Source: Diploscapter coronatus
Taxonomy: Eukaryota > Nematoda > Chromadorea > Rhabditida > Rhabditidae
DNA: 64,000 nucleotides
Assembly (NCBI GenBank): GCA_964036155.1
Contig: OZ038422.1
Coordinates: 69,711,201-69,775,200, forward strand
Direction of reading: 5' to 3'
Shown piece after piece: positions 1-64,000 of the stretch (its first letter is position 1; every line of letters starts with the position of its first letter). The translations under genes were made by a program, and so were the position numbers. The notes under the pieces were generated by a model. The model was not told where the DNA came from and ran no database searches. It worked only from the letters and a program-made list of their open reading frames with translations.

Positions 1-372
1 TCCTCACTCTCACATTCAGATTCTCTTCCTTTCTGCTTCATTCTCCAATTCCTTCTTCCTCTTTCTCCTTCAATTTCAATACTTCAGTTTTCATTTCGCT
101 TCTACAGTAACCTTTCTCCAAGTTTCCTTATATTTCCATGTATCAAATGTATCCAGCATAGTTACAGCCTGTAATTATGCAGGGATGAGAGGTGTTTGTG
201 AGGCAGAGACTATGAGACTTGGAGAGATTGAAACGCAAAGGGAGGGATTGCCCCGCCCATGTGAATGACTATAAGAAGGACGTGTTGTGATTGCAGCTTC
301 ACTATCAGTTTGAAGCGCCGAGCCCATTGTGCACAAGCAGCTTCATCCAACCTCTCCATCCCGTCTACCAAA
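1..372. other. 5' flank of the sulfotransferase gene
   Basis: Pyrimidine-rich at the start (runs of TTCTTCC and CTTTCTCC), then mixed sequence. I see no convincing gene; overlapping short frames here cross the sulfotransferase start region. An upstream in-frame ATG at 265 would add 36 residues to the sulfotransferase, so part of this stretch could be coding. No core promoter could be identified by eye. Confidence 0.4.
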
Positions 373-3272
373 ATGGTCAAAGTCGTGCAATTTCTCAAGC
401 ATCTCAAATTGGACACTGCGGATCTGCCCAATTGCGAGCGAACTCCGCCATGCACTCCGAAAGCGGTATGTCATTTCGTGGATCATTAATTTCAAGGCAT
501 TTTGTCCTTCCTTTCAGACCCTGTCTCCACCCGCTACTCCCTGCCCAAAAACTCCGAAAACCCCGGCCACTCCCAGTTCTCCATTCGAACTCAAAGCGAC
601 TACTTTCTGTTTCCGCAAAGGTACTCTCCACGTTTGAACTATCATTTATTATGTGCAGTTCTTTTTCTCACTCTTTCTACGTGTTTTTCTGTTTCCAATT
701 TTGGCCTCTAATCAATTCGTCAAAGTACGAAGTCCTCCTTCTTTCTTCTAATTGAATTATTGTTCAAAGTGGATTGTAGAATTGCGTCACAATTTTGTTT
801 GCAAGTTCCAAACTATGATGATCGTTTTAGGCCCAGATCGTTCTGTCGTCTATCAGCCTCATGGCCATCCAAAGCAGGCCGTCATCGATGGGGAAATTTG
901 GCCACCAATTTTTAAGCCCAAAAATGTCAGGTAAGAAAAATGTCTTATTAGCGAAGATGAATTACAAGTTTCTCTATCATCAAGCTACAAGCAGTTTTAT
1001 CAGTAATATATATGAAAAAGTTGCGGCATTAGGATAAAGGTGTATAATTCGACATAATTACAAGTTACGCAGTGTCTCTACCCACGCAAAGGCTACTGTA
1101 ATGAAAGAGAAGGAGTTATTAGGCATGAATGATTGACACAATGAGTTCAACATTTTTAAAGAGGAAGCAAAACTTGCAGAAGCGCGAAAATGATGCGAGT
1201 AGAAGACACTGACGTGTTCATTGCGACATATCCGAAATGTGGCACGACCTGGCTGCAGCACATCTGCTCCCAACTCATCAAGGGGGAGAACTACCAGGCA
1301 GGAAGGGGAAACGAGCTTTGCATGCAGAGCCCTATGATCGAGAGAATGGGAGGACAATTCACTACCACACTCAATCATCCAAGAATTCTCAAGGTACGAA
1401 AGTAAAGCTCTATGGCACTTGATTAGCTCCCTGTTTTAGACCCACTTTAACCACATGAATTGTCCGAAGAACACCAAAGCAAAATACATCTACTGCGTTA
1501 GAAACCCGAAGGATTGCCTAACTAGGTAGGCAGAGGCAGAAATAGCTGAAAAAATAAGTTTGAATAATTTCAAATCTTTAGCTACTTCCACCACAATAGG
1601 AACTTCAAAATCTACAACTGGGGTGATGGGGACTGGCAGGTTGAACAAAAATAGATGATAAGTTTAATCTAGTATCTTCAAATTGAAGGTCTTCTTCGAC
1701 TTGTTCATCAACGGCCAACTCGCATTCGGCGACTACTTCGACCATCTGCTCACGTGGCTGTCCCACCTCAACGACGAGAATGTCCTCTTCGTCAAGTACG
1801 AGGAAATGTACGCTGATTTGGAAAGTCACATCTACAAGGTATTGAAGTAACTTCTGAACTCGCAAATATCGAAGAGTGCAGATCGGTCAATTCCTTGGTG
1901 GCGAGGCTCAGAAACTAGTCGAGAATCCCGAGCGATTGGCCACCGTCGTCGCCAACAGCTCGATCGATGCGATGAAGAAGGACCAAAAAAGATGGTTCCC
2001 AGAGAACGTATTGTAAGTTTTGTAACTCATAGAAGGCATACAATAGAAAGAGAAAGAATGTAATGGAAACATCCCTTCTTGCAAAATGTTCTATACGAAA
2101 TCGATATTTATCTCTGCAAAAACTGCATGTTCTACGTCTCTACCTGCATGTAGGGGGCTACGATAACTGAAAAAGCGCATGTTTATGAGAGACCGAGGCT
2201 AGGAAACATAAGAAATATTAAGTGACGAAAAGACCTCTGTCATGCGAGAGAATGGGAAAATTCGAGGGTGTGGCTGAAGCAGGAATGGAAGAAACAACAG
2301 GGGAACGACGACTTAACGATTTGACAAATGCGACAGTTCGCACGTTGCATGGATAATTTAACCGCATTAGTTTTCCGAAGATTAATTGGCTTACTATCTT
2401 TGACAAAATAAAACGACACATTTCTGCATAGTTGAATAGAACTTGATCAAATGATTTCTTACTTTCACGTACAAATAATCGCTAATTGTGATAAGTTAAG
2501 GCGCAAAATTGTGAATAGACATCTAGCTAAGTTTCGGGGTGAAAATAAACGCATGAAAAATAGCATTCTTAGAAATCATAAAGAAGTGGAGTATACGTTT
2601 CGGTGGGAGTAAAGGGTAAATAAGTGATTAGCCAAAGAGGAAGAGACCTCCAGTCGATTCGCGCAAATGCCCTTCAATCCCTTCAATTACTCGAACCTAG
2701 AGACAGTAAGAGGGGGTGGTCATTGGTCTCTTAGATGAAGATAAGTAGGACTGCGCAAGGGGACAGAGAGTTCGAGAGAGAGAGAGGAGAAGGACAGCAT
2801 GTACCACAGCGAAAGCACTAATGATAACCAAATGATAATTACAGGAGAAAGAGCGAATTCATCCGCAAGGGAGGCAGCCGAGATTGGAAGAATCATTTCA
2901 CTCGCGAGCAGAGCGACAAAATGGACGATGTCTTCAGAACCAGACTCGCTGGCACTGTTGCTCTCAAGTAAGCATAGAAGAAGCGTCTCCGCCGAACCGC
3001 AAAATTCAATCCATATTTGCAGCTGGTGGCACTACGAAATGGCGTGGAACGATCTGCCAATCTCTCTGGACATCAACCTGTACGATGCCGATGAAGGCAT
3101 CGAGGACGAGGAAGATCTGCGCCGTGGCTCGTGCGATGCTCTCGACACTCTGCCCTCGCTGTCGGCCTCCTCATCCATGCTGTCCGTCCATCGACCTGAC
3201 CGTCGTTATTCCTACGTGTCCCTGCTGTCCACAGGATACGGCTCAGTCTGGTCTCTCGGCAGCAATCAATGA
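373..3272 (+). CDS. cytosolic sulfotransferase (SSU-1-like), 10 exons
   Basis: Transfers sulfate from PAPS to hydroxyl groups of small molecules in the cytosol. Exons: 373-465, 518-620, 831-930, 1180-1393, 1440-1525, 1582-1639, 1689-1838, 1882-2012, 2845-2967, 3023-3272; phases join to 436 codons including stop. Exon 4 holds the 5'-phosphosulfate loop YPKCGTTW (usual form YPKSGTTW), exon 5 the 3'-phosphate contact CVRNPKD, and exon 9 the second PAPS loop [12 protein letters not shown]. The middle exon [19 protein letters not shown] is typical of SULTs. Both ends are unusual: about 85 residues rich in T and P before the catalytic domain, and an acidic then serine-rich tail of about 83 residues after it. 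The long N-terminus resembles what is known of C. elegans SSU-1. Intron 8 is 832 bp, the rest mostly short. A start at 265 in the same frame is possible; 373 has the better context (CCAAAATGG). AATAAA at 3678-3683. Confidence 0.9.
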
Positions 3273-3890
3273 GCTCTTCTCCATCCCCATAACATCTCTG
3301 ATCTCGTTGTCGTTCCTTCGATCTCTCGAGCCGCATCGGCTGGTTTGCTTTAACTACGGAGTTACCGTACCCCTGTTCCTATTCTCGTTCTCCCATGCTA
3401 TCCCCCTGATTATGGTGTAATCGCGTTTTCGGCGACATTTCTGCATTATGATATCGATTGTTATGTAGCCTCGCTTGCAGTGCTTTAATTCCATATCTTC
3501 GTTCGTCTATTTACGCTGATAAGTTTGCAGTGTCCATCCATACTAATCAATTGCATATTGCTAGCTGTGCAAATTTGAGAGCCTTCCATATCCTTTCCTT
3601 GCTCTCCCAAACGTGTGATCTGAAACAATAACCGATGATGCATTACAAGACCGGTGAATGTTTTCACGACCGATGTTAATAAATAAACGAGTGTGTTAAA
3701 TTGTTGAGTTCAATTTGAAAAATTTATTATCGAATTCCTAGAAACGCAACCCGAATTTGAAATACTCGTAGAAGTTTATAAGAGAAATTGAAAGAATGAT
3801 AAAATTATGGTGAAAGCAAAAGATTGATTTGATAGCAATGAAATGGAAAATGTGATTAGATGAAAATAAAATTCTCGAAAACTAAATAAG
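3273..3890. other. intergenic, convergent gene ends
   Basis: Sits between the ends of the sulfotransferase (+) and the proposed terminal exon of the K2P channel (-). Contains AATAAATAAA at 3678-3687 as a likely poly(A) signal for the plus-strand gene. Nothing else recognised. Confidence 0.5.
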
Positions 3891-6800
3891 TTATACGATG
3901 TCGTCCGCATTCGTATTTGGCTCCTCAAGAATCGATTCGTCAGTTTTCGATACTCGCTTCTTTTTGCCAGCTGATCTATCTTTACGGCTCAAACTTGGTT
4001 CATAACCAGAGTCGTGCATAGACGTAGATCTGAATTTGTTGAAACACATGTTGGTTGCATAATCAATGGAGAGTTTTGTAAAATCCTGATATTTCTTTTT
4101 ATCATCATCAACAACATTCTGACAGTATTCACTTTCACAGTGCTTTGCTCTCTTTGCCTTGTCCGGCGAAGCCCTCTAAAAATTGACTCAACAATAGATT
4201 TTTTCTAACTTTACATGAATTTCTTTGAAAATATTCTGTTTATACTGTCGAGTATAGTTTTAGGAGTTTTCAGTGAAGAAATGTTATTAAAATAATGCAT
4301 AGATAGGAAGTTATAGCAGTTTTTTTTTTTGTGAAAAAAGACGCCGGACAGCTCAAAGCACTGATTTGATTCCGAAAATTTGTCTGGGTTTATTCAAGTT
4401 CTCCTATCAAAAGGGAAAAATTTACCCATTTTTGCGTTTATTTTTCAAATCGTGTAATTTCTATTATTTATAGTGGCTAACAGAGTTTGGAGCTAAATCG
4501 AAATTTTAAAATGAAGTATAAAATCATTCATAATTTGCGAATATTTGTGAAGCTTCGCAGATTTGTAAGAATTAGTCTCTTAGAAATGCGCCAAACTTCA
4601 TCGCGAATCATTCGTGAAAAGTCAGTTCGCGTTTCATCTTAAAATTGGAGTGTTTTTAAACTTTGAATGATCACTGTATGGATGCTCACTCCGACAAGTA
4701 AAAATCTTTAATACCGAAGTTTAATTTAACGTGCGCATACTTGTTCACAGTTCACAATAAACTATCTACCTGCTAGAAATGGTTGAAGTATCGAAGTCAG
4801 TGGGCATTAGACCACACAGCCTTGCCAGTCGCTCGCTGTTCCTACTATCTGAATCTGCTCCACTATGACGGCTATGCTCTACTGAGCTACTAAATTTGCA
4901 CCATTAAAATAGTCGTTGAATAAAAAAGACAGTACGTTAGTTCGGAATCTGAAGAATAGTGCTTTGAAACGGTGAGACTGGGGGAAGGAGTGATTTGTTC
5001 GGCCAGGGAGGGAAGCTGGGTTTGGATGCGAAGCTGAAGCGATAGATGGAAATAAAGGAGCAACGAGGAAAAATAGATCGTGGAACGACAATTATCGACC
5101 GATTAGCTAGGATCTCCTAGTAGATATATCGGAATGGTGTTTCGGGCAATTTTTTATGCAGAAATGCCATCATTAGGCTCGAAAAAAACTTTTGTAAAGA
5201 AAAGCAAAATTTAAAAGTTTGCTAAAAAAAAATTCATCGCCTAAAAAGAGCGCATTCTGGAAATGTTTCAAACTGCATGTCCATTACTACGGGTACATTT
5301 TTTTTTTTTGGTTTTTCTTGGCATAAATAAATTTCGCCAGATTTATCGTCAATCTAGATTGAAGTTCTTTTTTTAACATTTGAGCTTGAAGGGTACTTCC
5401 TTCCAAAATTTGTAACTTCAAACTACTATTTTATTATAAAGGCGCGTTATTGCAAAAGGACGGAGCTTGGGAACTTGACCAATTAGTCAACCATTCGATT
5501 TTATGGTCCATTTTTAACAAGCGCGTTTTCACCCGATATCGGTCGTTCTTGGTTCACTTTGGTGAAATCAAATCTACAAACCAGAGTGGGACTTTTTCGA
5601 GGAGTTGGAGGAATCGGAGTGGAGACGATGAGGGAAAATTTCGGGGGCAGAACCAATTCGTCTTCATCCATCTAATATGAAATTTATACTGAAACTTTGA
5701 CGAAAAATGTTTCATACTCTCATCATCGAACAAGTGGAAAGTCGATTTGTTGAAGGAGTTGAAGGATCAGAATAGTCGAACTAAATAGCTTCATCGAGAT
5801 TCTTACAATTACCTGAACCAAACCCTAAGATCGCAGTATGCATTGGACATGAGTGAATCGTCATCCACGACGACAGAATTCGATGTGTTTACGGTAGAAA
5901 ATGATGATGTTGAGTCTATATTTAAATTGAGTAATAAGATAAAAACGATGAAATTTACCAATTCGCATGCACCGCCTTCGGTACGAACTTAGTTTCCTCA
6001 GTTTCGGTTCAATAATTCCTTCCATATCAGTCTGACAACTCACTAAAACTAAAACATATCAATATCACACTCTCTATTCTAACCGGTTGCGAATTTCCTC
6101 TGCGGCGCTGCAGTTTCATCGATGATTTTACCGAGTCGTTCACTGTGCAGGAATTTCGAGAAGATCATCGATCTTTAATATCGAATTCCTCGTGATTGCA
6201 GATAAAAATAGAACAAGGTCACTACCGTAAATCATTTCCCTGTGGTTTGATTTTCTCGAGTGTTTGAATCGTTTTGAAGAGTGGCTTGTTGTGTTGGAAA
6301 TGATATCGACTGTGAGGAAGAACTTTCTTTGAATCACGACGGGATCCTTCAAATTAAAAATTAATAAAGACAGACTTTGATCGTCAGAAACATCCTAGGG
6401 TATTATTGTCGACACTTCGTAAACGTTTCTCTGATAAAACGCGCTTTGAAGTAAAGCTAAAACGGCGGGGGATATTCAGTCGATGGAACTTAGCTTTTCT
6501 CTTCATTACTCCCAAAAACGAAGCGCTCTCTGATTGTTTAGCGATCACTTTCGGTTTTTAGCTCTTGAACACATTTGTATCAAAGAAAAGTTTTATGGAA
6601 GAGTCAACGATTGAAACCATTCGGCTGCTTACAGTGAAAAGCCCCTCGATTGCATTACTAATCAACACCGTGTTAGCTCGATTTGACAAATAAACAAGAA
6701 ATGGAAGAAATTATCTAGATTACGATTTTTTCAAACATAAAATAACTCACCGAGACTACTTTGCTTACTGACAACGCTGGTCTGTCTATGTGCCATGGAA

Positions 6801-9800
6801 ACTGGCGTAGGGATTTGCCCCTCGTGAACGGTCACTTCGGACGCTCTGGCCCTCTGCAATCTGTCTGCTTCCCCTTCCTCCACAATCGTTTCTATAGCCT
6901 CTTCTGGCTCCTCTTCTTCTTCTTCATCGCTTTCTTCCACCTTTCCCAAACGAGAGGCCAGTAAATTATTCGCGATTCTGCATTTTTATTTCATGAATAG
7001 ACCTGTTTCTTTCAAAACTCTTTAAAATACCTTTCAGCGAACCAGCCTTTTGCTTCAGCGAATAGCCCACTTTCTGTTGTCACTTTCTTCATAGGCAAAG
7101 TCAGAAGGTTGCCTAGAAGCGTTTTATACTGATAATTGTTGCTTTCGAATAAGATACAGACCCGACATTTTGAATTCAAGAGGCATTGCCTCCTCATCTA
7201 AAAACTCATCATTCGCGACAATTTCAGCCATTTTTTCTATCTCCTCGATGTACTCGTCTAATAGACGATCAAGCAACCGTTCCAAAGCAGCCTAAATAAT
7301 TGCTATTTGTTCATCAAATTGGGAATAAAATACTCTTAAAATATGATAAGAAAAAAAATCCAGAATGAATTATGAGAAATTTAATGATTATCGTCCGAGA
7401 AATTATTAGAATATAAGTGTAAAACAAAATTAAAGATATGAAAAAGTATGCGCTTCTTAATATTGAATTTGATGGAAGAATTACTACTAAATCATTGAAA
7501 TATTCCCAAATCAGCTGTAAAAATGTGATATTTTAAGTAAAAAATCATCTATATTCGTAAAATTCTTCAAAAGTTTGGACAGCATAGCGTATTTTAAATC
7601 GAATCTATCGAAAATCATTTACTGTAACAAAGAAAATCGGTCATTCCATCGAGTGTAATATTGAATAGGGGGTAAGATAAAATTGAACTAGTTCGAAATT
7701 GTAATTCTTATTCCAAATTCTGAAAATAATTATATCTATATAATAGTCTAAATTAATTCATATTTGGGCATGAGACTGATCGGAATTCCGGCTCCAATGG
7801 ATTTTTGGCTTCATAATTCCGATTTCGATTCCGAGTCGTAGAAAATTTTAACTCCGATTCCTATTCTGAGACTTTTTAAAATTGAAACTTCGAACAGGCC
7901 TATCTCAGGACAAAATGAATACATTTGTTCCCTTCATTTTTTCAAACAGATTGTGATCAGCCTAAACGAAAATACAGAAAACATCAATTTGTTTTCTCAA
8001 TTAAAAACCAATTATTTTTAGCTTTTTTTTTTTTAAATTGCATTCTTGCAAGTTTTCTGCCATTCATTCAGATCTTTTCACAAAAGAGGACCTGTCACAG
8101 GTCACCTGTTTGCAGTGATTTAGATTAGATATCCCAGAGCCAATTTCCCCATTAACTGGGTGATTTAATGAGCTGCGGATGAAATAATGATGAAGCAAAT
8201 GATGCAACACGCGAAAAGAGGAAAGATGAATGAGTATTTGAAAAGAGATTAGGGAAGATTATTACTGCAAGAAACAAATTTGTAGCACTTTTAAAATCAT
8301 GAAGTTGGCTTTTTCAGATTATAAACTTTACAATAAACTACCTGAATGAGGTTGAAGCACATGGAGAGGAGAGCCAAACCAACCAGAATCAGAATGAAAT
8401 TCAAAATCATATAATCGACATTGTGGAAAACAACATCGCCCAAACCGACGGTCGAAATACTGACAAAGTAAAAATATATTGCAGTTAGAAATCCTGAATT
8501 ATTTACATTGTTATTCTGCTGGAGTTGATCGAATGCTCTTCATCAAATAATTATGCTCAGAAAAACAAACCCCATTCCTGCTCCCAGATACAGAAGAGAA
8601 GCGACGAGAACAAGATCCATAGAGATAGAATAGCCAGTGCTATCGAAATGGGAAATGCACTTTCCAGATTTGCATTCATACGATTCTGCAATTTCTTCAT
8701 CGCTAATCGTATTTTCTACCAAATCTTCAGACCTGTTTCATTGCATCCTCGTTTTCGTTCAGGTTTACTTCAGCAGTCAGTTCGGCTTTTTGACTATCAG
8801 TCTTGATAAACCCCTAGAATTATTGCCATTTTTTCTTGTGTAACGTGAGGAAAAGTAAAAAAAAAAAACAAATAAAATTTCTTTGTTTTGATTTTTTCTT
8901 TAAATCCAATCTTTTTCCCATTATTAATGAGTCAGAAGTGACCATGACATTGGTTTCATAATTGATTAATCAAGTTCAGAAGTTTCATAAATTTGTCTGG
9001 CAAACACTGATCTTCAGATTGTCATAATTGGAATTGAAAATAACGAACCCCACTGATTCATGAGTCAATTATGCATCAAAATAGAATTACTTGGAAAGGC
9101 ATGGATAGCTTTTTAATTGGAGCTGTCTCAGCGATTTTTCGTCTCGACGTTCGCAATCTTTTGTAGAGTTTCCTCAATCCACGCGAAAGCAGTCGTCCCA
9201 TGTCCTGCAGAAAATTGCATGAGGCGAAGCAATGTATAATCAAAATGACGTACCTTGAGTATTAATAGAAATATTGGAATGCCGAACAGAATGTAGAAGA
9301 TCGAAGCAACACGGCCTCCAACAGTTTGGGTGATAGGCACACCATATCATAAAACCACATTTTTTTCAATTTATTCAAAGATGCTTCAGTTAAAAAAGCT
9401 ACCTATTGTTGTGTAAAGCTGACCAGCGTAGAACATGGCACCTGAGATAAGGTGCAAATCATCACAAAATTTCGATGGAAAATCATGCGTTCAAAATAAT
9501 CTAACTTTACAAAGGAAATATATTATTAACATATTTGTCAAGTTTAAATAAAGTTTAATTTATGGAACTAGAAATCATCTCAGAAAGAAATATTTCGAGA
9601 TGTCATTTTCAAGATATATATTTCATAATCGCTACAAATATTACCTAACCAACTCCATGGCGATTCTTTTGTCCTTTCATTAATCACCTCCTGCAAGTTA
9701 GTCTCCTCCAGAAAATATAGCAATGCCTCACGAGCATGTTGGACCTAACATCTCCAAGGATCTATTTATGAGTCAATCATTTTCAATTACCTGTTTCTGT

Positions 9801-10732
9801 CTATCAGTTTTCAAAATTATATCGTCGCATCTAACTTCTAGCATGCGTTCGGCCACCTATAATTTTAAATGAAGTATGGAGCATTGGAATTTGATAAAAA
9901 TCATAATTTTATTTCACATAAAATATGATTTCTTTCTTTTAGCTTCTCCCTATGACTCAAAATGTTCAATCTTCTGTTCATATTCGTATAGTACGGAGCG
10001 AATGACCCGAGTGGTCTGCAGCCATTCTTGCAGTCTGCATTTGATGGTCTCATTTTCGCACTTTCTTCTCGATGCTGCCCTTCGCAACCAATTAGTTATT
10101 TCTTCCAGCCCAGTCTGTTCTGTTTTCCCTTCCCCCATCTCCTTGTCCGCAGTAGTTTCATGGCTTTTCACACTTTGCCTCTCGTTTGCTCTCACAACTC
10201 ATCACAAACATCGGCAATCAGGCCAATCGGGCCGATCTGCAGGCCAATTCATCGATCATGAAACCAGACGGATGGGCATCTTAACGGCCGCCTCTGCCTC
10301 TGCCTGCCCTGGCATTCCTCTTCCCTCTCATTCTTCATCCGCTTCTTCACCTCATTCTCAATCTATCAGCTGTTTTGTTCATCTTTTTGCCACTCGAACG
10401 CGATTTTGATAATATTGACGAGTTCATCATTTCGAGCATCCATCACATGAACAACAGACTAGAAAAGCGAGGAATGGGGAGTGCAAAACAGACCTGGTCC
10501 ATGGAGTCGTTGACGAACTGCTTATATTTCTTCCTCGATTCATTGTCGTTTTCAGATTCGAAGGCTCGAAAAATTGCAGCTCCAAGGAGAGTATATGAAA
10601 GGAGAATGATGAATGGAAGCCACGTGCTAAATGATAATGATGATGCAGAAAAGAACAAACAGCGAAAGAATGGGCCTACCTAACTTTGAACTTCTGATAG
10701 ACCCATTTGAGCCGACTGAAGATGCGAAACAT
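3891..10732 (-). CDS. two-pore-domain potassium channel (TWK/K2P family)
   Basis: Plasma-membrane leak K+ channel. It starts at 10732 (MFRIFSRLKWVYQKFKV, exon 10680-10732). Exon 10494-10626 carries M1 (WLPFIILLSYTLLGAAIF). Extracellular-loop exons between about 9730 and 10460 are present but their exact borders are unclear. The exon ending at 9403 and the one starting at 9348 give the first filter TTIGYG and M2. The next exon (about 9070-9204) is a basic M2-M3 loop. About 8560-8690 gives M3 and FCIWEQEWG; 8342 to about 8490 gives the second filter TVGLGD and M4. Cytosolic tail exons are 7162-7291, 7031-7112 and 6751-6977, the last very acidic. An exon at 3891-4029 (SMHDSGYEPSLSRKDRS... ending ADDIV, stop) has acceptor and stop, but needs an unseen linker exon, so its link to this gene is tentative. 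The intron inside the first filter lacks AG (see findings). Confidence 0.82.
4030..6750. other. K2P tail intron or intergenic region
   Basis: Lies between the last secure K2P exon and the tentative terminal exon. A minus-strand stretch at about 5813-5877 (frame SVVVDDDSLMSNAYCDL) is followed by a GTAATT donor and could be one linker exon. Otherwise I see no supported gene; poly-T and A tracts and short frames only. Confidence 0.3.
7772..7890. repeat. ATTCCGATTCCGA-type dispersed repeat
   Basis: Contains GGAATTCCGGCTCCAAT, AATTCCGATTTCGATTCCGA and AACTCCGATTCC, the same unit vocabulary as sequences near 13.2, 17.6, 20.3 and 52.9 kb. It lies in a K2P intron. Probably the remains of a foldback element; edges approximate. 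Confidence 0.4.
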
Positions 10733-11686
10733 CGAAAAGAGGTCGTCTGGGATACAGAATTAAGGGGTTTTCGTTTGTTGAGTCGTCTGAAAACAAACCA
10801 TTGGGATAATTTAAAGATAGCTGGTAAAGTTAGGCAAAAATAAGGAGGAAAAGTGGATGAAGTTGAGGTAAATAAACGGACAACGTGAAGAGATGAACAG
10901 ACAATTAATCAGAAACGGGGAGAGGAAGGTGCAGAAAATGGAGCAAATGAGGATGAGTGATAGAGAAAATTAAGAAAATACGACAAAAATGAACAAACGA
11001 GTGAACAGAAACCGGGCACATGAAACAGGGCTATTGACGTTCCAATTGCCTTGCCTCTGGCAGCTCCTCATCTCCATTCTCCTGTCACTACATTTCAAAT
11101 CTTCTCCCATCTATTTTTCCTGTTTGTTTTTATTTCGAATGCTGTTTCTCTACTGCAGTTGTCGTGTTCATTTGCGTCTCTCCGTCATTCGACACCTATA
11201 CTTTGAAATGCCTACAACTCGAGTAGTTCGTACAAGAAAGATAAAAGTTAGAACGACACTTCTCAGCACACTGATAAGCTATACGTTACAGAGACAGGCT
11301 ATGATAATTCAGAGCTTATTCATCCATAGATACTGAAAGAAACAAACATAAAGACAATTCTCACAATTCAGATGATGACTCGTATCGACTTCATTACGTC
11401 GAATCCTATCAACTACAAGTGCATCTCCAGACTCTCCTCGTCTTCTGCCAGCTCCATTTCGCCCGTTGTTTCCCAGCTTCATCTGCTTCATTCTCACCTC
11501 ACAAGTACCATTTTCACAACGAGTGGCTATTCCTATCCTCACAAACAAATGTTAGAAAGAGCAACACATTTCGAAACCCCAAAAATAAACCGAAAACAAA
11601 ACTAATTCATCTTACAACAGAAATGATAAACTGCTATCTATCATTGATTTGATTGGACAAATGCCAAGGCATGTTTATATTTCGCG

Positions 11687-11704
11687 TGTGTGTGTGTGTG
11701 TGTG
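11687..11704. repeat. (TG)n microsatellite
   Basis: Uninterrupted GTGTGTGT run of about nine units in intergenic DNA. Confidence 0.85.
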
Positions 11705-13205
11705 AAGAGAGTCAGGAATGAAAGAAGTCAAAAATGACAGAAGATAAAACAATTGTCAAGGCTATAAAAATAGCAATGAATGCGTTAAAATGGGTAATGA
11801 AAACCTCCATCGTGGAAATATAGAAGTAGTATTACTCTGAATTGTTACAGTAAAGTGGAAGAACAATCCGAGTGGGGTCCATGAAAAATGAAGAAGCCAA
11901 AATAAAAGTGTGAAAAAGTGAGAGGAGGGAAGTTGGAGTGAAGAAACGGAGGATGGAGAAGTGTGGCAAAGGGTAAGAAGAATGAATGGGAGGCCTGAGG
12001 GGTGGGTGAGACGAGAGGAAAAGCTGCTAAACACACACCTGCAGAGAGGGGAAGGTCCCAAAATCTCTACCAACAATTAGATGGATTAAGGAGAACGCAG
12101 GACGAAGAAAACATCGAACTATGAATGGTTTTTGCCTAATGAAATAAACGTTTTTTTTTCATAATTCTTTCAATTCAATTTCTGATCTAGATTTCTAGGC
12201 TATCACATTCGACCGCATTTCTGCATTGAAATGTAATGAATTACCTCTGTGGCAGCTATTTTCATGCATTATCTTTGATTTCCAGGCTTGTGAATTCATT
12301 CTCACTTAGCGACAGACTAGTGTGACAATCTATCCTCCAGAGACACATTTTTCATTCGAACGTTTTGCCACTGCCAAGTGTTGCCGGATTCAAAATTAGA
12401 AACAAAAACAAGCAAGCAAAACTTATGATTAAAATTGTTCAAAGTTCATAATTTGCAAAGAAGTATGAACATGAATCACCCATTTTCTCTACATAAACTT
12501 AGGGTATTCTTTCAAATTAAATTTCGTCTAAATTCATTTTCGCTATCAAATATGAGAAGTAATTAATGAAAATTGCAGCCATGTCCTTCATATATCTCAA
12601 ATATTTCAATCAGTTTTCGCCGCAGAGGAAATATTTTACGAGTAAATAAATTTATCTGCCAAAATCATATGAGCGTGTGTAAATGAGAATCTCAAATCTG
12701 CAGATGACCAAAATTCAGTTCAGAAAAAATCTTGTTAATGGCGAGACTTTAAAGTGAGAAGATTATGTATAAGATATAACGATTTCTCGAGTAGAATAAT
12801 TTCTTGGATGAAACTCTCAAATTTAGCACATTTTGGGTTCATGGAAGAATGAGCTGAGAAACTCGAAATCCCAAGTGTAAAACTAATGAATAACATCATA
12901 TCATCGTCTATGATGTTATGATAAGCTATACAAATTCAATTTAAACTATAGTGTGTTTAATAATTTTATAATATCTTTTCGTAAAATGATAAAATGTTCT
13001 TTTCTAGATTTTAATATTGAAAATAGAGAAGTTCTAAGTTCTGATTTCGTCTTCAAATTTTCATTTTTAGACAAAAGAAACATATAATTTTCGCTTTTGG
13101 CTGATTAAAAATATGATTAATTCTGTTTCCGAAATTTTTACACTTCTAATATCGATCTGAATTTTTAAAATTTCAATATTGAAAATGTATGTTTGATAAA
13201 TATCT

Positions 13206-13429
13206 AGAGGTGTGTGGAATTCCTATCCTCTTAAAAAACGATTCCAGGTGTTTGGAGCTTTAAATTCCGATTCTGATCTTAGTCAAACTTTAACTTCGAT
13301 TCCGGGTCATACTAAAATCAGTTCCGACTCGATTCCGGAAGATGAAAAATTAAATTTCAATTCAATAGGAGTCACGAAAAATTTCAATTGCAACTCCAAT
13401 TCTTTCAAAATCAAGCTCATCACACTCCT
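13206..13429. mobile_element. foldback/MITE-like element
   Basis: Bounded by AGGTGTGTGGAATTCC on the left and CATCACACTCCT on the right, an imperfect terminal inverted repeat. The interior has multiple ATTCCGATTC / AATTGCAACTCC units. The 93-codon frame across it is a by-product of the repeat, not a gene. Confidence 0.45.
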
Positions 13430-14131
13430 GATAAATATGTGTATGGATTTAGAAGGTTTGTATACTCTTAGAAGTCTTATTGAAAATTTCTAACTAATAT
13501 CGAATAAATAAAAACTAATTCGAGTTTGTCATATTGGTTACTCTTGTATGATATAATGCCAAATTCTAGGTACTCATTCTGTCATTTTCAAATGACATCA
13601 AGAGCTTTGTGAGACGTACGATAATTACTACGAAGATAAATAAATAAAAAGTAATATACAGTTTTTCTTTTCGAAATCTACTTTTTCTAGATGTAATTAC
13701 AACTATTTAACGTTTAGTATATAGAGCATGACAACTTCATATTTTTTATCACGAACGAAATTCATGGAATAAAAATAGCGTTCAAGGTGTGCTATCAGAG
13801 ATTGCAGTGTGAAGAGTGATTTAGGAAACCATGCATGCATCTTTATCATTGCATTGAATCATTTTGCGCTAGCACTGGATCATCGCTTTATTTGAGAATT
13901 TGATCAATTTTGCATTTGTTAGTTTTTGACTGCGAGAAGAGAAAGATCCATTGCATCGATACTCCTCATCATTCGGTCCTCTCCATATGAACAAATACAA
14001 TCCCTCCCTATCTCTTTATTTTTTAAGTCTTGGTTAGCCCTTGTCATCATTATTCACGATTTATTTGGTCTATTTGAAGGTATGATTTTGTTACAAATTT
14101 AAGCCTTACGTGTCATAAAGTTCTTCAGATA

Positions 14132-16528
14132 ATGACAAAGGATCGTAGAAACAGCGTGAAGCATTGGGAAAATGAAGATGACGAGAAGGAAATGGAAAGG
14201 TTGAAGAGAAGTCAGAGGCAGAGGAGAAGGGCTTCAGAGTTTGTGAAGAATGAGGAGAAGAATGGAAACGCCAGGAGATCGTCGCAATTCGTACTGCCAC
14301 TCGCAATTGCCATAATTGTTAGTTTGAATTATTTCTAACTTGTTGAAACGATCAATTTTAGGCAGTCATTATTGCAGTTTACATCTCATATTCAAAGCAG
14401 GCGACGGATCAAAGAAAACCACAGCAACAAGCACAAAAGACTGTCAAGGAAGAAAAAATCGTGAAACAGGAGAAGAGAGCGCAGCCAGAAGAACAAGAGG
14501 AATATAATGTCGACATGAATAACCCTCACGTTAAATTGCTAATGGATAGTGTAAGTTACTCTACAAAGAAGCCTTCAGAAATATCAGCATTTACAAATTG
14601 AAGTATCCTTATAGTGAAAGGATCAGTCAAATCGGAGACGAATTTTGAAATTTTCCTTGTTAAGATTATTTTCGGCTTTTACTGGTGAATTTCAGTTCTT
14701 CAAAGACATTGCAAGAATTTGCAAGCCATTAAATAAGGAATGCTACATTGTTATGGACCGATATCGACAAGATACTGACGGAAAGTGAGAATGTTGATGA
14801 CATTATTAATCTGTTAGCAATTATATTTTAAGGTTTATAACTCATCGAATTCTAAAAGCCGAAAAATATCCGGGTCTCGTTCTATCGAGTGTCACTCTAA
14901 GGGTGTGTGTATAACTTCGCTGCAAAAATTTTATCAATGAAATATTTACCGTTCGGTTACGATTCAAAAATATGTGATTTATTGCAAATGAATGAAATTT
15001 TCGCAGCAAAAAGTATACACAATCGTATTTTGCAGCCGCCCAAAGGTATTGAATCAGATTATTAGCCATTCAGTTAAGCCAATATTGAAAATAACAGAAT
15101 TCGACGAAAACACCAGAAATTCGGCATTATGGTTCTTCAACAAGAAATCCATCGACTTTGCCTATATTCAACTTCACTTGGGATTACCGTTTGTGATGGA
15201 GTCATTGTCTTTCAAACCTAAACGTCAACAGACGGCACTACTTATCGGTAAGTAGCTTTGTTCTTCCTGAGGTTTTGTCAAGAAATGGAGATTTTTAATA
15301 TCATAGTTTAAAAAACAATAGAAAATGATCAAAATAGTCCGGAATAAAAATTAGCCACGAGCTTAATTTTGAATTGTACAATTTTCAGGAATGGCAGGAG
15401 GCTCGATGTCATCATTTTATGGAGAATATGCCAAAGATTTCAACCTACAAGTCACCGTGGTTGAATTCGACAGACTCATGGCAGAGGTCGGGGAGAAGTA
15501 TTTCGGCCATGAAGAAAGCGATCGGGTCAAAGTTATCATTGATGATGGAGCAAACTTCGCTAAAACTGCAAGAAGCGAAGGTAGAAATGAACGAATAAGA
15601 TGACTTTTGATCGTTTATTATTTTCATGTCGAACATATGATACGATAATTCTCGACGCTTGCGAAGACTATTCCCAATCAATTCCTTGTCCAGCCGATGT
15701 CTTCCGTGAACAAGAAACCATTCGGGATATGTCTGCTATTCTCTCAGATGACGGTGAATAATTCAATTCTTGACTATTATGACGATATGGATTTATAACG
15801 AAGTAGTGACGTGGAGAAACATGTCGCATTATAGGTAGAGAAGGCAATGCGTAGAGCCCTATTTTTTCACAGTACATGTTTAGCCCAATGTCGTGACTTT
15901 TAACTCTGCGACAAATCCAAGTTTCTAAATTCACCTAACAAAGGAACTTCGCGAGGTGTAACTCAATTTTCATCAAGAAATCGAGTTGCACTTCTCAAGG
16001 TATCCTTGTAAATTAGTCTTTAGGTCTGCTAACTGTTAATATTCTAACTCGAGAAAGTAGTGGTTATGAAGAAATGTTGCGCCAATTCGAAAACCACTTT
16101 GCCAGTTGCTTCCTCTTATCGTACCAACAAAGGGTATCGATAGGACCGAAAGAGGACAAGAAGGTTGCAATTTTTGCTCTATAATTTTATCCTTAGCGAA
16201 CTGACAACACAAAAAATCGTCCAAAATCCAATAATTCATTCTCAAATTCTTTCATTCAATCATAAAAAAACCTATCGTATTTGTGAGGTAACGAAAATGA
16301 AAAACTGAGATATGCTAATTTTTTGATTCTGGAGAATTTTTAGTCAGCTCTCTAAAGATAAGCGATATTTGAACCTTTTTTTAATCCCACAAATATCTAA
16401 TTCAGCTCTTGATCTGCTCTCATAGAGATGACTATAATTGGGCAAAACAAAAGGAAAAATTCGCCAAGAACGTGAAAACGGTCGATAAAAAGCTCAAGTT
16501 TGCACTATCGAATATCATAGAGGATTAG
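14132..16528 (+). CDS. membrane-anchored spermidine-synthase-like methyltransferase
   Basis: Class I SAM-dependent methyltransferase of the spermidine synthase-like/METTL13 C-terminal type; substrate not predictable. Exons: 14132-14317, 14362-14550, 14696-14784, 14833-14904, 15036-15247, 15389-15580, 15628-15753, 16024-16163, 16406-16528. The N-terminus is highly charged and basic, followed by one hydrophobic segment at about residues 55-70 (FVLPLAIAIIAVIIAVYISY), so it is probably a type II membrane protein. The SAM site is LLIGMAGGSMSSFYGEY (exons 5-6), then VTVVEFDRLM (acidic end of strand 2), IIDDGANF and YDTIILDACED (strand 4). Strand 5 is LLTVNILTRES. The intron between 15580 and 15628 lacks an AG acceptor, yet the frame and family conservation on both sides demand that junction (see findings). 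Exon 4 uses GT|GTGTGT. AATAAA at 16617-16622. Confidence 0.82.
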
Positions 16529-17248
16529 TAATGTTTGTTATAGGGATTTTTTCTTTCTAAATTTATTTCTTTGTTATATTCATCAGGGTAATGACCGGAC
16601 TGAATTAGATCTTTAGAATAAAGTTATGTTCATTTTTGAAATTTTGTTTGTAATTCAAAAATACAAAATGTCTGAATTTGGTAACACGAAGCACATAATC
16701 TTCAACGAAATCTGTTTATAGCTGGGTGGACAAAATCTTAGAGCAGCATGGGGAGAAGAGAGAGAGAGAGAGCGTAAGAAGCATAAGAAGGAGTCTCTGC
16801 CCTGCTTGTCTGCCACTCTGCTGCTCCATCGAGCATTCTTCAACACAATTATGCCCCCTCCTTTTCAGCTTTCTTTTTCCTCTCCTCTGCCTCACCCCTT
16901 CCCTCCCTTTTCAAGCTCCAACTTCCATATTCTCAGTTTCGTTCACACTTTCAGCCTTTTTCCAAACCAAGTGGAAAGCATCCGATAACTCTGTCTGCTT
17001 CTCTGTTCCCCTGTTCTCTTCACGTCGATGCGTGCGAATTTCCCTCTGTCAATCCTCCTTCTTTTCTGCCTTCCCTCCTCTTCTTTCACTTCTCCATCCA
17101 TCTCCAACTCTCGTTTTTTACTTTTTTATCCTCTCATTTTGCGGCTTCGGCTTCGTTTTCCGTGAGTTTCAAATTCCCTCGTCCTATCGATTTTTCAATT
17201 TCAAGGTGTTTTTGCGTCGTTCCCGTTTCTGTCTGCGACATTTCTTCG
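16529..17248. other. intergenic, pyrimidine-rich 5' flank of the Ly6 gene
   Basis: Holds the poly(A) signal of the methyltransferase, a GA run at about 16758-16775, then 400 bp of CT-rich sequence. A 194-codon frame starting at 16726 passes through but is low-complexity (S, F, L, P, C) and does not splice into the next gene in frame; I treat it as a 5' flank or UTR. Confidence 0.5.
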
Positions 17249-19145
17249 ATGACCCACTCAATAGCTCTATTTGCATTTCTAAATTTTATTCTCAAAGTGG
17301 TGTCTGGTAAGTTGCATTCTATCCTACTGATAAATTTAAAATTTACAATTCACGTCCAGTGCCATTGATCTCCGCAATTCATACATAATCAATCACGATT
17401 TTATAGTCGAAAACCAAGAATAATGTGTAAATAGGTAAAATGGCAAATGGTATAGCGTATTGAAGAAGGTACCTGCTAAGTTAGGTATTTCGAAAGAGCT
17501 TGCTGGGAATAAGAATATCGATTCTTCATATGGAGCGACGCTATTTCACCTGCATAAGATTGGAATAAGAGTTGCACGAGGGTGCTAAACAGAGACGAGA
17601 TGGAATTCCGATTCCGGTTACACCATTTTAAATATCAATTCCATATCACCCGTTGCTAAAATCGCAATTGCTACTTCACTGCGCTCGATAAACAAATCTC
17701 GTAAATTATTGCAAATTGAAAATCACGAGGAATTTAGGTTCAAGGCTGAAGTTAAATTAGAACAATCCATCCTAAAACACTTATTTTAAAAAATCAGATA
17801 AATTCTTGGTATTTTTAGATAAATGCTACAGCTGTTCATCGCCCCAGATTTACATGAAATGGGTAAGATATTTAGTGATGGACGTCTCAATATTATTTAA
17901 ATTTTAGCCGAAAGATGAAGAGACGAACGAACTTCAATATCTTCAAGTCTTTCCCTACTTCTCCAATGAAACGTGTGATCAGGTAATTTATTCGAATTCC
18001 GTAAAGACATCATTCTCTCAAAAATTTAATTTGTCGATTAGTTTTAGAAAAATGATTGGCAAGTTTTAGGTTCGTGACTTGTTGCCAGTAGTGGATTGCC
18101 CTAATAGCGTCTGCATCAAAGCTGTTATCAAAGATGCTCCTGTGAAACGAGAAGTCTGCTGTAAGTGCTCCTGTTCCGATTTCACTATTTTATTCTGATG
18201 GACTTCTAATTCTCATTTCATTGCAATGCATCATCAGCATCTCCATACATGCATTATCTATGTTCGCTTCGCTGCATCTTTTATCTCTATTTTCTTCCTT
18301 TATCCTCCAGCTCTCATTCGCTTCATCAGAATAGGAAATTTAACAAAAGGTGAGGCCCTGAATCGATTCCCAAAATGTTAGAACATCTAGGATTTTGCTG
18401 GGAATAGAGAGACATGGTAAAATAGTGTATTCTAATGTCAATTCTCTCAACAAACTTGAAAATTTCAATTATTCAGCCACATGACATTTCAAAATCTTAG
18501 TCCCTTGTATAATTAACCAATTTACTATGACTATCATTTGCAAAATTCACTCGTTTTTCTTAGTTTACTCATTGCTTACACACTCCCTAGCTTCAAAGCC
18601 TGTGAACCTTACAGGGAGCCCAAAGTTCTCTAATTTTCAACTAAAAGAAGGATTCCCAATATCATAATTTAAAATTTATTGTTCAGTGGAAGGCGCTGCA
18701 ATCGTGCGAGACTGTTGGTCACGCGTAATGCTACCAAATGCACCTAAAATGCCCTATTCGAAGCATAACATGGTAAGTAAATGTTGTCCGTAGTTCATAA
18801 ATATTAGAGAAAAACAAGTTAACCAGAATCATGAATTTTCCCTAGTTCTCGTCACTAACATCATTTTACTTCGCAGATTGCATATTTTATGAGGTAAAAT
18901 CACTTACTGATGAGATAGTTTCTTGAAAATCAATAACATTTACAGTAATTCGACGAAGATAATAAATTGGAATTAATCAAAGAAAAGGATTTTAGATCCG
19001 ACTAGCAGAAAATACAGAGACGTCAGAAACTATAGGCTACGTTTACACTTGCGAAGGTTTTTTGTGTAATAATTCACCTAGTCGGCTATTTTCGCTCTTA
19101 ATTTTCACAATATCTGTATTTGTGCATTTCCTATTGAGTTTCTAA
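17249..19145 (+). CDS. Ly6/uPAR-type GPI-anchored protein
   Basis: Small extracellular three-finger protein, probably GPI-linked; relatives in nematodes (ODR-2/HOT group, quiver-like proteins) modulate neuronal receptors and channels. Exons: 17249-17306, 17819-17862, 17908-17982, 18070-18160, 18687-18772, 18996-19145, all phases compatible, 168 codons including stop. Residues 1-20 form a signal peptide (MTHSIALFAFLNFILKVVSG). The mature part opens with DKCYSCSS, has further cysteines at NETCDQ, VVDCPNSVCI, KREVC and RDCW, and closes with YTCEGFLCNNS, the usual CxxxxCN ending. A hydrophobic C-terminus follows (LFSLLIFTISVFVHFLLSF) as a GPI signal. A start at 17162 in the same frame would put the signal peptide internally, so 17249 is preferred. 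Confidence 0.85.
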
Positions 19146-20532
19146 ATAATTTTATCTTAACCTTACTGAAATTACTAAAACCAAAATCTTTAAAAAAAAA
19201 AACGGGTTATCAGACGAGATCTCCAATATTCTGTACAACAATTCTGTATTTGGACTCAAACTTTCGAAGGTATCATACGGGTCTATTGCATAAAAATCTA
19301 ATTTCTGTATGTAATAGTCCTGTTCAATAGAAGAATAAATAGTTTTAAATAAAAATATTTTTTTAAAAAAATGAAGAATACGCCCATTTTGCAGAATTGA
19401 AATAATCAATTATTGTTGTAATGCAATAATTGTTAAATCAGATTCTGACAATAGTGAATTCCATCTCTAGAGATCGGAAAGCACAATGAAGTTTTATCAT
19501 GCAAAGTTAGCATAATACAGCATATCAGTTGGTTACGCTCCTCATTTTACACACTAATTACCATTTTTATAATTGATGATAAAAAATAATGGTAAATATC
19601 TTTAGCCTCTAAAACTGACAAGTCCCAAACTTATTAAACATGGTGTCAATATTCAGTTATCGTACAATTAAACTAGACAAGTTTAACTGGTTTTTGTTAA
19701 AATAGCCAAATATACCGCATCGATTCATTCTATCCATGAAAGACTAGCGAAATTTCAACTTAACATAACCTTCGCCTATTCCAATTATATTTAACACAAC
19801 AGTTTTGAAAATGTATCATTTTCTGAAAACAAGAAACTTATCTGCACTGATGATTAGTTCTGAATAGAACGTTTTTCACCAAATTTTAGAGATCTCCATC
19901 ATGAATAAACTGTTCATTTAAAAAAAAAACTTGCATTTCCGTTTAGGCATGAAATATTCAAAATTGTACAAATTTTAAAGATATTCCATTGATTAGTGTC
20001 TAACTAATTGTGATCGTATTTTCAAATAAAAGTACCATTAATTCTCTATTATTCACAGTAATTTCAATAATCTTGAATGTACACATAAAGTCCATAAGCA
20101 ACAAGAACATCGTAGATAATTACTGAAAAAGAAAAGATCACAAAATTATGAACTCAAGAAATCGGAATAAAATGATGAAACTCTTTCGATTGATCACAAA
20201 ACTGAAGAAAGCAGCATATTGAATTGATAAAAATGAGAAAAATACTTGTTCCGAAAAAAATGATTAACAGGGCTGTTCGGAATTTTGATTCCGAGTCATT
20301 TTGGTTTGAATTTTTCAAAATCAAAACTCCGAACAGTCCTGATGATTGGTCATTTCAATAAAACATGAATTCAACACAAGTTGATTATGATAAAGGGAAT
20401 TCTCAGATAAAAAAAATCAATAAAACAAACGAAACAATAAATTCGACACTGAATGAATGATGTAATGAAGTCGGTTGAAAGATAGGTAATGAGTAAACTT
20501 AACGAAAAAAGAAATGATTGAACAACTCACGG
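19146..20532. other. intergenic, convergent ends of Ly6 gene and cohesin gene
   Basis: AT-rich, without supported genes. Contains a small foldback element at 20268-20342 and several poly-A/T tracts. The 85-codon minus frame at 19152-19409 is AT-rich with no domain and no splice partner. Confidence 0.5.
20268..20342. mobile_element. short palindromic foldback element
   Basis: CAGGGCTGTTCGGAATTTTG at the left is mirrored by CAAAACTCCGAACAGTCCTG at the right, with about 35 bp between. The same CAGGGCTGT end occurs near 35240 and 63543, which suggests a family. Confidence 0.7.
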
Positions 20533-23500
20533 TTAGATCTCGTTAAGAGGAGCATCGCTGAGAATAATTCTGAGACGATCGGCAGTAGGTGGAGTGAGGC
20601 GGCGGGTTGGTGGCTGCGGCTGCTAAATCAATATGTGGATCATTTGAAATGAAATTCCAAGACAATATGTTTCTGAATTGAAACATTTAATAAAAAAAAG
20701 CCTAAATAGTATTTAAGAAAGAATATTTTCTTCCCAAAAGATAGGAAAGAAATCTCGATTTCAAAGAAAACATAAATTCGAGTTATTATTTCACTCTTTC
20801 AGAATTTATCTTCAACATTAGGCAGAAAGTTATTAATTTGGTAGAAGATAAACCTCTACAATCATTTTTAATTAAAACTTGAAAATTACATCTCAGAATG
20901 AGATGTGCAAAAGTCCATAACGTAAGAATAATGTGGAATTACCTGTGCCTGATCGCCATCTCCACGTTTCTGCAGCTGTCTGCGAGCTTCACGGTCTTTA
21001 GCCTTTCCCTGTCGGGAAGGACGACGAGGAGTTATTAAAGGGGCGGCGAGAGGTTTGTGCGACTCGTCAGAAGATGAATTCGATTGGCGACGCTGAAATA
21101 TGCGAGCTGCAAACTATTCTTAAAATGGCAAAACAATTCTGACCTACCTATGCTAGAGTTTCGCAGGAGTTTTTGAATAATGCATTTTATTTGAAATTCC
21201 TATTTTTAATCTCCACTATCGCCTTAGATATTTTAAAAATATAATTGTCACTTTATGTCCTCTCCATCCAACATTTTAGAAAAATAATTTTCCTTAGAAA
21301 ATTTAGATATTTTTTTTGTTTAAATTAGGTATTTCTCAAAATTTGATGTGCGTAGCTATTTTCATAAGAAAAATGAATATCATGAAATTTTCTCGAATGA
21401 AAAATCGAAGTAAAATAAGGATGTTTGCCAACCTGATGTCTGTGAAGATGTGCAGGAGTAGTTGTAGACACATCGCTGGGAGAGTGACTGGATCCAATCG
21501 AGTCAGAAACATAGCCGCCATCCTCTGAGTTGTCCTCCATCGAATCCAGCAAATTGAATGTCGGAGGAGCCTCAAATTCATTAATGATTTTTCGTTAGAA
21601 ATTATTTATCAACTGCATAGTGATTAGTTATGCATATGGATTAGAAACTATGAAAAGCCTGCAAGATATCAAGTTTCCGGTTGCGAGTACTTTCTTACCA
21701 AAACAAACAGTCGAGAAGAAGAAAGAAAAGTGGATAACTAGTGTGATAACAAAGTCGTCATTTCAGTTCTTTAGTAGCAATATGCTCGTAGTCCAAATTT
21801 TTAAAGCTTTTTTTTTTTTAAACAATGAAGTCTCACCAATCTAGTAAAGTTGTGATTGATGACGACTTGGACAGTGGACGAAATGTTTCCGATGTCGCCC
21901 GTATTGCTGATCCGGAAATTGGCAGCGGCCTCCTCGATGACCTTCTCTTTGTGCGAAATCACGATAAACTGCTTCTCACTGCATATCGTCCGGATGTACG
22001 ACAGCAACTGCACAATTAGAACTCGGATTTTGTAGATGATTTTTTTTCGTAAATATCGATATTTTCTAATCATAATCTGGTGGTTGAAGATCCTAGTATT
22101 TTAGATCTCCGAACAAGCTATTCTATAAAAATTGTTCGATTTGAAATTACGAAATAAGAAATGAGTTTTTCGACTAGACCAACCTTGCCAACATTGGTGT
22201 TGTCGAAAGAGGCATCGATTTCATCGAGTACGATGAATGGCGAGGACTTCGTGGCCTGCATCGCCAGCAGCAGGGCCAAGGAAATCACCGCTTTCTCGGC
22301 TAAAATTTTGCGTATTGTCAGAATTGGCTGCGAAAATATGGGAATATTTCTGTGCATTTATTTGAAAAATCTCCTCCGCAGCATAATGTGACCTCGTGAG
22401 AAATTCAAAAATGAAAACTAGCAACCATTGAAAAGTAAGACTCATAGTAAACTAGATATTTTTGTGCAATGATTACAGATTACAAGTATTTCTTCAAAAT
22501 ATTGTTAATAATTCAACTATGCTATCACCTCCAGAGAGCTGTTCGACAGACATCCATCGTTTTCCAGGCGGAACAACACCCAAATGGACGACTCCATCGC
22601 CTTCCCTGTCGTGGAAGGACACTCCCGACAACATCGATGCACTCGCGCTCGAGGACATCGTCAGCAGCTGCAATAGAGAATGTGAGCACCAAGTCTCCTA
22701 GCTTATTATTATTCTTTTAAGCAATCATAAAGAGTGCGCATTATAAACGAGGAAAATACCTACCTTGTAAGTACGATCGAGCTTCCTGCTGACAGCGTTG
22801 AAGTAGTCGTCGAACATCTTCTGTCTTTCCGCTTTCAGCTGAATATTTTTATCGTTTCGAAAAGAAAAAGTTCTAATTTGCAAACTATGGCTTCAAATAA
22901 AAGATGTTCGATATTGAATTTAGAGATGAAAGAAGAAAATTTTGGATAGAATGTTTTTTTCTAATTTCTCTAGAAAATAATAAATTCATCCTTTAATTTT
23001 ACAAAAATTTCCTCGGCACAAAATATATTACCCTCTTGGACTTCATGTCAGCTTCAACCAACTCATCCAGTGCCTTTTTGTATATCGCATCTGCCTCTTT
23101 CTTCGCTTTCATTGCCTCTTTCCATCTGAAGGCAAATATTCAGATGAATTTTCATAGATCAGTATTATAATCAAAGCAAAATACTGAAAACAGCTAAATT
23201 CTTTTTTATAAGCATTAAACTATGCTATAATTTCATTTCAAACAGTTATAATCTCATTCTAAACTCACTCCTTCTTAGCGTGTTCGACAGTCATCGTGGC
23301 TCCAAACCTGTCGATTTTGTTCCTTGCCTCAACCAGTCGGTCTTCCATTTCCTGCAGCTTCTTCTGCACTTTCTTCTCATTGTTCATGTCCATTGCCTAC
23401 AACTCATCTAATTTTACATAATTATAGACAAAGTTGTTCGATCAAACATTATTTATACATAAGAAAATGTACCTGGTAGGTTTCATCGAGCTGGTCGTAG

Positions 23501-26500
23501 TCAGGATGCAGAGGCGCATAGGTATTCACGATCTCCTCGACCACACTCTTGTCCACTTCCGTGTCAGAAGTCGCCTGACTCAGAATCTCTGAAAAATAAA
23601 AACAGAAATGTTACCAAGTCTTATTTTACATAGCAAAACTGACGAAAACTCCTTATGGGTGTCTTCCAATTCAAAACAACAAACCTGAATAATTAGCCGA
23701 GATGTCGACGAAGCCACCCTGTGACAGAGGCAGATCGAGTCCATCCAACTTGCTCAGATGAATCAGCTGAGACCTCTCGAAGGACAGCGACGTATTCTCG
23801 TCCTTCGCGCGCTCCTTCTTCCTCTCTGCAGTCATCTTGTCGCTTTGCAGCTTCTCAAGTCAAATCTTTGATACGCAGCATGGATATAATTTTTTTTTTA
23901 AAATACGGACTATCAAAAATATACTTCCCTCTATCTTCACGCATTTCGAAAATGTACCTGCGTTCTCTACCTATAGCCATATTTGAATTTTGGAAGCATG
24001 TGGCTTTTATAAGAAGTAAATCATTTTTCAACCTGTCGACTCTTCTTGCAGACAGCAATTTCGGCATTGTATTTGTCGATATCCTCCTCATGTTCCCCGA
24101 TCAGTTTCTTCATTTTCTTCACCTCTTCTTCCATCGCCTTTCGTTTTTTCACCTCCTCATCCTTTTTCTTCTCTAGCTTCGTCAATTTGGCATGTTTCTC
24201 TTTCAGCTGAAAAAAAAAATGAGAATCGTTCGAAAACTAATGAAAGTGTTTGTTATATTTTAGCACTAAGCAATAGACGATATTTAGGACATACTTAACG
24301 AGTTTATAGTAAAGCAGAAAATGATTCGTGTATGCAATGATTGTAATCAAGACTAACCACTTTCCCAATCGTATCGATCTTCTTCTGCAGATTCTTTGCC
24401 GATTCTTTCGCCAGTTTCAACTCTGCCTTGTAATTCGTCATCTGTGCTTCGAGTCGATTGTGCTCGTCTTCGCAGCTCGTCATCATAAGCAAATAGCCGT
24501 CCTGAAAATGTTGCAGCATGAATAAATGACTTCTCGTAGTGCATATTTTGAGACGAACATTTTCCTATCAGACTCGATCCCTACCCATAATGGAATTCCC
24601 GAGACCTGTGTCTTTTCTCAAGTGTGTGTCAGTGTCCCTGTATCAAATACGAAAAGCCGATCAAATAATATCAGTGATAACAACGTTAAAACTATTGCGA
24701 AAACGTCACTCACCTATACTTTATGAAAAGTAAACAATCGACGTTCTTATTCAAATTATTCTATGCGTAATTTAAATAAATTTCCTCTTATTTGAAGAAA
24801 TCTATCTTCTTTGCGGTAAAATTGAACAACGAACTTGAGTATTACAAGCTCATCATTGAATACAAAAAGTCAATTTGTACCTGATATTGCCTGATGCAGT
24901 TGAGACCGTGCTTCTGGCAGAATTGTTCGAAAATCTGCAATATAATTTCATTTTTCTTCTCCATCAAATTTATTAACAAACCTGATCCTGCTTCTCAGCG
25001 ATTTTCTTGTTGTTAGCAGTGAGACCCTTTCTGACTTTGTCTGCCTCTTCTTTCGCCTTTTCCAAACTATTCTAAAACTTAAAATTTAACACAAGTTTGA
25101 AAATAAACCTAAATATGATGCTGATTTGTTTTCTTTCCTATTTGTCATCACAATATTATAAAATTGAAATTCCAATCGTAACGACTACTAACCCTTGCAG
25201 TCAGGATGTTCTTTCCCGCCTCTCTCAGTTCGTCTTCCATCTTCTGTTTATCTTCCTTCAACCCATCGATGGCTTTCTCCAGGTTCTCGAGACGTTTTCT
25301 TTCTGCTTGAATGGTGGCACTGAAAATATCCATCAATGACAGAATTGATCATTTTATAAGTAAACGAATGAATAAAAATTGATTCAATGGTTTCAAAATA
25401 GCTGCTTACTTCAGTCTAGGCAGCTCCATCTCGATGTCCCGCATGTCTCTGCGCAGCTTCGACACATCGACTTCCAATTCTGCCTTCTTCGATCGTTTCT
25501 GTCTGAATATCAATAATTCGAGCGTGAATCAAGAATTGTCGAATGAATTATATAATGGCAAAGCGTAAAATATGAGAATTTTCTGGCTTTTCGTATTCAT
25601 TCGAATTGTTCGAAGTTATTCTCCATAATATAGCCTCAATACAAGTGTATCTTATTCGAATTTTGAATTTACGCCTTTACCATTTCCACTCTAACAACAA
25701 ACGCATTGATTTTGAAAAGAAATAATAGCTTACTCTATGTCCTTGTCACTGATTTGCCTCATTCTGGACTCCAGATCCCTTCTGCCGCCCTTGATCATTC
25801 CATTTCTCGAGTACATAGTTCCGTTCAGACAGACTGCATTGTATCTGAAAGCGCGTTAATTGAAATTCATATCGGTTATTTGAAATATTCTTTCTGAAGA
25901 AACATGAAGATCGCAAACCTCTTTCCATTAGCCATGAGCTGTCCGATAGAGAGTCGTCTGGCATCGTTTTCATCGTCCACGAACACATTCAGGCCACAGA
26001 TGTGATGCAACACGCCTTTGATCTTCGAGTCTATCTGCAGTAATAAATTATTGACAATGATTATCAACTGTCAAAAACATCAACGTTAATAAGTTCTGCG
26101 TTTCAATCAAGGACTAAAATCAATGGTGATAAATTTAAAGAAGTCTTAAATTTTTCCAAATTTTGAAAATGGAAATCTAGACGTCGGAAAAAGCAGTTAC
26201 CTTATCGAGATTGAGTAAATCGTAGACAGGACAAATTTCATTGGGTCGTTTGCCGAGAGCTGCAACCATTGCCCTCAGTTGATTCAAGGAAGGAGTGACG
26301 TTCCCTACGGCCACAGGAATGAAGGTCTCTCGGTCGAAACGATTTTTCTGAAATAAAATATTTAAAGAATAATCTGACTTCACACAACATACCTAAGGAG
26401 AATTTGAGAGGGGAACGACGTGAATTGATACAAGAAAAGAAGTTGAAAGATTCAAGAGTTCCTTTAAAATTCACTTACTGTGAGATATTTGATGGCCTCT

Positions 26501-29500
26501 TCACCGACGGAGAGACTGTCACAAATGATGGCGTCCCAGAGAGAGCCGACTGTGCGAGTCACTGCCAAGGAGTACTTCCTGCTAGACAGTTCAATGAAGT
26601 CGCTCACCCGGCCGAAGATCTGCAAATAGGTTAATTTGGAAATGTCTTTGATAAATAAAGCGAATAATCAAATATTATGATTGTCGCTAGTATTTGGCGC
26701 TGAAATGGGCGCACTCCAACCTTAAGACTCATGTTTCAAACCAAAATGAGAGGTGTTTTCTTTTCTTTTTTCTTCCTATAAAGATCGAGAAAAGGGACCA
26801 CGCTCATTTTCGATTGGAGAGAAGTTTCAGGATTGGAGCGCACTCATTTCAGCCCCGAATACTAGCGACGAGCACGATAAGATCATCATCACATAGAAAC
26901 TAAAATAACAATTCTAATAAAAAAATGCATGTCAACCTTTCCAGGGAAGAATATTCTGAGCCTCTCGACCACTTGTTCCTTCTTGTTGCTCCTTCTACTG
27001 TATTCCTGCTGAATGGAGAATTCCCTCAGAGATGCATTCAGTTTCTGTAGCTCGTTCAATTTCTGGAACATAAAATATTCAATCATTTTGCAGTTCGTTC
27101 AATATTTCGCTTTACCTTCTTGTCGTCATTCTTCAACTTTGCCAAATTTTCTTCATTATTGTCTCTTTCAATCAGCGTCTCATTCAGGATTTCTTCAACT
27201 TTGGTTTTTCGGTCATTCAGATCTTTGATCTGAAACAAAGCGAATAAAAAGGATAGTTTTCACTTTGAAAAAACTTTCCTCGACTAAATTTTGCAAATAG
27301 CTGAAAAGTCCGAAAAGTGATCTAACACGGAAATCTTATTCTTTCATAAAGTCATTTCCTTCCGTTTACAGCGATACCCATTCATTGACATTTCAAACCG
27401 ACCTTCTGCTCTAGAATGGCCTTCTTCTCCTTGGCACTTCTTTCATTTTGTTCGAGTCTTTCAGCGGCATTTTCATGATTTGTTGTAATCCTGAAGAAAT
27501 CGTATGGCTTTTTACCATCATCATCATCTAATAAATCGTATGTTAAAGTTTAGTTTATATTCAGAAATTAGACTAAATCCATCATGGGTAGAAAGCGCAA
27601 ATGCTCAAATTTGCATTATTAGAAATTTCTGTTAGAAAAATTCCTCGTAACTAACACAGCAGCCTTATCGAGTTGCGTCTGGAGCAGCTCCCTGTTGGCG
27701 ACCAGCTGAGCTGCCTCCTCGAGAAACGTCCTCTCCAGCTGTTTGTACTCCCTGAGCGATATCTGGGAGAGCTGCAGATTGGGCGAGTCTGATTGACTCA
27801 TTGCAGACTCCATCGCATCCATTTGCTTCTTCAGTTCACTATAAGAAATAAAAGCATTTTCGGAATGATTCAAATAGATGATAAATAATCAATGGGAGTT
27901 CCCGAAAGAAATTTAGAATATTCGCTGTGTGAAGTACTTGTCTTAGGTTAACTGTCATGAATCGCTTCTATCTCATCAACTCATATATTTCAACTGTAAA
28001 ATTTGAAGTCATATCAAAAGTTCCCACTTGATCTTCTTGTCGATGGTCTCGACCTCCTCATCGACATTCCACTTTTCCCTCTCCAGTCCCTCTCTTTCGC
28101 TTTCCTTCTCCTTGATGCTCTTCTCCTGCATTTCCACATTCGCAATCGCTTTTGCATGTTCCAGAGTGATGGCTTCCATTTCCTGCAACAGTTCAATCGA
28201 GGAACTATTGCAATATCTTTTTTTCAAATCTAGTGATAATCAGATCTTTTCATGATACAATGTATAGCTAATCAAATAATTAATTGGCATTCTTGTCAAA
28301 ATCAAATTTAGATCAACTCGTGTGAAATAAAATTACCGACGGTGATTACAATAATCATAAGCAATAACTTATCTGTAATGCACACTTCTTCTCACCCTCA
28401 TTTCCACGATTTTCCTCTTCTTGCGAATCAGCAAGGCCGTTTCTTTGAGTTGCTCCTGCAGTTCGATAATCTTCATGTCTGCCTCTGTCTGAAATACACG
28501 ACTTCAGTCAAAGGACTTGTATTCTCATAAAAATTTGAAGAACTCAAAATGAACGGTGCAAATCCCACCATACTGGTCTCAGCCGCGGTGATGGCAGCAG
28601 CGTGGTCGTCCATCTTCTGCTGGACCTTTTCGATGGCCTTGTCCTTGGCCAGCAGCTTGAACAGACACAGTTGCACAGACAAATGGTTCTGAATGTAGGA
28701 GGAAAAAGTATTGAATAGCTATTACCAAAAAATCAATGAATAGGAAAGAATTGTTTAAATTTAAATTAATTTTTAAAGATTAGAATAACCTTAATTCACT
28801 TTGCATGAAGACTTTCATAATGTATGTTTCCAAAATTTTAGAAATTTGGTAGAATAATATCAAAATATGATACTTAACGGAACTGCTTGATCTACACGAA
28901 ATCCAAGAAACGCTTATAACAATCAATCTCTTCACTAACCAGTTGTTTTCTCTCCCTATTCAACATTTCCAAACTGTCCTTGATTTTCCTCTTCTCATTC
29001 GCAACTTTGTTGGCGAATTTAGATTTCTCAAAGAGTTTATCCTTCATCTGCTGCTTCTCAAGAAGTTCTGCCTGCAGTTTTTCGTCTTCCTTCCTCAATT
29101 TGTGCGATCTGCAAATATCGAAAGGTTGCAATGAGATCTTTCAACTTATTCATATCGTAAGATTTTTCACAATTTCGATTCAATCAAATAGGAGGTGAAA
29201 ATTTCATGAACTATTCTCGACACTAACAAATGTGCCTTGCTCCCTTCAGAAATTCTTTACTTTGGAAGAAAAGTCTTACGATTGAAACTCAATAATTTCT
29301 GTTCAATTGTTTCATCAGTCACATTCTCATACCAACCCGGCAAGTCTCTGGAAGAGATCAGCCCTTTCCTTGGGCTTCATGGTGGCCACCTGACTGATTT
29401 TGCCCTGTTGCATCACGAAATTCTTTGCATTCAGATGAATTCCTGCCTCCTCCAGCTGCTTCGTGTAGTCTTCAGAGGAAGCCATTCTCTGAAAGTTTTA

Positions 29501-30187
29501 TTTATTTCAATAAAATCGGAGACATTTACATCAGATACGATTAACGAGTTATTTAAAGAAAGCGATCATTTAATTTCAACGTTTAAATTGAATTCTCCTT
29601 ACCCGTCCATCGACTTCATACGTGCATCCAGTCTTGCGGTATTCCCTTCTGAAGGTGGTCCTCTGTCCATCGGGCAGCTGAAAGAGCAGCTCGACTGCAC
29701 ACAGATCTGCAGAGGGCTTGCCGCAATTCGATCCGTGAATCAGGAACTGAAATTAAAACAAATTATCCATTTGATCAGAAAAGTTTCAAGATTTCAGAAA
29801 TCTCGAGAATAATAAACTTATCATGGATAGCCTAAAAATAAAAGGGAGAAGTTAGCATTTTTGAAGAGGACATCGAATTAGTTTTGTAACAAATTACATT
29901 AGGTAATAATAGTAATAGTAATAAACGTTCTGTTTCGTCATTGTTGCAATTTATTTTTTCGGAATAGTTTACTCTACTAAAAAGAACATTGCTGACAGAC
30001 CTGAGGATTGAGCCCGCGATCCTTCTTGGAAAGTCGCTCGTTGAGAACGAATCGAATCGCGTCCAGCAGATTCGATTTGCCAGAGCCGTTTCGACCCGAA
30101 ATCACAGTGAATTCCTCGAAATCGCCCACAGCCGTGGTGCCACCATACGACTTGAAGTCCACCAGAGTCAGATAGATTATTTGGCCG
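20533..30187 (-). CDS. cohesin SMC1 part of a kleisin-SMC1 fusion gene
   Basis: SMC1 forms the cohesin ring with SMC3 and a kleisin in the nucleus. The first SMC1 exon (about 30001-30187) begins in frame with [16 protein letters not shown], has no ATG of its own, and contains Walker [10 protein letters not shown]. Next come [11 protein letters not shown] and the [13 protein letters not shown] segment, then coiled coil (about 29.1-26.6 kb). The hinge spans about 26.6-25.8 kb ([44 protein letters not shown]). The second coiled coil follows to 22.7 kb. The C-terminal head has [17 protein letters not shown], the signature LSGAEK split by the intron 22300-22528, and Walker [19 protein letters not shown]. 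After the head an extra tail of about 125 residues, rich in S, P, T and R (21.6-20.5 kb), ends at [10 protein letters not shown], stop at 20533. Roughly two dozen short exons. SMC1 rather than SMC3 is supported by the hinge and by VQLCLFKL near 28.65 kb. Confidence 0.9.
26683..26869. mobile_element. foldback MITE in a cohesin intron
   Basis: TCGCTAGTATT, then GGCGCTGAAATGGGCGCACT at the left, mirrored by AGTGCGCTCCAATCC... and AATACTAGCGA at the right, giving terminal inverted repeats of about 35 bp around a 115 bp centre. It lies in the SMC1 intron just upstream of the hinge exons. Confidence 0.75.
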
Positions 30188-30368
30188 CTGAAATATAGAA
30201 TGGCTAGTTTTCTGAAATAGGAAAAACTGTTTGTAAGCCTATTTTCTCTCTAAAAGCATATGCTATTTTCGGGTTGATCGAGTTATGTCAATTTCTCGAA
30301 ATGTAAGTTATCAACTAGAAATCCTGCTTCTCATCTTCTTTCGAAATAATTGTAACTGATTGACTTAC
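30188..30368 (-). other. 181-bp intron joining kleisin and SMC1
   Basis: The donor is CCTCT|GTAAGTCA (consensus) and the acceptor TATATTTCAG|CGGCC. The donor exon leaves phase 2 and the acceptor exon supplies one base, giving a continuous frame. The kleisin frame would otherwise stop at a TAA inside this donor. No ATG within the intron can be spliced in frame to the SMC1 exon. Confidence 0.75.
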
Positions 30369-33300
30369 AGAGGCAACGGGTTGCGCTCAATGAGAGAAGG
30401 CGGTGGAATGAAAATGGGAATAGATCCTGGTTGTTCATCCCGAGGGATTTGAATGTTGTCAGGAGAGAAAGGTGGAATGATAGGAGATTCCTGAAATCAT
30501 TGATTTAATTTCGTGTTCAGCATTTACATCAACTCTGAAGTGATTTTTCTATCTTGGAATAGTATGAGTAAATTATACCGGAGGAATGTCTTCTCGAGGC
30601 GCTTGGAAGACTTCAGTCGTGACAAATCGCTTTATCACTTCAATTTCTTCCTGCTTGTCCCTCGCGTTTGGGTCATTCTCGATAATTCTATTCCACAAAG
30701 ACAGGAATCGATTCTCTAAAATGAATCCTTGAACATTACAATTAAATGGAATAAGAGTTTCTGAATGATAGACCAATGACTTGGAGTTGTGATCACTGAA
30801 TTTGTAAAGGAAAATAGAGAAATTTTCATCGACTAGAAAGGATTGCAACATTTTAGCCTCTGAATGAGCCGTTTTTCTTTTATCCCACATTAAATGTTAC
30901 ATTAATGAAATCTTTTCTTCTCGCTCAAAGCAATAAGATTCGTTTAATTTCCTTCCAGAAAAGTACTTACTGAAGTCGTTGGTGGTATTTGCAGGAAGAT
31001 TGAGTGCTTCCTCGAGCTGCCTGTCGTGCTGTCGATCCATCCTCAGTCTGTTCTGCGCGAGGAATTCCGCATCCTGTTCCTGCGTATTCCTGCATGTGAT
31101 GTCGCCCCAGTCACGAATCGCCTCCTTTATTTCCTCCTGAAATTTACTCATTTCAATGAGCCTACATTTCTTGAAGATCTGGCATAAGCAGTGACAACTT
31201 GTAAATGGCGAGATAACGAAATCTATCTTTTCCCAAACTATTTCATTTTACTTTCTTTTCTCCTACTCCTAACTATAGGTCTCATCGCTTTATTCTTACG
31301 TATTTCCTATGTAACTGAATGAAAAACGATCAAAAAGTCATTTTAGTTGCAATTTCTAAATTTCAAATCAGAATGGTATTGATTTGCTTTTTTGACTTAT
31401 AAAGTTCATCCAACATTTTGATAGAGTATTTGGCATCGATTTCAAGTCTAGTATTTTGAATAATGATAACACCTACTACACCCAATCTCTGGACTATAAA
31501 ATGGCATTAGTGAAGTCCATCATCGATTAATGATTAGCATAGTATACTCTACAGAAATGCCATCTTATCTTCCAACGATGAATCGAATAGTGTAGCCTAC
31601 ATAAGAAATGGCAATGTCATGGTCGATAAGCTTCCTTGTCCTTTTCGGCGGTCTGGGCGTCGTGACGAGTGGATTGGGTTGCTGCACAGGGATTTCTTGA
31701 GGGGAAGGACCGGGGTCCTCTTGAGTCTGAAATACAAAATACTAGCCAAAGATTTTAGAATATCATCATTTCTTTGTCTATGTAAACTGTCATTCTATCT
31801 AGCTTCCATAAACGCTGTTTGTGTGACTTTTAACTTACCTCATTAGGACTACTAGGATTCGACCTCGGTTCTTCCTGCGGATCTTGTTGATTTTGTGGCT
31901 GGTCTTGAACTTCAATAGGAGGCTCATTTGGAATGGCAGGCTCAACGAAGAACATCGAACTCTGATTTTGGAGGGGGCTGAAAGATGAATAGTCAATTGA
32001 ATAAAGGACAGAAGTAATTTATCGCAAAGAAGATTTTCATATGCAATTATCAGGCTTAAACAAATTGAATCAAATCTATCAATTATGATGGACGTGATTT
32101 TCATCATCACAGCCAAATGGTTTAGCAGCAGAGATGTGTAAATCTCAGTTCCGCTCCGACAATTTTCGTTCGTTCGTTCGTCATTATATAATAAAGAAAC
32201 ACGAGTAATAGTTTTCTTGGAAAATTCTGTTCTGCTTTCATTTCCGAAAACTTAGATAAGCTCCTTCTGTTTCCAAAGTAACAAGAAATTCCTGCACTCC
32301 TATTCAAGAGCATTGAAATAGGATAAACTCACCCGACTGTCTCATCCCCGAAGTAGTCATCAGGATTGAACCAATCGGGTTGAGTAGGCGCCGGGTCTTC
32401 AGGCATAGTGAACAGATTCCTCATTCTCGGATCTGCGAGTGGGTCAGGCTGAAATGAGAAAGCTCACATTTGAAGATGAACACTTTTCACTTGGTTTCTT
32501 AAAAAGACCATCACCCAGTTTCGCAACTTCTTCATCATAAACTATTGCACTAAAGCGAGTGACTTTTGAAAGAAGTCATTTCATTGTGATTGTACGAAAC
32601 GATCAAATGTCTTTATTTTTCACCTCATGTCGCTTGCGCTTCCTTAGTATGTGCTGATCGCCCACTTCATCTTCCTGATCTTGATTCAGTTTCGACCTTT
32701 TGACTAAATTTTTTTTCCGTTTTCCAAAGTCCGTTGATGTATATTTCAAAAGAAATTATCCGATCAACAACAGATTATTTGAATTGATTTTAGAAGTTTT
32801 TCTTCAAATATATTTCCAACATACTAGATCTTTTTTTCAAGAAGCTTTTAATATTTGCAAATGATGAATGAATCTATTCTGTAGCACGATGATGAAGAGC
32901 TTCACAATATAAATTTCGAACTTTGTAACATTAAAAACTCTTCTGTTCTCTTCGCTTAAAAATCAATCATGCTACAGGAAATAATCACACGTGAAGAGAT
33001 GTGCATCCGTTCGCAGACGATTTTGTAAGAATTAGCTGCTTGACTGAATAAGTAGAGCAATTTACCTGGAGCTGTACGGGGAGTGGTGGGAAGAACGTTG
33101 ATGATGCTCGAAGTCCGAGAATCAGCTGAAATATTTGAATTTGAAAGATGGTCCGTACGTAAATCTTCTATTGGGAAAGAAAAGCAAACGGTGAAGAAGA
33201 AGAAATTGAAGACAATGTACCAAGGAAGAATTCGGCCTTTTTGCGCAGAAGGACTGTGAGACCCAGGCAGAGAGTGCTGCGGGTGTACAGGTCGAACTGT

Positions 33301-34113
33301 TTGGTCATGTTCTTCGGTCCGCAGGCCTCTTGCAGCACGGAGTGACTCTCAATCGAGTTGCTGGAATTTCAAGAATTCCCATTCAATGCAAACACTGAAT
33401 CATTAGAAGTGGAAAAAGTCGCAATTTAAATGATCAGAGGAGAAATTATAATTCAAAAATTTTCGACTTCCAAATATATTTTGGCGCTGGCTGATAAAAA
33501 CGGGAAATTCTGTTGATGCAGTCAGATAACCACGACAATTTGCGCATGTCTAGTGATGAAGATTTAAAATTCTTGGAAATCAACCCAGTAATAACAGGAG
33601 TTTTAGCTATTTCTCGAGATGATTTACCAATTTTCAAACTTCCTGGAGAAGTGAGAAGTCTTAGAAATCCTTGAATGTCAGCAGTAGAAGGTATAAAAAT
33701 CTGCTGATTGAGAATTCATTCAAAGCTTGGAATAACTTGAGAAGTAGGCTTGTGAAAGCTCGACATTTGTAGTGCCTGAAGTTTGGCCTCTTTTAGTTGC
33801 TATCCGACTTCTCAAAATTCGACCCGCATAAAAATAGCATGTTTCGAGAGAAAAAGACGTCATGAACATTCATTGCCAGCCCGAATTCTCAAAAATCAGC
33901 GAGAGCTCGCCTTCACTGTCACTAACCAGATGTCAATGATGTCTGCCTGCATAGCCTGTCGCTTCGTGATGGAGGACACATCGCCTGTGCCCATCGCTGC
34001 TAGCCTGCAATCAAGAAATTTATCGAGTTTTTAGCCAGAAGAGGGAATTTGATTTCCTACCAAGCAAAGTGGAACTTGGACCCGTTGCCAAAGAGGCAGT
34101 ACGAGACGAACAT
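30369..34113 (-). CDS. RAD21/SCC1-type kleisin part of the fusion gene
   Basis: Kleisins bridge the SMC3 and SMC1 heads of cohesin. Starts at 34113 (MFVSYCLFGNGSKFHFAW; RAD21 proteins start with a similar strand followed by WLAA). Exons: 34061-34113, 33927-34004, 33221-33360, 33066-33125, about 32625-32704, 32333-32451, 31849-31978, about 31611-31729, 30966-31140, 30579-30717, 30369-30490. The second exon gives WLAAMGTGDVSSITK, the third CNSIESHSVLQ and a typical strand TLCLGLTVLLRKKAEFFL, so the SMC3-binding N-domain is present. The middle is acidic, P/Q-rich, with PPKRTRKLIDHDIAISY matching the RAD21 KRKRKL motif, then IRDWGDI and FKNRFLSLWNRI. The C-terminal winged helix that normally grips SMC1 is not found; instead the last exon (ending ERNPLPL) splices into SMC1. 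Confidence 0.8.
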
Positions 34114-34578
34114 CGTGAGGCAGGGATGGCCGCAGCAGAGCAGCGGCGAATCGGACGAGGTTCAACCGCTCTGAGCTGGAAGATCGGGAAATTGCAAGAA
34201 ATCGAAAATCCAACGGAAAAATAATGCAGCGAAAAACGTAAGTGGTTCTGTTGTGCGTCGAGTGTGTCAGTTACAAATTTGGCAATTATTATTTATCGTC
34301 TAGCACAACAAGGAAAATAACACAATTTTGAAATAATTGACAGACGGAAATAGGACCGACTGTCCAAGACGGAAACCGGAGAGGGAATGATAAATGATCC
34401 GTATTCAGTGGTTGAAGAGAGAAAAAAAAGATAGATAGTGAGAGAGGGAAAAGATGTTGAGTAAATGAGCAGTGTCCGATAGGCGGCACTAGTTGATGAC
34501 TGCTGTTCAAGTTGAGCTGATTCTCCTGAATTACCGCCTACTTTTCTGTTTCAATTGTAATCATCACCAACCCTGCGA
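34114..34578. other. gap between small membrane gene and cohesin gene
   Basis: 465 bp on the minus strand between the stop of the small membrane protein and the kleisin ATG. It is short enough for a nematode operon spacing or a compact promoter. No leader acceptor could be singled out. Confidence 0.4.
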
Positions 34579-34906
34579 TTAATCAGTTGATCCGATTCTC
34601 TTCGACCTGTCCAGATCCGACTCCATCCTGGTGTTTCTGTTCCTGCTCCTGGACTTGTTCCTCTGTGCGCTGTCCTTCCCCTTCAAATCCATCCGAGTGT
34701 TGTGGTTGTTGTGCCAATTCGACTTTCTGCTGCGTCCTGGCTCATTACCATTCTTCGAGCTCTGCAATTTTTCTCGTTCTTTCCATCATTTTGTGGACCA
34801 CTCATGCTTGCACTAGTCCGATGTAAATGAAGATGGCGAATCCTAGAATGATGCCAACGACGCCGATCATTTCGTCAGGCGTCATCTGATGCGATGGACG
34901 GATCAT
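34579..34906 (-). CDS. small single-pass membrane protein with basic tail
   Basis: Two exons, 34814-34906 and 34579-34761, separated by a 52-bp intron (GTGCAAG to TTGCAG), phase 0, 91 residues. The N-terminus is short and polar (MIRPSHQMTPDEMIGV), followed by one hydrophobic helix (VGIILGFAIFIYIGL) and a tail dense in R, K, N, S and D ending SKRIGSTD. Not recognised. If the intron is kept, the product is a 34-residue peptide ending LVQA, after which a TGA is followed by a further in-frame charged stretch; I take the spliced form as more likely. Same strand as, and just upstream of, the kleisin-SMC1 gene. Confidence 0.5.
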
Positions 34907-35438
34907 TTTTGCAGGTTTTCAACGATGCTCGAAATTTCTCGATGAGAAATAACGCCGAGATTGGAGAATTTGTTTGCTAGAACCGTTATTCTAATTTTTA
35001 ATCTACAAGTTTTGAGATACGTTTTTTTTTTTTTCGAAAATGACCATTAATTACCGTCCTTTCCGGAATAACTCACTTCAGAATGGATATTTTCGAGGGG
35101 TGTGTTAACATAAGTTGATCAATTTTTCGATATGCTATCAATTATTTATTGCTTTTCCTGCATCTATTTGACAGTATTTAAAACATTTTATTTTCTGGTA
35201 ATGACATTGTCGCAAATAATGGAGAGTAAATGACAGGATCAGGGCTGTCTGAAGCTCGAAGTTCAGTTCAGTTCGTACAATCCTGATTAAAAAGAATATT
35301 TATTTCAGTTGAAATTTTTCAGCGTCTTTATTGGATGTCTTCGAGAATTGTCTGTATCATGTGCATTGAAATCAAATTATTATTTCACATTTTATTGAAT
35401 AAAATTTCTATAAAATCTGAGATTATTATAATCAACTT
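34907..35438. other. intergenic, with a copy of kinase 3' flank
   Basis: AT-rich. Near 35238-35287 is a CAGGGCTGTCTGAAGCTCGA sequence like other foldback ends in the window. 35305-35400 (TGTCTTCGAGAATTGTCTGT, CACATTTTATTGAATAAAAT) resembles 49070-49165 in the same orientation. Confidence 0.45.
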
Positions 35439-36674
35439 TTATTCCATGTTAATTTCTCCGACTACACACCATTTATCCGTTTGTGGATCGTATTTCCCGA
35501 TTAACCTGTGAAGTCTAAATTAACAAATATTTCGTATAAAGATGTGCCGAATATCAGCTCACCCTCTGATTGCATACAACTTTCCATTTGCGGCAACAAG
35601 AGAATGACGATATCTTCGATAATTCATATCAGCGATTTGAGAAATTCGACTGTCAACTGGAGCTGAGGGATCGAAACACAGATAGGATTTTAATACACTA
35701 TCACCACTAAATATATAATGATACATTATTTATCATACAAAATTAACGACTTCGATCCTCCAGTTATGTAAATTCTTCCATTTAGCGATGCAACTCCGAA
35801 ATGATATCGAATTTTTGGAATCTCTCCTACTTCAATCCATTCCCGTTCATCGCCTGATAGTCGATATATCTTTTGACTCCACATTCCATCAATAACTGAA
35901 TGTCCATAATTACAATAATAAATACGCTATAGTGTGACCGTATAAAATTTCATCGCATGTTATTGGTTGAGCTTCACTAATTGGAAGAGGAAAAGCAGGT
36001 CCTGTTCCCCATTTTCCATCCATTAAAATCTGAATAAAGTATTTCATGGACTTTCATTCGATCTTCTTACATCAACTCGATTCGTAACTTCCCCTGTTTT
36101 AGGATAGTATCCACCCAGATAATACAATTTGTCTTTGAAATAAGCGACAGATGCATCTATACGCCATTCAGGAGGATCTGGGCCTGTAAAATTCTTTGAA
36201 TCGATCATTCATGGATTTGCTGAGCAAACCTCTTGAAATTTGTCCAGTATTCAGATCGAAAATTTCAAACGATTCTTTAGAAGAATTCAATGCAAAAATC
36301 TAAAATTATAAAATTGTGATAATGCCAAATAAAATAACCTACTTTATCCTTTGTAGTTGCTACTTCACATGACGATAAATCATGAGCAAAGCTTGCAATA
36401 TGCTCAACAGAATTAGTATGCGAATCAAATAGACAAATTCTTCCTTCTCTAACATAGTTGTTTTTATAAGATACTAAAATTAAAATTAACTTTCGAGAAT
36501 ACAACAAAACATTTTCCTACGATAGAATAAAGTTTTCCTCTTGAGCGCCATCGGCAGATGTTTCTTGATTATTTGCATCATCCGTCTATTAGTCCAGGCC
36601 AATTTTCTCAGATCTTTGAATTCGGGATATTGGCAGATCAACAATATAATTTCGACTGGTAGATTGGCTAGCAT
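35439..36674 (-). CDS. F-box and kelch-repeat protein
   Basis: Probable substrate adaptor of an SCF ubiquitin ligase. Exon 1 (36521-36674) encodes an F-box-like start: MLANLPVEIILLICQYPE, then FKDLRKLAWTNRRMMQIIKK. Exon 2 (36343-36473) and later exons give kelch blades: IFALNSSKESFEIFDLNTG, AYFKDKLYYLGGYYP, IYRLSGDEREWIEVGEIP, NGRIYITGG and AANGKLYAIRG, ending YDPQTDKWCVVGEINME, stop at 35439. No signal peptide, unlike the kelch genes at 38.7-48.7 kb. Borders of exons 3-7 were not all fixed, but each blade exon is flanked by AG and GT. Confidence 0.78.
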
Positions 36675-38718
36675 CTTTGTTGAGAGACCTAAACAATCAC
36701 CATAGTATTATTTCGAAATGGAAACAGTAGAAGAGTAGTGATTGAACGAGAAAGTCTGCAATTAGTGAATTTGAATTTAATGATTGAAGAAAAGGAAATG
36801 AAACTGCTAAATTGATGCTTTGCAATTTTTATCAGACTAAAAATCGATTCCTAAAACTTGAAGATACATGCTGAAATAAAACTACCCGTATATTTATTTG
36901 TCGGTTATACACGACGCAAATGACATTTCGTATCATCAAGTATTTTCCATGATTACTAACGTTATAATATCATTTCTATTGCTGCTGAAAACCTGTTGAA
37001 TTTCAAAATGAGTTATTTGGAAGATAGGAGATTGTTCATAACGTTCATTCGCATTAGTGATACATAGTCTGAGAACAGCCGAATTATTGAAATTAAAGTT
37101 CTTTTTTTCGATATTTAGTTCATTGAAAATGTATTCATAAGATAACCTACAGAAGTAACTAGTCTTTCTTAGTTAGTGCTGAAGCCTACAAACGCGTTCC
37201 ATTAATAATCCAACTGTCACAGATCATCATTTTCATCTATAGGTTCCTTATCCAACTCAGAAAAGTAAGACAAACCTTTGAAAACATTTAGGGATTGTCA
37301 AAAAAAGATAAAAAGTAATGTCAAGTAAGGTTTTCCTTCCCTGTCTTTTGCAAGCGAGAAAGAGTCAGCCCAACGATGAGTTTATTAGCAAACGAGAAAC
37401 AAATGAGAATCGTATCAAATGACCGTAACTTTGCGTGGAATGGACCGTTTTCAAAAATGAGTAATAACAAACTCGAAATTCTACACAACGAAATGAAATT
37501 TCAAAAGAGAAGATAAGAAAATGAAAATCTCGTTACATAATGGAGAACATCCGAAGAAAGCTTTTTGGGATATCTTAAATCTCTCATTATACGACGAAGG
37601 ATACCCAGAGAAGATCATTTAAGATCCCAAATCTAGAAACCTTAAAATTTTCTAGATATAGAGAAAAACAAGGCCAAATAAATAAGGGAATTAGAACTTC
37701 CTCGCTCGTCGTTCTAGTGCCAGCCTTTGACTGGCTGTTAGAATTCTAATTACCTCTACTGAATAGCTTTATCTCAAATAAACTAAATTCGATATTATTT
37801 GTCAATTATAATGAACCATTTACTTTGACATTATTGTTTTTGAAAAGCGCTGTGAAGATTATTCAAAATTTCAGGTTAAATTTGGAAATTGAAATCAGAA
37901 TGACGATTGATTGGAATAAGTTCGCATGAACTAATTTTTCAGTATGAAATTCCTTTATTTATTTCATTTATAAAAAAAATAGTTAGATCACAAAATCATC
38001 TTCGAAATCATTCAAAAACAGTCAATTTACTCGTCTATGTTTAGAGGGGCCAAATGAATTTTCGAAACTGATAATCATGAACTAATTTTATACCAGGGTG
38101 ATTGATAGTATATACCGGAGCAGAATGCTCTTTAGACCTTGGAAAATAGTTCAATGGATGAACTTCATTATTCAACCTCGACTCATAGTGGACTGCTACA
38201 CCTCTCTTCCTAACTTAGATTTTTTTTTTTTTCAAATTTTTAATCTAAGAAAATTTTTTCAAATGATTTGTGTTAACGTATACTAATGATTGATAAAATA
38301 GAAAGTGAAACGTGTAGTAGGAAAATCGATATCGTACTTTCAGAGTCTGATATGGAGATTTTTGGAAGATCCTTAATTTTCGAGATAATGCGATCCCGAT
38401 ATATTCACAAATCGCGATTTTTGTAGGTTTTGGGGAAAGTTTCCAACTACAAAGTTTGGGAAAAAAATCCATAGTATAGCATACAAAAGCAATTTTTCAT
38501 GATTATCAATTAGAAACTTGATCAGATGGGTTGAAAAAAAGTGATTGAAAATTTTCAATTTATAATTTGAATGCTAATTTTGACTATTTTTTTGAAATAA
38601 AAATTTTCTGAAACAATTTTTTTTTAAATCTCCATAGTCGATTTGGGTAGTTTACCTGAGAATTTAATCTTAAAATTAAAATTTGAAAATTGGCCTTCCT
38701 TGAAAAATATATACATTC
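36675..38718. other. intergenic between two kelch genes
   Basis: No supported gene. 36777-36880 resembles the sequence just after the receptor-kinase stop codon (48708-48812), same orientation. 37695-37770 resembles 46235-46315. The rest is AT-rich with only short frames. Confidence 0.5.
37695..37770. repeat. dispersed repeat, second copy at 46.24 kb
   Basis: GCTCGTCGTTCTAGTGCCAG and GGCTGTTAGAATTCTAATTA match GTTCGTCGTTCTAATGTCAG and TGACTGTTAGAATTTCAATG at 46.24 kb, same orientation. At the second site it begins with the palindrome GAACGACGAACGAGCTCGTT. Confidence 0.6.
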
Positions 38719-41700
38719 TTATATAGTAGAGGTAATATTGCCATTGATGGCTCGGTGAAATTTCCCCAACATACTGAATGTATTCCATCTGTTAAAGGAT
38801 GGATCGTATTCTTGAATGGGCCACACATTTTTGCTTCGTCCCGCAGTTTCCCATCCACCGATAACATACATTTTGTCATTAGCGTCCGCCATCCAGGTAT
38901 ATTGACGCCCTATGGGCATATCAGCTATCTTTTTAGAAAATACAGCTCTTCCATTTTTAGTCCAGAACGCTTTACATGTTCTAAATAACCAACAACGTTT
39001 TTCGGCTTCCTCTAATTGGCGTTGTTTGATCACCGTCATCAATTGTGCTTATTATCGGATTTAGGAATTAGGGAAAAGGGAAAAATTGTCGATAAAATTC
39101 GGTGATCAAGCACATTTGACGACAATGATCAGGCGGTGACAGATACAGGTAGTCTTTTCCTTATTTCTGCCAAATAAAAATCCTTAAGATCGCTATCACT
39201 TACTTCAAAACCTTTCCTTCAGCAGTGATACCTCCGCAGATGAATGCCTTGTTCCTAACACAGGCGTAGCCAGCATAGGTCCTGTTGCTGTCCATTCTGC
39301 CGATTTCTTCCCATTTACTTCCAGGCTTTCTATCATATTCGAATACTTTAAGATCGCACTCATTGGTAACATCGACAGCTGTAATTTTAAATATCTAAAA
39401 ATATCACCATATATTGCCAATGACTGACAACTTGAGAAAAAATAAACGATGCGCAAATTCGAATCTGCAAAGTGTGCATTACGTAATATCAAATGTCGTT
39501 AAAGTCGTTCTTCGAATCAATAAAATGTTGTCTATTAGTTTACAAACAACATGCCAATTTCTATACATCAAATTTTCGTTCCTTTTATTTTGTCTCAAGT
39601 TATTGGTCATTGGCAATAATAACTGATGAATTATACAAATGGCTGAAAGCATATTATTCTAAATAATAAAATTTACCGAATATTCTATTCTGGCATTCAA
39701 TAAAGTTAGCAAAACCCATTTTACAGTTCTCTGGGAAACTCGGACCAGATTTCCATTCGCCTGTACCATTTACCTAAATTTCTTAATCTATTTGAATGAA
39801 TTGAACATGTGTTCTAAACGTGCCTGATAACTTGTGGTATTCGAATTAATATACCACAATTCATCTCCAAATCCCACTAATGTGTCCCTTGCGGACATGA
39901 CATTTTGAGGCAAATGATCTGAAATATAAAAATTTAGTAAAGGCTAAAAGTTGTGAATTTAATTTAATAATAACCAAGTGTTTTCTCCTTCTTCGTAATT
40001 GCATCATACAATTGTATTTTAGCGACTTTTTGCCGATCGCTCGTTTTATACATCGCATAAAACTGAAATTATTTCGTAAAGAATATTGTATCAACTATTT
40101 TAACACATGATCAGATTCTTACCTTGTTTTTTCTATTGCTAACCACTTGATAATAATTCAAGTCTTCAAGAGAACCAACAACAGTAACTTTGTGATTTAG
40201 ATCGATCATGTCAAGTGCGCACACATGATTTCCACCATAATCTGCAATAATTAATATCTTATTTAAAAAAAAAAAGTTCGCAAATCAATAATCAGTAAGA
40301 ATTTATGATATTATTCTTCACGCTGACCATAAAAATACGTTGTGCGTGTTGTAATAATCTGAAAATAGTTGTTAATTGTCATTAAAATGCTCATTTTGAT
40401 ACAAACCTTATCAACCTTGCTATGATCGGAAATGTACTTGTGAGTCCGGTACCAAGAATCAATTACTTCTTGGGAATAACTGCCAAATAGTTCCTTAATT
40501 TTGTTTCTAACGTCCGCTTGAACCGTCCCTTTCGCAGAGGCTTCGATTATCTGGTCTCGAATTTTATCGTCCAATTCTTTCACCTGAAAACTTATCCACT
40601 TTTTAGGCATTATAATTGCATAAACCAAGTAATAAAAAGCCTTTTGTATTCCACACCAGAGTTGGTCAAAGACTAAAATTTTAAAACTCTAAGTCAAAGA
40701 CAACGATAAAGCTTTGTCCAGTCTTGTTCCAGAGGGAAGGAGGGGAAAAGAAGAAAGTGTGGGTGTGGAATACAAGAGATAGTCATAAAATACAAAAAGT
40801 AAATTTCAAATGAAAATTCTATTTTTTATATTCGCGTAAAAATTACCACATGCGATGCATTCTTTTCGATCAATTTTTCGACAAACTCATCGTTGTCCTC
40901 TATAAATTCCGGCTTATGGAAAAAGACATCGAGACACCAATTAGAAAAAGATACCGATTTTCTAAGAAATAATATGAAGAAACAAGAAAAGAAAAGAAAA
41001 AAAAACTGATATCTTTTTCCATGAGCCATTTTTAATAGCAATTTTACCTTTTCTATCAGAAATCGATCATCAGAAAAATTTATTTGATCGTCAGAAAGCT
41101 TTACTTGATTTGGTATTGTCAATAACAACTCTAAAATGGCATTCGAAATTATAAATTAAATAGAAAAAGAAACTAACCATTAATAATATCATCGATGGAT
41201 GAAACTTCTATCTCCTGTGGTTTAGTGACATTCGGATTGTCATAACGAGGAGTTGTGGAGAATGCCTTTGTGCCTTCAGTGTTATTAGGCAAGGCCGTTG
41301 ATTGTGGCTCTTCCTCTGGTCTACACAAAATAACAATAAAAAGTCTTACGAAAAACTTACTGGGTAAATGCTAGATTTAGTACTGTGAAAAGTAAGAATA
41401 ATGAAGATCTCCAATGAAATACCATATCTGAATGGAATATATAGAAATGATTTATACTAAAATAAGTATGTAAGTCTCTAGATCTTTCAGAATTCGCTCA
41501 TAACTTTAGAAAGAATTATGGAACTTCGATTGTGCCCTACTAAACTTGACAAAATAATTCACAAGCTTTGATTGAGATGATAAAAAAGGTTAGAAAATGA
41601 TAAAATATGATTCTAATACCGAGATACCGATGTTAATGGATTCATATTTGAAAATCCTATGAACAACAGGGGTGTTAATGCAAGTATTAGCAAACACTAA

Positions 41701-41901
41701 ACTAATGAATTCGAGTCGTTCCAGATCTAATCGATTTTCTAGATTAAATCAGTACGTTTTTCGTTGTCATTGCACATTGCGTATTAATAATCGATCTTAC
41801 AAGAGAACCTTTTTAGGGTCCCGTGAAATTTCGGAACGAGAGTAGACTCGTTTGAAAGCATCAAATTCTAAGTCGATTCAGTAACTTTCCAAGAAAAATT
41901 G
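38710..41901. repeat. left arm of inverted duplication 1
   Basis: Reverse complement of about 42026-46215 with many substitutions and indels. Matching landmarks include GGATGGGAAACTGCGGGACG, AAATCGGCAGAATGGACAGC and AACTAATGAATTCGAGTCGT. The outer edge falls just past the last kelch exon. The right arm carries extra sequence, including an exon at 43011-43148 and a foldback element at 44.6 kb. About 125 bp separate the arms. Edges read by eye, within a few tens of bases. Confidence 0.85.
38719..41425 (-). CDS. secreted kelch protein, ectodomain-only copy of the receptor kinase
   Basis: Mirror-image paralogue of the ectodomain of the gene at 42483-48722. Signal peptide at 41425 (MVFHWRSSLFLLFTVLNLAF), then an acidic linker (SSIDDIIN), helical exons (FIEDNDEFVEKLIEKNASHV; VKELDDKIRDQIIEASAKG) and kelch-like blades (VCALDMIDLNHKVTVVGS, ELWYINSNTTSY, GRMDSNRTYAGYACVRNKAF, NDKMYVIGGWETAGRSKNV). 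It runs off the copied segment: where the paralogue splices from WNTF to its transmembrane exon, this copy keeps the GTATGT donor but has no downstream kinase; read through, it ends SMLGKFHRAINGNITSTI, stop at 38719. It lacks the exon equivalent to 43011-43148. One intron has a GC donor (CAG|GCACGT). Could be a soluble decoy or a decaying copy. Confidence 0.65.
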
Positions 41902-42482
41902 CAAAAATCCCTATTTTCTAACAAGCTCTGTAGCACAAAGGATATTGTAGAAATTGGCAAACGTGTATTTTTCTATACAAATAAATCGGTTTTGTAAATT
42001 AACCACCTGCTGCGGATATTCATTTTTCTTGGAAAGTTACTGAATCGACTCAGAATTTTATGCTCTCGTTCCGAAATTCCACAGGACCCTAAAAAGGTTC
42101 TCTTGTAAGATCGATTATTAATACGCAATGTGCAATGACAACGAAAAACGTACTGATTTAATCTAGAAAATCGATTAGATCTGGAACGACTCGAATTCAT
42201 TAGTTTAGTGTTTGCTAATACTTGCATTAACACCCCTGTTGTTCATAGGGTTTTCAAATATAAATCCATTAACATCGGTATCTCGATGTTAGAATGATAT
42301 TTTATCATTTTCTAACCTTTTTTATCATCTCAATCAAAGCTTGTGAATTATCTAGTCAAGCTTAGTAGGACCAATCGAAGTTCCATAATTCTTTCTAAAG
42401 TTATGAGCGAATTCTGAAAGATCTAGAAACTTACATACCTATTTTAGTATAAATCAATTCTATATAAATATTCCATTCAGAT
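41426..42482. other. divergent promoter region at the centre of inverted duplication 1
   Basis: Separates the two head-to-head signal-peptide starts. Except for a unique spacer (about 41902-42025) it is itself duplicated in mirror image, so both genes inherit the same upstream sequence. A minus frame at 41973-42233 is just mirrored non-coding DNA. Confidence 0.55.
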
Positions 42483-45400
42483 ATGGTATTTCATTGGAGA
42501 TCTTCATTATTCTTACTTTTCACAATACTAAATCTAGCATTTACCCAGTAAGTTTTTCGTAAGACTTTTTATTGTTATTTTGTGTAGACCAGAGGAAGAG
42601 CCACAATCAACGGCCTTGCCTAATAACACTGAAGGCACAAAGGCATTCTCCACAACCCCCCGTTATGACAATTCGAATGTCACTAAACCACAGGAGATAG
42701 AAGTTTCATCCATCGATGATATTATTAATGGTTAGTTTCTTTTTCTATTTAATTTATAATTTCGAATGCCGTTTTAGAGTTGTTATTGAAAATGTCAGAT
42801 CAAGTAAAGCTTTCTGGAGACCAATTTCAGATAGAAAAGAAGGTAAAAGTGCTATTGAAAATTGAGATAGTGCAGAATAATTCCAAAAGATATTCGATTT
42901 AAAAGTGGTACTGTTTTAAGTGTGATTATTGTAAAAAAAATGCAGGATAATTTTCTTTCAAATATATGAAATAATAATAAAATACTTCAAATATAAATAT
43001 TATATTTTAGATTTGGGAGACGATACGAAAACATATTGATACACCTGAGGATAGACTCAAGAAAATTCAACCATTAGTGCTACAATTATTAAAAGAGTCG
43101 ACCGAGGCTTCGGGGGAAGAAATAATTCTTACAGACGATGAACTTTGGGTATTGGGCTATTTAAATTTAAAACTCGCAATAATAATGAGCAACTTGAAGT
43201 TTTCGCGATTTTTGATCCGAAAATTTAACGACTGTTCGAAATATTGTGAAGAAACGATACCGTATTCTACCCTATTATTCCTAAATTTTCGTTTCGCATG
43301 ATAACTAGAATTCAAACTTCCAGATTGATGATATTTTCATTGCATTTTTGAAATGACGAATCGACTATGACTTGTTTACGAATTTTACAATTCTGTACTT
43401 ACTTGAGCATGAACATTTAGGAAGGACAAAAGGATCGTTATATGGCATTTATAGAGGACAACGATGAGTTTGTCGAAAAATCGATCGAAAAGAATGCATC
43501 GCGTGTGGTAACTTTTACGCGAATATAAAAATCGAGTTTTATTTGAAATTTACTTTTTGTATTTTATGACGATCTCGTATTCCACACCCACACTTTTTTT
43601 TCTTTTCCCCTTCTTCCCTCTGGAATAGGACTGGACAAAGCCTTACCGTTGTCTTTGACTTAGAGTTTTTAAAATTTTAGTCTTTGACCAACTCTGGTGT
43701 GGAATAAAAAAGCCTTTTATGACTTAGCCTATGCAATTATAATGCCCAAAGAAAATGAATAAGTTTTCAGGTGAAAGAATTGGATGATAAAATTCGAGAC
43801 CAGATAATCGAAGCCTCTGCGAAAGGGACGGTTCAAGCGGACGTTAGAAACAAAATTAAGGAACTATTTGGCAGCTATCCACAAGAAGTGGTTGATTCTT
43901 GGTACCGGACTCACAAGCACATTTCCGATCATAGCAAGGTTGATGAGGTTTGTATAAAAATTTAGTTTTTTTTTCTAAAAATTAAATAACGATATTTTCA
44001 GATCATTACGACACGTGTAATTTATTTCTACGGTTAGTATAAAAATCATATCATGAAATTATTATGTTGACCAAATCGAATAATGTATAATGTGAATAAA
44101 AACATACGCAATAACGCGTAAGCGAAAGTAGGCAGAGTGAAGCGCAGATTAGTCGTTGAAAAGATATTAGGCCACGGTCTTATGTTCTTTATGGTTAGGT
44201 TTTGGGCTCGCCCATCTACAATCTTGCTGCGGCGTCGTGCACCTTCCTGTCAGTTGCGCAGATTTTGGCAATTGAGCGCGATAATTTCTCGTTTTCATCA
44301 ATTCACGTTTTGAACGATTATTTATTTCCGCAGGCATTTTTTTCTTCGAGGGTAACCACAGGACGCTACGAAGGCAGAGTTTAATAGGGTATTGTGTAGA
44401 AAAAATTTCGGACCGATTAGTTCAAGTATTGTGAGGGTATTAAATAAAATAGAAAATTGCTCTATTTTTGTGAAACGGTCGAATTTCAAAAATTGTCCGT
44501 ACTGTGTTTACAAGTGAATGGCGTTGGATAAAAATAGCATAGTGGTTCATCATTCCAAATTATCTGATCATATATATATAGCTTGATCCGCTGGACATGC
44601 ATCAGGGCCCGTACTAAACCGCTACTTAGTTCATGACAGGTTTAATTCAACTCAACTCGTTTTTGCGAGGGAAATAGCCTTATAGTTCACGACAAGTTCG
44701 CTCCTATTTTTAGGGGACTTTAGTACGAGCCCAGATTATGGCGAACCAACGAAATATTTTATATTCTATTTCTGTGAAACGCAGCGTATTACTTATTTTC
44801 AGATTATACCGAAAAAAGTGTGTGCGCACTTGACATGGTTGGTATAAATCACGAAGTTACTGCTGTTGGTTTTTTTGGAGATTTGAATTATTATCAAGTA
44901 GTCAGCAATGGAAAAAACAAGGTAAGAATCTGATCATGTGTTAAAATAGTTGATACAATATTCTTTACGAAATAATTTCAGTTTTATGCGATGTATAAAA
45001 CGAGCGATTGGCAAAAAGTCGCTAAAATACAATTGTATGATGCAATTACGAAGAAGGAGAAAACACTTGGTTATTATTAAATTACATTGACAATTTTTAG
45101 CTTTCACTAGTTTTATACATTTCAGATCACTTGCCTAAGAATATAATATCCGCAAGTGACGGATTAATGGGATTTGGAGATGAGTTGTGGTATTTTAATT
45201 CGAACACTGCGAGCTATCAGGCACACTTTTAAGCACATGTTCAATTCATTCAAATCGATTAAGAAATTTAGGTCAACGGTACAGGCGAATGGAAATCTAG
45301 TCCAAGTTTCCCAGAGGACTGTAATATAGGCAGGGTTACGTTTGTTGAATGCCAGAATAAAATTTTCAGTATGTTTTAACCTAAATGATATATTAACATG

Positions 45401-46215
45401 TTAAAACTTCGAAGGTTAAACATTCTGCGACCATAAATAAATACAAATAATTCAGAGAGCGATGCTCTATTATATCCTTTTCATAATAAAATCGAAGAAC
45501 TTTTAAGATCCGAGAATTTAAATTGTTTTCTTTTATAATAAAGTATTTGAAGTGTGTTAAATTTAAGCTGTTGATGTTAATGACGATTGTGGTCTAAGAA
45601 TATTCGAATATGATAGAAAGCCTGGAAGTAAATGGGAAGAAATCGGCAGAATGGACAGCAACAGGACCTATGCTGGCTACGCTTGTGTTAGGAACAAAGT
45701 GTTCATCTGCGGAGGTATCAATACTGAAGGAAAGGTTTTGAAGTAAGTGATAACGATCTTAAAGAGTTTGATTTGACAGAAATAAGGAAAAGACCTCCTG
45801 TATCTGTCACCGCCTGATCATTATCGTCGAATGTGCTTGGTCACCGAATTTTATCGACAATTTTTCCCTTTTTCCTAATTCCTAAATCCTGTAATAAGCA
45901 CAATTGATGACGGTGATCAAACAACGCCAATTAGAGGAAGCCGAAAAACGTTGTTGGTTATTTAGAACATGTAAAGCGTTCTGGACTAAAAACGGAAGAG
46001 CTGTATTTTCTAAAAAGATCGCTGATATGCCCATAAAGAGTCAATATACCTGGATGGCGGACGCTAATGACAAAATGTATGTTATCGGTGGATGGGAAAC
46101 TGCGGGACGAAGCAAAAATGTGTGGTCCATTGAAGAATACGATCCATCCTTGAACAAATGGAATACGTTCGGTATGTTAGAGTAGTTTCACTGAGCCATC
46201 AATGATAATATTCAT
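42026..46215. repeat. right arm of inverted duplication 1
   Basis: Mirror copy of 38710-41901; see that entry. Coding exons are well kept between arms: the 59-residue exon at 43771-43947 differs from its mirror at about four positions. Confidence 0.85.
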
Positions 46216-48722
46216 ATTAAATAAACTAGAACGACGAACGAGCTCGTTCGTCGTTCTAATGTCAGCCTTCGGTTGACTGTTAGAATTTCAATGACATCTA
46301 CTATCTCTATTTATAATTAGAAAGGCTAAGTGGTTTTTCAAAATAGGTTGAATTTGGTAAATTTGATATCAGTGTGATAATCCAGATCGTGAACAGGGTT
46401 GCAAATTTTGGACACGATTGATAAACGTGATAAAACCAGATTAAGTGAGATTATGCTCCGCTTTCAGGATATCAAACCGGATAAAGCCGGCTGCAAAACA
46501 CGCTCACTAAAATTTATTGATCCTCTATACTCCGACTTTATCCGGCTTGATATCCTGAAATCTGGGCTTAATCCCGCTTAATCCGGTTTTGTCACGTTGA
46601 TCGATCGTGTTGTGTAAAAAAAGTTGCAACCCTAGACAATTCACTCTACGCCAACGTGGCTCTCGTCTATCCACCAAATCCGTCAACGAGAAAAGTGGCA
46701 GCTTCAATAACGACGATAGTCTGTATCATTTCCATCATTTTCACCGTCTACGTTATCGCTGCTAGGAAAAGGAGAATAACTCAAATTGTGAGAATTTGCA
46801 ATAGTAATTTATTTAAAGAAAAGGTTTACTACTAGAAGGCAATCCTCGATGAGTGTTGCAGCAAAGAGTTCCAAGCTCACCATCTCTATAATATATATTT
46901 TGAATCATATTTATCTGGCCATATACACAGAAAATATCAATACGCATATTTCTTTCGCAAAACTACGATAAATTTACAACATTCAAAAACTAAAAAAAAT
47001 CGCCTTCAGAGACTAACGATGTGGCAGGAAAATCGGGTCATGACAACACTGAGCGGGCCTCAAAGTATCCCATACAAATACATATCCGAACCGAAAGAAT
47101 TTTTGGGAGCTGGTATTTGTCCTGCTAAAAACCAATGATATTCTAAATTTTCAGGCAACTTCGGAATCGTGATCAAAGCCGAACTGCAGACGAAGGAAGG
47201 CCCTATAATGGTGGCTGTGAAAAGACTCATCAACCCACAACAGCAGTTGGATCTACTCGATGAAGCAATCAGAATGCATAATTTCAAGTACGAGAAAATT
47301 CGATTATATTATGTTTCAAAACTTAGCAAATGGTTTTATTAGAAACGACTAATGATAAACCTGTTTCTCGATTTCCAAATACGAAAATAGTTTGAAATTT
47401 TTGATGTTCAATTTGCACTTTTTCTATAAGTTTCAAACATACTAGTCACTATTTATCATCAATGTAGATTAATTTAATTTTTAAAAATAAATCGTATCAA
47501 TCGATCGTATTCATTCTTCAATTCATGCTAATTTTAAAGTTTCAGACACCGCAACGTACTCGGAGTCGTCGGAATTTCTATGAATGAGGAGAATGTTCCA
47601 CTTATCATCACGCCTTACATGAGTGGAGGGCCGCTGTCTAACAAGCTCAAAACTCAGGTTTTCAAGAAGACGAAAATAACTTATAATAAAATTTCAGGAA
47701 GTTCCATTATCAACATCGCTACGATACTGCGAGGAAATGGCGTATGGACTTCAATATCTGCACCAGCAAAGATTTGTGCATTGCGACTTGGCCGCAAGAA
47801 ATTGCATGTTAGGAATTATTATCTCTATTGTCTTTATTATTATCAAAATAACTGCATGACAGTAGTTATAGAGCTTTACAAGTAATCATATTATTTCTTT
47901 AAGCTTCTCCAATTTTCTGAATATTTGTCATTATGGATTGACGTAAGAGGTTCAGGCTCGACGAAACAGATACATTGAAGATCGCTGATTTTGGACTTTC
48001 CCAATGTCTGGACTACAATAACTACATTACATCCGATATCGGAAACAAACCAGTACCAACTGCGTGGTATCCAATCGAATATTTCGGAGATCAGCCGGAG
48101 GTTTAGGCCGATTTTCATAAGACGACTAAAAATTGAACGAATTTTAGATTTCCCGATACGGCGACATCTGGGCCTACGGTTTGAAGAAATTGTTTGTTGT
48201 AGCTGAAAGAAGACTTTCAGGAGTGACAATGTGGGAGATCTTCAGTAAGGGGTCAAAGCCGTACAAGCATCTGCTGAGCACAGAAATCATCGAATTTATA
48301 AGAAGAGGACTGAGATTGGATAAACCGGATGACTGTCCGCAACTTTTGTAAGTTCCAGGGTTGCACTCACGAGAAATGAGAGGAAAAAGTTGATAATAGC
48401 ATTGATAACATTTCTTTCCTCAATTTTCACGAAATTTCATCAGTTAGAGCATAAAAATATCTATTGCCAAGGGTTGAGTTTTCTTTAAATGAATAGTTCA
48501 AATTGCTAAATTAAAAGATAGATAGTTTTTCTCAGATACGACAGCGTAATGCTCCTCTGCTGGGCCGAAGACAAACACGATAGACCTTCGCTGGAGACGA
48601 TCATTGAACGAGTGAGAGCATTCAGAAAGTCCGACAAATCAGCGTCGAGCACTCCATTGGACAATGAAAAGCAGAAGGTTTCACATGTCAAATTGGAACA
48701 AACCATTGAAATTGATCATTGA
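42483..48722 (+). CDS. kelch-ectodomain receptor tyrosine kinase
   Basis: Ectodomain exons: 42483-42547 (signal peptide), 42588-42730, 42778-42842, 43011-43148, 43421-43507, 43771-43947, 44002-44032, 44803-44921, 44982-45070, 45126-45220, from 45272 on, then a last kelch exon ending at 46172 in WNTF|G with donor GTATGT. The next exon, 46636-46787, joins in phase and carries a transmembrane helix (ITTIVCIISIIFTVYVIAA) followed by RKRR. Kinase exons: 47010-47112 (FLGAG), 47155-47287 (GNFGIV; VAVKRL), 47546-47657, 47698-47807 (catalytic loop HCDLAARNC), then from about 47957 on (DFGLSQ, PIEYFGDQPE), ISRYGDIWAYG, MWEIFSKG and a last exon from about 48536 to 48722 (CWAEDKHDRPS). HCDLAARN marks a tyrosine kinase, with Cys in place of the usual Arg. 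Kinase type resembles nematode KIN-16-like receptors. The splice from about 45.74 kb into the last kelch exon is not settled. Confidence 0.72.
44604..44732. mobile_element. foldback element in a kelch-receptor intron
   Basis: GGGCCCGTACTAAA at the left mirrors TTTAGTACGAGCCC at the right, with a less perfect inner symmetry (GTTCATGACAGG / GTTCACGACAAG). Absent from the mirror gene, so it probably arrived after the duplication. Confidence 0.65.
46393..46635. mobile_element. foldback MITE ending in the transmembrane exon's splice acceptor
   Basis: CAGGGTTGCAA at the left is mirrored by TTGCAACCCTAG at the right. Inner symmetric blocks include TTTCAGGATATCAAACCGGA and TCCGGCTTGATATCCTGAAA, and AACGTGATAAAACC with GGTTTTGTCACGTT. 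The right end CCCTAG directly precedes exon 46636-46787. Confidence 0.8.
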
Positions 48723-49499
48723 AGAAAGGAGAATGAAACTACTAAACTGATGCTTCCCATTTTTATCAGACTACAAACCGATTCCTAATACTTGAAGATG
48801 CATGCTGAAATATGTAACAAATCTGGTTGGAGATAGATGTAGAGGTTGTCAGACAATGATTCGCAGTAGTGTATTGGTAGTTGCCTCTCAAACTTGGGAA
48901 TTAAACCTTTCATTAATAAAAAGAAAAAATGCACTATTATGTTTTGAATACGTCTAACAACTGTCCACAAGAAATCGATTAACTATTTCTGCTATATATT
49001 TTGAAATTACCATAAAATAAATATTGGATTTGGTTACAAACTTTTGAAATAAAATATTTTAAAGATGATTTATTTCAGTTTCAATTACCCTAATCACTTT
49101 TGAATGTCTTCGAGAGTTGTCTGTATCATGTTTATTCAAGTTAAATTATTGTTTCATATTTTATTGAATCAAATTTAAACGATGATAGGAATGTGTTACA
49201 CATGCATGAACAAGGCATTTCAAGTTTAGTCTTCTTTGCGAAATACTATGATTCCTGTTTCGTCATTCATCTGCAGTTTGAATTTCAAGAAAGCAAAGTT
49301 ATGGATGCCCAGCTTCACTTGTCAATGCTCGTCTCGAAAATAAAATCGAATTGATCTGACTTCACTGAAGAGTATTAAGCAACTGTGTTAATGAATCATA
49401 GCTTTCGATCTATTTTCATTTCATACTTTTTGATAAAATTGAAAATATTTTATTTAACAGTTTTCATTTGAAAAATGAAATATCAGATAAGAAGGATAA
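48723..49499. other. intergenic after the receptor kinase
   Basis: Holds the kinase 3' flank, two segments of which (48708-48812, 49070-49165) recur at 36.8 and 35.3 kb. From about 49400 the outer end of inverted duplication 2 begins. No gene seen. Confidence 0.5.
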
Positions 49500-52400
49500 T
49501 CAAGGGCATGCCACGGGAAGCCGTTCGTCCGTTTCGCAGACATAGGGAAATGCCCCACTGTCGCACTAAATATTGAATATGATTTAGAAAATTTTTTATA
49601 GGGTGCGTGATAATTTCTGAACTATTTTCATGTGTCTTTAATAATCAAAAATGATATTTCTTTCAAAATTTAAACGAATCTAATATCGGGTCGAATCTCC
49701 CAAATCTGATCATACACGTTTTCTCTTGCCTTTCGTTGTTCTAGTTATTTTAAACTAAAATATTCCATATCGTAAAACCTGTAATAGATGCCTTGGGGCT
49801 TTTAATTTTCAGCCTCTCAAAAATAAAATAAAAAGATTCTATTAGAGAATTTACAGTATTCGTATTTTTACAGATTAAACTTAATTTTACCTCAAAATCC
49901 TGCCATAATCCAGTTAGGTATATCTAAAATATTCATCATAAAATGTGCATTTGGGTTGTCATTAATTTCTGGATCTAATGAAATTTAATTCGTTTTTCTT
50001 TGATCTAATTGTAAGTCAACTTTAAAATCTCTTATATCAGTAGAGAAGTCAAGTAAATTCTAGGAAATAGATGATCACGGTAATTCATCAAAATAACACT
50101 ATTACAAACTCTCAACAAGACAAAATAATTTTTAGATCTTCGAAAATGATCTACTCGGTACAAATTAATTCATTTTTGTGCAGCGATATATTTTATAAAA
50201 AGGTAAACATTTAAATGGATTAAAAATATGACTCACATAGCCACAACTCCAGCCAGAACCGCCAGCTGAAGAAATTTAGTAAAGCGCATCGGGAAATTGA
50301 AGAACTGATTTTCATAAACGCACTACTATAAAATATGGAGATTTGGTATTGTGATATTTGTGCATTTTTGAAAATCTAATTCTTCTTCCGTTGCAATTAA
50401 CTAAATTTCTTACCCGGCTCCCTAAATATAATTAATAATTATCCACTAGTTGAAAATTCAATAATTCATTATATCTCATTCTTTTTATATGTATTTGAGG
50501 TCTGGATTTATGTAGTGATCATGACTTGTGTTGATACACTCGAATGTTCGAGATTCGTCGCGATCGCCATAGGAGAATCTCGACTAAACCTTAACATTCG
50601 CGGCTTCAGCACGAGTCATGCCCACTGTTCCAATCCAGATCTCTAGGAGTCGAGGGTACTCTTGCTATAGACTTTTGATTCAATTATCCAATTAAAACCA
50701 TGGTTATAGAGAAACTTTTTTACTTACCCGGGGGCCCAAAAGATATTCACATATTCACAGCCATCGCTGTTTTCCAGATGAATTCTCTAAATTTTTGTAG
50801 ATAAAAATACAGAGCGATGAAAGATGAAAACAAATATCCTTGAACTAGTCATAGTAGGCAACCTGGAAATGTAGAACGATAAATCATAGAAGCATACGAA
50901 ATAATATGGTAGGAGATGCTCTAGCCTACCCTCCTCTCCCCTAACTCTTTACTATTTTCGTATGTTTCTATCGTTCTACTTTTCAAAACTGCCTATAAGT
51001 AGAATGATGACTCACAGTAGGATCACCTACGACTTTACGTATATCGATCCAAGGGCTAATATTACCGCCTGAAAAAGGAGAAAATTCATAGGTGATTTTA
51101 ATTATCCTGTTTAATTTTTGATAAAATTTAGTTAGTAAGAAATTTTGGCCAGTTTCGACATAATTTGGATGAGTTTTACGTCAAATTACATCTTTTAATA
51201 AATACTAGGCGAAGTTTATTGTCCGAAAACTTCGGGAAGGCTACAGCAGGAAAGGTTCGTTTTACAAAGATGGTCATAGATTTACTTAGAATAGATCATT
51301 TCGGAGATCTAAAGAGTTTTGAGATCAGCATGACTTCGATGATCAGACTGATACCAAATTTAAACGTTAAAATCAATGCTGAGAATTGATTTGGCCTCTC
51401 TAACCATTAGCTTCCTTTGTGAGTAGTCTTATTAATGCCGCAAAATGAAAAAAACACGCAATTTAGAAATTGAATGTTTCAAATTAATTTATGCATTAAT
51501 AAATTCTCATGAAATTCCTTACCATAATTATACAAATCTTTGCCTTGCTGTTCGCTGTAAAGCCTTGGTAGATGACACATTCCTGAGGGGCATAATCCCA
51601 TGCAAGCCGCAGCTGCTTCGTTCCAATTGGCATCGTTTGCAGCTAACTGTAAAATCCTTGGTATTCACAAAACGAAAATGATATTCAACGATCACCTGAT
51701 AGCATTTGCCTTTAACAAAATCCCAACCAGTAGGACATTGTGCAGCTGAAATTGTTGAATTTAGATTTGAAAAGGTTTTTTGTTTGAAGAAGAAGGCATT
51801 TTCCTTTACTTTTTAATGAATTATCATTGAGGAAGAGTAAGATGATTCTATTTTTGAGAAATGATTTGATCGTTTATTCATGTAAATTTGATGTTGGTAA
51901 TTAAGTTTGACTAAAAAGAAGTGATAACGCTTTCTTTGTAATTCACGCACCATTCCTACAAATTTGATGTATGAATTTTAATCGAATTTAATGAATGAAT
52001 ATGCTCTCGGAACATACAGTAGTTTTTTTCCAGAAAATAAAATCCTTCTTCCGAAAAAAGGTTCATGAAACTTATGAACTCGGACAATATATTTCCTCTT
52101 GACTTGATAATAAAATGGTTGGCTTGAAGAATGGTTAAGACTTACTACATTCAGCTAATGGAGCTTGAGTTGAGACACAAGGATTACCTAAAAAACCAAA
52201 ATTTAATGTTAATTTTCAAGAAGATGATACGAGAATATTACTCTCCAGTCAATTTCGACACTTTCGGTCAATAACTTTTTTATGTAAGCATTGGATCGAA
52301 AGATTTCAGAACGAAAGTTGTTTGTCTCATCGAGACGAAGCATTTGATATACTTTGACCGGTTTTCATGTCTCTGTGCGATTTTCGAATTTTCATTACAA

Positions 52401-52537
52401 ATGAATAACAAACTTCTGGTCGCGGCTTCAATATCGGCAACCGTTTCATTGACAGACGACGGCTGGTAGCCATCTTCATCTTGAGCGGTACATTCCCATG
52501 GTAGGATGACCAGGATAAATATAAATTTGAGATCCAT
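49500..52537 (-). CDS. C-type lectin domain protein, left copy
   Basis: Secreted C-type lectin-like protein. Signal peptide MDLKFIFILVILPWECTAQ, then short exons: NPCVSTQAPLAEC, AQCPTGWDFVKGKCYQ, an exon with WNEAAAACMGLCPSGMCHLP, GGNISPWIDIRKVVGDP, NSDGCEYVNIFW, GEPG, GSGWSCGY, YLTGLWQDFE, and YVCETDERLPVACP, stop at 49500. The WND calcium motif seen in the right copy reads WQD here and EPT reads EPG, so sugar binding is less likely. The first-intron donor is changed: the right copy has AAG|GTAATC, this copy GAAGATGGCTACC. A GC donor (GATG|GCTACC) would keep the frame but is weak. May be a pseudogene at its 5' end or use other splicing. Confidence 0.65.
50519..50624. repeat. hairpin repeat in a lectin intron (left copy)
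   Basis: ATGACTTGTGTTGAT at one end mirrors TTCAGCACGAGTCAT at the other, around the palindrome GTCGCGATCGCC. The same hairpin is at about 55235-55342 in the right arm, so it predates the duplication. Confidence 0.65.
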
Positions 52538-53303
52538 TTATTCTTAATAAGTCAGTTTCAAGTTGAACAATTGTTTAAATCGAATTGGAAGTAAAAATCT
52601 AAGAAATCTAAGTGTTGCACAGCCCTGATGAGAATGAAATTACAACGATCAATAATAATTTTATTGTAAAACTGTAAACTGCCAACCCAAATGAAAAATA
52701 TCGATTTGAAAAGTACAGTTGCGTGAAATTCTGTGAGAGATGCAGTGAAAATTAGGACTATACCCACTAAATCGTTCTAGCAATTTTGAATCTGCTCGAG
52801 AGGATTAATCGAATAATACCAGGGGTGAGACGGAATCGAATTTGAAAAAATTCGAAGTCGGAATCGGAAGTGACATTTGAATTTTTCGCGAGACCAGAGT
52901 CGGAATCGCCCAAAAACGCCGGAATTCGCGGAGTCGGAACTTCCGTCTCACCCCTGGTGCGCAACGCCCTACTCAGAATAGTCTTTGGTGCGCAATGCAC
53001 GTCCCCGACCACAAAAAGAGGATACGCCGAAGAAATCGCATAAATTTCAATCATAAATCTGTTTGTATGAATTAATGGCATATTTTTAAAATAAATATTG
53101 TCGCGATTGATTTCTTGATCTTTTTTATCGTTTTGTTCGATTAATCCTCTCGAGCAGATTCAAAATTGCTAGAACGATTTAGTGGGTATAGCTCTAATTT
53201 TCACTGCATCTCTCACAGAATTTCACGCAATTATACCTATCGAGTCGATATTTTTCATTTGGATTTAGTTTTACAATTTGAGATTACGACTTATTAAGAA
53301 TAA
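52538..53303. other. divergent region at the centre of inverted duplication 2
   Basis: Between the two signal-peptide starts. Mirrored up to 52818 on the left and from 53138 on the right; the roughly 320 bp between is unique and contains a foldback element plus AT-rich sequence. Likely promoter region for both lectins. Confidence 0.5.
52819..52958. mobile_element. foldback element in the spacer of inverted duplication 2
   Basis: CCAGGGGTGAGACGGAA at the left and TTCCGTCTCACCCCTGG at the right form near-perfect terminal inverted repeats. The interior has CGGAATCGGAAG and GAGTCGGAATCG units. It starts where the left arm ends. Confidence 0.8.
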
Positions 53304-56300
53304 ATGGATCTCAAATTTATATTTATCTTGGTCATCCTACCATGGGAATGTACTGCTCAACATGAAGGTAATCAACAGAAAGTATTTCTCGACAAAATGG
53401 TTGTCGATATTGAAGCCACGACCAGAAGTTTGTTATTCATTTGTAATGAAAATTCGAAACTCGCCCAGAGACATGAAAACCGGTCAAAGCCTGTATCAAA
53501 CACTTCGTCTCGATGAGATAAACAACTTTTGTTCTGAAATCTTCCGATCCAATGCCTACATAAAAAGTTATAGGTTAAAAAAATGTCAAAATTGACTGGA
53601 GAGAAATATTCTCGTATCATTTTCTTGAAAATTGACATTAAATTTTGGTTTTTTAGCTACTACAATCAATTGTTCCAAAAATGAAGCTCCATTAGCTAAA
53701 TGTGGTAAGTCTTAACAACTTTTCAAGCCAACCATTTTATTAGCAATTCAAGAGGAAATATATTGCCCGAGTCCATAAATTTCATGGATCTTTTTCGGAG
53801 GAATCACTGTTTTCTAGAAAAAAAAACTACTGTATATGTTCCAAGAGCATATTCATTCATTAAATTCAATTAAAATTCGTACATAAAATTTGTAGGAATA
53901 GTGTATGAATTACAAAGAAAGCGTTATCACTTCTTTTTAGTCAAACTTAATTATCAACATCAAATTTACATGAATAAATTCCAAATCGCTTTTCAAAAAT
54001 AGAATCATCTTACTCTTCCTCAAGAATAATTCATTAAAAAGTAAAGGAAAATGCCTTCTTCTTCAAGCAAAACGTTTTTCAAATCTAAATTTAAAATTTC
54101 AGAAGCACAATGTCCTGGTGGATGGACTTTTGTCAACGGAAAATGCTATAAGGTAATCGTTGAATATCATTTTCGTTTTGTGAATAACAAGAATTTTACA
54201 GTACTTTGGTACTAAGGTCGCTTGGGACGAAGCAGCTGCGGCTTGCAGGGAATTATGCCCAAAGTGCCATCTGTCACGACTCTACAACCAACAGCAAGGC
54301 ATGGAATTATGGTATTGGAGTAAGGAATTTCATGAGAATTTATTAATGCATAAATTAATTTGAAACATTCAATTTCTAAATTGCGTGTTTTTTTCATTTT
54401 GCGGCATTAATAAGACTGTACTCACAAAGGAAACTAATGATTAGAAAGACCAAATCAATTCTCAGCATTGATTTTAACGTTTAAATTTGGTATCAGTCTG
54501 ATCATCGAAGTCATGCTGATCTCAAAACTCTTTAGATCTCCGAAATGATCTATCCTAAGTAAAACTATGACCATCTTTGTAAAGCGAACCTTTCCTGCTG
54601 TAGCCTTCCCGAAGTTTTCGGACAATAAACTTCGCCTAGTATTTATTAAAAGATGTAATTTGACGTAAAACTCATCCAAATTATGTCGAAACTGGCCACA
54701 ATTTCTTATTAGCTTAACTTGATTAAAAGCTAAATAGGATAATTAAAATCATCTATTGATTTTCTCCTTTTTCAGTGAATATGAGTGTCCCTAACATGGC
54801 CATCGGCTCATGGATTGATGTACATAAAATCGCAGATGATGATACTGTGAGTCATCGTTCTACTTATAGGCAATTTTGAAAGTAGGACAATAGAAACATA
54901 CGAAAATAGTAAAGGGTTAGGGGAGGGGAGGGCAAGCTAGAGCATCTTTTACCATATTATTTCGTATGTTCCTATGATTTATCGTTCTACATTTCTAGGT
55001 TGCCTACTATGATTAGTTCAAGGATATTTGTTTTCATACTTTTCATCGCTGTATTTTTATCTATAAATTTAGGGATTGCGTGTACAAAACAGTGATGGGT
55101 GTGAATATGTGAATACCCTTTGGGATATTGGGTAAGTAAAAAAGTTTCTCTGTAACCATGATTTTAATGTGATAATTGAATCAAAAGTCTATAGCAAGAG
55201 TACCCTCGACTCCTAGAGATCTGGATTGGAACAGTGGGCATGACTCGTGTTGAAGCCGTGAATGTTAAGGCTTGGTCGAGATTCTCGTATGGCGATCGCG
55301 ACGAATCTCGAACATTCGCGTGCATCAGCACAAGCCATGATCACTTATAAATCCAGGCCTCGAATACATATAAAAAGAATAAGATATAATGAATGATTAA
55401 ACTTTCAACTAGTGAATAATTATTAATTATATTTAGGGAGCCGAGTAAGAAATTTAGCTAATTGCAACGGAAGAAGAATTAATTTTCAAAAATGCACAAA
55501 TATCGCAATACCAAATCTCCATATTTTATAGTAGTGCGTTTATGAAAATCATTTCTTCAATTTCCCGATGCGTTTTACTAAATTCCTTCAGCTAACCTTT
55601 ATGGCTATGATTGTGCCTTTGTAAGTCATTTTTAATCCATTTAAATGTTTACCTTTTATAAAATATATCGTTGCACGAAAATGAACTAATTTATACCGAG
55701 TGGATCATTTTCGAAAACCTAAAAATTATTTTGTCTTTTTGGGAGTTTGTAATAGTGTTATTTTGATGAATTACCGTGATCATCTATTTCTCAAAATTTA
55801 CTTGACTTCTCTACTGATACAAGAGATTTTGAAGTTGACTTAGATCAAAGAAAAACGAATTAAATTTCATTAAATCCAGAAATTAATGACAACCCAAATG
55901 CACATTTTATGATAAATATTTTAGGTATATGCAGATGGAAGATGGAACGACATGGCTGTAAGATTAAATTTAATCTGAAAATACAAATTCCGTAAATTCT
56001 CTAATAGAATATTTGTTATTTTTGAGAGGCTGAAAATTAAAAGCCCCAAGGCATCTATTACAGGTTTTACGGTATAAAATATTTTAGCTAGAAAATAACT
56101 AGAAAAATGGAAGACAAGAGAAAATATGTATGATCAGATTTGGGAGATTTGATCCGATATTAGATTCGTTTAAATTCTTAAAGAAATATCATTTTTGATT
56201 ATTAAAGACACATGAAAATAGTTCAGAAATTATCACGCATTCTATTAAAAATTTCCTAAAATCATATTCAATATTTAGTGCAACAGTTTTACTCTTTTCT

Positions 56301-56445
56301 ATGCCTGCGAAACGGACGAACGGCTTTCCGTGGCATGCCCTTGATTATCCTTCTTATCTGATATTTCATTTTTCAAATGAAAACTGTTAAATAAAATATT
56401 TTCAATTTTATCAAAAAGTATGAAATGAAAATAAATCGAAAGTTA
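53138..56445. repeat. right arm of inverted duplication 2
   Basis: Mirror copy of 49400-52818; see that entry. It includes the whole right-hand lectin gene and about 100 bp after its stop codon. Confidence 0.88.
53304..56344 (+). CDS. C-type lectin domain protein, right copy
   Basis: Secreted C-type lectin. Signal peptide MDLKFIFILVILPWECTAQ (exon 1, donor GAAG|GTAATC). Then ATTINCSKNEAPLAKC, the domain start CPGGWTFVNGKCYKYFG, AWDEAAAACRELCPKCH, LYNQQQGMELWYW, AIGSWIDVHKIADDDT, NSDGCEYVNTLWDI, a tiny 8-bp exon giving GEP, TNLYGYDCAF, VYADGRWNDMA and FYACETDERLSVACP, stop at 56342-56344. EPT followed by WND fits the calcium/sugar site of long-form lectin domains (family forms EPN or QPD, then WND), so carbohydrate binding is plausible. 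All phases agree. Divergently transcribed from the left copy. Nematode lectins of this kind are often secreted in defence or mucosal settings; a role here is inference. Confidence 0.82.
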
Positions 56446-56951
56446 TTGTTCATTAAGGCGTATTCTTTGAGTAGCCCGAACAAGGTATAAAGGGTAGTCG
56501 AACAACTGCAACAGTGTTCCGGATCCGAGCTAAACCCATATGGGTGGATACACTCATGGGTCTTAATCATAAAAATGAGGAAACCAGGTCCCATCTCCAA
56601 AAATGGGCGGGGCTAGGTGGGAGTCAAAGTTAAGAGTCTTGAGGGTTTAACTAATAAACAGAAGATACAAAGAAATTTTTCTTTGCTATAAAAAGATTTT
56701 CGAAAAAATAAACCACACCATGAGAATCAGCGTGAAAAACTAAACAATATATGTGAAAATCAGCCCTATTTGTAGACCCGCTTATATAGACTTTAGTTCT
56801 TACTGACATTCACTCTTAAGATAATATTTTCGAATGCTTTATTACTTTATTGTGTGTTGCGAGTTGTGAGTTATTCAGTTTCTGGCTGCTTTCACTCTTC
56901 CTTCCTATGTTAAGTATCGATGCTTCTTCCTTCCTTCCTTTCTTCCTCCAT
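56446..56951. other. intergenic after the lectin pair
   Basis: No gene recognised. Includes a GC-richer stretch (about 56460-56625) with CCATATGGGTGGATACACTC and GGGCGGGGCTAGGTGGGAG that matches no RNA gene I know, then AT-rich DNA. Confidence 0.4.
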
Positions 56952-59759
56952 TCACTGATACAGTTCTTCCGGTCCTTCTCCCTTCGTCTTGAGCAGCACC
57001 TTTTCGATGGCCTTCACGAAGTCTTCCTGTAATTTGTCGATCAGTTGTCATTGCCAGTTTTTTTTTTTCCATTCCAACCTTCATGACGATTTTCCTCTGT
57101 TGTCGCAGTGCCAGCATTCCAGCCTCTGAGCAGATTGCCTGCAATATCTTCTTCTTCTCATTCAGCCCATTTTTCCAAACATCCTGCCTTGATTTCAGCC
57201 CCACTGAGTGTCTTCTGCTTGCCGAGCGTGTTCTCGTAGGTCACATCCTTTGCAATGCTCATCGCCGACGTATGAATCTGGACGAAGTTGAATGGAATGG
57301 AATTCGAGAAGTCAAAATCGGATAGATGACCTCCGATTTATTCGATCACTTGTCAAATACTAGTGAACTTTGACCCAAAATCAATAGTTGTGCTTAACTA
57401 GATTGAAATACAGAAGTGAATATCACACGAGATCTATCATTTTTTTTATAACTTTCTTTTTCCAACCAACCGAGTAGATTTTCTGCTTGGCTTTGTCATC
57501 CGGTTTGGTGAACTCGATCTTTCTGTCGATTCTGCCAGATCTGATCAGGGCCGGATCCAGGGAGTCGACCCTGTTCGTCGCAAGGATCACATAAAATATA
57601 CGAATTGAGGGTAAAAGTGAATCTTAAGATTTTATTCAAATTACTCCTACTCAATTTTCATCTAAGTTTTACTTTTCCGAGTTAAAATAAAAATATTCTG
57701 ACTTGCGCAAATTTCGACTTCTACCTTGACATCTCCGCGAGCATCGAAGCCATCCAACTGATTGAGTAGCTCAAGCATTGTCCTCTGGATTTCACGCTCG
57801 CCTGAAGTATATTTGATATTCCAGCTTGATCTATCGTTTTAGCTTTGCCTCTCGAAGTGGAATCGAATCTCTTTGTTCCAACGGCATCGATTTCGTCCAG
57901 AAACACGATGCAAGGAGCCGATTCCCTGGCCAATTTGAATAGGCTTCTGTGAGCACCATTTTATTCATTTGACTCTCAAAATGCACTTCAAGTTTTTGTA
58001 AGTCTTCTCATCTTTTAAAATTCTTCTTCGCTCTCGACATTTTACCCACCTGACCAGTTTTGCGCCTTCTCCAGGTTCTTTCTTCACAAAATCAGCCCCA
58101 GTTGCACGAATGAATCTGGCCTTTGTCGAATTGGCAATTGCCTTGGCGAGCAGAGTTTTGCCAGTTCCTAAAATGATTGTTCTGATGAATGTCCGATCGG
58201 GGGGGTCGAGTTTTGAGAGTGTCGGAATCAACATCGAAGTTGAATAGAGATTTTTCGTCTGGATTGGAGGAGTAGAAGTTTATTTTTCCAAGATCGAAGT
58301 CAAATCTGGTCGAGAAATGTTTTCTTTCTTCAAAAGTCCCTTGATGATACCTGGTTCGCCATAGAGAATAACACCTTTGGGTGCAGAAATGCCCATTTCC
58401 TCGTAGTATTCCGGATGCGTCAGAGGAAGCTCCACACTTTCCTTCAATTCTTGGATCTGTGCCTCGCATCCACCAATGTCCTGAAACAACAATCTCTGAC
58501 TATTGGGTTGAATCAAGATTTCTTTCTCGATACTTTTATTCATAGATTTTCTATAAAATGTCCTACAGATACTTGCTAGCAGGACTGCAACTTTTGCACA
58601 CGGACACGGCACGGGCTTTTCGTGTGCGTGTGCCATCCGCGTGTAAAAGTTGCAGCCCTGTTTATTAGAGAGTCAGTCAAATCTTACTAAATTTTCACTC
58701 ACGTCTGAAAGTAATTCCAAAATTACGAACAGAGCCATTAAAAGGGGCAGTATTTTGTCTAGCTCAATATCAATTTTTCTCACTTCAAAAGTGTTCTTGG
58801 GTGCCTTCTCGACTTTGTAACTGAGCGCGACAGTGTTCATTTTGGTATCGTCCAGAACGCCGACCACGGCTGCAGGCAGGGCTCTGCTGCGATCGATGCG
58901 AACGAGCACGAGGGCATTCACGCACAGGAGATCCTGAATCTTGTAGTTTTTCCACAGAATAACCTTATTAATTCCTTGTTTACCTTATCAACAATCGACA
59001 GGATTGGGATGTACCACTCCATTTTGAGTCCTTCGACCGTGACGACGGCATGCTGCAAATAGATGGCACTAGTCCTTCTTCATTATAACTCATAGATGGT
59101 AGGAGATTTTCGTTTCGAATTTGGAGCATAATCCGGATCTACAAATAGCTGGAAAAGCCTAAGTTGTGAACCTCTCATAAACTCTGGTCAATTGTTAGTA
59201 GATCCTGGTACTGAATCATTTGCTCCCATTAATAAACCCTCGTTCCCTAACTTGTGCTTACCTTCTCGCCTTCAAATAGTTCCATGATTCTAGCCAAAGT
59301 CATGGCCTTTCCACGCAGATTCTCGACGACTCGTTGTTCCTCCCTCTTCCTGGCCGTGGTTCCTTTTCTCGTCATCTGCAAGGCCTAAAGCATTGGACAC
59401 GGACGCTGGACGCTGAAATCAGTGTCCATGTCCAAAATTTTAAGTTCTGGTCACCTGTCTGGCGATGAATTCCTCCTCCATTTGCAGATAGTCTTTTGTT
59501 CGATCCAGCCTCAGCACTCGCAGAAAGCATTGTCTCTTTGGTAGAACTGTAAATGGCGCGTGTTTTCCTAACAACCGTGGCCATTTTTCGATTCTTTATT
59601 ATGCACAGTTGTGCATTCGTTCCAACAGAGTTACCACGAACCGGTAGGCAGTTTTGTGGCATCGATGTCGCTGATGTTTCGGAAGGCGATTCTATTGGGC
59701 ATATGTTCAGGCTTTTCTCTCTTCATAATCCCTTTCGGCTTCTCGATTTTGTTACCCAT
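56952..59759 (-). CDS. 26S proteasome ATPase Rpt2 (PSMC1), divergent copy
   Basis: AAA ATPase of the proteasome base that unfolds substrates. Exon 1 (59642-59759) starts [10 protein letters not shown], a likely N-myristoylation start as in Rpt2. Then [20 protein letters not shown], the OB-domain exons ([31 protein letters not shown]), [20 protein letters not shown], Walker A GEPGTGKT, Walker [67 protein letters not shown] and the C-terminus GPEELYQ, which keeps the hydrophobic-Tyr-X docking motif. Unusual: pore loop 1 reads KKEPGEG where Rpt2 has KYLGDG. Two introns have GC donors (57802-57848, 57139-57187), and the intron 57591-57724 ends in AT. Too divergent for a typical Rpt2, so probably a second, specialised copy. 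Confidence 0.85.
58581..58660. mobile_element. short foldback element in an Rpt2 intron
   Basis: AGGACTGCAACTTTTGCACA at the left mirrors GTAAAAGTTGCAGCCCTG at the right; inner CGGACACGGCAC pairs with GTGTGCCATCCG. Intron sequence only. Confidence 0.7.
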
Positions 59760-60438
59760 TTGCTGTTCGAGAGTCAGTAAACCTGCAACACGCATTCATT
59801 CGTCCTTGTGAAGTTCGGTCCTTCTCTTCGCCATTTTGCCATACCGAAAATTTAGTAGTGCCAGAGAAGATTATTCGACCCTGCCTATCAGATGGTTAGT
59901 CAGTTTGATAATGGCAATCATCAAAATGATCCTTTCTTCTTCAATTGCCATCAAACTCTTCAAACGAGTCTTTATTCAAATTTCATCGCTTTTCGGGATT
60001 ACAAAATTTCGTGAAGCTTTTTAGCACTTTTCCAAACAATGTCATTGATGTGAAATCATGAAACGAGTTTTGATTATCATTATTTGCTGTAGCAGCAAGG
60101 CTACATCAGATAGAAACTCGGTCCCAAATCCTAGGATTAGGGTGTACGCTCAGCATTTTTATCCTTTATTCGTGATTCGCATATCCTAAATGATTTTCCC
60201 TGAAAATATGGATCGATTCTGCAAGTACCAAATTAATAGTTTTCCTTGTAAGATAAGGTGTGACTTTACGGATCTGTCAAATATTTTCCTGTGAGCGTCC
60301 TTGTTTTCGATCAAGCGAATTCATTGATATCGCTAGACTTTTCGTAAGTATTCACGTTTTTGTTTTATCACAGACAAGACTGAACTTTGAAAATGATTTA
60401 TTTCATTTCACGTCGAATTTGCACGCATTTTGAGATGT
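59760..60438. other. intergenic between two minus-strand genes
   Basis: Mostly non-coding. One plus-strand 43-codon frame at 60058-60189 begins MKRVLIIIICCSSKATSD, signal-peptide-like, but I could not extend it by splicing; it is kept out of the gene list. Confidence 0.4.
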
Positions 60439-61847
60439 TCAACTCCAGTCGACATATTTCTTGCAATTCACTAAGAAGTTAGTGCATCGAACGACGTTAA
60501 ATAGGTCCTTCGGACTTGGAAACGGATTGCAAATCTGCAAAGATCATTGGGAAATTTCTCCAATTTTTTGCTCACACCTTTCTAGCCTCTGGTAGAACAT
60601 CTTCACAGCGTCGTAGGGCAGGTTGTGCAGTTGAGGTTGGCTAAATTAGATGCTATTGAAAATTTAGAAAATGGAATATACTCTAACCTTGACAGGTACT
60701 AATTCCGGTAAGCAGAAGCTTTCGAATGCATAGCAAAACTGAATGACTGTCTTCGGAATGGGGTCCTTCGTACAATATCTCGGATAGTGCTTGTAGTATC
60801 GCTGGCAATATGATAGAACTGGAAGGACGCCGGAAGTCGAAGTGCAAGCTGCTGGATAAGCTTTGCAGAAGTCAACCTGATAAGAAAAGTTCATCGACGT
60901 TATACTATTGAGCAAACCTCGTCTTTTTCGACATTCCCATGACATTTCCGCACAAAATGCTCTCTTTCCAGAACACAATATTCACTGACAAACACAAGAA
61001 CACCTTTCTGAAATAGACACGAATAAAGTTTGATATTTTCATTCCTAAATCAGAGATGCACAAAGTTTTAGTTTGGAAATATTCGAGATCGAAATCGTGT
61101 GCACCCCTCGTCTAAATTCACCTCGTCTTCTATGGCTTTGGTTTCATTTGTTTCATGCTCGTTCGTAGCGATAGATTGCTAAAATGACTGAATGATGAAG
61201 GGCATTTTCTTGAACTCTTCAAAATACTGACGGATTCTGTTTGATTGACACTTGGCTTTGGTAACTTGACCAAACTTCCCGCTACTTCTTTATCTGAATC
61301 TGCACGGCCGAATTCAACTTCCTCACCCGGACTAGTTGTCGTGGTAGCAGCTAAAATAAAAAAAAAAAATAATTTTATCAAAAATGAACAGCGAGGATCG
61401 CCTTTCGTGAATGTGGGTGTTGTTGTTTGTGATTGGTTGATGGCAGGTGGGATGATGAGTTCGGGTATTGGTTCGACCTTCGGTTCTTCGTTCTCGTTGC
61501 AGAAATCGAGCGACTTCCTTCTTTGACAGGCTCTCTATCAATCAAATGTTCCCAATCTGTCTGTCTATCGTGTTGTGTTGGTCTAACAAACCCAAATTTC
61601 TATCATCGGAAAAGCTTGAAATAAAGAAAAATTAAAATTTTCTGAGTATTCTAAACGGTCTAACTTCTATAAGCTTTCATTAGTTCACATGAATATTTCA
61701 ATCTTTGAGCGTTTTAACGAAGGAGCTTTAGGTTCATTTGACCAAACAATATGCTCAAACCTCGATTAGAATTGACCGAAATCGATGTTGTGCTTCTGTC
61801 TGATGAAGTAGAAGAGTAAGCAGAAGGACTGCAAGCTGCAACTGCAT
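60439..61847 (-). CDS. secreted cysteine-rich protein, unrecognised family
   Basis: Signal peptide MQLQLAVLLLTLLLHQTEAQ (exon 1, 61761-61847). Exon 2 enters at ...GATAG|AGAGCC and gives RACQRRKSLDFCNENEEPKV and TTTPTFTKGDPR. A 39-bp intron leads to ATTTTSPGEEVEFGRADSD, then QSIATNEHETNETKAIEDE, an exon with FVSEYCVLEREHFVRKCHGN, and one with VDFCKAYPAACTSTSG, YCQRYYKHYPRYCTKD and CYAFESFCLPE. The last two exons give RCEDVLPEARK and CNPFPSPKDLFNVVRCTNFL with CKKYVDWS, stop at 60439. The repeated C-x-x-YP-x-x-C spacing suggests small disulfide modules, and the N-terminal half is acidic and T/S-rich, perhaps glycosylated. Cuticle or matrix protein is possible; function unknown. Confidence 0.65.
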
Positions 61848-62450
61848 CGTGAAATGAAGGTGATGGTTGGGAATTGGATATGAAGAAGAAGAAGAAGAAG
61901 AAGACAAACTGAAGATTCTATGAAGATTGTGTGATGAAGTGAGGGGCAAAAAGCAGCAGAAGATGGGTTGAAAAGGCAGGGGCAGAAGAATTCATATCAA
62001 TGATGATGCTATTCTCGGTCACGGCTGCAGGGCTGCATCATTCTACCTATTGAAAGACAGATTGATAGGAAGGGATGTGGGTGGAGAGGACGATTATCAA
62101 AGATTGTTTGCGACTGTGAAGGGAAAAACTCGTAGGAATGTACCGAAATGGTCGAATGATTAGGACGCGATAAGTAAATAAACTCGTGTCCCTTGCCTTG
62201 TTGCTGTATTTCTCGCGTTTCTTGACTTTCGGCCTATTTCGCCAGTGCCATTCGTCGTTTCTTTTCGCGCCTTTCTCGTTTTATGGCGTGTGACATTTTG
62301 TCAATTTGTACGCAAACACAACAACATTTCGCAGTGCAGTGCGAGAATTTGGACGGGATCTGTTGTTTGTGGCTGTTTCGGAATAAAAAGAGGATGGAAT
62401 CGAATTGAATCGAATCGAATGGAATAAGCAATGAACTCTGACAACCGCCA
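61848..62450. other. divergent intergenic region
   Basis: Upstream of the cysteine-rich gene (-) and the 62.5 kb gene (+). Contains a (GAA)n run at about 61882-61903 and GATTGAATCGAATCGAATGG near 62.4 kb. A long minus frame at 62234-62599 is low-complexity and overlaps the plus-strand gene; not supported. Confidence 0.45.
61882..61903. repeat. (GAA)n microsatellite
   Basis: Seven uninterrupted AAG units in the 5' flank of the cysteine-rich gene. Confidence 0.85.
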
Positions 62451-62623
62451 TTGGATAGTTTCGCAATAAAGAAGCTGAAGCTATGGAAAGAAAGGGAGGA
62501 GAGAAAGGAAAGGAAGAGGGGCTGTAAGCAGAAGCAGGCAGACAAGGACACGCCCACCTGCATGGAATCTGTCTGCCTCAGGCACAAACAACACAGCACT
62601 CCTCAACTGCACAGACAGAGCTC

Positions 62624-63262
62624 CATGTCACTCCTTCTGCCATTTGCTCTAATCAGTAATCTCGTTGTGCCTTTGGCCTCTCTCTTCCTTCCGACAAGTT
62701 CAACTTCAACTTCTGCTCCACTCCGACTTCTCACTCACCCAAGGCACAATCTCAGTTTCCCTCGCCTTCGAGATGATCCTTTCCTCCCCGAAATGTATGG
62801 AACCTCCAACAAGGCTGTACTGCTGAAGACGAAACTACTTGACAATTTGAACAACTACTTCGACACGTCGCAAAATGATCGATTGGAAATTTTCCAAGCG
62901 CCAGCACAGCAGGATTCGCAAAACGGTCGTGCGGATGATCAATCAGGATGGCAGGCAAACAGCATCCAGCAGGAAGAAAACCCCTTTCCAACCTTACTCA
63001 CAAGTCCAGCTCCTATTCTATCAGCAACTCAAAGACGGTCGTTTTCTAGGTTTTGTTTAGTGAAATATGAAAAGTTGCTTCAGAATTGAAAGTCGAATAA
63101 CAGATGCCGATGAGCTGCGAAGTATCAGAGAGTGGAGAAAGCGATTGTACAGGGCTTTCAAATCGAATTCTCATTCCCACTCTCAAGCTAACAACAAGCC
63201 TTCCACAATCGTCCGATTCATTGGAGATGGCAGTCCAATCGAAACTAAACCTATTCCAGACG
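62624..63262 (+). CDS. N-terminal part of an unrecognised protein with hydrophobic N-terminus
   Basis: Exon 1 62624-63049 and exon 2 63084-63262 join in phase (TCT AG|A), separated by a 34-bp intron, and the second ends at a GTACGT donor, so the gene continues beyond what I could follow. The start at 62624 gives MSLLLPFALISNLVVPLASL, a plausible signal peptide; the frame stays open to 62451, which would put that segment internally. Then a T/S-rich stretch, NKAVLLKTKLLDNLNNYFDT, a Q/N-rich acidic part, and basic RRSFSRIESRITDADELRSI followed by EWRKRLYRAFKSN. The RR could be a processing site, making a precursor protein possible. No domain recognised. Confidence 0.5.
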
Positions 63263-64000
63263 GTACGTTTATGTACATTTATTTAACTTCTTCTTCGGTA
63301 CAAATATTTTGATATATGGTTTGGTGTGAACTTCATAAACTATGAGTTGCAAATCTCAATTTCTGCTTAATGGAACTCGTATTCTAACTAAATGAATTCT
63401 AATTTTTTATCCAATTTTATTCTGCGATAAGGTGTGCGCCTATCAGCACTTCGATATTCCTGGAATGCTCAATCAAATCTTAGACAGTTGAAATACCAAT
63501 GACATAATTTAAGTTTTTTTTTTTTTAAATATATATCTTCATCAGGGCTGTACGGACTATTGTTCTGTTACGAAAAATTTCGTTCCCGACAATTTTTGAC
63601 GATTTTTCATTTCGTTCCGCTCCGCATTCGGTGTTCCGAAAATTTATAACTAAAATTCCGTCCCATGTTCCAAAAATGTCAAAATATTATTCCGAACAGC
63701 CGTAATCTTCATCTTTCAAGACCTCAAATTTTTAGTTTATTTCACAATCTATAGTAGCAACCAAAAGTCTGTGCACAAACATGATTTTTGAAGTCATCTT
63801 TCAATAATGAGTTACTTATATTGATTCAAGCTATTTGGAATGAGTTTATTCCTTGTTGTTTTCAGAAATTAGTCTAGATTTTAGTCGAATTAGTTCAGTA
63901 TAACTCAATCTAAATAGATTCTAGGATCAGTTTATTCCTAAATGTTCATTGCCTCTATTTTGTTCACGCAAATTCTGCCACAATCTAGTCTGAAAATTCT
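63263..64000. other. intron or intergenic, with a foldback-like element
   Basis: AT-rich. 63543-63706 is bounded by CAGGGCTGTACGGA and TTCCGAACAGCCG, resembling the ends of the element at 20268-20342, with GTTCCG-type units inside. No further exon of the preceding gene was identified. Confidence 0.4.
63543..63706. mobile_element. CAGGGCTGT-ended foldback element
   Basis: The ends are inverted relative to each other (CAGGGCTGTNCGGA / TCCGAACAGCC), as in the 20.27 kb element, with a longer interior. Confidence 0.55.

Follow-up and report, generated by a model that had tools for sequence, protein, structure and literature searches.

The C-terminal domain of a kleisin binds SMC-1 and its N-terminal domain binds SMC-3, as set out by Hiraki et al. 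in 2017 (PMC5483258). The first of these contacts has been made covalent in engineered proteins. A yeast Scc1–Smc1 fusion is reported to leave cohesin turnover undiminished, unlike a Smc3–Scc1 fusion (PMC3485559), and purified Scc1–Smc1 rings are reported to entrap DNA, with no passage of DNA through the Smc1/Scc1 interface, at least when the other two interfaces are sealed, in purified engineered rings (PMC9467508). Judging by these two reports, the kleisin–SMC1 interface should probably not be called a 'gate', and a natural fusion at this joint would be the mechanically permitted one.

A natural fusion of this kind is already known and was published in 2017. Hiraki et al. describe the Diploscapter coronatus protein g17488.t1 as a fusion of a REC-8-type N-terminus with HIM-1/SMC-1, with a complete SMC-1, no kleisin C-terminal domain and a place on a single homologue (a singleton), in an animal with a genome of 170 Mb and 2n = 2 that still has its ordinary HIM-1 orthologues and another three pairs of kleisins (PMC5483258). 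In their tree the kleisin of g17488.t1 is placed with REC-8/COH-3/4 and apart from SCC-1/COH-1, its pairwise REC-8 score being insignificant (E 4.8), and the authors propose a link between the fusion and the modified meiosis of this nematode (PMC5483258). In the Diploscapter literature that we searched, the fusion is described only by Hiraki et al., and the accessible portions of PMC12629237 and PMC11258339 make no mention of it.

Here we analyse a window of 64,000 nucleotides of D. coronatus DNA, whose minus strand carries a gene that is probably g17488.t1. Like the published protein, it has a kleisin N-terminus and SMC1 in one frame, no C-terminal kleisin domain and one homologue that carries it; a difference is that 410 kleisin residues are given for the 2017 tree and 405 are found in the window. 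To the published account we add an exon map, the exact segment missing from the other homologue, the introns shared with canonical SMC1, the copies in Diploscapter pachys and a difference in evolutionary rate.

The locus resembles each of its closest known counterparts in part. As in engineered Scc1–Smc1, the C-terminus of a kleisin is joined to the N-terminus of SMC1, but in the natural fusion no kleisin C-terminal domain is detected and the normal genes are still in the genome. It shares the domain order and motifs of canonical nematode SMC-1 (Caenorhabditis elegans HIM-1, P0140), yet its SMC1 part is only 25.3% identical to that protein, against 48.7% for the canonical SMC1 model of the same D. 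coronatus homologue, and it carries a kleisin part, of which HIM-1 has none. With the alpha-kleisins RAD21 and REC8 it has in common the N-terminal domain PF04825; unlike in them, the SMC1-binding C-terminal domain is not found and the chain runs on into SMC1.

Gene structure and domains

The gene comprises 43 exons from 34113 to 20533 on the minus strand and 1,776 codons without an internal stop, in a splice model that was assembled manually from open frames and splice signals and then set against program-made splicings of two D. pachys proteins onto the window. Splicing of one such protein, P0001, left 35 of the 40 exons of the earlier model unchanged and added three tail exons, and splicing of the shorter model P0002 left 32 of the 40 unchanged; the final coding span runs from 34113 to 20536, followed by the stop TAA. 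The product reads, in order, as a truncated kleisin of roughly 405 residues, SMC1 and a tail. The kleisin part (30369–34113) is encoded by exons 1–11 (34113–34061 through 30490–30369). It is followed by the 181-bp junction intron (30188–30368), with donor CT/GTAAGT and acceptor TATTTCAG/C, and then by exons 12–40 (30187–30001 through 22007–21837), which encode an SMC1 part of about 1,246 residues (21837–30187) with both head lobes, coiled coil and hinge. Walker A (GRNGSGKS) lies in the SMC1 head at 30073–30096, the SMC hinge lies within exons 23–25 at 25919–26619 (PF06470 at residues 510–634 of the SMC1 part), and exons 38–39 at 22184–22667 hold the signature LSGAEKAV, split by an intron, and Walker B. 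The C-terminal tail (20533–21570), known from the splicing of P0001, consists of exons 41–43 (21570–21433, 21092–20943 and 20622–20536) and the TAA. The acceptors of exon 33 (TTGAG) and exon 41 (TTTGAG) are non-consensus.

Profile searches place a Rad21/Rec8 N-terminal domain (PF04825) at residues 1–95 of the kleisin part, with 31.7 bits (cut-off 23.1) and E 1.8e-7, and find no match at E<=1 to the winged-helix kleisin C-terminal domain (PF04824). Against 2148 kleisin-length candidate proteins the kleisin part has no homologue at E<=10, and against solved structures a single low-complexity match (E 0.58). By profile, the SMC1 part is an SMC head, hinge and second head, and its top matches among solved structures are SMC1A/SMC1, with 357 bits (E 1.7e-105) for SMC1A as against 133 for Smc4, 89 for SMC2 and 82 for SMC3 in the same search. 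The first 217 head residues matched only prokaryotic SMC and other ATPase models in NCBIfam, all under their cut-offs. Walker A, hinge, signature and Walker B follow one another in SMC order; both Walker motifs of the ATP site (A, GRNGSGKS; B, LDEID) are conserved, and the signature is LSGAEK in place of the LSGGEK of canonical SMC1.

The junction of kleisin and SMC1

The gene model supports a single polypeptide containing kleisin and SMC1, as a preliminary description of this DNA had proposed. At 30369 exon 11 breaks off in phase 2; the missing third base comes with the acceptor before 30187, from which the SMC1 head is read in frame, and no stop interrupts the frame at the junction or anywhere in the 43-exon model. 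Also borne out were the claims that the intron holds no usable start and that the SMC1 exon has none before Walker A: no ATG between 30368 and 30188 has an in-frame splice to 30187, no Met occurs in the open stretch extending upstream of exon 12, and the SMC1 part reaches its first in-frame Met at residue 113, beyond Walker A. The junction donor had been called consensus, which is true of its intron side (GTAAGT) but not of its exon side (TCT), and owing to that unusual exon side it ranks 41st of the 42 in the gene by score; its score of 3.1 in a leave-one-out matrix is matched or beaten by 90 of 511 unused GTs. The acceptor ranks second of 42, and none of 873 unused AGs scores as high.

A weak donor and a strong acceptor, as a trans-splice acceptor might be, would also suit two separate products: a truncated kleisin that ends at the donor TAA when the intron is retained, and an SMC1-like protein that is trans-spliced at 30187 or begins in an alternative first exon. 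The stop codon stands exactly in the donor, where an in-frame TAA inside GTAAGT would be read if the intron were left unspliced. Both SL1 and SL2 are described for D. coronatus, and the initial ATG of canonical SMC1 directly follows a TTGCAG acceptor, a possible spliced-leader site. The preliminary description had found no upstream ATG exon; this stands for the intron but not beyond it, where 14 candidate ATG-to-GT stretches between 31140 and 30369 are phase-compatible with 30187. One of them starts at ATG 31095, outside the kleisin frame, and uses the real exon 9 donor, whose score is 4.4 against 3.1 for the junction donor. A start upstream of the intron is compatible with the sequence in principle.

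Further, just before the SMC1 head, near 30160, both D. pachys copies have a Met (LTLMDFKSYGG) that could serve a separate SMC1-like product. In the window this residue is Val and the next Met is residue 113, past Walker A, so that a product starting at 30187 would be without the ATP site. The kleisin alone, for its part, would be without the SMC1-binding domain, and gene models in two species join the two parts, the D. coronatus gene set having been predicted, according to its description, with RNA-seq intron hints. On this balance we regard two separate products as unlikely.

The same junction is found in a relative, a search that the preliminary description had suggested: NPLPL/GQIIYL is identical in D. 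pachys P0002. P0001 also joins both parts, but its model skips exons 10–11, and the two D. pachys models disagree over the exons adjoining the junction. The presence of the same fusion in D. pachys proteins and, as reported, in the 2017 D. coronatus assembly rules out a chimeric assembly that joined unrelated genes. For such a chimera we found no supporting point, the frame is continuous and splice-compatible, and its probability is negligible.

Presence on one homologue

The genome assembly of 169.7 Mb consists of three contigs of 87.7 Mb, 82.0 Mb and approximately 13 kb, and we take the two large ones, here C1 and C2, as homologues because the SMC and kleisin genes on one match those on the other and are arranged in a common order. 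The fusion gene lies in a segment of 15.1 kb found only on C1 (19358–34490 of the window in the homologue alignment), in place of which C2 has 170 bp of unrelated sequence. To its left, window positions 10000–19357 are collinear with C2:65123574–65132760 at 94–96% identity; to its right, the window from 34491 onward is collinear with C2:65132931 onward at 82–89% identity. Searches with the 170 bp of C2 against the window gave only matches of chance length, those with the kleisin part against the rest of the genome gave no other match, and those with the C1 segment of 15.1 kb against the rest of the genome gave only short repeats.

Several repeats lie in or near the segment. A repeat of about 245 bp at 34246–34490, with many copies genome-wide, stops precisely where the C1-only segment has its right breakpoint. 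A palindromic element at 26673–26879, in an intron of the SMC1 part, has 57-nt arms that are 77% complementary and many diverged copies on both homologues, and looks like a miniature inverted-repeat element. Beyond the segment, 35026–37139 has more than 30 matches at about 73–85% identity on both homologues, a candidate expanded gene family or mobile element, and stretches of 38734–46318 recur, partly inverted, on C1 at 69.93 Mb, about 180 kb distant, and on C2 at 65.30 Mb, with about 82–96% identity.

A separate canonical SMC1 is present on both homologues, at C1:29.60 Mb and C2:27.86 Mb. The spliced models of 1233 and 1237 residues are free of stops, their first exon being spurious, with 16 differences in 1233 residues between the alleles (dN 0.0097, dS 0.135). 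Three further pairs of kleisin N-terminal domains lie at C1:19.29/C2:18.24, C1:68.39/C2:63.94 and C1:19.91/C2:18.82 (all in Mb), consistent with the three mitotic kleisin pairs reported by Hiraki et al. (PMC5483258). Kleisin C-terminal domains were found at the first two; the profile search detected none at the third (C1:19.91 Mb and C2:18.82 Mb), where the domain may be split by introns or absent. The fusion is an extra, hemizygous paralogue, and the idea that it is the animal's sole SMC1 is ruled out by the separate SMC1 on both homologues. In view of these canonical genes and the three other kleisin loci, there is no support for the broader conclusion of the preliminary description that the kleisin–SMC1 gate is covalently closed in this animal.

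Origin of the fused SMC1

Eighteen introns of the fused gene are identical in place and phase to introns of canonical Diploscapter SMC1. From the junction on, the fused gene has 32 introns, counting the junction and the three tail introns, with 28 inside the SMC1 part; the canonical total of 37 includes one spurious first intron, which is excluded from the 18 exact matches. When intron places are shuffled, the mean is 0.41 matches and none of 5000 shuffles reaches 18. It follows that the fused SMC1 arose by genomic duplication of smc-1 and not by reverse transcription. A near match between the junction intron and the first intron of canonical SMC1 was discarded, the canonical first exon and intron being spurious, with the ATG directly after the acceptor. 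We tentatively infer that the 5′ acceptor of the duplicate was taken over as a cis-splice acceptor and, because of the in-frame TAA inside GTAAGT, that the old stop of the kleisin became the donor.

In a tree of 33 rows made by a quick method (six Diploscapter sequences and 27 picked by hand from 240 listed proteins), the fused branch has a length of 4.1 changes per column against 0.65 for canonical Diploscapter SMC1. It attaches close to the root, next to the long outgroup branch of SMC4, with a warning of long-branch effects, and we do not trust this placement; the test does not reject a clade that unites it with canonical Diploscapter SMC1 (p-AU 0.31).

Copies in D. pachys

Two D. pachys proteins, P0001 and P0002, which may or may not be alleles, carry PF04825 together with SMC domains. 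Compared with the SMC1 part of the window, one is 93% identical over the whole of that part and the other 97% identical over 81% of it. In counts of differing residues, the window and P0002 disagree at 36 of 1012 positions of the SMC1 part, the window and P0001 at 79 of 1245, and P0001 and P0002 at 58 of 1011. By this pattern, P0001 and P0002 are probably copies that are older than the divergence of the two worms; the C2 homologue of D. coronatus would then have lost its copy. The kleisin part lacks the pattern (28 of 362 against P0002 and 21 of 320 against P0001), perhaps owing to the differing exon models in D. pachys. The canonical D. coronatus alleles differ from the canonical D. pachys protein (P0121) at only 14 of 1068 and 11 of 1071 residues, so that the protein difference between the worms is 3.6–6.4% for the fused SMC1 and 1.0–1.3% for the canonical one.

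This faster divergence, the very long branch and the hemizygous state are what a functionless pseudogene on one homologue would show. A pseudogene is, nevertheless, improbable: there are zero stops or frameshifts over 1,776 codons, D. pachys has two copies, the ATP-site motifs are kept with the exception of the signature change, and the protein evolves more slowly than neutral, assuming the dS of 0.135 of the canonical alleles. A gene of minor or waning importance would agree with the long branch and with the lack of a copy on C2.

Discussion

Several lines of evidence, namely gene structure, domains, motifs, the D. pachys copies, the presence on one homologue and the ordinary SMC1 on both, make it highly probable that the locus is the Diploscapter kleisin–SMC1 fusion gene of 2017 (or a close relative's copy), expressed as one mRNA beside ordinary cohesin. 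The parts of this reading that we infer are that the junction is spliced in vivo, how the events followed one another, that a ring forms and that the fusion has a role in the modified meiosis.

Under the fusion reading, a duplicate of smc-1 would have landed behind a kleisin gene and been joined to it by a cis-splice, one mRNA then encoding kleisin N-terminus, linker and SMC1. The docking of the kleisin C-terminal domain on the SMC1 head would be replaced by the peptide chain itself. Judged from its domains, the fusion would most likely pair with SMC3 at two places, the hinge and the site where the kleisin N-terminus binds SMC3, giving a ring of two polypeptides that could still open between SMC3 and kleisin, and it would work alongside ordinary cohesin and not as a replacement. 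The most far-reaching form of this proposal is a natural two-polypeptide cohesin (SMC3 plus the kleisin–SMC1 chain) that lost a docking domain through the covalent link, is used by a parthenogenetic animal in its one-division meiosis and has already been lost from one homologue. We offer it tentatively, as somewhat more apt to be wrong than right.

The weight of the finding is limited by the nature of the gene, an extra, fast-evolving paralogue that is absent from one homologue and has already been reported. If the fused protein is made and used, the kleisin C-terminal domain would be dispensable once the link is covalent, and the locus would stand as an evolutionary test, in agreement with the engineered rings, that the kleisin–SMC1 joint need not open.
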